64,000 bases of DNA, from NCBI GenBank assembly GCA_021234155.1, contig JAJEKV010000147.1, positions 1,387,019-1,451,018 of the forward strand, written 5' to 3'. This document shows positions 1 through 64,000 of this stretch, piece by piece; within the stretch, counting starts at the first letter, position 1; each line of letters starts with the position of its first letter. The notes under the pieces are model-generated. The model saw only the letters and a program-made list of their open reading frames with translations, ran no database searches and was not told the origin of the DNA. The position numbers and the translations under genes were made by a program. The stretch is from Isoetes taiwanensis. Lineage: Eukaryota; Streptophyta; Lycopodiopsida; Isoetales; Isoetaceae.

Positions 1-368
1 AAGGTAGAGGAAACCCAGACCGAGGTAATAGGGGTGGTCGTGGAGGTTATTGGGATAATAACAGGGGTGGCAGAGGATAAGCTAGAGGAGATAACAGGAT
101 CATAGCACAAGCCAAACCCTGTAGTTGAAGTTAGGGTTGCTCGAATCATGGACCCTCTTGTGGAAAGAAAGTGCATGTATGCTGCAGTGGTATCAGAGCC
201 AAGTTTGAATTAGTGGATTGTAAGCTTATTGATCATTGATGTTAATTGCTATGGTTTCAGATTTTTGTAGAGATGAGTTTCACAAGAGGATCCCCAGGAG
301 GCGCTGGACAGGCTGGTGGAGCTAGGCCTAGTGGAACCCTTGATATAGCCGATATCTTGCAGGCTATC
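1..368 (+). pseudogene. Broken LTR-retrotransposon gag fragment, rearranged order
   Basis: Bases 1-185 encode a Gly/Arg/Asn-rich tail (GRGN, RGGRGGYWDNN, GGRG) like the region after a gag zinc knuckle. It is followed directly at 188-199 by TGGTATCAGAGC, the classic initiator tRNA-Met primer-binding site. A gag start follows at 273 (MSFTRGSPGGAGQAGG, then ADILQAI-like residues). The tail therefore precedes the primer site and gag start, not the usual order. The reading frame is interrupted at 368 by transposon A and resumes at 12636. The same arrangement is seen inverted at 12925-13600, and the gag body recurs at 34263-35091. Confidence 0.75.
188..199 (+). other. Primer-binding site, initiator tRNA-Met type
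   Basis: TGGTATCAGAGC followed by C matches the 3' end complement of plant initiator tRNA-Met, the commonest primer site of plant LTR elements. No LTR end lies directly upstream. The preceding bases are gag tail sequence, which is odd. Confidence 0.75.
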
Positions 369-392
369 GGGTAAAAGAAAGCTAGGGTGTCT
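369..392 (+). repeat. Left TIR of transposon A
   Basis: 24 bp starting GGGTAAAAGAAAGCTAGG, identical to the reverse complement of 12612-12635. Just inside lies a perfect 16-bp palindrome, ACATTTGGCCAAATGT (about 394-409). Confidence 0.9.
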
Positions 393-680
393 TACATTTG
401 GCCAAATGTAGAGTAATAGATGTATCACATTTCAAATACATAACCGTTTTTTCTGTATGGACATAATAGCTATATTATGGAATCTTTTTTTTCGGAACTA
501 CTTGCCACGTCAATTAAAATGCAATCATGAAGCAGATTTCAATTCCCGCCGCTCTAACCACTCCAAGAAACGCCTGAACGTTAGGAGAATTTCCCACTTT
601 CTGGCTAGAACTTCGCCTGCTCGGGATTTCCCTCCTTCTTGCCAGAATTCCTCCAGCTAACCCTAAACCACGCAAGAACC

Positions 681-3600
681 ATGATGAACAACGAAGGAAC
701 AGAAATGGCGCAAGAAGATTGCAATATCGGGAATGTGACAAAGAAAATGAAGCGTAAGATTGATGAAATTTGTAAATTTATATATGATCGTTCAAGATTT
801 ACGCCATGTGTGCAAAGGAGAGCTTTAGCGATGGAAAACTGCTCGGGATGAAAGGCTGCACTTCTTTTGAACCCGCCATTGGAAATCCAAATATAAAGCA
901 ATTCTCAAGGATACTTGTGCTAAAAATATCCGTGAAGGTCTCGGGGAAATGAAACAAGCAAATAGCAATGATAAATTAGCGACTAAGCATTCCCTCGCTA
1001 TCAATGATTGTTGGTGAGAATGGAAAACGCAGGCAAAAAGGAGTAGCCTCCAGAATTCTTCAAGTGCAAGCAAGAAACCTCACAAAAGCTGCAATTAGAA
1101 GAAAGCGGATGTCATTATTAGGTGCTAATATGTGGGCACTGGCAGGAAGGCAACCCAGGGCAGACATGCTTCCGGAATTAACCAAACAGTTGGTAAATGA
1201 GTTTTGGTTAACCCACACAAAAACTTCTCCAAAGTACAGGGATGTCAGGAAGAAAATGACACTTCCAATCCAGTTTTTGGACATGCCCCAGGTCAGTTTT
1301 AAGTCTTTTAATCCTCTTTTTTGCAAGCTTGATAGAAGCTAGCTTTTGTGCATCCTGGATAAGTTTAGTAATCCTATTTGCATTCCATGCAAGGGATGTT
1401 TAGGGTATACATTGAAGTACATCCAACTACAGTAATTATATTTTTACACTTGGAAGTACTGAATGAGCTATGTTTAACAGGAAAAGTACTTGGATGTACT
1501 TCCAATTACATCCAATGTGGCATAAGGCAGAAAATGTGTTGAAAGTCAGGCTGTGTTATTATAGTCTTGATTTTTGTAGTTCCCAAGTACATTATAGTAC
1601 ATTTTAAGCTTTCCTGATCTCAAGATAGTTTTGAAAGATAGGGTGATACATAAAAGTATTTAAATGTACTTCCTTACATAAGAAAAGTATTGAATACATA
1701 CATCTGTAATACTGAGTGACACCGTGCATTACACGGTTACATATTGAGTTTTTATGTACATCCGAACTCTTTGGAGTACATTCTTTATACATTTATACAT
1801 ATCATGTACATGGTATGTACGATGTTGTGGTATAGTAGTTGAATGTATATCAAATCATGATCTGAATGCCATAGAACTAATGCAATGTCTGCAACATCTT
1901 TGGATTCGTAAGTAGTTCTAATTTATATCTTACTTATACATGCCGCTTTTTTCCTTGCAGAGTGAACTGTATGAGATATTCAAAGATGAACATTTTGAAG
2001 TGAAGATTAGCATCAGAAAGTTCGAGCTGCTTAAGCCTACGTGTGTGAGAAGGTTGAAAGAGAGGAACACATGCTGCTGCGTGAAGCATGAATAAGCTGA
2101 TCTATACAGAAAAGCTTTTAGCGTCCTGAGGAGCAAATTTCATGCCAATTGTACATGTTCTTGTGGTGTGCAGATAAGAACAATGGCGTCTGCCAAGCTC
2201 CTTCTAAAACATTTCAAAATGTTGGTGCTATGTGGAGAGCTACGGTCTGACACAAGGAAGGCAAAGAGTGGCATAGTTTGGATCAGGTCAAGGGAGAGTG
2301 CCGTAACCGTAGCGAAAAATATTCAAATCGTCCCTAAGGAGAAAGAGTCGCAGAATGAGAACATTGAATGGCAAGTTTACAAATGCGTGAACGAACCTTC
2401 CAAAGTCGGCACTTCAAGGAGGTTGAAGCTTGTTCTTGAAAGCGGAGTCCGGTACATTGCTTGACAAGATGTTTCAAAGACCTTACAAAGTTCACTATTC
2501 ACAACTTTTCACAAGTTGGCGAGCAAACAATTCAGAAAATCGATTGCAAAATTTGAGGGATGATTCTGCTTTTGTCGGTAATGGACTTTCTGCAGAGAAC
2601 TACACTTTGCGACCATTCGGGGAGGTTCAGTCAGAACATTGGAACAATGACCGATAACTATTCCGGTGCATATAACCATGATGAAAGTCAATGGCGAGCT
2701 GAAAAAAACTGTTCATTTGTATGTTTCCGATGTTATGAAGCATGATGCTTTCTTTGTTTAGGCTGCACTCAAGAAGCACCATATTTGGATGATGCAAAAA
2801 GGTTTTGGCCACCAGGTCATGTGGTCTGATGGGTGTGATGCTCAGTTTAAGTGTTCTCGAGCCTTTTATTTGAATGTGGCCCAATATTATAACAGGTATA
2901 AAATTAGGATGCAGTGGAATTATTTTGGCTCAGGCCATGGAAAAGGAGAACATGATGGGCGTGTCGCTTTGGAGAAAAGGTTCCTAGCGCACGAGCAAAG
3001 GAAAGAGAATGGTGTTCCGATTTTGGGTGCCAACTCTGCTTGCACTTTGCTGAGACAAAAGAAGTGCAAAATGGTCATATGGGAGGTGATGGCAGAAGAC
3101 ATTAACAGGGACCCTCGTTCAGATTGTGAGACATTGCCTGGTACTCTAGCTATACATTGTGTGTCTGCTATTAATCCAGCTGACCCAACACTTGTCATGT
3201 ATAGATCCATGTCATGTTTTTGCAATGGTTGCTTGAATTTCAGATGGGGAGAATGTGAGAATCTCGAAAGCATTGTGGTGCGTGGAAGCTGCACAAATCG
3301 GAGCCTAGTTCGCCCGTGTCGACGAACAAGAAGAGCTAGTTGGTTTTTATGCAGCTGATGAGCAAGAACTATCCGATGTACTCCAAATTGGAGACATATT
3401 TGCATCTTTTGCTGCTCCAGGGAATCATGAAAATGTTCCATACTTCGTCCTCCTATGCGAAAGGAGATGCATATTCTTCGTGAAGATGTGATTGACGACT
3501 ATGGAAATAGAATGCTTGCGGTGACGGGGTTATAGCTGGTCATTACTATCAACTGCTACAAGGCACAAACCACAAGTACAAGTTGTTGGATGACAAAATA

Positions 3601-3753
3601 GTATTGGTACCAGCTGAATCTGTAATTGGAGCAAAGTTCACGATGCAGCAGGTCAAGCATAAGTTGAAGGGGGCACGTACAGCATATATGATCACACGAG
3701 AGGTGCATGACATGCTTATATCAAGTCTACCTGAGATTGTTGAGTGCACGTGA
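681..3753 (+). pseudogene. Transposase-like protein of transposon A, DGCxAQFK/HGKGEHD family, degenerate
   Basis: The first part (681-1291) contains MMNNEGTEMAQED and a basic segment (KRRQKGVASRIL, IRRKRMSLLGANM), with an early TGA at 849-851 and frameshifts. An intron with GT and TTGCAG borders runs 1292-1960. The next exon reads LYEIFKDEHFEVKISIRKF and then Cys-rich NTCCC. Further on come GEVQSEHWNNDR and HLYVSDVMKHDAFF, then WSDGCDAQFKCSRAF and GSGHGKGEHDG. The C-terminus (about 3520-3753) reads YKLLDDKIVLVPAES to the stop. From memory, this motif order matches a widespread eukaryotic family thought to have an RNase H-like DDE core, where the DGC/QFK Asp and the GHGKGEHD block would be catalytic. 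Several frame changes make it non-functional as read. Position between TIRs supports a transposase role. Confidence 0.7.
1292..1960 (+). other. Intron of transposon A transposase, rich in GTAC-containing motifs
   Basis: Donor CAG/GTCAGT and acceptor TTCCTTGCAG/AG bound this 669-bp intron. It contains many copies of GTACATCCAA, AGTACTTCCAA, AGTACATT and TGTACAT words. A similar GTAC-rich tract lies near the other end, at about 10630-11060. Confidence 0.6.
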
Positions 3754-4390
3754 CTAAGTTATATACAAAGGAACTTTCATATTTGCCATCATCTTCTGTT
3801 ATATTGAGAAAACTAGTCGATTGCTGCAAGTTTTTTTGTTATTTACTTATTTTTTAATCTGAAGTGCATTTTGATACTTAAATTTCAGTATCACGTAATA
3901 TCTTCGTGATCAAGCAAAAATGTATATCGAAAAGTACAAAATGTTCATCAATTGTTGCATGAAGAAGTTAAACTAGTCTGTGTTATGTTGACAAAACTAG
4001 TCGATTGCTGCAAGTTTTTTCTTATTTACTTATTTTTTTAATCTGAAGTGCATTTTGATACTTAAATTTCAGTATCACACAATATCTTCTGATTCCAAGC
4101 ACAATGTATATCAGAAAGTACAAAATGTTCATCAATTGTTGCATGAAGAAGTTAAACTAGTCTCGGAACTTGTTCTCGTTATAATGGATATCAATAGCTT
4201 TTCTTTTGATTCATGAAACAAAGCAGAAAGTGGAACATGTATGGAGACAAAAACTCTTGTATTACATATCACAAGATATACAACCTGATCATATCAAATA
4301 TGATGCCAATATATACAAGTCTGTTGTTCATGTTTTATATTAACATTAAATTACATCCGATGTGAAGCCAGTACATACTATTCTGCTGTT
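3754..4390. repeat. Non-coding spacer with a 184-bp tandem duplication
   Basis: A block starting AACTAGTCGATTGCTGC at 3811 repeats at 3995 with few differences (two copies, period about 184 bp). This spacer separates the convergent 3' ends of the two genes of transposon A. No coding sequence is recognised here. Confidence 0.75.
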
Positions 4391-4518
4391 TCAATATGTT
4401 ACTTTCTTGCAGCTTGTCCATAGCCTGAACATGCCATCTCTGTCCTTGTAGCCCTCTGAAAGCATTTGCCTCCAGACAGCTGTTGTTAGTACATCGGTTG
4501 GATTGCGTAAAGGATTCT
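4391..4518 (-). pseudogene. C-terminal end of the FCP1-like phosphatase exon
   Basis: Removing the retrotransposon 4519-7910 and one ATTCT joins YVKQN directly to PLRNPTDVLTTAVWRQML and on to a stop at 4391-4393. The frame is kept across the join, so the retrotransposon landed in an uninterrupted exon. Confidence 0.75.
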
Positions 4519-5371
4519 TGATATGGGGGCATGCTAGGGGGAGTGGTCCAGAAGAAATGAATTAAGGCAATGGGGTGTTGGAAAACAATGGTTAAGGCAA
4601 TGGGCATTTGGCTACAAGATATCATGAACAAAGGGGGCAAGATATTATCGAAGACCATAGGAAAATATCTTGCATTAAAAAAAAGGGGCAAGACATCTTA
4701 GGTAACCATTAACCTATAAGAAAGGGAAAAGTCCTATCTTAAGGAAAAAGGGAAACGTCGAAATAGGTTCACGCAGGTTTTGGCAACTATTTCTGTAATA
4801 AAAAGGGGTGGATCGAAATAGTGAAGTCGCACCTTTTTCGCCGAAAAAGGTAGTTCGAGCTGGGCTATAACTGAAGATAACGACTAGCTTTAGCAGTACA
4901 ACAGAATCTCAGCTTTGTCTCCAACTCCCCGCTGCAATCCAAAGACCAAAAACTCTATCCGCTTTCGATTAAGCACCAAAGAACCCTAACTTGGTCGTTC
5001 CTTTGGAAACCTGCCTGCGATCTTCTGATTCTGTTGAAGGCAATGCAAGCGCAGGATCTTCATGATTGAGTTGATATCTTGTTGCCTTTGAAAGCCCAAG
5101 ACTGATTCTAAGCCCATAACTGTTGTAAGATCGGATTGATCGCAAGCTGAAGGGATAATAGGCTGCGACCAATATCTTTCATTCTTTTCCCTTGGAAATT
5201 GCCTGAGATCTTGTTCTGGATCCGGTTGGGTGGAGACTGGATGCCCAATCCATTGGTTGTGGAAACCAAAGCCATTTGATCTTATATAAAGATTGTTATC
5301 TTTTAAATCTTGTCTGTAAAACTGTGGTTCAAAGTATCTACGTCTTTAAGTTTTTTCCTTAAAGCGCATCA
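4519..5371 (+). repeat. 5' LTR of the gag-only retrotransposon
   Basis: Begins TGATATGGGGGCATG and ends GCGCATCA just before the primer site. It is nearly identical to 7047-7910 except for a divergent patch (about 4935-4990) and an extra short duplication in the 3' copy (CTGGATCCTGTTCTGG). Confidence 0.9.
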
Positions 5372-5373
5372 AG

Positions 5374-5385
5374 TGGTATCAGAGC
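5374..5385 (+). other. Primer-binding site, initiator tRNA-Met
   Basis: TGGTATCAGAGC begins two bases after the 5' LTR end, the canonical position. Confidence 0.9.
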
Positions 5386-5408
5386 TTACCGATCCTCAGA
5401 TCTGATCA

Positions 5409-6623
5409 ATGGCCCAACGCTTCAATGTTACTGAAGCGCAGTATCAGCAAGCCTTGTCTAATGCTGGTTATATTGCATCCCAGTCAGCATTGCCTATGCC
5501 TAGCAGCCAGCAAGAGTATGACAGGCAAGTGGAACTGTTGGCTATTCTATACCGCTTCCTTCCAGATATTTATCAGCAACCTCCTTTGCCTAATGGTCCT
5601 CCTCCATTAAATCCTCCACCACCACCTAAGCTGAGAAAATGGTTAGAGAAAGCGGATATGCCGTCTTTCAAAGGGGGAAAGACAAAGCCTGTTAAGGTTG
5701 TCAGTTTCATTAGCCAATGGGAAAAGTTCTTTGAACGAGTGCAGGCAACAGATGTGGAAAGGCTGCAAGCCATGGACACTTATTTGAAAGATTGAGCTCA
5801 AGCATGGTGGCAAGGCAGGCGAGAATGTGATCCCAGGATCATTAATTGGGAAAGTTTCAAAACGGCTTTTGAGGCACATTATTTACCCTCTAACTATCAC
5901 AGTGAGTTACGCAGGGAATGGGATCGTCTGAAACAGGGGGAAACTGAGAGTATTCAGTCCTATACTTCCAAATTCACTTATTTAGCGGCACTAATAAGAA
6001 ATTTGGATGGGAAAGAGCTTCTAAGAAAATATGTCAGCGGATGTAGGGATGATATTTATGCGGAAATGGAAATATTTTTTCCAAAAGATTTAAATGAAGC
6101 CATTAAACTAGCATCCGCAGTGGAGCGGAAACTAGATCCAAAATCTAGGAAGTTTGATATTTGGGATGAGGAAACTTCAGATCAAGAGGACAAAAAAAGT
6201 AGCAAAGAGAAAAACGGAAGTAAGGAGCCTTCCAAGAACTCTAAGAGGAAGAGAAATAACGGCAATGGTAATGGTTCCGAAAGGAAGCGTGAGGAGGGAA
6301 GTCAAATTAGACTGCGGAAGGAAATTAAGGAACCAAAAGGTGGATGCTATAGATGCGGAGGAAATCATTTCCTAAGGGATTGCCCGTTTAGGGAAGGGGG
6401 ATTCACAAAAGTGGAACCATCTAAACCTCAAAAGGTTGTACCAATACATGCTATTGAAGGTCCCAAGCCCGTGGTTGTAGAAATGCATGCTATTGAAGGT
6501 CCCAAGCCCGTGGAGGATGTACCTGAGACCTCTAAAGCTGCTGAAGATCGGAAGAAAGGTGAGGAACGGGCAAAGGCTATAGCCAAAGAATGGAGGTGGC
6601 TCCAAATTGGAACTATGGGGTAA
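5409..6623 (+). pseudogene. Retrotransposon Gag with one zinc knuckle, one in-frame stop
   Basis: The frame opens with MAQRFNVTEAQYQQALS and a Pro-rich stretch, and runs to residue about 405. A single TGA (5793-5795) interrupts it between YLKD and AQAWWQGRREC. The capsid-like part reads INWESFKTAFEAHYLP and GETESIQSYTSKF. A Lys/Glu-rich linker precedes CYRCGGNHFLRDC, a CX2CX3HX4C knuckle one residue shorter than the usual CX2CX4HX4C. A 12-residue tandem repeat (HAIEGPKPV, twice) follows. It would coat and package element RNA. The intact frame on both sides of the stop suggests recent activity or suppression. Confidence 0.85.
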
Positions 6624-6798
6624 AAATCATAAAAAATTTACATTTCTTAGGATAAGATTTGATTTGATTTGGTTTGTAAGATTTGATTTTTATGTGGAAT
6701 AAAAATTAAATTATTATGAAAGCATGGTGCATTAGATGTAATTTTTGAAAGGTGATAATTGTTGTTATAGCACATTAGGCCTAACAAAAATTACATTG

Positions 6799-6915
6799 GT
6801 ATCGCGGAGATACAACAGTTTAGTATCGTGGAGATACTATCAATAAGTACCGTGGAGGTACAAACGATAGCGATGTGCCGCGGAGGTACAAGGATATATC
6901 GTACTGTGGCAGTAC
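6799..6915 (+). repeat. Five tandem RNA hairpins in the 3' region
   Basis: Five 15-nt inverted repeats start at 6799, 6823, 6847, 6875 and 6901, spaced 24-28 nt apart. Stems are GTATC/GATAC twice, GTACC/GGTAC, GTGCC/GGTAC (one G-U pair) and GTACT/AGTAC, all with loops of type GYGGM. Stem bases change in compensating pairs while the loop stays. This points to a selected RNA structure between gag and the 3' LTR. Confidence 0.75.
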
Positions 6916-7033
6916 GCGCATATCCGTAATTGTTTCTTGAATTTGTAGAACCTTCAGACGTATGGGGCAATCGCCTTGAGAAGGGATGGAGCCCACTAGA
7001 GCGTCTTTGGAAGATCGCGGACGATCTTCTTTA

Positions 7034-7046
7034 AGAAGGGATGGAT
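7034..7046 (+). other. Polypurine tract
   Basis: AAGAAGGGATGGA lies directly before the 3' LTR, where plus-strand DNA synthesis is primed. Confidence 0.7.
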
Positions 7047-7910
7047 TGATATGGGGGCATGCTAGGGGGAGTGGTCCAGAAGAAATGAATTAAGGCAATG
7101 GGGTGTTGGAAAACAATGGTTAAGGCAATGGGCATTTGGCTACAAGATATCATGAACAAAGGGGGCAAGATATTATCGAAGACCATAGGAAAATATCTTG
7201 CATTAAAAAAAAGGGGCAAGACATCTTAGGTAACCATTAACCTATAAGAAAGGGAAAAGTCCTATCTTAAGGAAAAAGGGAAACGTCGAAATAGGTTCAC
7301 GCAGGTTTTGGCAACTATTTCTGTAATAAAAAGGGGTGGATCGAAATAGTGAAGTCGCACCTTTTTCGCCGAAAAAGGTAGTTCGAGCTGGGCTATAACT
7401 GAAGATAACGGCTAGCTTTAGCAGTACAGCGGAATCTCAGCTTTGTCTCCAGCTCCTGCTGCAATCCGGCACCCTGAAACTCTATCTGCTCTGATTCCGG
7501 CACCAGCAACCCGGAACTTGGCTGTTCCTTTGGAAACCTGCCTGCGATCTTCTGATTCTGTTGAAGGCAATGCAAGCGCAGGATCTTCATGATTGAGTTG
7601 ATATCTTGTTGCCTTTGAAAGCCCAAGACTGATTCTAAGCCCATAACTGTTGTAAGATCGAATTGATTACAAGCTGAAGGGATAATAGGCTGCAACCAAT
7701 ACCTTTCATTCTTTTCCCTTGGAAATTGCCTGAGATCTTGTTCTGGATCCTGTTCTGGATCCGGTTGGGTGGAGACTGGATGCCCAATCCATTGGTTGTG
7801 GAAACCAAAGCCATTTGATCTTATATAAAGATTGTTATCTTTTAAATCTTGTCTGTAAAACTGTGGTTCAAAGTATCTACGTCTTTAAGTTTTTCCCTTA
7901 AAGCGTATCA
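7047..7910 (+). repeat. 3' LTR of the gag-only retrotransposon
   Basis: Matches 4519-5371 and ends GCGTATCA, followed by the target duplication ATTCT. Confidence 0.9.
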
Positions 7911-8481
7911 ATTCTGCTTCACATACTGTTGCAGGTCTGGTGCTATCAACAAACCCTCTAGCCATGGTTTCAGAAGTGTCAAGAGACCTGTGTCTTCAAC
8001 ATCACTTTCCTGCCATGAAGGTGGGCATATGCAATTTTCGTTGGGATTGAAGAGCATCTTGTACTCGGAGTCGTCTACTATTAGTGTGTTGCTGTCATTC
8101 CTGTCTGGATACTTCTCGTATATAAACTCAATTGGGTTCAGATACAAAGGTTTGTCTTCATATCTTTTAATCCGGAAAGGCAGCTCAAAACAAAGGGCTT
8201 CCATCAAAGGTGAACCTTAAGTCCCTTATCTCAAGGTCATTGTGAAGATTTTATCCACTACTCTTGATAGGTTCCATGGAGCTATTGATGACCATATTCC
8301 TACTTCAAAGTGTTCAAATACAAATTCCAGGAATTCGTCTAGGTGGGGCCTTAAAAACAACACTTTCGTGCCTATTATGTCATAATTTCCAACTAGTCGA
8401 TCATCATCGATACCAAAGTCCTATGTATTTGTTTTGCCAAAACATTATTGATATCAAACACTATCAACCTTTTCTGTACAT
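7911..8481 (-). pseudogene. FCP1/NLI-interacting-factor-like HAD phosphatase domain, main part
   Basis: The exon begins after acceptor TATCAG with VQKRLIVFDINNVLAKQ, the HAD motif I position (Asp codon 8453-8455). Here the usual second Asp is Asn. Further on: FLRPHLDEFLEFVFEHF, VGIWSSIAPWN (motif II region), then DKPLYLNPIEFIYEKY, NTLIVDDSEYKMLFNP (acidic motif) and WLEGLLIAPDLQQYVKQN. The order and spacing match plant FCP1-like HAD proteins. One frame change lies near 8210. The exon is split at ATTCT by a retrotransposon and finishes at 4513-4391. Confidence 0.8.
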
Positions 8482-8630
8482 CTGATATGAAAGAACATGC
8501 AATTTATCAATAAAGTATAGTGGAGTTGAATAAAAAGAGATTTTATTCATTAAAATTCAATGAAAAAATGTGTATTTTATAATCAAATAGTGTTTAGCAT
8601 TGACAATAGGGATAGGTCAAGCTTTCTCAC

Positions 8631-9302
8631 CACATTTATTAGTACCAGGTGGTCTAATGGTTTCGGGTGCGATGTGAATGTGGCCTAACTCCTGAAGTAG
8701 TGCTCGGATGAGAACATCACGACGATCCTCCGCATACTTTGGCAAGAACCAGTTTCGGGTAATCTGCAAATGTGACAACAATACTTACATAATAAGTATT
8801 AAAAACCATTTGTTTGCAAGACAAAAGAAGTGAGACACTCACATTGGTAGTTTTACCACACACGACATTGTGTCTACAAACTTCTCGCATATAAGCTGCA
8901 ACATAGAGGCCACATGAATCCCCATCTTTCTCACTGTGGACACTTATGAATCTTCACAACCGGTGAAGGATTTTGTCCATGCTTCAAAAAGTGGGACACT
9001 CGACACAACCGCTGCACCATAGTGAGGATGTGGAGCCCGCAAAAGACCGGATCTATTTTGTAGCAAATGAATGAAAGAAGCCGCTAACATGGTATCCAAT
9101 CCACTCAATATTAATAAAAGGAGATGTGAAATACAAAATACCTCTTAAGTGCAAGCATGTCAACGCCAATGTCCTCGGCAGAATTGAAGATCCGAATGTT
9201 GATGGTGTTCTTACTCTTAGTAAGTGCCATGTTGAAGATGACCAAAGTGTGATGTTCAAGAACTCTACATAGCATTGGAATCATGATCCATCTGCACTTC
9301 AA
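8631..9302 (-). pseudogene. Ulp1-like cysteine peptidase domain (C48)
   Basis: Ulp1 proteases process or remove SUMO-like modifiers. Reading leftward: WIMIPMLCRVLEHHTLVIFNM holds the expected catalytic His at HHTL (near 9250). INIRIFNSAED follows, where the usual catalytic Asp appears as Asn. A Q comes in HKCPQ, and the nucleophile Cys in DGDSCGLYVAAYMREV (codon 8912-8914). Introns have GT/AG borders, for example 8764-8842. The next exon reads ITRNWFLPKYAEDRRDV. A one-base shift sits just before DGDSCG (about 8935). Family assignment is strong; activity is doubtful. Confidence 0.8.
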
Positions 9303-9439
9303 CCAATTTATCCCCCGTAAGAGCTACCTTTACAATATCTCTTCCACGCTTTCGGAGGTCGCCATAGATTTATCTTTTTTCGCTTGCCTTGGTCCATCTT
9401 TGCAAATTCCATGAAGTCGTCCGGTGGGAAGAACCAGAC

Positions 9440-10582
9440 GTCGACCTTCGGCCTTTATCATCTAGAACACAGAGTCAAGCGGTACCTATAACAAGTTGAA
9501 AAGGATAAAATTACTAAACTTGACTTACACATACAAATGAACAAGTTCAAAGTCCAAGACTGCATACATATCCACATGCCTGGGTTGGAAAATTTTCCCA
9601 CATCCACGCCCAAAGACATCTTGTTCAAATAAATAACACTCCATTTCGGGCAAAGATCCCGGGAAAATCCTTGCCTTCTTGAGCTTCATCATTCGGTTCA
9701 AAGAAGGCATCATATGGCTATTGATTCGAATCGCATGCGGGTTCAATGACCAAGACATTTACACAAATCATCTACATTAGCCTACTACTATCCATATTAT
9801 TTTAAAGTTTTTAACTTGGATACTAGAATTAAAAAAAAATGTAAGATATGTAGATCAAGTTACCCCAGAGATCATTCTTCCGATCTGGCGATCTTCGCTT
9901 TCTGAGTCGGATCCATTTCCTTCCCATCTTTTTTGGTTTCCTCACTTTCATTCTTATTAGGTCCGAATCCTCGTCTTCAACCTCTCCCCGATTTCTCATT
10001 GTCATAAAATTCACTTCCCTTACTATGTCGGAAGCAAATTTGACACAAACTTAAGAGTATCCTACTCTACATCTTGATGCTCTAAGATTCCTCTTCATTA
10101 GGACACAGAAACATAGGATGTCATGGACTTCTCATTTCTTTGTATTAATCTTGAAATAAAATGCTTTCTTACCGCTTCTACCGCTTTAATTGTCTTCTTA
10201 CGTGGCTTTTTAGGGCGGACTTCTTCTTTGGAGTCACATTTTCTGGCTGGCTTTGCCTTTACTTTTGAAGATGTGGCCTTAGCCTCTCCCTCAATCTCTC
10301 GAGTTCCTCGTCATAACTGGAATGTCACCATGCGGACACTGTGCCGACCTCCTCAACCTTGTATCACCGCGGAATAGTTATTTTGCTTTTTCCTTCAATC
10401 ACCGCTTTCTTTCCCTCGGCTACATCTTGCACCTCAATTTTCTTTGGAACCTCCAAAACTGTGAAAACCGAACCAAGAATAAGAAATTGCTTCCTCGACA
10501 CAATGCAAAACAATTTGAAAACAAAGCGCTTCGATCGTGGTGTAATTTCTTTCGCTTGTTTTCTTGGCACTTTGAAGCTCAA
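9440..10582 (-). pseudogene. Intermediate coding patches upstream of the Ulp1 domain
   Basis: Minus-strand patches read KRFVFKLFCIVSRKQFL with a Lys-rich end (10582-10364), a highly basic stretch RKPKKMGRKWIRLRKRR (about 9940), and SHMMPSLNRMMKLKKARIF with FQPRHVDMYAVLDFELVH (9758-9525). The last resembles the start of a Ulp1 fold. Exact exon edges are uncertain, so function is inferred only from position in the same transcription unit. Confidence 0.4.
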
Positions 10583-11075
10583 AATAAATCACATAACAAT
10601 CGGATATCGGGTCTCAAACTAATCGGTCTCTAACTGTTACGTACATATCAATAGTCAGACATATTACTAGAACCGATCTACATTCAAGTACTTTGAGTAC
10701 ATACACATGTAAACAAATGGTTTATCTAGATGGAATGTACATGTAATGTACATGAATGTGCTCCAATGTATGCACATGTACACGTCGGACATTACATAAA
10801 ATACCTCTAAATGTTCTCGCCACAAAACTTCGATTACACAACTCCTAATTTTATGTATTTAAGTTCTACATCTTGGACCCTACAATGTGAATGTACAAAG
10901 CATGTATGTAAGAAACACATATATGTATGACATGCAAGGCATGGAACTATAAGTATAAAATAACCAAGACACTCTACATGTCTTTGTAGCAAAACCTTAA
11001 GTGCAACAATCTACATATAAATGGATTCTACATGTAAATGGATTCTACATTGCGGTAATCCTGGGTGCAAAGAAA
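10583..11075. other. Probable intron, GTAC-rich
   Basis: AT-rich, with repeated words such as AATGTACATGTAATGTACATG, AGTACATACACATG and CATGTACACG. No coding sequence is seen. It lies between the coiled-coil part and the next coding patch at 10364-10582, and mirrors the motif-rich intron at the other end of transposon A. Confidence 0.5.
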
Positions 11076-12304
11076 TTAAACATAAATCATGAAATCTTGC
11101 TTACCTCCGATGTACACACACCCAAGATCTTTGAAATGTTTTCGTCCCCATTTGCATGCTCTTGGGCGATATAGTCCAAACAGAAATAGAATATGAGAAA
11201 CGAAGATATGAAATGAATGCTCGCATGGAGCAACTAGGATAGGTTCATTATTAGCAAAGCCATTACTACAAAACACACATCCATGCACAGATATGAATTT
11301 TTCTTCAGCTGGAGAGATCACTAAGCTTGTTTTAGGCTGAAGGAGAATCGCTGCAGAATGCATCATGTACTTAAGCATATCATCAAGCCGTCTGCAGCAC
11401 TCAAACTGAATTTTGTGAGCCTCCTCAAGTTCTGCAATCCTCTTTTCACATAACTCCTTTTCCCGAATGGCTTTCTCCAATGGCTCCCCGAATTCTCTTG
11501 AAATTTCTTCCTTCCTGGTCCTATCCCTCATCAAAAGGTCAACCTCCTGGCCGACAAGTCTTGATGTCTCTCTTATTCGCTTGAAGTCATCGAGAACACT
11601 GTTGATGTCTTCTTGTATATGTGCTAGGTCCTCTTCATGTGCATCCTTTCTTCCTGAAATCTTATTTATATTGTCACGTAATTCTGCCTGCTGAATTTTC
11701 AGTTCTTCAACCTTGGATTTGCTGCTAATTAACTCTCCATGACACTGCTGCAACAGAGTTTCTGCAAATTCAAGCTCTTCCTTAGGGTAAAATCCTTGCT
11801 GAAATTTAGGAACCTTGGATGTGGATTTAGAGGTCCCAATTTCTTCTGTAATAGCAGATTCTTTTGCTCCTCCCTTTGCCAAATCTTTGGCCAAAACTTT
11901 AAAAGTATCCCAATCTACTTTTTACCCACGTCAATTGAAGGGCAAATGCACGAGCAAAGTACTTTCGTGTACATGGCGATTTGTGACCTCCCCGCTTACC
12001 AAAAACAATTTCATAATGTTTGTAGAAGTTCTCGCCCACTCGGCTTCACGCTAGATTCTTTGAACCCCCGTGTGTCTTTGGGCCCCCAACGCTTTCGTCC
12101 ATTATCTCATTTGTAAATCGCATTGACACATCTTACATGCTTTGCTTCCACAACAAATGGGTTCTTCACAAATAAGTCTTCTTTTTGGCCCCGGTTCCTC
12201 GAAGTTTGAACCTTCCTCTTGTTTTTTTCGGCTTTCTTGCTAGAATCGACCATTTTCAAATTTTTGTTTAATCTGGGTGACTTCCGGGAGGCAAAGGTGT
12301 CCAT
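11076..12304 (-). pseudogene. N-terminal basic and coiled-coil part with Cys/His cluster
   Basis: It starts MDTFASRKSPRLNK followed by Lys/Arg-rich sequence. After a stretch with broken frame, DWDTFKVLAKDLAKGG leads into a long charged coiled coil (heptad-like runs around ELEFAETLLQQC, QEDINSVLDDFKRI and EKRIAELEEAHKIQ). It then reads HGCVFCSNGFANNEP and PCEHSFH, a spacing that resembles the start of a RING-type zinc finger. The rest of a RING is not clear. This is probably the 5' part of the gene that continues into Ulp1. Confidence 0.55.
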
Positions 12305-12611
12305 TGCTTGGATTTGGGCAAGGATTTCGAGGAAGAAGAATAGTTACAGTCGAATTACTTCGTTGATCACCCACAAACACAAAAAATTGGAACGGTGGCA
12401 AATTTTTTTCCTAAACAGGAAACACTTCGCAATCTCCCTCCGAAAAATTGCAATGAAGGTCCGTTCTGGTTGCCACTGCCACTCATAATTTTGAATTGCT
12501 GACGTGGCTATTCCTAATCATTGCATATCCCAACTAACTAAAATTCAAAAAAATAACAAAAACGGGTGCCTACATGCCCTACATTATACATAATGTAAGG
12601 GCATTTTTTTT

Positions 12612-12635
12612 AGACACCCTAGCTTTCTTTTACCC
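12612..12635 (-). repeat. Right TIR of transposon A
   Basis: Reverse complement of the left TIR. Inside it, around 12580-12600, is an imperfect palindrome with arms ACATTAT/ATAATGT, mirroring the subterminal palindrome of the left end. Confidence 0.9.
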
Positions 12636-12938
12636 TATCCAGCAAGTGTTGCAGCAGAGTGCGATGCAACAAAAGACAGGAGCTGACAAGGCAGTGTGCT
12701 TAAGGATACTAAGAGGGAAGTGTTTACTGGAGAGGATGTTACAAGGGATGATGCAGACTCATGGCTTCGTGGGGTTGAGTTTTACTTTAAACTCATCAAT
12801 GATGAAGACTCTGTCAAAGCTGTATTAGCTCAGGCAATGTTCGGTGGATTTGCTCGAGTATGGTGGGAGAATTACTGGCGGGATATATGTAAGGTCGCAG
12901 GGCAGGCAACTTGGCAAGAGTTTAAAGTAAAACTCAAC
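12636..12938 (+). pseudogene. Continuation of gag fragment after transposon A
   Basis: Resumes with QQVLQQSAMQQKTGADKAV and runs through DSWLRGVEFYFKL and FGGFARVWWENYW to ATWQEFK. It then switches abruptly into an inverted copy. A small indel breaks the frame near 12690. Confidence 0.8.
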
Positions 12939-13600
12939 CCCACGAAGCCATGAGTCTGCATCATCCCCTGTAATATCCTCTCCAGTAAACACTTCCCTCT
13001 TAGTATCTTTAAGCACCTTCTCCACTGCCTTGTCAGCTCCTGTCTTTTGTTGCGACGCACTCTGCTGCAACACTTGCTGGATAGCCTGCAAGATATCGGC
13101 TATATTAGGGGTTCCACTAGGCCCAGCTCCACCAGTCTGTGCAGCTCCTCCTGGGGAAGTCATCGCGACAAAAATATGAAACCATAGCAAATAACATCAA
13201 TAATCAAGAATCTTACAATCCACTAATCCAAACTTGGCTCTGATCCCACTACAGCATACATGCACATTCTTTCCACAGGAGGGTCTGTGATTCGAGCAGC
13301 CCTAACTTCAATTGCAGGGTTAGCTTGTGCTATGATCCTGTTATCTCCTCTAGCTTGTCCTCTGCCACCCCTGTTATTATCCCAATAACCTCCACGACCA
13401 TCCTTATTACCTCGGCCTAGGTTTCCTCTACCTTGACCCTGTCCATAAGCATCACTAGAATTTGACCTGGACCACTGGTTGGTTTGCCCTCCACGTTGAG
13501 GACCTGCAAATGAGGCGGTAGTATCTGCCCATCTTCTCAGACAGTCCCATCCATAATGATCAACTTCTCTGCACCTAAGACATCGTCCCCCAACATATGA
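12925..13600 (-). pseudogene. Inverted gag copy: zinc-knuckle tail, primer site, gag start
   Basis: On the minus strand from 13600: a knuckle-like CREVDHYGWDCLRRW, Gly/Arg/Asn-rich tail, a slightly altered primer site (TGGGATCAGAGCC), then gag from MTSPGGAAQTGGAGPSG (start 13163) to GVEFYFKL. It is a near-copy of 1-368 plus 12636-12797 in opposite orientation. Together they make a foldback interrupted by transposon A. Confidence 0.75.
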
Positions 13601-14318
13601 GAAGGATAAAAAACATACTTCCTCAAGTTACTCACGTCACGTGGAAGATGTTATGTACTATCAAGTGCGAAGGTAACTCAAACCTATAAGCCACCTTTCC
13701 ACTTGAATTCCAATAGGAAAATTATGTGTTCTTGAGAATTAATTCCAAGCAGAGCTCATTGACATTTAAAAGTGCAAGTAAATGGGCCCCTAGGTATGGG
13801 ATTTCCACGCAGTTCTTGGCTCCCAAAATCAGATTTGTGGCTGTCAAATCTTGTTTAAAACTCCTTGATTCTCCCTTATAATGCCAAATCGATCTCTCTG
13901 AAGCCCAAATTGGCCCATTCCAAGGCTGTCATACCTTTTAAACGCTTCAAGGTCGATAAATTTTACTGTCATTCTGCTAGAAGCATGCAAATAAAACCCT
14001 GCCGGCTTTGCCAGTTCTTGCCTCTGCAATATTTCTTAGTCCATCCTTCAAGAATTTTATTCATTCTGAGCTATCTCAGCTTCTTCTTGTAATGGATTGA
14101 ATGATTACATGATAGAAATTATTAGAATCTATTACAACTATGTAATCTTCAAATATTCAAAAAATAGAGTAATCTCCATCTACAAATTAATCTAGTAAAA
14201 AAGTATAAGATATTAGTGGAGGTTGTTATTTTTAAAACAATGGATGGTTGCATGTTGTATTGTAGAGATGGTAATATTCATAACCGTTTGTGGTTGGGTT
14301 TTTATTGTTGTGAGATTT
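13601..14318. repeat. Retrotransposon-derived non-coding sequence flanking transposon B
   Basis: About 13810-13945 (CAGTTCTTGGCTCCCAAAAT onward) is a direct repeat of about 35570-35700. About 14190-14250 is an inverted match to 35092-35150. No gene is seen. ATTT at 14315-14318 is the left target duplication of transposon B. Confidence 0.6.
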
Positions 14319-14348
14319 AACAAAGTTTAAATTGAAACGCACTTATTT
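14319..14348 (+). repeat. Left TIR of transposon B
   Basis: 28 of 30 bases match the reverse complement of the right end. AACGCACTT occurs twice here as a direct repeat, whereas at the right end it occurs as an inverted pair. Confidence 0.85.
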
Positions 14349-14719
14349 GCTCCAAACGCACTTCAAAAGGAATATTTGAAAGATTCCCTAAATTTCCCTT
14401 AAAAAAGTCCATTTTTAAGGTTTGTTCGTGACAGGTGTGACAATTTAGCTAATTTAGGTACCCTTTTTGAGGGGTTGATTGAACATAACTTCTATGCAAA
14501 AATATTTAATAGCTATTTTCATCCTCCTAATTTAGAACAAAAAATAGTTACTTATCTAAAGTGTAACAAAAAAGGGGCAATAAAAAAAATAGCAAGGGTA
14601 GTAGAGTGACAAAGAAGTGATATATTCAAGGTTGTGAAAATTTTACAAAATTATGAACAAAATTGTCAAAAATATAGGAAATTTTGACAAACCCTCTTTC
14701 TGTTCTTTACATGTTCGAG
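14349..14719. other. Non-coding left end of transposon B
   Basis: AT-rich, containing the inner TIR extension (GAAAGATTCCCT) and homopolymer A runs. It is downstream of the transposase stop, so it probably includes its 3' UTR. No gene is seen. Confidence 0.5.
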
Positions 14720-17700
14720 TCATCGGACAAACTTACATTTTGCAGCAATATCAGGATGCATGTCATCCTCAGACTCATTTAATCCCTGATCACTTGAGCC
14801 TTCATCCTCAGCTTCACTCTCAAAATTAGATGTACTCGAACGATCTTTTTCCTCACTGTCTACAAGTGAGTCTTCATCATCATCTTTTTTGGCCACCTTT
14901 CTAGGTTGTTTGTCTAATCCACATGCCGACCTTATTAAAGTTTGAGTGACCATACGTAACTTATTAGCAGCAGTCAGAACAAAGTCATATGCAAGAACCT
15001 TTACTTCAGCTAGATCTATGACAGCAGTGTTTGCTTTGGACTTTGCTCTCTTTCCCACTCCTGTTTTTACCATTGGCAGCATTTGTTCTCATCCAGTGCA
15101 CTTTTAATTGAGTGGGAATTCCATCCTCTCTTGTTACCTCCAGTACTTTAGCTAGCCAGAATGGCTTCCCAGATTCATCATTATCAGCTGGGACAGCTAT
15201 GAGCATTCCTTTCTGAATCTCTGAGACTGAACCAGATACTCGAGCAACTTGTTGTGCCGTGCATCTGGGGCCAGTGTACATGACTCTGTCATCTTCATCT
15301 GAGCTAGCCATTATCTCTACATGTTCCTCTTGATTCTCAACTTGCACATGGAGAGTTTGCCTAGATGGCCAGTTGAATGTAACTGGTTTTCGACCTTGTA
15401 AGGAAGCTTGTAACATGTCACGTTGCCGAGAAAAAAACTGAGGCCACCATAAAGCATCTGCCTCCCCAAAGTGGTTAGAGCATGACTGAATACTTGTCTC
15501 AATATAATCCAATGATTTGTTTGAGTCAAATGCTGTTCCCTCCTTTTTACTCTTTGTGATTTCTTTCAAGCTTTTTAGAGGCATTTGCTCTGCAGAGAGC
15601 ATAGAAGTAGTATCGAGGATGGTGCGAATGAATTGAATACCAGCTGCTGGCTGCCACTGCAAGGATGTGGCATATTTCTTTCCTTGTAAGATGGCCTTGC
15701 CATCTACAAGTGAGAATTTGATCTGATGCTGAAATGTAATGTTTCTCAAGGGCTCAATTGCACAGCGACCCAATTGATCTCTCCGAAAAATCCATTCCTT
15801 GAAATCATATGTTTCTTCCAATAGCTCGATGTCTGGACGAGGATTATAGGAATCTTGGATAACCTCAATCATTGCTGGCAGGCTGAGAGCTTTTTTTTGA
15901 GCAAGACGTTTAGAAAACCTACTGAACATCTGATCAATTTGATCGTGTGTATGACCAACTAGCAGGAAACCAATCTTCACCTTCTTGAAGATTTGTTTCT
16001 CAACTAGCATGGCACAATAAGCAAATAATGCCTGATTCTTATTTTCTCTTGTCGTGTTGTCTAGCTGAAGATATAGAACCTGTGGTATATGTTCTAGATT
16101 GGAAAGAAGCTTATTCAGTATTGTGATAGTGAGATTTGGATCAGCATGAATGTTTGGATAGTTCAAAAATGCCTTGCAAGATAGTTTCCCATTAAATACC
16201 ATAGCACCAACAACATGCAGGTGTATGAAATCTTCTTCAAGAGCATCCTTAGGCACATTGACAAAATGTGGTAGGGTGGTCTTCTTCTGGTCCATTCCAT
16301 CAATAACAACCGATATGTAGTTGAGTGGTTGTTCCAGTGCTTTCTTCCTATGTTTTGTCAATTTTCTCCTTTCCAAAGATTGTTGTTCTCTGTGCTTGTT
16401 CAGTTTCTCTTTCAATGCATCTGAAATGAAAATATGTTCAGGAAAGAAACTACTATTAAGTAGAACTAGGCAAGAACACGTTGTGGAAGCTTACTTTTAG
16501 TGTGAAGTGTCCTTGCATTTTGTCTCTGAGCTTTTAATTCAGAGCATGTAGCACAAATAGACATCCGGTGCTTTCTAGGAATGGACACACGAGAAAACTC
16601 TTTTTTCCAGAGCACAGTGAAGTAAGAGTAGCATACATGGCGTTCTCCAGCCTCAACACACATATCCTTATAATTATTGTAGACTTCACGTTTCGTGAAG
16701 TTGTCACTCAAGTGGTACATAGGGCTGTTAGAGAGTTTCTCGCATGACTCCTTAAAGAAACCTTCCATCCAGGAAACACATTGAAGGGCATGAATTCTGG
16801 ATATACTTCCTGAATGGCAGTAGTCATTAATGCCTGGATTCTTGTCAAGCCTTTTCTTCAGGCGGTCAATCATCTGCTGCCTAAAGCATGAATCAATTTA
16901 AAGGCTGTTTGACAGACGGTGTGGCCACCAGCTGTGTAAGTAAACCTCTCACCATAATCTGGCCTAATATTGAAGGCTAAGTAGCCCCTTTGGTCTAGCA
17001 GAGTCATTGAATTGTAACTATCACGAATCAACCTCAATTACTTTAGTCCAATCTTAAGCAAACAACGTTGAGAACAACAGTGCTTTGTATGTGTTGCCCT
17101 CAAGTGAGCCTCGTCCATAAGTTTCTTTCTTCTTTGGGATGTACAAGCTTTCTTGTGTAAGTTTCGCTTAAGGTTTTTACTTGCAGGAGCTTTGAATTTG
17201 AACATAGAGTCTTGTGGCTTTGGTAGGTCCTCGTCTGAGAGATCAACATGAGGTGTTTCTTCAACAGATGGTGTACTAGTAGATGCTGAGAGGTTTGGTG
17301 TGGGCAAGTCCTGGGGGGAGGTGCTTTCCCTCTCTCTGGAAAAAAGTAATCGAGGTTGGTGACGTAGTTGACCAGCTCCTGAAGTGTCGTAGAACACAGG
17401 AGTTGCGTGGCGCTGACTACTCCCACTTGTTGTAGTATCAATTAACGAAATGGATGGAGTTGGTGTGATTTGCCTCCGGGGAGGCAGTCTACGGTGGACT
17501 ATGGGAGACGTACTAAAATGAACTGGAGGAGGGAGTCTGAGCTCTATAGCCTATGGTGGAGTAAAACGCATTGGTGGGGGCAAACGACGTTCAGGAGCAG
17601 GGTGTGGTGGAGTAAATTGAACTGGTGGTGGAAGCCGAGGTGGTCGTGGTGGAGTAAACTGAACTGGGCTGGGGCTTTGAATATCGGAGGCAGAAGTTTC

Positions 17701-17802
17701 GTGGCTACTTCCTGGGGTCAGTTGAGGAGGTGTGAAAGTCATCGGAGGAGGAAGCCTGCGAGCAGGAGAGGGAGGCTCTGCAGCTCTTTTCTCTCTAGCC
17801 AT
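14720..17802 (-). pseudogene. DUF7869-type transposase of transposon B, degenerate
   Basis: It starts MAREKRAAEPPSPARR (ATG at 17802) with Pro-rich repeats (RLPPPMRFTPP, PPPVQFTPP), then an in-frame TAG at 17551-17553. A basic Cys region (KHCCSQRCLL), a TAA at 17038 and a shift near 16877 follow. Next come RIHALQCVSWMEGFFKE and MSICATCSELKAQRQ. A 74-bp intron (16421-16494) joins to LNYISVVIDGMDQKKT. The core has LQLDNTTRENKN and VGHTHDQIDQMFSRFSKRL, the hallmark blocks of DUF7869, whose D..D..H-type residues suggest an RNase H fold. An acidic C-terminal tail lies in another frame after about 15070. It is probably the enzyme that moved this element, now broken as read. Confidence 0.8.
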
Positions 17803-18132
17803 ACTCAGCAAGTTAGCGTCACATTGTATAAATTTATACGACAGAAGCAGACGGTATAAATTTATACAGAGATGGTATAAATTTTTACAGAGAAGGGCAA
17901 CTTTGAGCGGCAGACTGTATACATTTATACAGAGATGGTATAAATTTGTACAGAGAAGGGCAACTCAGAACACAAACGGTATAAATTTATACGAAAACTC
18001 ACAGATACTTGTATGGGAGACGTTATGGAGAACCGATATACGGAACGGCACTTAACAGAGGTACTTAAGCCCGGCGCCGGTCGACCTATTTTCTATATAT
18101 GTTGTTCGGAGTCGAAGCCGCTCGCGCTGCAC

Positions 18133-18197
18133 CTTATATACCCCCCCTAATTTGCTCTCACGAACAGTTATAAGCGGATCCATACGGTCATGGCCAC
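18133..18197 (+). promoter_or_regulatory. Possible promoter and tiny first exon of the ParB/methylase gene
   Basis: TTATATACC (about 18134) is followed about 50 bp later by ATGGCCAC and a perfect donor GTAAGT (18198). A short first exon spliced across the palindrome tract to the coding exon near 19000 is possible. No unambiguous acceptor keeping frame was found, so this is tentative. Confidence 0.35.
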
Positions 18198-18251
18198 GTA
18201 AGTCTCTATTCCGTACTATTCTAGTTTCTCATCTCTTTTAGTCAATCTAAG

Positions 18252-18623
18252 CTCCTTCTGTATAAATTTATACCGAAATAGTTTTGCAACGGTATAAATT
18301 TATACGCTCCGAGCACGAGTTGTATAAATTTATACCGTTGCAGAACACTTGCGGTATAAATTTATATGCCTCGAGCACGAGCGATATAAATTTATACCGT
18401 TCCAGAACACTTGCGGTATAATACGAGCGGTATAAATTTATACCGTTCCAGAACACTTGCACAAGTGTTCTGGAACGGTATAAATTTATACCGCTCGTGC
18501 TCGAGGCATATAAATTTATACCGCAAGTGTTCTGCAACGGTATAAATTTATATCGCTCGTGCTCGGAGCGTATAAATTTATACCGTTGCAAAACCATTTC
18601 GGTATAAATTTATACAGAAGGAG
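18252..18623. repeat. Long inverted repeat with embedded palindromes
   Basis: Sequence from CTCCTTCTG at 18252 to the centre near 18460 is repeated in reverse to CAGAAGGAG at 18615-18623. Arms are about 160 bp, nearly identical. The left arm has an extra palindrome unit of about 45 bp. Between palindromes the spacers alternate GAACACTTGC-type and CTCGTGCTCG-type sequence. It could extrude as a cruciform or give a hairpin RNA. Confidence 0.85.
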
Positions 18624-18936
18624 AGCAATGTCGTTTTAACAAAAACTTTGTAAACACTTGCGGTATAAATTTATACGAGAAGACAACATCCAAGGCTTAA
18701 ATTCTGATATAAAGTGTCGAGTGTTTAAAAAAAGGTCCTGAACCATACTAGTTGATTAATAATGTGTGTTTTAAGGTCAATTGACACAAATAAAGGGTTA
18801 AAATAGCGTGCATTTTAGGTCCTTTAAGCCACTTTTCTTACAGTTAAAGTGTTTAAAATAGTGGAGAAAAACTGTATTTCTGATGTAAAAATGGGTTTTT
18901 TTGCGCCGTTTCAGCCCCAAGATCATGTTCACATAG

Positions 18937-19540
18937 AAAGGCCAATCATCAAAGCCAAAACCAAAAGAGCCACAAACATATGAACTGAGAGACCAGACGT
19001 GGTCGGGAGCGAGAGAGCGCTTTCCCACTGAGGCGTACCTTTATTTGTGTTATCAATCAGGGAAGGGAAAGTTTAAGTCGGATGATTACTACCCTGCCGG
19101 CGAAATGACAAGCCTCACTGCTACAGAAAATGAAGATGAGATTTTTATGAAGTGCCTAAATGACGACGGGGACGTCTTCTACATTCTGAACAGTAGAATG
19201 CTTCGTATAAGCATGTGCAAACCTAAAGATGTCCATGATTACATGGCGGAAAATTACAAGAATGGCTATGTAAGTTGGTCTTAGTGGCTTTATGTATAAA
19301 TTTATACCGTCATCTTCCTAATTTACCCTGCATTACAGGACATAGTGGACATTTTGTCCTCAGTAATACTATGTGATCAAAAGGTTATGGTCAAAGGTCT
19401 TTGGTACCAATCGGAACAAGAAGAGGAAGAGGAGGAACCGGTGGTGACAAGAGGGAAGAACAAGAGAGCAGCATTGCTAGTAGATACACAGCCTCCTACC
19501 AAAAAAGGTCAAGAACCACAAAGGCCTTGACCATAGAGGA
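18937..19540 (+). pseudogene. N-terminal exons of the ParB/methylase gene
   Basis: Reads LRDQTWSGARERFPTEAYLYL then KSDDYYPAGEMTSLTA, DDGDVFYILNSRMLRI and YMAENYKNGY. After a 69-bp intron holding one TATAAATTTATA copy it continues DIVDILSSVILCDQKV, GLWYQSEQEEEEEEP and a basic stretch. I do not recognise a domain. The last bases GAGGA (19536-19540) are the duplicated target of the gypsy element. Confidence 0.6.
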
Positions 19541-20119
19541 TGTTAGTCCTGTGCCTCCTGGTACAGGACTATTCATGCATACGTCAGACCAGGTCAAGCT
19601 CAAAGATCCTCAGTCAACCACGGGTCAGACATCCAAGCCTCCACAGAAGACTAAGCAGGCCACGCAGTCAAAGCCTTTGGCTCCCGTCAAGAGGCGCCGC
19701 TCAGACAAGTGACGGCCCGTCACCGCCCGCGTCAGCGTCAGCGTGATTCTAGGCACTTCAAGAGGCACCGCCAACATTCCTGCAAATCAGGCCTCCTTCC
19801 AGGAGTCGGCACCGAGATCAGTCAGAGTGTCTATATTGGGCCCAAGGCCATTGTACTATATATATGAGTAGAGTTAGCTCATAAGTTTTTAGATGAGTTT
19901 GAGTCTTGTCTCCTTTCAGTTTTCTCTCTATTGCGAGAGCTCATGTATTTTCATCATTGATATCAAGGAAGCTTATCATCTTTCTTTCATTTGTTACTGT
20001 TCTCTTCTTTTTCTTCTCTTTATTCCAAAATCCCGTGACATAGTCCCCGGACTCTCTGTTAGATCCACGGGTCCTCCACAGAGGGTGTCTTCGAGTTCCC
20101 CGAACCCGGACCCCAAACA
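19541..20119 (+). repeat. 5' LTR of the gypsy element
   Basis: Starts TGTTAGTCCTGTGCCTCC and ends ACCCCAAACA. It has ATATATATGAG near 19859 as a likely TATA box. The first roughly 480 bp match the 3' LTR almost perfectly; differences are mainly small indels in the last 100 bp. Confidence 0.9.
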
Positions 20120-20121
20120 CC

Positions 20122-20139
20122 GCATGCCCCATTGCCGGG
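20122..20139 (+). other. Possible degenerate primer-binding site
   Basis: GCATGCCCCATTGCCGGG just after the LTR partly matches the TGGCGCCGTTGCCGGGG type used by some plant gypsy elements (tRNA-Asp class). The match is imperfect, so the tRNA assignment is weak. Confidence 0.35.
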
Positions 20140-22249
20140 TCTGATTTTCTCCTACTTTCCTCATGTCGCCATATGCGTCGCAATTTCACGCCCGGAAAGA
20201 ACTCCTTTCTCGGGCGGCATCTCGCTTGGAGCGCCATCAGTCGGGGAAACTGTTTGCGACATGTATGGATCTGCTTATGACATAGAGGGAGGCCATCTTG
20301 GTCTAGGGCTCGATCCGCCACCCACCCTCGTGTCGATCTCGTCCGGTTCCCCCCCAAAGCGTGCAAACATTGCTCACAACCTCGGTCCCCTCATCATTAT
20401 CGGGGCCTTATCGGCTCAACCGTCTCAACCGTACTTTCATACCCACGAACATGCCTACATCCATCATTCTTCCAGGCCATCGCCCACTTCCTTCGCAACC
20501 ATCATCTCCCGGGGTGGGCACGGCTATCCACATGTCTCCTTTGCTTTGCCGGGAATATCCTTTCCCTCGTTTCCCCATCGCTCTTCTGTTTACAACCTTA
20601 CAGATCTCAAAACCAATGCTCCGGCTACTTCAGTTTCTCAACCGCAGTCACCCCTTCATCAGGGTCCGTCAGGCACAATGCCAAATCCACCTCAACCTCA
20701 ATATCCTCACTATCCTGTTCCTGTCCAGCCCAGCACTTTCCCATCTACCTTTCAGACTCTGAAACTGACTTATCCCACCTTTGGCAACACGAAAGGCAAA
20801 CCGTTAGACCAAAGTGCTCAGGCCCACATGGAAGAATTTGAGGCTCTAGCTGTCCTAAATGGGCACGCGCAACCTCAACTGAAATTTCACATCTTTTCCA
20901 CCACACTGCGTGGCTCTCCTCATCAATGGCTCATGTCCAACAAAAGCCATTGGAAACAAGATCGGTCCGAATCGCCTTTGCTTTTACGTCTCATTCTGGG
21001 GGACCACGGATGATGATCAACTTCATCTCAAGCAACTCAATGAACTGCAACAAGAGCCCGCGAGTGCGGGGATTTTGCGGATCGACTTCACATTACGCTT
21101 TCGGTAAGCTCAAGGAGTACCCTACCGCAGGCAGTTTTGGTCTGCCGTTTCTCCAAGGACTTCCTCACGCTATTCGACTCATGGTGAATATCTGCGTCCA
21201 AAACTTTGGAGCGGGCTATCGACCTTGTCAATCACTTTCAGTCAATGTTTCCTCCCGAGGCGGGCTCTTCAAGAGCTCCCCTTCATTCCACCCGTCATGG
21301 TTCCACAAACGGCATTCAGCCTCAACACGCTAATCCACAAATAGCGGTCAAATCTGGTGCCATATTTGCAAATATCAAGGCCATTTGGCCAATGAGTGCA
21401 ACTCCACCAATGGCCCGCCTCATTGCAAGCGATGCAAAATGTGCAATCATGCCCGCGGAAGAGTGCACTTCGCACTCATCCCACACCGTTCGCAACAAAA
21501 TGGTTTATCGGTACAAACCACACCTCAGTCCCAAACGCGTTATCGGCAGCCCACCTCTTCGTGCAGTACCACGCAACTCTATCAACCGAATGGACCAACC
21601 ACGGGGATCCAACCAACGTCCTCCTTTTGATCCTTCTAAAGCTCAGTGCTATCACTGTCAAGAATGGGGTCATACCACCACGGCGTGCCCTCAACTTCCA
21701 CAAGTTCAGGTCCAGCTTCCTGGCACAAATCAGACCACATCGGTCCGCCTCACGGCTTACCAACTCTGGCTTGCTAATGGCAAACAAGGCCCGCGACCAG
21801 TTCTCAAGAAGCCCCCAAGAGCGCCTCAGCAATCACGCTATCAACCAGCTCCAGCAAATCAACCTCAGCTGGATCAACAAGCCCAAGAGGAAATTTTTCA
21901 GGCACTTAATCCTCCCGTACAGCCGTCAAATTGGGTTGGTCTAGTTTCACGCCAGACCAAGGCATCACGTCCCTTGACTATTATTCAGAAGGACACGCAA
22001 CCTGCCTTTGCAGTTGACACCCTTCCTCATGAGGACGAAAAAAAGGTTCACTTTGCACCTGACTTAGAAAAGCTCATGCCAAATGTCATGCCCAAAGTTC
22101 GCCAAAGCATTTTGAATCTCATGCAAGCAGCTGAAGGCCGCACATTGGCAAATGTTCATGCCACCACTCGAGCTCAACAAAGACACGATCCACCTTCAAC
22201 ATCTCAACCTCCACGCCTCGGACATATCCCAATATTGCAGCCGGGTTGA
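20132..22249 (+). pseudogene. Gypsy Gag with zinc knuckle
   Basis: A Pro/Ser/Thr-rich leader is followed by LKLTYPTFGNTKGKPLDQSAQ and LKFHIFSTTLRGSPHQWL, the typical gag capsid block. After a shift near 21000, CYHCQEWGHTTTAC forms a CX2CX4HX4C knuckle (about 21645). The C-terminus is rich in Gln and Pro. The protein would package the element RNA. It is split by at least two shifts. Confidence 0.75.
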
Positions 22250-22297
22250 CTTACTCAAAAAGTTGCTTGCTTCCACCGCCACGCACTCCCCGCACCA

Positions 22298-22760
22298 GTG
22301 GAACCAGCCAGATCCTTTTTCTCATGTACCTCTCGAACTCCAAGAGGAGCTTGCCAAGATCAAAATTCCTTTAAGCTTGGCCACCATTTTAAAACTCGTC
22401 ACCGCTCTCAAGGACCGGTTACCACTCCCAAGCTGTTTTTGGTTGGGGCTGTGGCTACCTCTACACCCACGGTCCATGCAACGGTGGGAAATCAACAAGT
22501 CAACCATGTTCAAATCGATGGAGGTAGTGCGGTCAATCTCATCACGGACAAACTCCGCGAAACAAATGGGCATCACACAACTCTTTCGTTGCCCCATATG
22601 ACATCAAATTGGCTAATGGCCATATCACGAGACCTCAAAGGCGTCACACCTATTCTACACATCAACATTGGTGATCTCCGCTTTCCCATGGAATTTGGAG
22701 TTTGGAAAGGCGGTGAAGATCCGGTGACTATGAAATGCCGGTGGGAAGACCCTTTCTCCG
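22298..22760 (+). pseudogene. Retroviral-type aspartic protease domain
   Basis: VNHVQIDGGSAVNLIT carries the D-x-G-S active-site pattern as DGGS (about 22500-22545). HINIGDLRFPMEF follows. It lies in its expected place between gag and reverse transcriptase. One catalytic motif is seen, as expected for dimeric retropepsins. Confidence 0.6.
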
Positions 22761-23439
22761 CCGGGCAAAGAGTATCCATTCTTGGGCCCGCGGACCGGTT
22801 AGTCATCACGATGGGTCATCTCAATGCCACAATGGACTTGCAAACAGGCGGATCATTTCCGTTGACAATGCGGAACCCTCTCTCTCGAACCAGCGATTCA
22901 CGAAGGCGCTCGAGAATATTTATCAAGTTCGGGCTACCCTGGCAGCGTGTCGCCTCGTCATCCTACCCGAATATGCTGATCCTTGGGGAGAAATGACTCT
23001 TGATCGGGGACCGGTGTGGCTGCCTTGCTTGACCCTACGGCTCCTTGCAATCGAATCCAACGCGTTGATCACTTTTCGAATCTGGACACTCCGGCAACTC
23101 CTGGCGATGTACACGCCGTCATGAAGCAACCAGCGCTTTCGATGACCGCGAGCAACCTCTCTTTTTTTACCACGCAAAAGTGCCACGCATCCGGTTATGC
23201 TCCAACCTCCTCGCACACATTGTCCGGGATAATCAAGTCATACCCCATATTCGGACTCCGAAGTCGAAATTGTGGATGTTGGCAACAATCAACTGTCCAG
23301 ATTCTTTGCAAACCTTCCCGCTCCTTATCGTAACGGGGCCGTCCACACTTTCAAAAATTCAAACACATTTTCGCACGGAGTTACAAAGATCTTGGGGCAT
23401 CAACAAAAGCTGGGGAACTCACCATTCCTACCAAATCTG

Positions 23440-24170
23440 ATGCGACCCGATTAGCTAGCAACGACGATGCGAGGCTCAACCCTAATTACCGTGATCGCGT
23501 CAAGGCGGAAATTGACAAACTCCTTCTTTGCGGGTTTAATCTATGAGGTCAAACATTCTGAATGGGTGAGCCCTATCGTCATTGCCCTTAAGCACAATGG
23601 TAAGATCGGCGTGCAGTGTAGACTATCGGAAACTCAATCGTGCCACGGGGGCGTGATCATTTTCCACTTCCCTTCCGCAGACCAAGTTACGGAAGAAGTG
23701 GGCTGGACATGAATGTACTCCTTTATGGATGGTTTCTCGGCTACAATCAGATCTCCATCAAAGAATCTGATCAACTCAAGACCACTTTCACCACCCCTGT
23801 GGGGCACTTTTGCCTACAAGGTGGTTCCTTTTGGATTATCCAACTCTCCTTCAACATTTCAACGCATCATGCTCTCGGTTTTTCGAGGGATTTCATGAAG
23901 GAAAATCCCTTCTTGCAAATTTTTCAAGATGACTTCTCTGCCTCTGTTCCATGGCTGACCATTTGGATAAATTGGAACTTCGTCTTCCGTAAATGTGATG
24001 AGTCCGCATTAGTCTCAATCTCGAGAAATGCACCTTTTCGCCACTTCGGTGTTACGTTAGGCCATGTTGTCGACCGGCGAATCACCACTGATCCCCGCCA
24101 AAATCGGTTATTGTGCTCAAAGCTCAAGCACCCGCCAACATCAAAGAGACACGCTCTTTCCTAGGAAAGG
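23440..24170 (+). pseudogene. Reverse transcriptase domain, multiply shifted
   Basis: Recognisable blocks in changing frames: EWVSPIVIALKHNGKIGV, then FHFPSADQV, SFMDGFSATI/YNQISIK, LKTTFTTPVGHF and FQDDFSAS, the YxDD-type catalytic box. The frame changes every 100-200 bases, so no functional protein can be made as read. Confidence 0.75.
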
Positions 24171-24179
24171 TCAATTATT

Positions 24180-24730
24180 ACTCCACCTTCATACCTGGAT
24201 GGCGACCATTGCGGATCCCATTCATAAACTCACGGGTGGCCGAATCCACCCGGCTTTGGAATTCCCGGTGAAGCTTTGCTTTCCAACAGTGAAGCTTTTG
24301 CTTACTCGGGCACCGGTCCTTGTTCCTCCTCAATGGGACAAGCCCTTTCACGTTCATGTCGATGTCACCGGCGTTTGCTATTGGAGCTGTTCTTTCTCAA
24401 GAATATGATGCGCTGCCGATAAACCAATTAAGCTCGCCCGGTAGAAAACTCAATTCTGGCGGCGCAACTATTACGCCCGCGGGCGTGAAGCTTTGGGTCT
24501 CATTTTTACGTGTCCAACGCTTCCGTCATTACCTTTTGGGCAGTCAAATCAAGTTCTTTGTGGACCACCAAGCACTTCTCTATTTGATCAACAAATCCAC
24601 GCCCACGGTCGCATTGCTTTCGTTGGGTCCTTCTTCTCCAAGAATTTGCTCCTTTTGAAATCGTTCATAAAGGGCAAATCTCATGTTGTTCGGATTATCT
24701 TTCCGCGCATCCACCGCGGATGATCCCGCA
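24180..24730 (+). pseudogene. RNase H domain
   Basis: Blocks FAIGAVLSQEYDALP, LLGSQIKFFVDHQALLYLIN and the W/F-rich end follow the reverse transcriptase. FVDHQALLYL is the standard tail of Ty3 RNase H (usually TDHxxLxYL). Frames are broken. Confidence 0.7.
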
Positions 24731-24899
24731 ACAGAGTCTCGGGCGCCTTCCCCGATGCTCAACTTTTTTAGTCACGGCAACACCACATTGGTTCCATGAT
24801 TTTCAGCAATACCTCCTCCTCACAGGTGCTCTTCCACCGAAGATGAGGCGGCTCTCTCCCGCCAAGCGACAATCCGTGTCGCCATCAATTTCTCCGAGG

Positions 24900-26130
24900 T
24901 CCGTGACTACACCATGGTTGCCGGACATCTCTACAAAAGGTAAGGACACCATCCTTCGACGCCGTGTTCTACCTCATGAAGTTCCGGACATTGTTCGAGA
25001 AGCTCATCAAGGGCTCGGTGGTGGTCATTTTCATGGTGACACCACGACGCGCCAAAATTCTTCTTCTTGGGTATTATTGGCCCACGCTCTTCAAAGATGC
25101 TCCGCGCCCGCGCCCGCCGCGTGTGGCGCTTGTCGCCGGGTGGGGGCGCCACACGGCCCGTGGCGGCTCTTCCCTTGGCGCCGGTCGCCCGCGCCACTTC
25201 CCTTCAAAGAATGGGGAATGGACTTTGTGGGACCTATAGACCCTCCGTGGCGGCACACTGCGTGCCCGATACATCCCGGTTCTCACCGACTCGCCACCAA
25301 ATGGGCGGAAGCTTGTGCACTTCGGACAACAACTGCTTTGCAAAGCACGGCCCCGAGTCCTCTATCAACAAATCATCACGCGATTGGTGCGCCCCACCTG
25401 AGTCGGGTCGTGATCGTGGTGTTCATTTCATCAATCATACTATCAAAGAGTCGGCGGATTATCTCTTGATACATCATCACAAGAGCACACCTTACTATCC
25501 TCAAGGCAATGGGTTGGCGAAAGCACCAACAAAACTCGGGTCACCATTCTCAAGAAAATTTGTGGCGCTTCCCATGCATTGGCGGACAAAACTTCCCTCT
25601 GAGTTCTTTGGGCCTACAATACTTGTTTCAAGATTGCTACGGGTCACACTCCTTTTAAATTGGTTTATGGTCAGGAAGCTCTCATGCCCTTTGAATTCAT
25701 TCTTCCAACACTCCGGTTTCAACTGGCTACTGCTCATAATCCACCAGCTGCTCTCAAAGAACGGGTCTATCAATTAGAACAGTTGGATGAACTTCGCAGG
25801 GATGCTTATATTCGTGTTCTTCATGGACAACAGTTGCAAAAATCTTTACATGACAAACGTTTGAAGACAAAAACATTCAAACAAGGAGATTTGGTTCTTC
25901 TTTATGATTCCAGGTACAAAAATTTTCGGGTAAACTCAAGTTTCGTTGGCTTGGCCCTTATCAAATTGTTCAAGTGGTTAGACCAAGTGTTTTCCAACTC
26001 GCTGAATTAGATGGCACTCCATTACCTACATTAGTTAATGGTTTTCGTCTCAAAGCATTTCAGCACACAGAAAGTGAACATCCCAACACAGAGACAGTTC
26101 CAGAATCAAACACCACAGAAAGTGACTAGA
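24900..26130 (+). pseudogene. Integrase with C-terminal tail
   Basis: RRRVLPHEVPDIVREAHQG and GGHFHGDTTT match the HHCC zinc-binding start. WGMDFVGPIDPPW and the DRGVHF-type block mark the catalytic core. YYPQGNGLA resembles the YHPQTDGQ block. The C-terminal part reads YGQEALMPFEFILPTLRF, an LDELRRDAYIRVL helix and KTKTFKQGDLVLLYDSR. It ends ESEHPNTETVPESNTTESD. Several shifts occur. Confidence 0.75.
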
Positions 26131-27000
26131 AAGGCGGTAGATTATATTATAGTGGAGAATTTTTACAAAATGTGGGCGCAGCCCAGCTATTTCCGCTATG
26201 GGCACTGCCCTATATACAAAAACGGGCTCAGAGCCCTATCTACTAAGTCCTAAGAGGAAAAACCCTCTACTCGGGTTGGGGCGAGGTGATCTTGAGGAGA
26301 TGGTAGAGGTTACGCTCCGGATCCCAAATAAGGTGCGAGAACCACCTCCATCCCGTTGGTCTTCGGGTCGGGATGTTCAGCCATCCCGGCACACCACCCG
26401 TCCATGCGAATGCCACGGTTGTGGCAGCGCCAGAGATCCAGACAGTTCATCTTACAAGTGATCCACTCCTGACAGTTCGTCGGCATGGTGCAATCTTCGT
26501 TCAAACCAGCAGCAGCCATACTGAGCGCCATCGGATGCCTTCGTTTCTCTCGGTTCGTCTTATATAGCCAACTGAGGACCTCCTTGTCGACGTGGACCAA
26601 TCACACAAATCGCCAACGTGGTTTGCAATGCAAGGCTTTGTTTCTAAAAGGAGAATCTATTCTCCGCGCATATCTAGCAATGGTACCTTCTGACACATTC
26701 CTTTTAATGATATCCCCCTTCGAGTTGCCAGCATTGAATGCCATTCCTTCTTTCCACGCCCGTCGAACATTAATGGGTGTCCTTTGCCATCTGTCACATC
26801 CGATCTTTCTTTCACGTCTCATCCTCACCGTCCATTGCTTCTCCCTTACGTTTTTGGGGACTTAGCCAAATTTTTGCCTCTCAATCCCCTTCTTCGCATC
26901 TCTTGACACCTGGCATCATCAACGGTTCTGTTTAGCACTCTTCATACCTCTTCACCTCCAATTGTATTAACCTAAAACAAACCTTTTAGTTCCTCTGCGC
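26131..27000 (+). other. Spacer between pol and the downstream ORF
   Basis: No conserved protein is seen. It contains imperfect repeats and GC-rich patches and could hold a promoter or splice acceptor for the downstream ORF. Confidence 0.35.
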
Positions 27001-27082
27001 CTTCATCCTCCGTGCTTTCGACTTTTCGTCTTCCGCCTTTGGCATCTCTCTTAGTTCACGCAAATCATTCTCATGGCTGCCC

Positions 27083-29850
27083 CAAGATTTTCTACACTTC
27101 AAACTCTTTGCTCCCAAGGATCCGGCCCTTTTGCATCTGTATCCTTCTTGGCGCCCACTTTCCGAAAGCCCTTGTTGGCCCCAATAAAGATGTCGTTTTG
27201 AGCGACACCAGCTTTCTGAATTTTCTCAAATGGAACTTCCCGGCTCCAAATCACGCCCGATTCGCGGCGGTTCATAGCCAATATTGTTAACAGCCGCGAG
27301 GGTACACCACTTTGTGGTCGATGGCACCACTATTTCATTGACTCAACACTTGATTTCTGAGGTATTTCATATTCCCTTGCACACTCCTTGTGTATCATGA
27401 TGCGCTATCTGGGATATTGATGTCCGCGAGTTTGGTGCACCTCTTTATCACGCCAATGTCCATCGTCGTCGACCAATATCGACAAGCCTCATGAGACCTT
27501 TGTAAAATTTTTTGTGGCGCCAAATTCCTTGGGTATTCTATCAAGAACACCCATATCAATAAGCCTTTCTATAACCTGGTCCTTCTTGCTACACACTCCC
27601 GGCACCACATAGATTGGCCCCAAATGATGTTCTATCGTCTTCTCCAAGAAATGGACCGCCTTGGTACCACTTCCATTTCTGAAGTTTCTGTGGGAGGGCA
27701 CTTTCAAGCCCTCATCCGTCATTACTTCCCTCCCACACCACCAAATTCTCATACTTCCACTCAGCGCTCCCTTCCAGTCAATCACCAAGTTGGCACATCA
27801 CGCCCATCTTCCCCTGGTCATGACCACAGTCACACTCATGTCACTGTCTCTTCCTCCGCTACACCATCCACTTCACACCATTTTTCACAAACCTCCCACA
27901 CCAGGCAACAGCCAATTCCACCACCACAACACCCTCGTCAGTTGTTGTATCGATTATCGGCCGGGATGCTCAAGGCTGCTTTACACTTAAGTTCTGAGGA
28001 ATCCCAAGGCGCTCTTATGGCCGGGTTCAACGCACTAGAGGCCTCACGATCACGGTACACCAAGACTTTCAAGCAGCAACTACCCAAGTTGCAACTTTGG
28101 AGGCCAAACTTCAAGACAAGCATGAAGCTCTCTTACAGGCTCATGCGGATCTCAAGAGTACACAAGCTCAAGTCAGCCAACTCGCAGATCAGCAGGCTCA
28201 GCTCCAGTCCGAAATTCAGACTCTCTTGGAGCACAACAAGTCCAAAGCTGCTCTCCTGAGTACCAAGGATGAAGATATTGCTAAACTCAATGCCTTGTAC
28301 TCGGAACTGTGTGAAAACTTCCGCACTCAAGTTCAAAATCTTTCAGCCCGAGATGCTCAAGTTGCCTCCTTGACGGCTCAGCTTTCTACACAGACCTCTC
28401 AGATCACCTCTCTTCAAGATCAGCTTACAGAGGTGCGTAAAGCGAAAAATACTTTCGATGGCCGGAGATTGCCGTGCTTCGTCTCAATACACCGGGAAAT
28501 CTTCCTCCCAGTCAATCCTTCTCGAGCGGGTCGTGACCAGATCCGCCCTCCTACTTGAAAAGGAAAATAGGATCCGTGATCTCGAACAACAGCTGCAGCA
28601 AGCTATTCAGTCTGCTGATGAGGCTCAAACCAAACTTGACGCCCAGACTTCAATTCTTCACAGAATGCCAGTGGACTTCCCAGCTCCCTCCTGCTATCAT
28701 GATTATGTGGTTGCTCGACGCCACCTCTTCCTTTCAAAGTGGCACGCAGCTGATGGCCCTGTGGATATCCCATCGGCGGTCTTGATTTTTCTCGGTTTGG
28801 CGAAACTCTCCATTGAAGACAAAGGGTTGTGTTGTGCCCTTGTTGTCTTTGATCTCATACACTGTGTACCGATCCCGACTTTCTCACTTTCCGCGTGGTT
28901 CAGCCCATGGCTTATATTTTTCATGATTTCTATCTGGGTGATACACAGGAAAATTTTGGCAATGGGCCACGCCAGCTGTTCCAGGGTGACCCCACTGCGC
29001 AATGGGTGCTTCAGGATAACAATCCATATCTTGCGGATCCTGCTCAGACCAAAACTTTTCATCAGGAGTACATGCCTGAGCTTGCCAATCATTTATCTCT
29101 CTGGCAAGCGGAAGCGCTGCAACAAATAAGGAAGTATCTAGGACATCCCGAAGATCTTCCCTATGCACAAGTCTATATGCAGCACCTCGCTGGTTACAAT
29201 CGATTCTGAGCTCTTGGGCAATGAAAGAGCGGTCCCCACAGGATGGGATAGCCCTCCTGTCAACTCTCAGCTCTCTGCTTCTCTTTGGGATCGCTGGTGT
29301 CAGGCACTTGATCCAGATCTTGTCAGTCAATTCAGGGAGACTGCTCAGCAACCCACGCCCACGGGCATGGTTCCTTCTCCCTATGCTTCCCTGGGTGTAC
29401 CTCCACGCCCCAGGTTCCTGACTTCTGATTGGCGCCTTCCTTTTTGGACCAAGGTCATGGATGGTCATGCGGTGGACACCACCTCAGATCTCGACGGATC
29501 TCCGGTGGGATCCACGTTTTGTTCGCCGATCACATTGGGAAGAAGGTGCTACTCTGGACAACACCACAAATTGGATCTACATTGCTAATGAGCGTGGTTG
29601 GCAACAGCCCGCGGATGCGCTTCATGGTCTCAACACCTTCTTGCAGAACGCCTCCACCTCACCTGATCCTTCTGTCCATCTTCAAAGCGGGCTTTTTGCG
29701 CTGCCCTCAAATGCATTTTGCTCAGCTCCTTAAATCGGCAGCGTCCCATTTTTCACTGCAATCCAAATGCCAGCGTCAGTGCTTTTGGCCTTCAGACCTG
29801 TCTCCTCATGGAGTGTCAGTACATTTCTTCAGACGCCCACGCTGCACTTG
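27083..29850 (+). pseudogene. Additional downstream ORF with long coiled coil
   Basis: An ATG at about 27074 opens MAAPRFSTLQTLCSQGSG. Later blocks read MFYRLLQEMDRLG, a Ser/Thr/Pro/His-rich linker, then a long coiled coil (LQDKHEALLQAHADLKSTQA through QVSQLADQQAQLQSEIQ to LTEVRKAKN and DLEQQLQQAIQSADEAQ). The tail reads YIFHDFYLGDTQENFGN and WDRWCQALDPDLVSQF. It is in the sense direction between integrase and the 3' LTR, where some plant gypsy elements carry an extra or envelope-like gene. I see no signal peptide or membrane span. Function unknown. Confidence 0.6.
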
Positions 29851-30052
29851 AAGACATGGTACGCTCTCGTTTTCTTATTGATGCTGATCCTGCCCTTGGC
29901 CAAGACACACCTCAAGCTCTTCAATCACGCCAAGATCTCATCAGCCAGTACCATAATGGGGCCCGTCCTCACTCCCGTGAGGATCACTTTCAGACTGATG
30001 GCTTCCCGCCCTCCGAAACGCTTCCTCCTTTTCTTCACTCTGAGTGTCGTTT

Positions 30053-30064
30053 GGTGGGGGGGAG
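30053..30064 (+). other. Polypurine tract of the gypsy element
   Basis: GGTGGGGGGGAG lies directly before the 3' LTR start. Confidence 0.8.
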
Positions 30065-30647
30065 TGTTAGTCCTGTGCCTCCTGGTACAGGACTATTCAT
30101 GCATACGTCAGACCAGGTCAAGCTCAAAGATCCTCAGTCAACCACGGGTCAGACATCCAAGCCTCCACAGAAGACTAAGCAGGCCACGCAGTCAAAGCCT
30201 TTGGCTCCCGTCAAGAGGCGCCGCTCAGACAAGTGACGGCCCGTCACCGCCCGCGTCAGCGTCAGCGTGATTCTAGGCACTTCAAGAGGCACCGCCAACA
30301 TTCCTGCAAATCAGGCCTCCTTCCAGGAGTCGGCACCGAGATCAGTCAGAGTGTCTATATTGGGCCCAAGGCCATTGTACTATATATATGAGTAGAGTTA
30401 GCTCATAAGTTTTTAGATGAGTTTTGAGTCTTGTCTCCTTTCAGTTTTCTCTCTATTGCGAGAGCTCATGTATTTTCATCATTGATATCAAGGAAGCTTA
30501 TCATCTTTCTTTCATTTGTTCTGTTCTCTTCTTTTTCTTCTCTTTCAGCAAATCCCGCGTGACATAGTCCCCCGGACTCTCCTGTTAGATCCACGGGTCC
30601 TCACAGAGGGCTGTCTTCCAGGAGTTCCCGAACCCAGACCCCAAACA
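30065..30647 (+). repeat. 3' LTR of the gypsy element
   Basis: Direct copy of 19541-20119, followed by target duplication GAGGA. Relative to it the 5' copy lacks a few C/G-containing bases (for example CCCGCGTGAC against CCCGTGAC). Confidence 0.9.
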
Positions 30648-30652
30648 GAGGA

Positions 30653-32201
30653 GTCAGCAGAAGCTCTCCAAAAGGCTCCTGGAGCAGATATTGTTGTGGC
30701 CCTCATATAAGTCAAGTGCTATTTTAAAGAGGGTTAATGAGACCAAGCTCCTCAAGCAAACCATTTCATTGACACTGAGCACGATTAAGAGGCCACCAAA
30801 AAATGAAGATGGGGTCAGAGTGCTTCAGGTCAGAAAGTTGTACGCGGCACATGTGGCTATTCTTAAGCAAAGAATGAGAAGAAATCCTCATGCGCATGTG
30901 TCGCCACTAGTTGTGATGGTAGACAGATGTCAGGTCAACCAACTCAAAGATTACAAAAAGGCCGACTTTGAAGATTACACTTATTATGTTCTTGGAGGCA
31001 CACATAGTTATAAAGCAAGAAAAGAACTATCAAAAGAAGAAAGCCGTAATGAAGTCTGGAAGAGCGTGGAAGCACATATCTACGTGGGGGTAACAGACGA
31101 AGAGGCAAAAGTCATTGCCGTGAGTCATAATCTAGACAATGACTTCAGATTAAAAATGAGCCTGATAGACAAGATCCGCTTTATGCACCGAGAGTACGTG
31201 GAGTTCAAACAAGTGCATGGAGACGACTTTAAAAAACAAAAGAACAAGCTCCAAGAGCTTCGAGAAGCCTGTGTGACAGAATGCTGCCTCAGTTATGATT
31301 CAGATAAGAAGCCTATAATGGCTGTAAAACAGTACGACAATTACTTTCAGCTTGCTTTCCGAGATGGACAAGTAAGTAAGAATTTTAATTGTCTTTTAGT
31401 ATGTTTAGCGCTGTCTGAACTGTGTGTTGGCCTTGAGCTGTATAAATTTATACCAACCTTGAAAGGAGGGCTCGATATAAGGCACGGTAGAAATTTTTCA
31501 CGGTGCCAAGGCACGGCATAAATTTATACCGTGCCTTGGCACAGTGCCTTGGCACGCTACTCAACACTAAACTATTTGACTTCAACCATTAACAGGTTTG
31601 GGATCTTCAAGAAATTTTTTTTGCATGTTCGAGGAAAAAAGCTAGCTCCACTGGAAAAAAAATCGAAAAAAAATATTGAAGGAAAACAGAAAAACATGAG
31701 CATTGTACCCTGGACTCAGCTACAGGCTTTAAAAACCAAAGAAATTTTTGTGCGTCTCCTGGAGAAAGTTGTGGCCAAGGAATTTACTCTAAAAAAATGG
31801 CCAAGGAAGCTAAGACGTAAGTCTCATGTACTTTCTTTAATTCCTCACTTCGTCTTACAACCTTTTTCTCCTTGCAGTCAGAAAGACATTGTCACCTGCC
31901 AAGCCGAGTTAATGAAGCAACTAAACTTAGAAGACTGGGAGGAGTGCAAGCTTCTTTACCCAACTTGTACGACAGACAGTATAATCAGAGAGCATGCAGT
32001 TAACTTCAGTGGCTGGGTAAGTTTTGCAGAAAACATGTTCTGTTTTTTAGCCTTTGTCTCACTGTTCTCTTATAGAACAAGAAGAAAGGGCTACCAGCAG
32101 GCTTTTTGAACCTGGTTCGTAGGGCCAAAGAGGAAAGACAGAGACTTAAGGGCATTGAACAGGGAAAAGAAGTCGGCCCCAGCAGTTTTGATACTAGCTA
32201 G
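30653..32201 (+). pseudogene. ParB-like domain and linker of the ParB/methylase gene
   Basis: Reads SQQKLSKRLLEQI, then KNEDGVRVLQVRKLYAA and HVSPLVVMVDRCQVNQL. YYVLGGTHSYKARKEL resembles the GG(N/T)H-type box of ParB/sulfiredoxin-like domains. VGVTDEEAKVIAVSHNLDN follows, as in bacterial ParB-methylase proteins. After introns come MSIVPWTQLQALKTKEI, KDIVTCQAELMKQLNLED and LPAGFLNLVRRAKEERQRL. A TAG stop (32199-32201) follows FDTS. Likely DNA-binding or NTP-using; the exact role is unknown. A-run length changes near 31650-31680 and 31790 shift the frame. Confidence 0.65.
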
Positions 32202-32213
32202 GAGAGATTTACA

Positions 32214-33468
32214 ATGTTTGATCATGACTGCTTGTACAAGGTTGTTCAGGGTGATTGCACCAAGCTGGGGACACTTTTCGACAAGCAAAATTTTATATTG
32301 TGCATAGCTGATATTCCATACGGCTTTAAAATTAAAGATAGCGCCTTCGATGATGAAGCCTTCACGCACGTGCAGGTCCGTGCTTTTTTGGACGGGCTAA
32401 AGAAAGTCACGATATCTGCAAACTGGAGGGCTATCATTTTTCATTCAGACCTGCAGACGATGTCGGTGCTTAAACCTATGGGAGCGGTCTGTAACGCCGG
32501 CTTCGAACGTTTGGTAAGCTTTAAATTCATTGCTTTTCTTTTTATTGTAACCCCACGGTATAAATTTATACCTCAGTTGCCTTAAGGTTGAAATTTCTAC
32601 GGCTGGAGCAACCGTGGTATAAATTTATATGGCCAGACAACCTTCGCATAAATTTATACGGCATGGCACCGTGGTATAAATTTATACAGCAAGGCAACCG
32701 TGGTATAAATTTATACCGCCACACCACTGGGCTAACTTATTTTCATTGTTTTCTTTCTACTAATTTTTAATTGCTGTATTGTTTGGCAGGCTAAAAACGA
32801 ACGTCAAGGGACATGGTGGTGGTCCGTGCTTAGTGAGCTGTTTTGCGCATTTCCATATAGGTTTTTACAGCGCGGACGCCAAAAAAACCATGGCTCATTT
32901 CAATACGCAGAATGAGAAGACTCCTCCCTGCAATGCTTTTCAGTTCCCGGCTGTTCTGCAAAAGTTAAAAGACCCACAGAGACAAGGCGCTGTGGTGTCC
33001 CATTATCAGAAGCCACAGAGGCTTATTAATAACTTAATACAGTGGTTTTCTCGCCCAGGCGACTTGATTTTGGATGCTTTTTCTGGAACAGGCACCACAG
33101 CAATTTGCGCCCTTAAGCAGGGGCGCAATGTTGTCTCCGTCGATATAGACCCAGATAAAATAAGTTTCATCAGGACCAGGATAAGCTCTTGTGAATCCTT
33201 TCCTGATGAAAACGAGGAACTGGGAGCAAAGAACGGTGCTGGCGATGTTAAAGGCACTTTTACAGAAATCCAGCCTCCAATTACGGGGAGAAAAGATGAG
33301 GAGGTGGAGTTTGTCGACCTGGAGCCTGTGGAGCTTGTGCCCGAGAAACCACCTGTGCCAGTAGGATTGGAATCAGAAGCAGGCATCCCTGCTATTGTGG
33401 CCTCGCAAGAGACAGATCCTAAGGGGTACGAGAGTCCTGTGGACTGGGAAGAGCCACCTCCCGTATGA
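32214..33468 (+). pseudogene. Class-beta DNA amino-methyltransferase domain (N6-A or N4-C)
   Basis: Opens MFDHDCLYKVVQGDC with the catalytic motif IV as ADIPYGF (residues 32-38; normally DPPY). A 276-bp intron (32514-32789) holds four exact and one altered palindrome. The next exon reads GTWWWSVLSELFCAFPYRF, and after a one-base shift near 32910, NLIQWFSRPGDLILDAF then SGTGTT, the S-adenosylmethionine site (motif I), and VSVDIDPDKISF. Motif IV before motif I defines the beta class of PF01555-like enzymes. The tail is acidic and Pro-rich. Introns exclude bacterial contamination. Product base (6mA or 4mC) cannot be read from sequence. Confidence 0.8.
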
Positions 33469-33917
33469 GTTTATACAGACAGATTGCCTCTACTTTCATT
33501 GTAAACTCTGTGCTAAGAATTATAATATATATTTATGAAAATTTTTAAACTTAAAGCTTTGTGTCTTCAACAATGCTTAATTAGAACAACTCTTTCTTGC
33601 TCCATGATTTCACACTCTTTGTCTTTTATATGTTTGATTTTAGTACTACTTACATTAAGCGTGCAAAAATACAAACTATATTTCCTTCTGTTTTTAACAT
33701 TAAGAACTTATTGAGTTTTCAAAACTAATGTTTCTCTCCTTAAAACAAGAATTTATTTTATTTTATTTTTATTTTTTTTTAAAATCTTTCAAAAATGTTA
33801 CTTTTTTGGGGGTGTTTCGAACAATAAGTGCTCAACAATCTATTTTGCTCCCTATTTTGTCTGTTTTTTTTTTTAAGTTTTCAATTTTTATAAAGGAATC
33901 TTTCAAACGCACTTCTT
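33469..33917. other. Right non-coding end of transposon B
   Basis: AT-rich 3' flank of the methylase gene with T runs and an AATAT-rich stretch at 33520-33540, likely the 3' UTR. It leads into the right TIR. No gene seen. Confidence 0.5.
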
Positions 33918-33947
33918 AAATAAGTGCGTTTCATTTTAAACCTTGTT
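33918..33947 (-). repeat. Right TIR of transposon B
   Basis: Reverse complement of the left TIR. It overlaps a hairpin with arms AAACGCACTT and AAGTGCGTTT (about 33906-33931). Confidence 0.85.
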
Positions 33948-33951
33948 ATTT

Positions 33952-34262
33952 GTGAACTATGGAAATTCTTGGATATAGAACTTGCAGTGGCATGTATTTT
34001 TAAAGATGATGAGTTATATATGGGTATATTCTTTGATATAGACCTCTGGGGCTGGAGTCTAGGTGCGATGGTCTAGACTTGCGGTTATTGCACAGTAATA
34101 TGTGAATAGTTTTTGGGACCTTGGAATATTGATATAAAGATTAAATTCTTTACCTAAGTGTTATTGTTGCAGATGCATGAGTTAATTTCTTAAGTTTTTA
34201 GGCTTAAGTAGATCCAATGGTCGAGATTGATGGGATCTCCAGTTACCATAAAGGTTAACTGG
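33952..34262. repeat. LTR-like remnant right of transposon B
   Basis: About 34045-34120 (CCTCTGGGGCTGGAGTCTAG onward) repeats at about 37752-37830 with a few changes. It probably belongs to the same old retrotransposon as the gag fragments. No gene seen. Confidence 0.55.
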
Positions 34263-35091
34263 CCAGGCCCGTCAACTTGGCAAGAGTTTAAAAGTGCCTT
34301 TGAAGGACACTTTATACCTCCTGGATATAAAAGTAGACAAGATGAATGAGTTTTTGGACCTGACAAAAAAAGGGACTGTAACTGAATATAGTGAGAAGTC
34401 CAGAAGGTTGCAGTATCATTGTCCTTTTGAGGATAAGGGGAAGCTCTGTGCTCGATTTGTGAGGGTTTACAGGTCGATATTAAGAGCACAATGTCAGGTG
34501 TGTCCTACAAGGATCTGGAGGAGGTATCCAGAATTGCTAAGACTCATGAATCCGACTTAGCTGAGAAGGCAACTTTGGAGAATGCAAGGAAGAGACAAGT
34601 TCCTTCCACATGGTAGATTGGTGGACCTACGAGTAGAGGTAGATCCTGTAGTCGAGGAGGTATGGCTGCATAGGCTGTTAGTATGCAGGAGGGCAGTTAA
34701 AATCGAAGATCTCGCCCTATGTATGTACCTTTGAATGATGAAACCAGGGAAAGTTGTATCAATGAGAATCGATGTTTTAGGTGCAAAGAAGTTGGTCATT
34801 ATGGACGGGACTGTCTGAGAAGATGGGCAGATAGTACCACCTCATATGTAGGTCCTCAACGTGGAGGGCAAACCAACCAGTGGTCCAGGCCAAATTCTAG
34901 TAGGGTCAAGGTAGAGGAAACCCAGGCCGAGGTAATAGGGGTGGCCGTAGAGTTTATTGGGATAATAGCAAGGGTGGCAGAGGACAAGCTAGAGGAGATA
35001 ACATGATCATAGCACAAGCCAACCCTGCAGTTGAAGTTAGGGCTGCTCGAATCGCAGACCCTCATGTGAAAAGAATGTGCATGTATGCTGC
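34263..35091 (+). pseudogene. Gag fragment with zinc knuckle
   Basis: Starts at ATWQEFKSAFEGHFIPPGYK, the natural continuation of the fragment ending at 12938. It reads DEMNEFLDLTKKGTVTEYSE, then in other frames CFRCKEVGHYGRDC (CX2CX4HX4C) and GPQRGGQTNQWSRPNSSR. It stops matching at GTATGCTGCAG (35091), exactly where the other copies have the primer site. Many shifts. Confidence 0.8.
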
Positions 35092-36811
35092 AGACCATCG
35101 TTGTTTTAAAAATAACGACCTGCACTAATATCTTATACTTTTTGACTAAATTAATTTCCTTCAAATTATTTTTTATGGCCTTAGTGATGGTGGCTTCCAT
35201 AACCCGCCTAACCTGTCTTATACTTTCGGTGCTAATTCCGCAACTCATATTCCCTCTGCCTTATGTTTGTATCACCTAGTCTAACTATTTCTTTAGGTAT
35301 TTCTTATTTAACCTTATTATCCTTACTTACAATTTTAATAAGGAACAATAAAAAACAACCATTAAATAACCCCCTTTTTTTAAACCTAGTTTCGTTACTT
35401 TTTATTTTTCTCTTCCACAGGTGAACGGACGCGACCTGCGTCTCTGATCCGACCTCCAAGCCATCGGATCAGTATCCAAAACCTCCCAAATCCTTTCAAA
35501 TCCTCGCGATTTTGCTTACTGAAGAGGATTCAGATCCAGCTATTTGTAGCCCAAATCGGGCGACTTTCGGGCAGTTCTTGGCTCCCAAAATCAGATTTGT
35601 GGCTGCCAAATATTGCTTAAAACTTCTTGATTCTCCCTTATAATGCCAAATCGACCTCTCTGAGGCCCAAATCGGCCCATTCCAGGGCTGTCTCGTGCTT
35701 TTTAAAACACTTTTGGATTCTATAAACATTCATTGTTAAAAGGCAAGCGTAGCTTTACTACACTAGAAACCACAGGTGTAACACTTGATCCCCACCTAGA
35801 AATTCTGTTTGCTCCTTCTGCAACTCTAGCAATGCTCCCAGATCACTACATGCAATTAGCTCCTTCAGCAATCTATCCACAATCTGTCTCCTTCCAAAAG
35901 CTCCACCAACACATGCACCAAGATATTCACTGTACTTATTATTAACCACTAGTATATTTGTCCGTATAATCTCTGCATATACGATATATAAACTCTGCAT
36001 ATATGGTATTTTCATTTTATCTTTTTGAAAGACTAACCAGTTTGATGGGGTAATATGTATGGAAGTAGGCTAGATATAGAGGTCAAGTGTATAGCCTAGG
36101 ATACTTCTATGTCAGTGGATAAACTCGTAGAGGAATTCTCTGTAGCAAGTGCTATAATTCTTATGGGATCCCTTGTATCAACTTAAGTATATTATCTAGC
36201 TATAAGATACCCAGACTGGGTGACTTGATTATGTACTTTGCTTGTTACTTTTTGGATTTGGCCACCCAAGAAGTCTCGAGAGATTACATATCTAGTTCGA
36301 CCTGAGTATCTCTTTGGAATGGTGGGTTTTTTTTTTCTATGGCACGTACCTTCTTTATGAAAAGTTGCATTAACTGTATTACATTTGTTATATTAAATTG
36401 GATGTGTATATTCCTCTTTTCCTTTCGTTGTTATTGATGCATAGAGTATACTCAATGTTATTAATATTTGAGTTAGTTCTAAACTCAGAGGTATGTTAAA
36501 TTGAATGCTAGAAGGGTCGTGCATTGGAGCTATCTAGTATGTATCTTTCCTTTAGCTTAAATTACTTGTATGAAGCTAGCTTTGAACTTTCACGTTTGGA
36601 GAGGCGCCATCTTGGATTGGAAGGCTGAGCAATTGTGTTTGACAAGGATGGATCAGTTCTAAAGGACAAAATTTTATTCATTTGGAAGTATTAGATCAAT
36701 GGTTAGGTTTGTTTCAAGAAAGATGTCACAAAGGGAGATACAAACTGGATTTTTCATGAGTGCTCTAAGATGCACCCATGAGGACATGGGTTGAATTTTT
36801 GGAGGAGAGAC
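35092..36811. other. Non-coding retrotransposon remnants
   Basis: 35092-35150 is inverted relative to 14190-14250, and 35570-35700 repeats 13810-13945 directly. The rest is AT-rich with no recognised protein, and ends in a purine tract GGAGGAGAGA (36801-36810) typical of the base before a 3' LTR. Confidence 0.5.
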
Positions 36812-38448
36812 TGTAACGGACCTAGCAACTTAACACCAATATGAAGATGTAAGTAACGTTTCCATTATATAAGAGTGCATTTTCAATGGTGAAATAAATG
36901 ATTATGCGCCAGGAATACATGCATGCAATGTGTCCATGCATGCAGTGTGTGCATGCATGCAAGGTCATTGTTAGATTATATAAACGTAACAATATTATTC
37001 TGGATTTCTTGTGAAGGAGTTTTCCATGGGAAAGAAGCCTTTTTTTGTTGTGGAGGAGGTGCTTACACCAGATTGATCAGAATTGAACCAAGGAGAAAGA
37101 GCAAAGTATTTCTAGGTGGGGGTCAAGTCTTACACCTGGGTTCTTGTGATGTCTATGTTTTGGTTGACGTAGTTTTGGGAAAGCTTAATGAGCTTTGATG
37201 ATGGTTTGTAGATTTAATGGATTGAGGCATGATCTGAATTAAATTAACATAATCAAATATAGATTCTTGAATATAAAAGAGAAGGAAAAGTAGTGCTTTT
37301 AGATTATCATCTATGGTTTTATATTATCATATAGTGGAGATTGATTCTGAATAGCTGAGAAATTGATGAGCTTAACACACATAATTGTATTACGATTGGA
37401 TGATGTTATTAAATTGTCTTAGGTTGTTGGTCCTTAAAAGTATACCATGTCGGTGTGGGATCATACTTACTATTGTCAATGTAGCTTGTTGTTACTATTT
37501 GCATTTAGTTAAAGGAATTATGATTTATCATATCTCTGATTTGGTTGGCTTAGTAAAGTACAATGTATGCATGCATGGATTATTGTTAAAGGCATGTTTT
37601 TGGGATGTATCATGGTGTGCTTGGTTACGCGCTAATATGGCATTATGGTTTGCTACACAATTTGGTTGACATTGAGGATTTCTTGTTGGAATATGCCATG
37701 ATATATTTTTATGCAAAGTGCTATAATAGTATTGGAATGCTCTGTGATATAATCCTCTGGGGCTAGAGTCTAGGTGCGATAGTCTAGACTCGCGGTGATT
37801 GCACAGTGATATGTGACTGGTTTATTTGGAATATCGGACGTTGATACCTGAGGGTACAATGTCTTGCATAGTTAAGTGGTCCTCTAATGCTGGACGCAAC
37901 GTGGATGGGTGTGTACGCACGTGGACTACCCCGCCTCTATGTCACTGGCCTGATCAACCGAGTTGATCATGCTCAGACCCAGAGGAATATTGGTGTTGTC
38001 TATGTTGCCATGGTTGCTAAGTTATTATTATGTTAATTAGGGACGTCTTGTATTGAATTGCAATGGTTGTAGTATGTAGTAGATATTCATGGGTAAATTG
38101 TGCATTGTGGGACATGCTTGTATGGATTACTAACTTGAGTTTCAGGGGCGAGGCTACTGTAAGGTTAAGTTATTGTTTTTGGATGGATGCATTATGTTGT
38201 TGATGCTTAGGCATGTCCTAGAACCTCGATCCCCACTTAGTCCTTGTGACTAACCACGTAGTTGATGATGTAAGCAGACGTGCAAGAGGCTCCGGAGTGT
38301 AGCCAAGCTTCAGGAAGGCGAGAGTAGGAATTGGATTGCAAATAAATAAACTTGTTGATTATTATAAGAACTGGCTTGAAGCTATAATTGCTAAGTTCAT
38401 GGATGTAGCGTGAGAATATTATTATTGGTTATGGGGGAATAGTTTTTG
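36812..38448 (+). repeat. Probable 3' LTR or LTR remnant of a gypsy-type element
   Basis: TGTAACGGACC directly follows the purine tract at 36801-36810, as in many plant Ty3 elements. It includes CATGCATGC-type repeats (36918-36962) and the block shared with 34045-34120. Its right end is not defined, and the CACTA end at 38449 follows. Confidence 0.45.
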
Positions 38449-38459
38449 CACTACAAAAC

Positions 38460-38935
38460 CAAAGCCCTGTTACGACGTCTATTACGACGTCCAGACGTCG
38501 TTTGCACGTCGATGATCGACGTCAAAACGTCGATAAACGACGTCTATTTCGACGTCGGAGCGTCGATAAACGACGTTTATGCGTCGCTATACGCGTCGCA
38601 ACCGCGGCGTCTTTAAGCGACGACATGACGTCGTTCAACGTCGTTGCGTACACGTGGGTCAGCCACGCGGCACTGCTGCCAGAGTGACCGCGCCAGCGCG
38701 GCCGGCTGGCGTGGCAGATGACCTGGCAACGTCGTTCAACGACGAAAAGTACACGTCATCATGTCCGTCCAGCGTGGCGTTGCCAGCGCGTAGCGCTGAC
38801 GTGGCTGCCGCGTGTGAAACGTCGTTCAACGACGTTGCTGGCGTGGCTGTCACCTGTCTGCTGCGTGGCTGTCGGCTTTCTGCTGGCCTGGCGCCACGCA
38901 GACAACGTCGTTCAACGACGATTAAGGAATTTTGA
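38460..38935. repeat. CACTA subterminal repeats
   Basis: Many ACGACGTC, GACGTCG and GCGTCG units, including three copies of AACGTCGTTCAACGACG (near 38729, 38819 and 38904). This is almost a palindrome around one central base. Subterminal repeats are where CACTA accessory proteins bind. The region is CG-rich and would be a methylation target. Confidence 0.75.
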
Positions 38936-39364
38936 TAAAAAAAAATATTTATTTAATATTATTCAATATGATTTAACGGACAGTTAATATTCATATGCAA
39001 AATTAACAAATATTTAATATAAATAAATATTTAGTAATATTTATTAATATTAATATTATCAATAATATTAATAGTATTAATAAATATTAAATATGAACAA
39101 AATAAATCGAGAATAAATATTTAAAAATTTAAAAATTCGAAAAATAGAAACAAATATTGATTAAATTATATTAATGGTAGATAAGCATTATTGTTTAATA
39201 TGTAATTAAATGTTTAATAAATCTAAGAATAAAAAAATAGAATCGAGCATAAAATTAACATAACAAAAAATCACAAATAATAAGAACAAAGCATAAAAAT
39301 TTAAATTGAATTCAATTAATATATTTCACAATGTAATTTGCACATTACAAAATATATTAAGTCT
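38936..39364. other. AT-rich non-coding stretch
   Basis: Very AT-rich, with repeated AATATT/ATTAATA words. It is probably the 3' UTR or 3' flank of the second CACTA ORF. No gene seen. Confidence 0.5.
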
Positions 39365-40846
39365 TTAGTTGTTGCTCTCTTCTTCTTCTTCTTCATTGGC
39401 TTCGTCTTCATTTACGCATTATATTGTATCGCAACAATTAGTTCATTGTAGTCACAAATAATTATCTAATGAATGATACACACTTCATCCACCCTTTCAC
39501 GTCACGGTATGCGACGCGATGGCCGCATGACTGCCTTGTTTGAAGGCCCTTTCGCGTTCATCTTTAGCAGCCGGGCGACCAGCAAATGACGCCTAGTGAG
39601 AATGAGCACCAAAACTAATGTTAGTGTTCAACTCGAGAACCTACATTATAAACCAAATTTATACTTACAAATAGCTTATCCGTAAAAGCCATAACCGCCG
39701 CACCAGGTCTTATTGGCACTATGGTCGCCACTTGCTTCGTCGTACCTCGCGTCAGGTAACGCCTTTTGTTCTAGCTTCCCCTTTCTTTGATAATATGTTG
39801 GCCTTCAAACACTACAATGCAATACAAGGACTTAGTCCACATGGCATCATCTAATTATACCGACTCATGGGAGAGATGATGTACTTGAAATGCCTCATTA
39901 GTCAACCCGGATAGGTCGTGCCCACTTCCTCTATCGGGACTCCTGTAGCTTTGGCAAGAGCTTTCAGCTGCTTCTTCTGATTACCTCTGCAAAATATAAA
40001 TAAAATATGAGTACAATGAGGTTATAATGAAGAACGAAAGAGCCTAATACCTGGTGGATTTAACATGTTTACCCCGCTTTGAACAAACCTCCCTCCATGA
40101 GATCTCTCGACTTGAGCTCTCGGGATATTCTCGCTTCTAAAATCTCCTTGATCCTCTCTTTTTCCTCATCATAGGCTCCCGAAGTTCCATTCACCCTTGT
40201 GGACGTTATGGCAAACGCTATTTGTGACATTATTAGCCATCTTCCAAAAATTGTCGCCATCTGCAGTGCTGTGGCGCGGCAACTTCTTGCTACTACACTC
40301 AACATACGACTAACATATGAATATGTGTTAGTGAACAAAAAGGGGCATAATTCAAGATGAACTCACTCATATTGAAAGAGATGCCTTCGTGGGAGGTGGT
40401 GCGGTGGTGCACGATCTTTAACAGAGCTTGAAGAGGAATTGCGTCCACTCCGACGTAAACGACGGTCGGCGAACCTTCGTGGGGGTTCATTCTCCTCGTG
40501 CTCGGGAACGGGCCCAAGATTGAATTCTGAAGGAGTGTATGAGCTATGACGTGGAGGGTCATGGGCGCCAGACCTCCGCCTACTTTGTTCAACTGTGGCG
40601 GGCGCAATCTCCATTTCTCGCGGCGACATCCCGAATTGCAAGGCATTCCACCTATCTTCGGGGTTATCGCCCCTCGTTGATATCTCGGAGTTCCCGCTCG
40701 CCGTCTTCTCCTTGGATGCGAGGTCCTTTTTTCCGCCTCTTCGGCGGTGGTCTTTGAGAAGAAGATCCGCCCATAACCACGACGACGAACATTATGCATA
40801 GGAAAAGAAGGACGCAACCGCATTTACACGCTACATTTAAAAACAT
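39365..40846 (-). pseudogene. Second CACTA ORF (Pro/Arg/Ser-rich protein)
   Basis: It starts near 40820 with MGGSSSQRPPPKRRKKGPRI. After a shift it reads LQFGMSPREMEIAPATVEQ, TPSEFNLGPVPEHEENEPP and RRFADRRLRRSGRNSSSSS. Further exons contain AYDEEKERIKEILEARI and LAKATGVPIEEVGTTYPG. The end is acidic (NEDEANEEEEEESNN, stop at 39365). Position and composition fit the DNA-binding accessory protein or Transposase_24-like ORF of plant CACTA elements, but no diagnostic motif was secured. Confidence 0.5.
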
Positions 40847-41280
40847 TAGAACGTTAAAAATAAATGGTTAACTTACATTTTATCCTAGAAAAATCCATAC
40901 CAAATCCACACAATGGTGGAGGTGGCGGTGGTGGCGAAAGCTAAACCCGAACGACCAACTTCGCCTCTTAAAGGCCTTTGCGTTTTAGGGTCCGTCGAGA
41001 AGGCTACCAAGCCACGCCGAGAAGTAAAGTTGTGAACAATAGATATGCCATCGTGCGCATCCCATGGTTGCTTTGACATGTGCAAAAACTTGCAAGTTAT
41101 TTATATGGAGTGCGATGAATAACATAGTAGGAAAGCAACAAATGTTAGCAACATGGGAAGTTCATTACAAAACATTGGGATTTGAATAATTAAAAGTGTC
41201 TTTATATATTTGGTTATTAGACAATTAAAAAAATTTAATACTCTTAAACATGGCAAGATATACAATATTGTATTCATTAT

Positions 41281-42480
41281 TTGAGTTGTGACAACAACAA
41301 TTTTGACATCTCCAAGGCATCCATGCACTTCATGTGTCGCCTTTGTCTCACAACCATGGTAGAAGATATTCCAACACTTTGTAAGGCTTCAACAACTTCG
41401 AAGCTTTGGGTCGTGATGAGAATACGCCTTCACGTAGGCACATCATTCTTGTTTTTTGCTCCTCCAACTTGTCAAGACGCCGTGGTACATATGGGTTGGA
41501 TTAATCCATTGGGCATTGTTGTTATTATTAAACCACTCCATTAGTCAGATAGCTTGCACGAAATCCGAAGCATCTCATAAATATATCCCAATGCATAGAC
41601 ATCATGAATTTCGTGGTCCCCATACACGCGATCATCATCCTTTGATTTCTCAAACACGCTTCCTCTAACCATGGATATTTTGCTTGTCCATCCGAAAGTA
41701 AGTACCGACACTTCAACAAGGGACGACGCTCTTTTTGGCGTAAAATGAATTGCATTGTCCCAATCACCAATGGCCACCCACACATTTTGGTACTCATCAT
41801 CAAAATGTAATTTGACTCTCTTGCAATTAAGCTTTGTGTGAGTGAAGTGGCCTTTGTGGATCTCAACGACACCTTCTGCTAGGGCAAGAGCTATCTCTGG
41901 AACATACTGATATACAACTCGCATTTTGCTCCTAAGTTCAGCGCCTATGTGTTTGTCAGTTCTTCTTGGCGCTTAGCAATTGCATTTGACCATCTTCTAA
42001 AACGTGACAAGTTATTAGGTAAATAGTCAAACAAGTGTGCAAGTGTCTCTCCATTCATGAAAGGTAGAATCACCATTGGCCCTATGGTATCCCCACTAGA
42101 GCTAGCAACTTCATATGCAAGTCCAATGGATGTAGCCAAAGCAGGATGCGGGCTCTTGAAGCGTATGTATCTTTGAGCCATCTCATACGTCTCTGCCCTA
42201 TCTTTGCCCTTGAAAACCCATCCACTGTATAGCTCATCATCTTGGAAGTGTTGTGTTCCGTTGATTTTGATTTGATACGTGCGATGTGTTGGTTTCTCCT
42301 CAATAAGGCGTATCACATCCACGGCCTCTCTACGGGCATGGGATCAACAAAGATTGATGTGTTCATGTGATTCTCCAAAGAAAAGTGGGGCTTGCTAGGC
42401 CCTCGCTCCACTAGAGCTTCCCCACGATGCAAAGCATTTTTAATTACCTCCAACCGACGTGCATTGAGATCCGCAAATGA
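41281..42480 (-). pseudogene. Captured kinase-like sequence
   Basis: Leftward: FADLNARRLEVIKNALHRG, then after a shift RTYQIKINGTQHFQDDELYS and AETYEMAQRYIRF. PMVILPFMNGETLAHLFDYL follows, like a kinase hinge. After another shift: EIALALAEGVVEIHKGHFTH, TKLNCKRVKLHFDD (catalytic-loop position, HTKLNC rather than HRDxxxxN), VWVAIGDWDNA (in place of DFG) and VYALGYIYEML. It resembles a protein-kinase-like fold lacking key catalytic residues. The end at about 41281 is unclear. It is likely a host gene fragment carried by the CACTA element or an element-specific pseudokinase. Confidence 0.5.
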
Positions 42481-43160
42481 TGTTCTTGTGATCCAAACGC
42501 CGCTTCTTTGAGGAATTCCATGAAGCTACCCATTCCTTGACACGAGCCTCGGCATTGGGACTTTTAAGTCGCGACCGAATGCTTCAAACATGTCTTCAGT
42601 TCATCCATGGGGTTTCCAATCATTGGCTTTACATGTGTGTCAAGGAGAGAAGTCAACATTTCTTCTTGACACAGCCATTTTTGTGCTAACTCAAATTGGC
42701 ACTTCCTTTTCACATGTCGACAAAATGGTCGACCCGTTGACCGGCTTTGCATCTCCTACGGGACTTTCGTTAGCACATATCTCATTTATGACCATGCGCT
42801 AATCTCACTAATCATTAGTGTCTTCACAAATCGGGGCCATACCTACAAACCAATTTAGATTCATTAATCTTGCTTTGTGACTTTTTTCAAACCTTCATTA
42901 TGAATCTTTACCTACTTTCTTAAGAGTTAGTTTCCTTTTAATTTTTTTTTTTAAAACCAACTATTTAAATTTTTTTTTGCTCTTAACCACTCCACATCGT
43001 TGTTTCTTTGACATCCCTAACATCTTTAAAAACAACATTCTTAACTAGAAACCCGAAAATCAATAATGCAATTTTTTTCAAAAACCCCGCCTTTGTCCAA
43101 TCCTCAGTAAAGATTTCTATTTATTGATATATTAATAAAAAAAAAAAACAAGAGAGAGCG
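42481..43160. other. Non-coding spacer
   Basis: Mostly AT-rich with T and A runs. Short coding-like patches at 42560-42800 are not assigned to any protein. Confidence 0.35.
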
Positions 43161-43500
43161 GTGAGCTTGGACCCGAACACCTAGTCTTCTCCACTCAAGG
43201 AGAGCCGACCATGCCCTTGTCCAAGTCTCCCAAATTTTTCTAAACTAAATACATTAATCAATAAAATTACAAGAGTAAATCGGTGAGCTTGGACCCTAAC
43301 ACCTAGTCTTCTCCACTCAAGGCGAGCCGACCATGCCCTTGTCCAAGTCTCCCCAATTTTTTCTAAACTAAATACATTAATCAATAAAATTACAAAGAGT
43401 AAGCAAGTGAGCTTGGACCCGAACACCTAGTCTTCTCCACTCAAGGCGAGCTGACCATGCCCTTTGTCCAAGTCTCCCCAAGTTTTTTTTTAACCTAAAT
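43161..43500. repeat. Three tandem copies of a 122-124-bp unit
   Basis: GTGAGCTTGGACCC starts at 43161, 43283 and 43407. Each unit continues ACACCTAGTCTTCTCCACTC and CCATGCCCTTGTCCAAGTC, and the spacers have ATACATTAATCAATAAAAT. Copies differ at a few bases. Confidence 0.9.
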
Positions 43501-43902
43501 AAAACATTAAAATTTTATTCTCCTACTCAAACTCAAATTCTTACCTAGAATGTCTTCGAAATCAAAAAAATCGATTTTCAAGAGCGACGATTTTGTTATT
43601 AGTGTACATGCAAAAAAATAAAGGCATTCAATAATTAGAAAACTTACATAAATAAAAAATAAATAAATAAAAAAAACAAAACAAAAAGACGATTCACGTT
43701 GAAAAAGATCATTGACATTAAAACTATTTACATTGTTAATTAAAAAGAACTATATATTGACATGTAAAAAAATGAAAAAAAAAAAAAAAAAGGAAGAACA
43801 TAAAAAGAAGGGGCCTCGTCTTTCAACGACGCCCCTTCTTGTAATAAAAATAGAGGAAGAATGGGCCTCGTTTTCAACGACGCCCTTCTTCCATGGAAAA
43901 AA
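43501..43902. other. AT-rich spacer with CACTA-like motifs
   Basis: At 43600-43604 is TAGTG preceded by AGCGACGATTTTGTTAT, which reads on the other strand as CACTAATAACAAAATCG, like a CACTA end. CAACGACGCCC units occur at about 43828 and 43878. No gene seen. Confidence 0.45.
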
Positions 43903-44236
43903 AAAATAGAAGAGGAGAAGAAGAAGAAGAAGAAGAAGAAGAAGAAGAAGAAGAAGAAGAAGAAGAAGAAGAAGAAGAAGAAGAAGAAGAAGAAGAAGAA
44001 GAAGAAGAAGAAGAAGAAGAAGAAGAAGAAGAAGAAGAAGAAGAAGAAGAAGAAGAAGAAGAAGAAGAAGAAGAAGAAGAAGAAGAAGAAGAAGAAGAAG
44101 AAGAAGAAGAAGAAGAAGAAGAAGAAGAAGAAGAAGAAGAAGAAGAAGAAGAAGAAGAAGAAGAAGAAGAAGAAGAATAAGAATGAAGAAAAGAAGAAGA
44201 AGAAGAAGAAGAAGAAGAAGAAGAAGAAGAAGGGAG
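43903..44236. repeat. Long GAA/TTC microsatellite
   Basis: An almost pure AAG tract of more than 250 bases (about 43918-44176), interrupted by AATAAGAATG and then resuming to about 44232. It gives spurious poly-Glu, poly-Lys and poly-Leu reading frames. Such tracts can form triplex DNA. Confidence 0.95.
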
Positions 44237-44669
44237 ATAGAAAGAAAGATTGAATGAATGAAAAGAAGAAGAAGAAGAAGAAAATGAATAGAAGATTGGA
44301 AGAACAAGATTAGAGGAAGAAACCAATGATTGGAAGATCATTGAAGAAGAAGGAGGAGGATTCGATTCATACTAATAAGAGGCGAAAATGGATTGAAGAA
44401 AACAAGGATGGAAAGAAGAGGAGGATAGAAATGGGATGGATTGAAAACAAACAAGAAAAACAAGAAGCCCTAAATCTATCAAACAACAAGCCTAATTCAA
44501 AAAAATAGAGTTGATTGATCCATTGAAATACCTTTGGATGCTTGCTTGAAGCTTGAAAGGACCTAAAGGATGATCCGCGCCAAAAATCGCCACAAAAAAA
44601 CGCCTCCAAATTGGCTTAGAACCAAAAAACTAGGCGCGGAAAAGCCGCTCTTTTCGATTGTATGATAAA
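44237..44669. other. Purine-rich flank of the GAA tract
   Basis: GA-rich sequence decaying into mixed sequence. Open frames here are low-complexity. No gene seen. Confidence 0.5.
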
Positions 44670-44790
44670 AAGTTACAGGCGTCGTTGAACGACGCCGTCC
44701 AGGTCGCTTTAACGACGTCATTTTCATAGTCGTTCAAGCGACGTCTATAACGACGCCTTTGTGTTAAACGACGTGCCCTTTAAACATCTC
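44670..44790. repeat. CACTA-type ACGACG subterminal repeat patch
   Basis: Contains GGCGTCGTTGAACGACGCC (perfect apart from its centre), AACGACGTC, AGCGACGTC and AACGACGTG, like the units at 38460-38935. It lies within 100 bases of the captured ARGONAUTE fragment. Confidence 0.65.
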
Positions 44791-44872
44791 TCTCCAAAAA
44801 TCAATTTATTAAACATTTCAAAAATCGATTTCTTAAACCAACATCCGCACACCTTTCAGATTGCCGCCAACC

Positions 44873-45640
44873 CTACATTAAGAACACTTTGCAAACGGAT
44901 TCGCTGACACCATCCCTGAAGTCCACAATACAATAAAATTTATTAAAATTGAACCTGAAAGCTGGGAGAGAACTATACATAGCCATAAGGGGTAGGAACC
45001 TGAATACAACAAGCTGTGGAGGCAACTGTTTTGTTCCGATACTTACTGAGCCTGCAAACCCTTTCAACAATTCCCTGCCACAAGCAAAAAGTTAATTATC
45101 CTTTCAATATCAGATTGAAAAAGTTATTTATGTTACTTACGCAATCATGCCCCCAGAAGGTTCTTCGTACAACGCATTCATAGTTTCACATTTTTTCGAT
45201 TGTGTTTTGACCCGTAAATCAAACCGGGATATCGTTGGCCAATCAGAGCCCACCGCCTCGCAAGTTAAAATAGGAATGTAATGAATTGAAATTTGAAATG
45301 TCAAGTGCACACACCAGCTCAATCCTTACAATTGCAATTGATGGTGAATTTGACGAGAATGGGGCTCCATGTGACACATCCATTCCAAAGATTATAGTTG
45401 GCTCTCGGAGACCTTTGGAAGACCACGACGAAATTCCATCGATAACATCGTATTATATCCTCCACACTACAGTTTGGAAAGTAAGTCTTCAGTTCAATGA
45501 ACAGGGGAGCCATTATGGGGTACCAAGTGAGTTACCTTGGCATTAATTTTCAAAGCCACATTCGTCAAGTTTTGATCATTTATATTTACGGGAGGAACTA
45601 TACACCGATTAACAACTCCAACGCCCGACGGAAATCAGTT
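44873..45640 (-). pseudogene. Captured ARGONAUTE (AGO4-clade-like) PIWI-domain fragment with introns
   Basis: Five exon pieces on the minus strand. 45640-45536 reads VVNRCIVPPVNINDQNLT then NVALKINAK. 45440-45330 reads PTIIFGMDVSHGAPF, holding the first catalytic Asp. 45256-45141 reads AVGSDWPTISRFDLRVKTQS and ALYEEPSGGMI. 45074-45000 reads ELLKGFAGS to PPQLVVFR. 44915-44873 reads DGVSES, the second catalytic Asp region, then diverges to a stop. Splice sites are GT/AG and join codons correctly (ATTGC/GTAAGT; AG/G GAT), so this is a genomic copy, not a retrocopy. ARGONAUTE proteins bind small RNAs and guide DNA methylation. This piece lacks the N, PAZ and MID parts, the final catalytic His and some middle exon sequence. 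Confidence 0.8.
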
Positions 45641-45829
45641 TGTTAAACGGCCCCTCAAAAAACATCTCTCTGCATAAGTATGCATTGCATCTTCCTTCAA
45701 ACTACATATAAAAGGAATCAAACCATTACACAAAGATAGAGATCGGTCTTTTCCGAGGTAGAATGCATAGAATAAACTCGGTGGCCCTTTTAGCTGAGAT
45801 TTTAAAGCATTGAACATCATTGAAACTCC

Positions 45830-46081
45830 GTGAATATCGATGGGGAGGAAATCAACATGATGCTATTGGTAACAATGATACGAATAACAAGGAATCGTGA
45901 GAATGATAGTTGGGGAATTGCATCAAATGGAAATGACAGATGGGAGGAGGCAACCGATGCCAATGATTCTTGGGGTATTGCTTCCAATGAAACTAACACA
46001 TCCGGAGCAGATAATAATGGAGCACTAGTTGGCAATGATTACTTATGTATTTTATCTATCCTTCTTTATCTATCCACTTAG
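45830..46081 (+). CDS. Short Asn/Asp/Ser-rich ORF with repeated SWG units
   Basis: Encodes two copies of NDSWGIASN around RWEEATDAND, then ETNTSGADNNGALVGND. Just upstream in another frame is a similar low-complexity NQHDAIGNNDTNNKES, so an indel may split a longer protein. Trp-Gly units in disordered sequence resemble ARGONAUTE-binding hooks, but only two are present and the resemblance may be chance. Function unknown. Confidence 0.3.
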   Translation: MNIDGEEINMMLLVTMIRITRNRENDSWGIASNGNDRWEEATDANDSWGIASNETNTSGADNNGALVGNDYLCILSILLYLST

Positions 46082-46286
46082 ATTTCTCTCCATCCTTGTT
46101 TATCTATCCACTTTAATAAACCGGACTTGTGCACCATTGAGCTTCACTTGCATACTTTCATACTAAATCAAGCTTGCCAATCACTCCAATCATGACCGTT
46201 GCTGGCGGTAAAACATATGGCTCACCAAAGTTGCTTCCTCAAATACAATCTACACAAGGCATGCCCAGCCTACGGTCCATGCAAAG

Positions 46287-46502
46287 TCAGCAAGAAGAGC
46301 TTCTTTGATTTGCCATATTCTCTCGTGCATGATCACATACAACTTCATATATGGTTGCAGCCTCTTCATAGATTATCGCTAAGGGTTTTGGACCGCGGCC
46401 TTGAGGGTTCAACGACGCCTCACCTTGAATTTCGAGTTCGAGATATTCAATTTCATTACGCACTCCATAATGAGTCCATATGAATGTGACCGCCCACGGC
46501 AA
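46287..46502 (-). CDS. Short unrecognised ORF
   Basis: Minus-strand frame reads WTHYGVRNEIEYLELEIQGE and AIIYEEAATIYEVVCDHARE. No family is recognised. It lies between the SWG ORF and the tandem array, and may be a captured or element-specific fragment. Confidence 0.25.
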   Translation of the reverse strand: MPWAVTFIWTHYGVRNEIEYLELEIQGEASLNPQGRGPKPLAIIYEEAATIYEVVCDHARENMANQRSSSC

Positions 46503-49500
46503 TTAATTTGCTGCCGGCTCTAGAAGGGTTTACGTTTTGGGGCCGAGTCCCGGTCCTGTTGCACTTGGGACCTGGCCGGCGGCCACCAGCTCCAGAATAC
46601 GAACATCCAAGGGGAACCGGAGAGCGGAGTTTGGGCCTTTCCTCCTCCCGATGTGGCAAGTAGAAGTCTGGGGCTTTGCGATGGCAAGACATTCGTAAAT
46701 TCGCACTAATGCATTGCACGAAAATAAATTCGGTTTTTGCCGGGAGGGATCCCTAATTCATCTCCAAAGACACGCCCAATTTTCGAATTTTTAGGAGAAG
46801 GTCTAGGTCAAAGGGTTAGCATTAGAACGGTCGGCAGCGGCGCTGCGGTGGCAACCGAGCTGGGCAACCTTCCCCAAGTCAAACGAGGCTAGGACCTTGG
46901 CAGGATCCCTCACAAGAGGGGAGAGTCCTGGACCCGTGGAGGCGGGATCCAAAAGTTCCCGAGGCAGCCCTTCCCGGCGCCTCCCAGGGGCTGCATGCGC
47001 TAATGACCACCCTCCCGGGCCGGTTCCCCTATCCGGCCGTTGGATCCTCCGTTCGGGGGCCCCTCTTGGGGAAGGTCCAAAAGATTCCAGATCGGGTCCG
47101 GAGAACTTGTCAAAACCAATGGGCGTCTGATGTCGGCCTTGTAGAAACCGCCTTGCTTTTGTCGTTAATACCGGGATGCTCGAATGGCAAATAGACCACG
47201 CCAAATCGTCCGAATGGCCTAAATTACCCTAGGGAGCAAGTTACACCACGGGTTTTGGCGAAAGAAGGAAACACTCACGCCCACCACAAGATCCCGCATG
47301 CACATCCTAGGCCAATTGACTACGAGTGTGATGGAAGTGAGCTACTTTGGCGCTCTTGGAGTTGGGTGGTCTTGGCCACGCGGAACTTGGTCCCTGTGGC
47401 AATGTCGACGCCCTGGAGTCCATTGGCGGTCAGATCGCGATTCCGAGAGCGGAGGTCGCCCGTCCCATCCCTGTGGCCTTGGGAGGTTTGGGGCAAGCCC
47501 TCCAGGAGGGGTTTTTAGGGTCCGGCGCCTCAACACCCCAACTCCACTTCAAGACATATTCAAGGTCCCGCCGAAGTCGACAAGGAGGGGCCTCCAAACG
47601 AAACCCCGTGGGTTGCCGTGCTCTAGAAGGGTTTACGCTTTGGGGGGCCGAGTCCTGGTCTGTTGCACTTGGACCCGGCCGAGAAGCAAAGAGCCGAGAA
47701 TACGGAGCAAGGGGAACCGACGGGCCGGAGTTTGGGCCTTTCCTCCTCCCGATGTGGCAAGTAGAAGTCGGGGGCGCTTTGCGATGGCAAGACATTCGTA
47801 AATTCGCAATTAATGCATTGCACGAAAATAAATTCGGTTTTTGCCCCGATCCCTAATTCATCTCCAAAGACACGGCCCAATTTTCGAATTTTCTTTGAGA
47901 AGGTCTAGGTCAAAGGGTTAGCATTAGAACGGTCGGGGCAGCCCGTTGCAGGGCAACCGAGCTGGCACCCTTCCCCAAGTCAAACGAGGCCAGGACCTTG
48001 CAGGGATCCCTCACAAGAGGGGAGAGTCCGGACCCCAGGAGGCGGGATCCAAAAAGTTCCCGAGGCAGCCCTTCCTAGCAGCGCCCCCCCGTCGACGCTA
48101 ATGACCACCCTCCCGGGCGGGTTCCCCTATCCGGCCGCTGGATCCTCCGCTCGGGGCCCCTCTTGGAAGGTCCAAAAGATTCCAGATCGGGTCCGGAGAA
48201 CTTGTCAAACCGCTGGGCCCCGATGTCGGCCTTGTAGAAACCGCCTTTGTTTTGTCGTTCGCACCGGGATGTCTCGGAATGGCAAATAGACCCCGCCAAA
48301 TCGTCCGAATGGCGAAATTACCCTAGGGAGCAAGTTACACGGTCGGTTTTGCGAAAGAAGGAAACACTCACGCCCTCCACGACAGTATCCCGCATGCACA
48401 TCCTAGGCCAATTGACTACGAGTGTGATGGAAGTGAGCTACTTTGGCGCTTCTTGGAGTTCGGGTGGTCTTCTGGCCACGGAACTTGGTCCCCGGGCAAT
48501 GTCGGCGTTACGGAGTCCATTGGCGAGTCAGATCGCGATTCCCGGAGAGCGGAGGTCGCCCGTCCGCCCCCGTGGCCTTGGGGAGAGGAAATTTGGGGTG
48601 CAAGGACCTCCTGAGGGATTTTAGGGTCCAAGGGCCCAAGGCAACACCCCAACTCCACTTCAAGACACGGCGCAAGGGCCCGGCCGAATCTGACAAGGAG
48701 AGGGCCTCCGAAACGTAAACCCTGTGGGTTGCCAGGCTCTAGAAGGGTTTACGTTTTGGGGGCCGAGTCCCGGTGCAATTGCACTTGGGACCCGCCGAAG
48801 CAGCAGCCAGAATACTTGAGCAAGGGGAACCGACGGAGCGGAGTTTGGGCCTTTCCTCCTCCCGATGTGGCAAGTAGAAGTCGGGGGGCGCTTTTGCAGT
48901 GGCAAGACATTCGTAAATTCGCAATTAATGCATTGCACGAAAATAAATTCCGGTTTTTTGCCAGCGGGATCCCTAATTCATCTCCAGCACACGGCCCAAT
49001 TTTCGGAATTTTCGGAGAAGGTCTAGGTCAAAGGGTTAGCATTAGAACGGTCGGGGCAGCCCGTTGCAGGGCAACCGAGCTGGCACCCTTCCCCAAGTCA
49101 AACGAGGCCAGGACCTTGCAGGGATCCCTCACAAGAGGGGGGAGAGTCCCACCCCGTGGAGGCGATCCAAAAAGTTCCCGAGGCAGCCCTTCCCGGGCCC
49201 CGGTCGCATCGCTAATGACCACCCTCCCGGAGTCCGGCTCCCCATCCGGCCGCTGATCCTCCGCTCAGGGCCCCTCTTCGAAGGTCCAAAAGATTCCAGA
49301 TCGGTCCGGAGAACTTGTCAAACCGCTGGGCCCGGATGTCGGCCTTTGTAGAAACCGCCTTTGCTTTGTCGTTCGCACCGGGATGCTCCGAATGGCAAAT
49401 AGACCCCGCCAAATCGTCCGGAATGGCGAAATTACCCTAGGAGCAAGTTACGGTCGGTTTTATGAAAAGAAGGAAACACTCACGCCCTCCACGACAAGAT

Positions 49501-52500
49501 CCCGCATGCACATCCTAGGCCAATTGACTACGAGTGTGATGGAAGTGAGCTACTTTGGCGCTTCTTGAGTTTGGGTGGTCTTCTCGCCACGGAACTTGGT
49601 CCCCAGTGGCAATGTCGACGCTTCCGAGTCCATTGGCGAGTCAGGATCGCGATTCCGGAGAGCCGGAGGTCGCCCCGCCCGGCCCCTGTGGCCTTGGGAG
49701 AGGAAATTTGGGGCAAGAGCCCGAGGGATTTTAGGGTCCGCCCTGGCGCCAACACCCCAACTCCATCTTCAAGACACCTGCAAAGGTCCCGCCGACCGAC
49801 ATGGAGAGGGCCTCCAAACGTAAACCCCGTGGGCTGCCGTGCTCTAGAAGGGTTTACGCTTTTGGGGCCGAGTCCCGGTCTGTTGCACTTGGGACCTCGC
49901 CGAGAAGCAAGCAGCGGAGAATACGAACAAGGGGAACTGACGGAGCGGAGTTTGGGCCTTTCCTCCTCCCGATGTGGCAAGTAGAAGTCGGGGGCTTTGC
50001 GATGGCAAGACATTCGAAATTCGCAATTAATGCATTGCACCGAAAATAAATTCGGGTTTTTTGCACAGGATCCCTAATTCATCTCCAGCACACGGCCCAA
50101 TTTTCGAATTTTCGAAGAAGGTCTAGGTCAAAGGGTTAGTATTAGAACGGTCGGGCAGCCCGCTGGGTGGCAACCGAGCTGGCACCCTTTCCCCAAGTCA
50201 AACGAGGCCAGACCTTGCGTGGGATCCCTCACAAGAGGGGAGAGTCCCGACCCCCGAGGCGGGATCCAAAAGTTCCCGAGGCAGCCCTTCCCGCGGCGCC
50301 CCCGGTCGCACGCTTAATGACCACCCTCCCGAGCCCGGTTCCCCTATCCGGCCGTTGGATCCTCCGCTCGAGGCCCCTCTTCGAAGGTCCAAAAGATTCC
50401 AGATCGGTCCGAGAACTTGTCAAACCGCTGGGCCCCGATGTCGGCCTTGTAGAAACCGTGACTGTTTTGTCGCCGCACGGGGATGCTCCGGAATGGCAAA
50501 TAGACCCTGCCAAATCGTCCTAATGGCTGTAAATTACCCTAGGGAGCAAGTTACACGGGCCGGGTTTTAAAGAAGGAAACACTCACGCCCACGACAAGAT
50601 CCCGCATGCACATCCTAGGCCAATTGACTACGAAAGTGTGGATGGAAGTGAGCTACTTTGGCGCTTCTTGAGTTCGGGTGGTCTTCCTGCCACGGAACTT
50701 GGTCCCTGTGGCAATGTCGACGCTCGAGTCCATTGGCAGAGTCAGATCACATTCCGAGAGCTGAGGTCGCCTGGCCCGTCCCCGTGGCCTTGGGAGAGGT
50801 TTTGGGGCAGCCTCCTGGGGATTTTAGGGTCCGCCTCAAGGCCAACACCCCAACTCCATCTTCAAGACACGTGGCGCAAGGTTCCCGCGACCGACAAGGA
50901 GAGGGCCTCAAACGAAACCCCGTGGGCTGCCGTGCTCTAGAAGGGTTTACGTTTTGGGGCCGAGTCCCCGGTCTCTGCACTTGGGACCTGGCCGAGAAGC
51001 AGCAGCAGCCGGAACACGGAGCAAGGGGAACTGACGAGCGGAGTTTGGGCCTTTCCTCCCTCCCGATGTGGCAAGTAGAAGTCTGGGGCGCTTTTGCGCA
51101 AAGGCAAGACATTCGTGAATTCGCAATTAATGCATTGCACGAAAAATAAATTCCGTTTTTGCCAGCGATCCCTAATTCATCTCCAGCACACGCCCAATTT
51201 TCGGAATTTTCGGAGAAGGTCTAGGTCAAAGGGTTAGCATTAGAACGGTCGGGGCAGCCCGTTGCAGGGCAACCGAGTTGGCACCCTTCCCCAAGTCAAA
51301 CGAGGCCGACCTTGCAGGGATCCCTCACAAGAGGGGAGAGTCCTGACCCCGTGAGGCTGGATCCAAAAGTTCCCGAGGCAGCCCTTTTCCCCGGCAGCCG
51401 CCCCCGGGTCGCACGCCAATGACCACCCTCCTCGAGTCTTGCCCTATCCGGACCGCTGGATCCTCCGCTCAGGGCCCCTCTTCGAAGGTCCAAAAGATTC
51501 CAGATCGGGTCCGGGAGAACTTGTCAAACCGCAAGGGCCCCCGATGTCGGGCCTTGTAGAAACCGCATCGCTTTTGTCGTCGGCACCGGGATGCTCCGAA
51601 TGGCAAATAGACCCCGCCAAATCGTCCGGAATGGCGAAATTACCCTAGGGAGCAAGTTACACTACCGGGTTTTGGCGAAAGAAGGAAACACTCACGCCCC
51701 ACGACAAGATCCCGCATGCACATCCTAGGCCAATTGACTACGAAAGTGTGATGGAAGTGAGCTACTTTGGCGCTTCTTGGAGTTTGGGTGGTCTTCTGCC
51801 ACGAACTTGGTCCCTGTGGCAATGTCGACGCTTCGAGTCCATTGGCGAGTCGATCACGATTCCGGAGAGCGAGGTCGCCCGCCCGCCCCTTGGCCTTGGG
51901 AGAGGAAATTTGGGGCAAGCAGCCCCGGAGGGATTTTAGGGTCCAAGGCCCAAGGCCAACACCCCAACTCCACTTTCAAGACACGCCGCAAGGTCCCTAC
52001 GACCGACAAGGAGAGGGCCTCCTCCAAACGAAACCCCGCGGGCTGCCGTGCTCTAGAAGGGTTTACGCTTTGGGGCCGAGTCCCGGTCTCACTGCACTTG
52101 GGACCTGGGCCGGAAGCAGCAAATGGTAGAATACGGAGCAAGGGGAACTGACGAGCGGAGTTTGGGCCTTTCCTCCTCCCGATGTGGCAAGTAGAAGTCG
52201 GGGGCGCTTTTTGGGCAAGACATTCAGAATTCGCAATTAATGCATTGCACGAAAATAAATTCCGTTTTTTGCCACGGATCCCTAATTCATCTCCAAAGAC
52301 ACGGCCCAATTTTCGAATTTTCTGGAGAAGGTCTAGGTCAAAGGGTTAGATTAGAACGGCCGGGCAGCCTCGCTGGGGGCAACCGAGCTGCACCCTTCCC
52401 AAGTCAAACGAGGCCAGACCTTTGGGTGGATCCCTCACAAGAGGGGAGAGTCCCACCCCGTGAGGCTGGATCCAAAAAAAGTTCCCGAGGCAGCTCTTCC

Positions 52501-55500
52501 TGGCAGCGCCCCCTGGTCGCAGACGCTAATGACCACCTCCCGAGCCCTGCCTCCCCATCCGACCGCTGATCCTCCGCTCGTGGGCCCCTCTTCGGAAGGT
52601 CCAAAAGATTCCGGGATCGGGTCCGGAGAACTTGTCAAACCGCGGGCCCCGATGTCGGCCTTTGTAGAAACCGTGACTGCTTTTGTCGCTCGCACACTGG
52701 GATGCTCCTAATGGCAAATAGACCCCGCCAAATCGTCCGGAATGGCGAAATTACCCCTAGGGAGCAAGTTACACTACCGGTTTTTACAGAAGGAAACACT
52801 CACGCCCACGACAAGATCCCGCATGCACATCCTAGGCCAATTGACTACGAGTGTGATGGAAGTGAGCTACTTTGGCGCTTCTTGAGTTCGGGTGGTCTTC
52901 ACCACGGAACTTGGTCCCTGTGGCAATGTCGACGCTTCCGAGTCCATTGGCGAGAGTCGATCAGCGATTCCGAGAGCGGAGGTCGCCTGTCCGGGTCCGT
53001 GGCCTTGGGGAGAGGAAATTTGGGGCAAGCAGCCCGGAGGGGATTTAGGGTCCGCTCCTCTGGCCAACACCCCAACTCCACTTCAAGACACGGCAAGGTC
53101 CCGGCCGACCTGACAAGGAGAGGGCCTCCAAACGTAAACCCCGTGGGCTGCCGTGCTCTAGAAGGGTTTACGCTTTGGGGCCGAGTCCCGGTCTGTGCAC
53201 TTGGGACCTGGCCGCAGAAGCAAGCAGCAGAATACGGAGCAAGGGGAACCGACGGAGCGGAGTTTGGGCCTTCCTCCTCCCGGCGTGGCAAGTAGAAGCC
53301 TGGGGCGCTTTTGCAGCGGCAAGACATTCGTGAATTCGCAATTAATGCATTGCACTAAAATAAATTCGCTTTTTGCCAGCTGGATCCCTAATTCATCTCC
53401 AGCACACGCCCAATTTTTCGAATTTTCTAGAAGGTCTAGGTCAAAGGGTTAAGATTAGAACGGCCGGGCAGCCCTGCAGGGCAACCGAGCCGCACCCTTC
53501 CCCAAGTCAAACGAGGCCAGGACCTGCAGGGATCCCTCACAAGAGGGGGGGAGTCCGACCCCGTGAGGCTGGATCCAAAAGTTCCCCGAGGCAGCCCTTC
53601 CCGGCAACCCCCGGTCGACGCAATGACCACCCCTCCCGAGCCCTGCCCCTATCCGACCGCTGATCCTCCGCTCAGGGGCCCCTCTTCGAAGGTCCAAAAG
53701 ATTCCAGATCGGGTCCCGGAGAACTTGTCAAACCGCAAGGCCCCCCGATGTCGGCCTTGTAGAAACCGGGTGACTGTTTTGTCGTTCGGGCACCGGGATG
53801 CTCCTAATGGCAAATAGACCCTCGCCAAATCGTCCGAATGGCGAAAATTACCCTAGGGAGCAAGTTACACGGTCGGTTTTGGCGAAAGAAGGAAACACCA
53901 CGCCCTCCACGACAAGATCCCGCATGCACATCCTAGGCCAATTGACTACGAAAGTGTGATGGAAGTGAGCTACTTTGGCGCTTCTTGGAGTTCGGGTGGT
54001 CTTCTCGCCACTTTAACTTGGTCCCTGTGGCAATGTCGACGCTTCCGAGTCCATTGGCAGAGTCAGATCGGGACATTCCCGAGAGCTGAGGTCGCCCGGT
54101 CCGGGTCCCCGTGCCTTGGGGAGAGGAAATTTGGGGCAAGCAGCCCCGGAGGGATTTTAGGGTCCGCGCCCAAGGCCAACACCCCAACTCCACTTCAAGA
54201 CACTACCGCAAGGTCCCGGCCGAATCTGACAAGGAGAGGGCCTCCGAAACGTAAACCCCGTGGGCTGCTGTGCTCTAGAAGGGTTTACGCTTTGGGGCCG
54301 AGTCCCGTCTGCTGCACTTGGGACCGGCCGGTAGAAGCAGCCGAGAATACGGAGCAAGGGGAACCGACGAGCGGAGTTTGGGCCTTCCCTCCTCCCCGAT
54401 GTGGCAAGTAGAAGTCTGGGGCTTTGCAGTGGGTGACATTCAGAAATTCGCAATTAATGCATTGCGACGAAAATAAATTCCGTTTTTGCCACCGGATCCC
54501 TAATTCATCTCCAAAGACACGCCCAATTTTCGGAATTTTCTGAGAAGGTCTAGGTCAAAGGGTTAGCATTAGAACGGTCGGGCAGCCCGGTGGCAACCGA
54601 GCCGGCACCCTTCCCCAAGTCAAACGAGGCCAGACCTTGGATCCCTCACAAGAGGGGAGAGTCCGGACCCCGTGAGGCGGGATCCAAAAGTTCCCCAGGC
54701 AGCCCTTCCCGGCACGGCCCCCGGCTGCACGCTAATGACCACCCTCCCCGAGCCCTGCCTCTATCCGGACCGCTGGATCCTCCGCTCAGGGCCCCTCTTC
54801 GAAGGTCCAAAAGATTCCAGATCGTCCCGGAGAACTTGTCAAACCGCTGGGCGCCCCGATGCTGGGTTTTGTAGAAACCGCACTGCTTTTGTCGTCGCAC
54901 CGGGATGCTCCTAATGGCAAATAGACCCCCGCCAAATCGTCCCTGAATGGCGAAATTACCCTAGGGAGCAAGTTACACGGGTCGGTTTTATGAAAAGAAG
55001 GAAACACTCACGCCTCCACGACAAAAAGATCCCGCATGCACATCCTAGGCCAATTGACTACGAGTGTGATGGAAGTGAGCTACTTTGGCGCTTTGAGTTC
55101 GGGTGGTCTTCCGCCACGGAACTTGGTCCCTGTGGCAATGTCGACGCTCCGAGTCCATTGGCAGAGTCAGATCACGATTCCCGAGAGCCGAGGTCGCCTC
55201 GCCCGGCCCCGGGCCTTGGGGAGAGGAAATTTGGGGCAAGCAGCCCCGAGGGATTTTTAGGGTCCAAGGCCCAAGGCCAACACCCCAACCCCACTTCAAG
55301 ACACGGCGCAAAGGTCCCGCCCGACCGACAAGGAGAGGGCCTCAAACGTAAAACCCCGTGGGCTGCCGTGCTCTAGAAGGGTTTACGCTTTGGGGCCGAG
55401 TCCCGGTCTGCTGCACTTGGGACCTGGGCCGGAAGCAAAAGCCGAGAATACGAGCAAGGGGAACCGACGGAGCGAGTTTGGGCCTTTCCTCCTCCCGATG

Positions 55501-58035
55501 TGGCAAGTAGAAGTCGGGGGGCTTTTGCGGCTGGCAAGACATTCAGAATTCGCAATTAATGCATTGCACCTAAAATAAATTCCGGTTTTGCCACCGATCC
55601 CTAATTCATCTCCAAAGACACGGCCCAATTTTCGAATTTTCGAGAAGGTCTAGGTCAAAGGGTTAGCATTAGAACGGTCGGGCAGCCCGCTTGCAGGGGC
55701 AACCGAGCCGCACCCTTCCCCAAGTCAAACGAGGCCAGACCTTGCGGGGATCCCTCACAAGAGGGGAGAGTCCCACCCCTGTGAGGCTGGATCCAAAAAG
55801 TTCCCGAGGCAGCCCTTCCCTCGGCAGCCGGGCCCCCCCTCGACGCGCTAAATGACCACCTCCCGGAGCCCTGCCTCCCCTATCCCACCGCTGATCCTCC
55901 GCTCAGGGCCCCTTCGGGAAGGTCCAAAAGATTCCAGATCGGGTCCTGAGAACTTGTCAAACCAGCGGGCGCCCCGATGTCGGGCTTTGTAGAAACCGCA
56001 CTGCTTTTGTCGCTCGCACCGGGATGCTCCGAATGGCAAATAGACCCCGCCAAATCGTCCGGAATGGCGAAATTACCCTAGGGAGCAAGTTACACGGCCG
56101 GTTTTATGAAAAGAAGGAAACACTCACGCCCACGACAAGAGATCCCGCATGCACATCCTAGGCCAATTGACTACGAGTGTGATGGAAGTGAGCTACTTTG
56201 GCGCTTGGAGTTCGGGTGGTCTTCTCGCCACGGAACTTGGTCCCTGTGGCAATGTCGACGCTCTCGAGTCCATTGGCGTGAGTCAGATCGCGATTCGAGG
56301 AGAGGGAGGTCGCCTGTCCGGCCCCCTGGCCTTGGGAGAGGAAATTTGGGGCAAGCAGCCTCGAGGGATTTTAGGGTCCGCTGCCGCATCAACACCCCCA
56401 ACTCCACTTCAAGACACCTTCCCTACCGACCGGGACAAGGAGAGGGCCTCAAACGTGAACCCCCGTGGGCTGCCGTGCCTAGAAGGGTTTACGCTTTGGG
56501 GCCGAGACTTGTCTGCTGCACTTGGGACCTCGGCCGAAGCCGCAGCCAGAATACGGAGCAAGGGGAACTGACCGGAGTTTGGGCCTTCCCCTCCTCCCGA
56601 TGTGGTGTAGAAGTCGGGGGCTTTTGGAAAAAAGACATTCATAAATGCACTAATGCATTGCACCGGTGATAAATTCCTATTTTTGCCACGGATCCCTAAT
56701 TCATCTCCAAAGACACCCAATTTTCTAATTTTCTATAGAAGTTTAGGTCAAAGGGTTAGCATTAGAACGTTTGGCCTGTCGGGCAAACCGAGCTTTAAGG
56801 TGGCAACCGAAGCCGCACTCCTTCCCAAGTCAAAGAGTCCCAACCTGTGAGGGATCCTCACAGCCCTTCCGGGGAGAGTCCGGATCCCAAGTGATCCTCC
56901 GCTCAGGGAAGGTCTCCAAAGTTCCAGATCGGGCAGAACTTGTCAACCGGTTTTGTGCTTTGAAGGGCCAAACGCTTTTGGAAACCGCATCGCCACGACA
57001 AAATGACCCCGTTCCAAATCCCGCGAATGGAAATCGCTGTTCCTCCGACAAGTTGCACTTCCGGTTTTGACTACGAATGGAAAGCCAAAGATCCCCTCCA
57101 CGATTGGTCCGCCCGCAAATCCCAACCCCGCCCCCTGACTTCGGGAGAGGAAATGGGGCAAGTGAAAAACGTTGTCCCACCGGGATGCAATGTCGACAAG
57201 CCCGAGTCCATGGCAAAACTTGATCCCCGTGGCAATGTCCGAATGGCTAAAATCGCCCCGGGAGGTGGCCCTTCGGGAGAGGAAGGAGACAAGGTCGGGA
57301 TTTTAGGTCAAGAAAAGAAAGAAACACCCCAACCCACTTCAAGACAAGATCAAGGTCCCCGCATCCACATCCTAGGGGGCCAATTGAAACCCCGGTGTGC
57401 CGTGCCTAGAAGGGCTTACGTTTTGGGGCCGGAGTCCTGGGTGGCCACGGAACTTGGTTTCCTGTGGCAATGTCGACGCTCCGAGTCCATTGGCAGAGCC
57501 AAATCGCTGATTCGAGAGGGGAGGTTCGCCTGCCCTTCCCCTGGCCTTGGGGAGAGGAAATGGGGAAAGCAGCTTAATGGGGATTTTAGGGTCCGGCTCA
57601 ATGCCAACACCCCCCCCACCATCAAGACACGCCGCAAGGTCCCGCCGACCGACAAGGGCGGGAGGGCCTCCAAAACGAAACCCCTGCGGAGCTGCCGTGT
57701 TCTAGAAGGGTTTATGCTTTGGGGGCCGAGACCTGGTCTCAAGGTACTTGAACGTACCTGGTCAGAAGCTGCAGCCGAGAATACGGAGCAAGGGGGAACC
57801 TGACCTGGGGAGTTTGGGCCTGCCCCTCCTCCGATGTGGTGTACTAGTTCGGGGGCGCGGTAAAGGGCAACACACGATTAAATTCATAATTAATGTATTG
57901 CACGAAAATAAATTCTCATTTTTGCCACCGATCCCTAATTCATCTCCAAAGACACGGCCCAATTTTTCAGAATTTTTGAGAAGGTCTAGGTCAAAGGGTT
58001 AGCATTAGAATCGCTTTAGCAGCCTTCGCTAAGTA
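46490..58035. repeat. Tandem array of about 1.1-kb units, about 10.5 copies
   Basis: The anchor CATCCTAGGCCAATTGAC recurs at about 47303, 48399, 49511, 50611, 51721, 52828, 53929, 55041 and 56154, and as a degenerate copy near 57368. Spacing is 1096-1113 bp (the last 1214). Each unit contains GCTCTAGAAGGGTTTACG, TTCCTCCTCCCGATGTGGC, ATTAATGCATTGCA and GGTCTAGGTCAAAGGGTTAG. Units differ mainly by short insertions or deletions in GC-rich spots. Long frames inside units are not conserved across copies, so I do not call genes. End copies are the most divergent. Confidence 0.95.
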
Positions 58036-58440
58036 GGCAACCGAGCTGATTTGGAAGATTTGAAGATGGAAGTGACTTCAAGCCACAAAGAAACATAAAT
58101 TTAGTGGTCGCCTTATCACCAAAGTTGGAGAAAAATCCAAGCCGATCATTCCATCACAAACTTCTGGAAGAATGTGCATTTGAAAGATTTAGAACATGGA
58201 AGTGTCCCCATTTGTAAGAGCTATAGGAGAGTCCAAACCACAAATAATCTTTAAGCGGTTCTACTAGTCCAAGTCGAAATGTCGCAGAAACCTCAGTCTC
58301 AAATGGCAAATCGAATCAAGAAGGCGATATCCAACAAGAATGCAAAAATATCTTCAAGAATCCTTCGCATCATGTTCATGCATATGTATCAATGCTAGAT
58401 TGTACCTAAGAGAAAATATAACAATGTACAAAACATAGGT
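58036..58440. other. Non-coding spacer after the array
   Basis: The sequence leaves the repeat unit at GCAACCGAGCTGATTTGG. No protein or repeat is recognised. Confidence 0.5.
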
Positions 58441-58830
58441 TTATTGAACAAAAAGATCACTTGAACAATTCAAAGATACTCCTCCCGAGCTTGGCTTATG
58501 GTTTCTATCGTGAAGTCCTCCACTTGTCCATCCCTTTGAACCATAGCTCCATGTCAAGTATGTCCGCAAGGCAGCCATGCATATGTCGACGCTTAGTATC
58601 ATGTTAATGTCGTTTTTCCCCGTGGTGCTTCCAAACCCCTCGACCATCTTTTCAAGAAGCACCTACATCATGCTAGGCAGCCCACCGTTCCTAGCAATTT
58701 GGGGTGCCTTCTCACCAATCACATACTTTAACACTTTCATCCGATGGATCGTTGTTTCATAGTCCTCATCTTCGAGTGGAGGAGGGGTTCACTTGAGGAT
58801 TCCTTCCTTCTCATGCCCTCGATTTAGCCC
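58441..58830 (-). CDS. Unrecognised ORF fragment
   Basis: Leftward it reads EDEDYETTIHRMKVLKYVIG, EKAPQIARNGGLPSMM, a TAG, then VLLEKMVEGFGSTTGKNDIN and ILSVDICMAALRTYLTWSY. No family recognised. It may be part of a CACTA-encoded or captured protein. Confidence 0.3.
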
Positions 58831-59230
58831 TACACCAAGCTATAGATTAGAAAAATAGATAAAATACAATAAAGTGTATAACCATGAGTGTAGCCCTTAC
58901 TAGAAGAGATGTTCCATATCTCTCTCGCTTGAATCCTCATCTCCTCCCCGAACTGTTCTGCCAAGCATATCTTCGGCCATGTATCCCAAAAAGCAATAAA
59001 GAAAAACTCACAATAACCGCAATGAAAAATCCAGATCCTGGATCGCCTAATACTCCAAATCATAAAAGAAATGGGAAAAATGTGAAAGCCTACCGCCGAT
59101 GACTTCAGAATGCAGACGTCATTGCTTTAAGACGATAGATCAGCGCTTAACGACAAGTAAAGGTCGCGAACGACGCCTATAATTCCACGCTACTCGGCCA
59201 TAACGACACAATGCAAATTTGTTTTGTTTT
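58831..59230. repeat. Spacer with ACGACG-type units
   Basis: 59100-59220 includes GCAGACGTCATTGC, AACGACAAG, GCGAACGACGCC and ATAACGACAC, resembling the CACTA subterminal repeats in weaker form. It could be another CACTA end or a promoter region. No gene seen. Confidence 0.4.
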
Positions 59231-59254
59231 CTCAGATAGCCGAGATGCCATGAG

Positions 59255-59894
59255 TTGGCCCTATTATCCCTCTTCCACGCCACTGGCCCTTCAGCTTCCC
59301 CGCCTCCAGCCTCCTCCTCCTCCTCTTCGCCGGAGTTCCCTCACCTAAGACCGCCATGGCCGCCTCCGATGCATGCCCGCTTGATGTCGGGCACTGCAGG
59401 TCAGTGGCAGGGCGCCGCTGGAGCACCCGAACCGCCTCCACCGAAAAGTGGCTAGAGATTTAACCTAACCCAGAAAGGGCCGGAGTTCAGCAAGCCATGA
59501 CAAAGCCGCGTGATGGGGCAAGAAAGACCTCGTCGACACCGAGGCCGAACCTCAATATCAATACAGGAGTGCCTGAAGAAATGCATGGTGAGTTTGAGTA
59601 GCTTGGCCTGTGATGCTAGAGGATAGGGGCCTTTGGGAAGGGAAACATTTGCTGAAGCCCTCACTTTCAAAAGTTGCACCCGCATCGCAACCAGGCATGC
59701 GGGGAAGTGCTCGTATACGAATTCCTTTGGGGAAATGTAAAACCTTCACGGAGGGCTTGGATTCCATGCTTCTCGAGGCTTGTTCGACGGTGGAGGAAAT
59801 CACCACGAGCACCTTCGAAATCATGAAGGGATCACATCGATGCGGATATATACCACTAGATGTGCACCGCATCCACTTTGTTTTGTGTATTTGA
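59255..59894 (+). CDS. Unrecognised Pro/Ser-rich ORF pieces
   Basis: Reads FHATGPSASPPPASSSSSSP and GQWQGAAGAPEPPPPKSG, then in another frame KPSLSKVAPASQPGMRGSA and CKTFTEGLDSMLLEACSTVE. Ends HRIHFVLCI. No domain is recognised, and the pieces may not form one gene. Confidence 0.25.
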
Positions 59895-61009
59895 ATTGTG
59901 TATGGGTTTTTTATATGAATTTTGTATTTTGAAGGAATATATATATGATTTTTTGTATATGAATCTTGCATTTTGAAGGGAATCTTCACATTTTATGATT
60001 AATTAAAACATAAAGTTTTTGTACTAATCAGATGTAGAACTCCTGATCGACGCCATAAAGCCATAGGTTCATACTAGGATGCCAAATTAACTTGGCATAA
60101 ATGTCTATGATAACTTCGGTTGCAATAATAATGGTTTGCCTATACAAAATTAAGATGCCAAAGTATTTTTCTTATTCATATGTGGGAAGAAAATATAATA
60201 ATCATAATAAAGTAATGAAGGTTCAATCGATGGTAGTCTTCTATCATGACAATAGTCTGCCCCCCAACCCCCAACCTCCCTATTCGACCGCCATCTCTTC
60301 TTCACCTTCAAATATGCGGAGGAGTGAGCCTTACATGGAACTAATGAACCACCACCGATCTCTCAAAAACGAACTAAGGTGACCTACAAAACCCTATTAC
60401 ATTAGTTCCTTTTAATGACATATAAAATTTTTATTGCATCCAAGTAAACATACTTGTTCACATTGCTCAACCCTCACGAGTGTGTCTTGACCACACATAA
60501 TCGACGAGTTGAATCTAGTGAATACAGCTACCGTGATTCTCATGATCGTGGCATGAGCACCAAGACACACAAGATCAAACCATTTCTAAATCAAACAACA
60601 TTGTTTTGAATGCACTAATGACATCAACCTCCATGATAGTCTTTATAGTACCAATCCATTCCAACATTGCCTCGATTGGGTTTGGGTCACTGACTACCCG
60701 GGTAAACTCGTATTTCAAACTTTGGCGATATACCACAATCATAAGTGCTTACAATGATCCACACTTTGTCGCCGGAAAGTGAGCAATTGAATATCATATT
60801 GATGCATATGAATTATACTACAAAAGTAAAGGAACAAATGTTCAAAATAACTAATCTAAACTCGTGGAATTATATGCTGTTGCACTTACAAATAGTGACA
60901 CGCCTTAGTATATGCAAATTCTTCGCTAGAAACATGTTTGCCACGCTGCCTCTGCCATCTCTAGTTGTTCGAAGCAGCCATTTATTGTTTATCTCACTTG
61001 GCAGGACCC
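59895..61009. other. Mostly non-coding, degenerate sequence
   Basis: AT-rich, with no confident protein. It may include the decayed 3' end of the TNP2 gene. Confidence 0.35.
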
Positions 61010-63380
61010 CTAGATGATCCGAAGTGGTTGTTTATGATTCTTTTGTCGATAGCGCTCTCTCCTCATCTCTTTTTTTTTTTTTTCCTCGTATTTTTTATCC
61101 ATTTCTCCATGGGAGTGGAGTTGTAGATGAGAAACCATTGACTTTTTGCCCGCTGCTCTTCTAGTGTGAACAATTTCTTCTGCGGGTCTTCCTTCGAACT
61201 TCTCCAATTATAGTTGGAGTGTCTTCATCGTCCATAATCGTGGAGCATTGGGGTGTAGATCGCCAAGAACCCTTGGACATAGAATAATGACTCTCGCAAC
61301 CAACCCCACCATGCAACCTCCTCTCAAGCCTTTGCCTTTCGTGATTTAAGTCCTGGAGGACCTTCGTAAGCGCTCTATAAAAACATCCATCTAGGATTTA
61401 TGGCCTGTAAGCCTCTATCATTCACTAAATGCACTAGTAAGTGAGTTTGTATGTCCGTAAAACTTGTTGGGAATTCTTCTCTAGCATACAAATATGCCTC
61501 AACGACCTTAGTCTTACGTCCGCAATTTCTATTTTACAGATTCCCTTTCCTTGTAATCCATCTAAATATGATTTAAGAAAGAAAAGTTAAGTGAGAGTTC
61601 AAAGATCGGTGTTTTTCTAAACTGCATGAACCTCGAAACTCGATAGGGACATATATTGCATGTAGTGGACCGCCTACTGTAACAATTAGGCATAAATAAA
61701 TCGCAAACATCTTTATGCCAATCATGAGATTTCAACCTCTAACCCCTCATAGAGAAACAATTATGAACTTAATGCATATATATCCCGGCCGAGTTCTTTA
61801 TTGCCTTGGATCAGCTTCTAACGGTTTCATACATTTCTAGGCACGCATCCAATCCACTTGTGGCCTTTATTCTTCTTTCCGGATGAATCCATGTTTTAGA
61901 TTTTATCCGTAGCTTCTTGTAGATCTTCGTGCTGCATCCGTAGGAAACCTTACGCCCGGGTGATGCTTCCAAATAGACGCCAACGCTTTTAAAGTATGCA
62001 TGGACTGAAGATGATGGATCTTCAATTGGCCCAATAGGTAGAAGGAAGAAGATGCTTCAATTTCATTCCTTAACCTTATTTTTCCTTCGCCGCATCCCCA
62101 CATGTTACCCCAATCTCTCATTGTCAACCTTTTTGGAGGCTTTCTAAAGGCAAAGTTTTCTTTGACCCTACGTGATCGTTTTCCATTTTTCCATTGGCGA
62201 TATCTCTTTAAGTTTGCATAGACATTTTTTGTGCAATGCCGTTGACCGGGAGTTCAACTGCTCAAACCCACACAAGACATGCCATATCCGCATAATTTGA
62301 GTCCGTGAGAGTTCTATATAAAACCAGCCAATCAAGCCGTCATTCATTTGGATTGCTCTCATAAATTGCTCAAAGACGGTTCTCTGAGACATCGCGAACT
62401 TCAATACCTTCACCCACAAATGTCAAAAGCTCATCAATAACTATTTTCGATATGGATCTAGACTTTCCTATTTCTTCTGGTCCGTGAACTAATAGTACTA
62501 CCATTAAATGGCTAGTCTCTGCGAGTAACCACGGGTAAATTATACTTGATCAACACTATCGCTAAGTTGACCACGGGTTGATTGATCGGCCCATAAGTGA
62601 TTTCAACACCATCCGCTGCCAACCCTAATCAGATTTCGTGGGTTTCCTCTTCAAATTCCGCCATGTTTCATCAATATACTTCCATTGCTTTTGCAGCCAC
62701 TAACCACGCTGAGTACATTGTCACCTTCTGAATGATTAGGCGCACAATTTAAACCCAATGAGCGGTTAGAGATTCACATCAAACAATAGCCTTATGCGAG
62801 GGGATCAATGGAAAGTAGCGAACCACCTTCACGGATCTGCTTCTTTCCCTTTGGCATCTAGATTGTACCTAGAGGCACCACATTTAGGGCATGTTTCGTG
62901 TTCTTGTAGATAACATCCTATAATATACCATGCAATCATTTGACAAGCGTGAATCTTATGGTAGCCTAAACCAAGAGTCGCCAATATATTTTTATTCTCA
63001 AGCACTTTTAAGTATAGTGTTCCTTGTGGGAGTATTTTCTCTCTTGCAATAACCCTCAGATAAAACGTGACCTTTACTGTGATACATTCAACTACAAATT
63101 CAATAAGTCAAGTGGATTGCAATTGTAATTACTCAATGTCAATAATCGCATTGTTCCATTTGAATTCCGGGTTTGAAGGTTTACTACCTAATAAAGATGT
63201 CAGCTAATCAGATATGTTTGCACCTCGATATGCCTTTATGCCTCCAATAAAACGCGGATTCAAGGACCATCAAAGAGTATTTTATATCATATCTAGGTCG
63301 CTTGTCGGAAGATTTCTGGCCAAATGTATTCAACATGCCTATGGGTTCCTCAACTTCCATGAAGTCTAGGGCATTGTCAT
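61010..63380 (-). pseudogene. CACTA TNP2 transposase (Transposase_21), degenerate
   Basis: Leftward in changing frames: LGYHKIHACQ then HETCPKCGASRYN, the Cys-rich TNP2 start. KEADPVRWFATFH matches the typical YFPL-region. DGVEITYGPINQPVVNLAIV and LIKYNLP match the DGxNPFG...LxxYNLP block. Near 61500: EAYLYAREEFPTSFTDIQTH, LLVHLVNDRGLQAINPRWMF resembles the DUF4218 end (HLVVHL..RWMYP). TNP2 cuts CACTA ends; this copy has many stops and shifts and a C-terminal Lys-rich stretch at 61015-61200. The middle part is poorly preserved. Confidence 0.75.
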
Positions 63381-64000
63381 CATCTTCATATCATCAGATT
63401 CTCGCTCATCTTCATCATTGTAACTCTTTCATTATGCTGTGCCCATGTTTGTACCATAACGTCAATGTATTCTAATTCTCAAGTATCCAAGTAATGACTT
63501 TTGATGTCGCCAATTCAAGACGCTTTGGATGGTCTATATCCACTTGCCTGTCACCATCACGATTAAACTTAAATATGTTGATTGATGATACATTTACTGA
63601 GAGCCCGGTTTGTTAAATTTTAAGCATTTAATAATCAAACCAAATATAAAATTTTATGTCATAATCAAAGCATATATTGAAGATATAATACACATTTATC
63701 TTCAATATGTGCAATCTCATTCCAAGAGAAGAAGAAGAAGAAATCAAGAAGAAGAAGAAGAATGGTGCATTCCGGACAAAAATTATATGAGTAATTTGAG
63801 TACATCATCAAAGGACCTCCCAGATATTCACCTAGGACTATATTCAATGAACAATCACCACCAATAATAATAAAGTTTTTATAGCATGCTAAAACCAAGA
63901 TATATTATCTCCCACACTCTTACAGCTTAAAAAATCTTCGTCTTTGTTTGCCTCTGAAATAAATCTTACAATTGGTAGCTTCCAGATTCTCGATAGAGCT
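63381..64000. other. Upstream flank of TNP2, AT-rich with GAA run
   Basis: Includes GAAGAAGAAGAAG at about 63730 and AT-rich sequence. It probably contains TNP2 5' exons or introns, but no conserved block is readable. Confidence 0.35.

Follow-up and report, generated by a model that had tools for sequence, protein, structure and literature searches.

A transposon of Isoetes taiwanensis with a ParB-like/methyltransferase fusion gene and conserved palindrome arrays, a candidate target for self-marking

Introduction

What does a DNA methyltransferase gene do inside a DNA transposon, and does such an element contain a sequence on which the encoded protein could act? The question is raised by a locus in Isoetes taiwanensis (GCA_021234155.1, contig JAJEKV010000147.1), which was analyzed in a window of 64,000 nucleotides (positions 1,387,019 to 1,451,018 of the forward strand; coordinates below count from the first base of the window). 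Transposons with bacterial-type DNA methylases have already been reported, and the idea that such elements mark their own DNA has been put forward in the passages on Sola1-1_Ec32 (PMC12477816). An earlier note, made from the sequence alone, had described the locus as a giant transposon with a methylase gene opposite a DUF7869 transposase; it was silent on the palindrome arrays detected here, which may be a concrete candidate target for self-marking.

Element ends, length, and copies

The element spans 14319–33947 and ends in 30-nt terminal inverted repeats (TIRs) matching at 28 of 30 positions, with an ATTT target site duplication (TSD) outside both; TIRs and the ATTT duplication had been named in the earlier note.

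14315..14318 and 33948..33951, unstranded: TSD ATTT flanking the TIRs; 4-bp TSDs are perfect in 4/4 other two-ended copies
14319..14348, plus strand: left TIR, from the TIR alignment, with left-end matches elsewhere in the genome
33918..33947, minus strand: right TIR, from the TIR alignment, with exact genome matches
19541..30647, plus strand: nested LTR retrotransposon, foreign to the element (LTRs 19541–20119 and 30065–30647; duplication GAGGA at 19536–19540 and 30648–30652)

A scan for inverted 30-mers (at least 28/30 matches, 3–30 kb apart, 9-base seeds) returned 16 pairs with equal outer 4-mers, among which only the element's own (ATTT) was not self-complementary; in a permissive gapped TIR shuffle test the real score was 26 and shuffles reached up to 35, an uninformative outcome to which no weight is given. 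In the genome of 1.66 billion bases, the right TIR occurs exactly 733 times (reversed-pattern control, 0), and the left end has at least 39 matches besides the window; among the matches listed, 34 of 39 start at query base 16–20, corresponding to window 14315–14319, and the remaining five at query bases 3, 7, 9, 12, and 21. The genome search for intact copies that the earlier note had proposed brought both ends into the slice for 4 of 20 sampled copies, which have lengths of 8.5–9.0 kb and perfect 4-bp TSDs (GGAT, TATA, AAAT, and AAGT). Both genes are present in all four of these copies seen from TIR to TIR, and the claim that the methylase gene is part of the element thus passed the test set for it in advance. 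Among 12 left-end copies, picked blind to ParB from the 39 matches listed, the ParB exon was at the expected distance in six and nothing recognizable was there in the other six.

Inverted ends combined with a TSD of fixed length, the hallmark of TIR DNA transposons, are therefore found in several independent copies, and 14319–33947 is a high-copy TIR DNA transposon with a native length of ∼8.5–9 kb. The window copy is long because of the nested LTR retrotransposon, which was inserted into an exon of the plus-strand gene with the 5-bp duplication GAGGA and makes up 11.1 of the 19.6 kb; the net length is 8,517 bp, and the description as a giant element was rejected. The 4-bp TSD of the Sola superfamily is seen in the window and in the four two-ended copies, and the element may be regarded as Sola1-like, judged by its gene pairing. 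The name DUF7869 occurred in none of the papers searched.

Transposase and fusion genes

Two genes are arranged on opposite strands.

14720..17802, minus strand: DUF7869 transposase gene, domain within 15006–16424, probable start ATG at 17802
18190..33468, plus strand: ParB-like/N6_N4-methyltransferase fusion gene, split by the nested LTR element
18943–19269, 19339–19540 continued at 30653–31371, ∼31612–31820, 31878–32016, 32076–32513, and 32790–33468, plus strand: probable exons of the fusion gene (junction 32513/32790 provisional)
30653..31371, plus strand: exon with the ParB-like box, weak profile match
32214..33198, plus strand: methyltransferase domain, with DIPY in exon 32076–32513 and SGTGTT in exon 32790–33468

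The minus-strand gene was recognized correctly in the earlier note, with a Pfam match to DUF7869 (PF25273, E 2.9e-53); two stops interrupt its first reading frame, one at 17553 and one at 17040 that probably lies past an exon end, and a search of the viral contig collection for the transposase found none. For the plus-strand gene the same note stood in part. The methylase is supported by PF01555 (E 1.6e-15 for the last exon, 5.7e-16 for the exons joined), and DIPY precedes SGTGTT, numbered motifs IV and I in the earlier note; the ParB-like box proved weak by sequence, with no ParB family found by Pfam. The gene has the N6_N4-type DNA methylase domain expected of transposon ParB-methyltransferase accessory proteins, and lies opposite the transposase and inside the TIRs in 4/4 end-to-end copies. 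An NCBIfam scan returned methylase families only, all under their cut-offs, a viral contig search with the methylase gave one locus at 28% identity, and Rfam and tRNA scans gave no lead.

The ParB identity of the box is marginal by sequence: a PHROG match has E 0.03, a score reached by 87 of 4,726 scored shuffles, and a column-shuffle test of the family profile, in which 0 of 200 shuffles reached the score, favors ParB by a narrow margin. The best Pfam match in the region is an unrelated family (E 0.0035), and no helix-turn-helix domain was found by Pfam in the fusion protein. Searches with the ParB exon gave a best E of 0.17 in the PDB and nothing by tblastn against phages or in the viral contig collection, and its single-sequence structure prediction was unusable (mean pLDDT 36.7).

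The plus-strand gene of the window copy contains stops and frameshifts. The stop at 32199, which would divide the ParB-like and methylase parts into separate genes, is a Tyr codon in 18/18 other copies; it is specific to the window copy, and a single fusion gene was therefore retained and separate genes rejected. The fusion gene is under purifying selection. Between subfamilies A and B, dN/dS is 0.07 for the ParB exon, 0.05 for exon 31878–32016, 0.11 for exon 32076–32513, 0.18 for exon 18943–19269, 0.22 for the methylase part of the last exon, and 0.33 for the C-terminal tail, with 0.23 for DUF7869. Fixed A/B differences fall mainly at third codon positions (20/27 in ParB). Within subfamilies dN/dS is higher (0.10–0.48), and the subfamily A tail reaches 0.76.

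Palindrome arrays in the window

The 14-bp palindrome GTATAAATTTATAC occurs 26 times in the window with at most one mismatch (shuffles, 0), with six sites in the divergent promoter and 20 in introns of the plus-strand gene.

17803..18189, unstranded: divergent promoter region between both genes, six palindromes at 17826–17992
18252..18623, unstranded: inverted repeat of 162 nt, presumably in intron 1; 12 palindromes at 18260–18676
19294..19307, unstranded: lone palindrome in intron 2, exact in 17/19 other aligned copies
31440..31529, unstranded: two palindromes in the intron following the ParB-like exon, from the palindrome scan
32558..32716, unstranded: five palindromes in the last intron, from the palindrome scan

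The same scan, at one mismatch or fewer, found no palindrome in the terminal regions of the window copy or in the transposase gene, and subterminal transposase sites in the window were rejected since the terminal regions lack palindromes; a two-mismatch site at 33463 is closer to the right end than the arrays. Conservation is symmetric over the 14 bp, and a CG on either edge is conserved less strongly, (CG)GTATAAATTTATAC(CG); the edge CG was measured on sites picked by their core, a bias that is absent from the comparison in intron 2, where identity is 98% in palindrome columns vs. 84% in other mid-intron columns. Some palindrome copies are spaced 62 bp apart. Helical phasing was rejected for lack of a clear period. 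No report of this palindrome was found in the literature searched.

Palindromes in other copies and in gene-less derivatives

The palindrome is present in all 20 other sampled copies (435 sites, 341 exact), with 0 sites within 93,119 bp of mapped exon, and 104 control palindromes of equal composition gave a mean of 0.02 and a maximum of 2. In the 15 copies with all anchors, palindromes lie in the promoter and intron 1, the post-ParB intron, and the last intron in 15/15 and in intron 2 in 14/15, and on the transposase side of the transposase start codon in 0/15; some subfamily B copies have a palindrome close to the 3′ end of the methylase gene. Genome-wide, 4,971 close palindrome pairs were counted (reversed control, 0). 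The viral contig collection held no palindrome pairs, and a palindrome scan of the genome contig collection found none.

The earlier note had asked whether both genes always occur together between the TIRs. This holds for the four end-to-end copies, but the genome also contains gene-less derivatives bounded by these TIRs, so TIR pairs do not all enclose the methylase gene. Two complete derivatives, selected like the others through their palindromes, are 2.2 kb long with seven palindromes each, the array beginning ∼560–570 bp from the left end; one is flanked by ATTT/ATTT and the other by the unequal CCTG/CGGG. The pair agrees in 94/98 palindrome columns vs. 254/318 array-spacer columns (p 7e-5), and in 90% of the rest. 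Among exact right ends, seven of the first eight in list order enclose one or more palindromes, as judged by position, and in the right-end copy L069 none was found within the 1 kb examined.

Interpretation of the arrays

Given the element, its two genes, and the placement and conservation of the arrays, we consider the chances about even that the arrays act in cis as binding sites for a protein that the element itself encodes, with the ParB-methylase as the likeliest candidate, and that this protein marks element DNA. In this reading (CG)GTATAAATTTATAC(CG) would be bound by such a protein, probably as a symmetric dimer; the ParB-methylase would load onto the promoter and intron arrays and modify adenine N6 or cytosine N4 within element DNA, and the methyl mark might set the expression state of the element or label it as self. 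Because the palindrome is also kept by gene-less relatives, it is a candidate site for self-recognition and marking of element DNA, and derivatives that keep the array might receive the same treatment from protein supplied in trans, although array retention fits a transposase or a host factor equally well. A narrower, parS-like reading, in which the ParB-methylase loads on the clustered palindromes of the promoter and introns, either spreading from there or acting in place, and deposits 4mC or 6mA on element DNA, with non-autonomous relatives surviving via the site, is offered more tentatively and is somewhat improbable as a whole. One bacterial ParB-methylase is reported to be a sequence-nonspecific nickase, which does not suggest palindrome binding (PMC5512222).

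The main rival to the ParB-methylase as binder is the DUF7869 transposase, for which the palindromes would be internal, enhancer-like sites, the ParB-methylase acting elsewhere or modifying the sites to regulate transposition. Retention of ends plus array in derivatives is the usual sign of transposase cis requirements, and in the two complete derivatives the array does begin near the left end; yet the arrays of the window copy are separated from the right end by >1.2 kb and from the left end by ∼3.5 kb, 10-kb slices of sampled copies contain anywhere between 5 and 35 palindromes, and the methylase introns are dense with sites that the terminal regions and the transposase gene lack, which makes this explanation unlikely, if still the strongest competitor. 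A host protein might bind the palindrome instead, giving it a role in chromatin, in replication, or as a bidirectional core promoter; this would fit the six palindromes within the divergent promoter and TATAAAT on both strands of the palindrome, whose core resembles a TATA box. The symmetric conservation over 14 bp, the weaker edge CG, and the intronic location of 20 of the 26 window sites speak against it, and it is more doubtful still. It is very improbable that hairpin or tandem duplication produced the arrays incidentally, or that they serve as pre-mRNA hairpins: the 162-nt inverted repeat of intron 1 folds as RNA far better than its shuffles do (z −36) and the 62-bp spacing would suit such an origin, but the lone intron 2 site stays exact in a variable intron, spacers are more diverged than palindromes, and the promoter also contains sites.

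Comparison with known systems

Phage ParB-methylase fusions (e.g., XPP58267.1, annotated as a ParB-like partition nuclease) similarly join a ParB-like N-terminal part to a downstream N6_N4 methylase. With the methylase part as query, phage proteins show 21–35% similarity to the window protein (best 20 of 499); seven compared fusions are 404–470 aa in one open frame and lack the long linker of the window protein. Of eight phage proteins retrieved, L008 was excluded when the phage profile was built, since the match extends beyond its annotated gene. In bacterial ParB/parS systems, short perfect palindromes are clustered close to a gene that encodes a ParB-like protein. The palindrome clusters by a ParB-like gene are alike here, where they are known from placement and conservation; the parS sequence differs from GTATAAATTTATAC, and no helix-turn-helix domain was found here by Pfam.

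Sola2 elements with Fanzor1 are reported likewise to combine an accessory gene with 4-bp duplications; their accessory gene is a Fanzor rather than a ParB-methylase, and their TSDs are AT-rich, whereas GGAT and AAGT are among the TSDs here (PMC3627910). The pairing itself is published for Sola1-1_Ec32 of Ectocarpus, in which a gene for a ParB-like protein with a DNA methyltransferase (N4C or N6A) lies on the strand opposite the transposase (PMC12477816); the earlier note had known of no named family with this pairing, and that claim falls. The likeness is by description, Sola1-1_Ec32 being 21.5 kb long vs. 8.5–9 kb here, and the passages describing it mention no palindrome arrays (PMC12477816). 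Green and red algal transposons with similar proteins are also cited there (Iyer 2011; Petroll 2025, in PMC12477816). To the question of self-marking, the Isoetes family adds a defined candidate site with thousands of genomic instances and derivatives that serve as natural deletion experiments, and its value is increased by a fusion gene under clear purifying selection.

Structure of the element and its nested retrotransposon

The DNA transposon proposed in the earlier note stands as an element with ATTT on both sides, but the giant size claimed for it is inflated by a nested LTR retrotransposon of 11.1 kb, which has its own GAGGA duplication within an exon of the plus-strand gene, so that the net length of the element is 8,517 bp. 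The minus-strand DUF7869 gene described there was confirmed, as the domain was found on that strand. The main features of the window are as follows.

14319-33947, TIR DNA transposon (the element)
18943-19269, exon of the element
19541-30647, nested LTR retrotransposon, with LTRs at 19541-20119 and 30065-30647
30653-31371, plus strand, ParB exon of the ParB-like/N6_N4-methyltransferase fusion gene

The two LTRs of the nested element differ by 1 mismatch and 22 gap columns in the alignment as cut, of which 4 are an artefact of an over-long cut and 18 are internal, and all differences fall within the last ~240 of 594 alignment columns. The pair is indel-rich, its difference consisting almost wholly of short indels. 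At 46584-58000, nine or more 1.1-kb units form an array in which indels also exceed substitutions (78-114 gap columns vs 43-55 mismatches in seven adjacent pairs aligned), which may be assembly noise. An AGA microsatellite of ~123 units lies at 43908-44282. Outside both TIRs, 13249-13585 and 34770-35093 form an inverted pair (92-93% complementary), perhaps pieces of a retrotransposon, with a related stretch at 1-290.

Copies in the genome and selection on the two genes

Searches of the assembly containing the window (1.66 Gb, 1,110 contigs) gave at least 40 scored matches of 1,276 candidates for the left end, at least 40 of 617 candidates for the ParB exon, and at least 41 rows for the DUF7869 exon, from 40 scored of 1,560 candidates; genome-wide, there are 733 exact matches to the right TIR. 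Of the 39 other ParB matches listed, 20 were sampled as 10-kb slices; at 50% coverage or more, 14 of these slices contain DUF7869 and 18 contain the last methylase exon, and slice ends and nested insertions may account for part of the missing exons. The earlier note proposed testing whether both genes always occur together between the TIRs; all four slices in which both ends are in view (8,536, 8,562, 8,719, and 8,962 bp) have perfect duplications and both genes. In a second sample, drawn to remove selection for ParB, 12 left-end copies out of the 39 others listed were inspected where the ParB exon should lie; six held it, whole or in part, and six held nothing recognisable. At seven other left-end loci, the element sequence carries on for 895 to 1,596 bp. 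Three of the six loci that held the exon (L050, L055, and L059), where it is 79-81% identical to the window copy, perhaps represent a third subfamily beside A and B.

The exon interrupted in the window is open through the ParB-like region in other copies, with a stop-free stretch of at least 318 codons in 8 of 20 copies and a shorter one in 12. At 32199, where a stop separates the ParB-like part from the methylase part in the window, 18/18 other copies have a Tyr codon, and the family therefore encodes a single fusion protein. Between subfamilies A and B, dN/dS (Nei-Gojobori averages over non-independent pairs in the window's frame, leaving out exon 31612-31820) is 0.07 for the ParB exon (20 copies), 0.05 and 0.11 for the next two measured exons (19 and 18 copies), 0.22 for the methylase part of the last exon (18 copies), 0.33 for the C-terminal tail (15 copies), 0.18 for exon 18943-19269 (20 copies), and 0.23 for DUF7869 (12 copies, with many gaps). 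Fixed A/B differences at codon positions 1, 2, and 3 number 5, 2, and 20 in ParB, 4, 1, and 12 in the methylase, and 4, 0, and 6 in DUF7869. Ratios within subfamilies exceed those between them (subfamily A, 0.10-0.36 without the tail and 0.76 for the tail; subfamily B, 0.22-0.48 and 0.28, respectively), as would be expected from the decay of dead copies.

Palindrome arrays and gene-less derivatives

The 14-bp palindrome GTATAAATTTATAC occurs at 26 sites in the window with up to one mismatch, all within the element and none in its exons or the nested element. Allowing two mismatches adds one site in the element, at 33463-33476 over the stop codon of the methylase, and another beyond its ends; allowing three adds a second beyond its ends. 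Treated as five clusters, which allows for duplication, the sites would all fall in the 32% of the element counted as non-coding with a chance of ~0.003 by hand calculation. The 20 other copies hold 435 sites, of which 341 are exact and none lies in a mapped exon; individual slices have between 5 and 35, and the 14-mers at 0, 1, 2, and 3 mismatches (341, 94, 63, and 30) peak sharply at zero. A weak, symmetric flanking CG lengthens the consensus to CGGTATAAATTTATACCG. Among 15 fully anchored copies, four, which belong to subfamily B, carry an extra site with up to one mismatch downstream of where the last exon begins, close to the 3' end of the methylase gene. Close exact palindrome pairs number 4,971 genome-wide vs 0 for the reversed pattern, and none was found in viral_contigs or genome_contigs. 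Presumed intron 1 also contains a 162-nt inverted repeat (18252-18413/18462-18623), whose predicted transcript hairpin is very stable (z -36) and is a possible source of dsRNA.

Among six loci chosen by their palindrome clusters, L063 is a gene-bearing copy, and the other five (L060, L061, L062, L064, and L067) each have the left TIR and 7 to 10 palindromes, and the sequence in view at these loci matches none of five element exons. Two derivatives are complete, one (2,203 bp) flanked by ATTT at each end and the other (2,200 bp) by two different 4-mers, CCTG and CGGG; when aligned, they agree in 94/98 palindrome columns and 254/318 columns of the array spacers (p 7e-5), and in 90% of the rest. 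A less biased sample comprised the first eight exact right ends listed, as far as contig C21; by position, five of them enclose a close palindrome pair. Of the other three, L068 and L070 have 1 and 7 palindromes in a 1-kb slice, and L069 has none in 1 kb.

The arrays are best read as putative sites that a dimeric DNA-binding protein would bind, acting in cis on element DNA, because the palindromes are iterated, perfect, conserved over their spacers, confined to one gene's introns and promoter, and retained in gene-less relatives. The strongest candidate for the binder is the ParB-methylase, since 20 of the 26 sites in the window lie within the gene that encodes it and the remaining six in the promoter it shares; the main rival is the transposase. 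Palindrome arrays of this kind were not described in a limited literature search, which included portions of PMC12477816, PMC3627910, and PMC5512222, although absence is not thereby shown.

The ParB-like region

The stretch YTYYVLGGTHSYKARKEL of the fusion protein resembles the ParB box. The box proposed earlier has weak sequence support: PHROG gave a ParB-like family (E 0.03), and hhalign of the family against a profile from seven phage ParB-methylases scored 22.46, compared with a maximum of 21.95 among 200 column shuffles, whereas Pfam gave no ParB family in this region (top match an unrelated family, E 0.0035; PF20188 DUF6551 in one copy, E 0.009). With the phage profile, the YTYYVLGGTHSYKARKEL stretch is the top-scoring segment of the two proteins, but 87 of the 4,726 shuffles scored (of 5,000) score at least as high. 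A methylase-like stretch of 28% identity occurs in the viral contig L009. By analogy, the ParB-like part is likely to be ParB, because the same ParB-like and methyltransferase architecture is published for an Ectocarpus element (PMC12477816) and annotated in phages.
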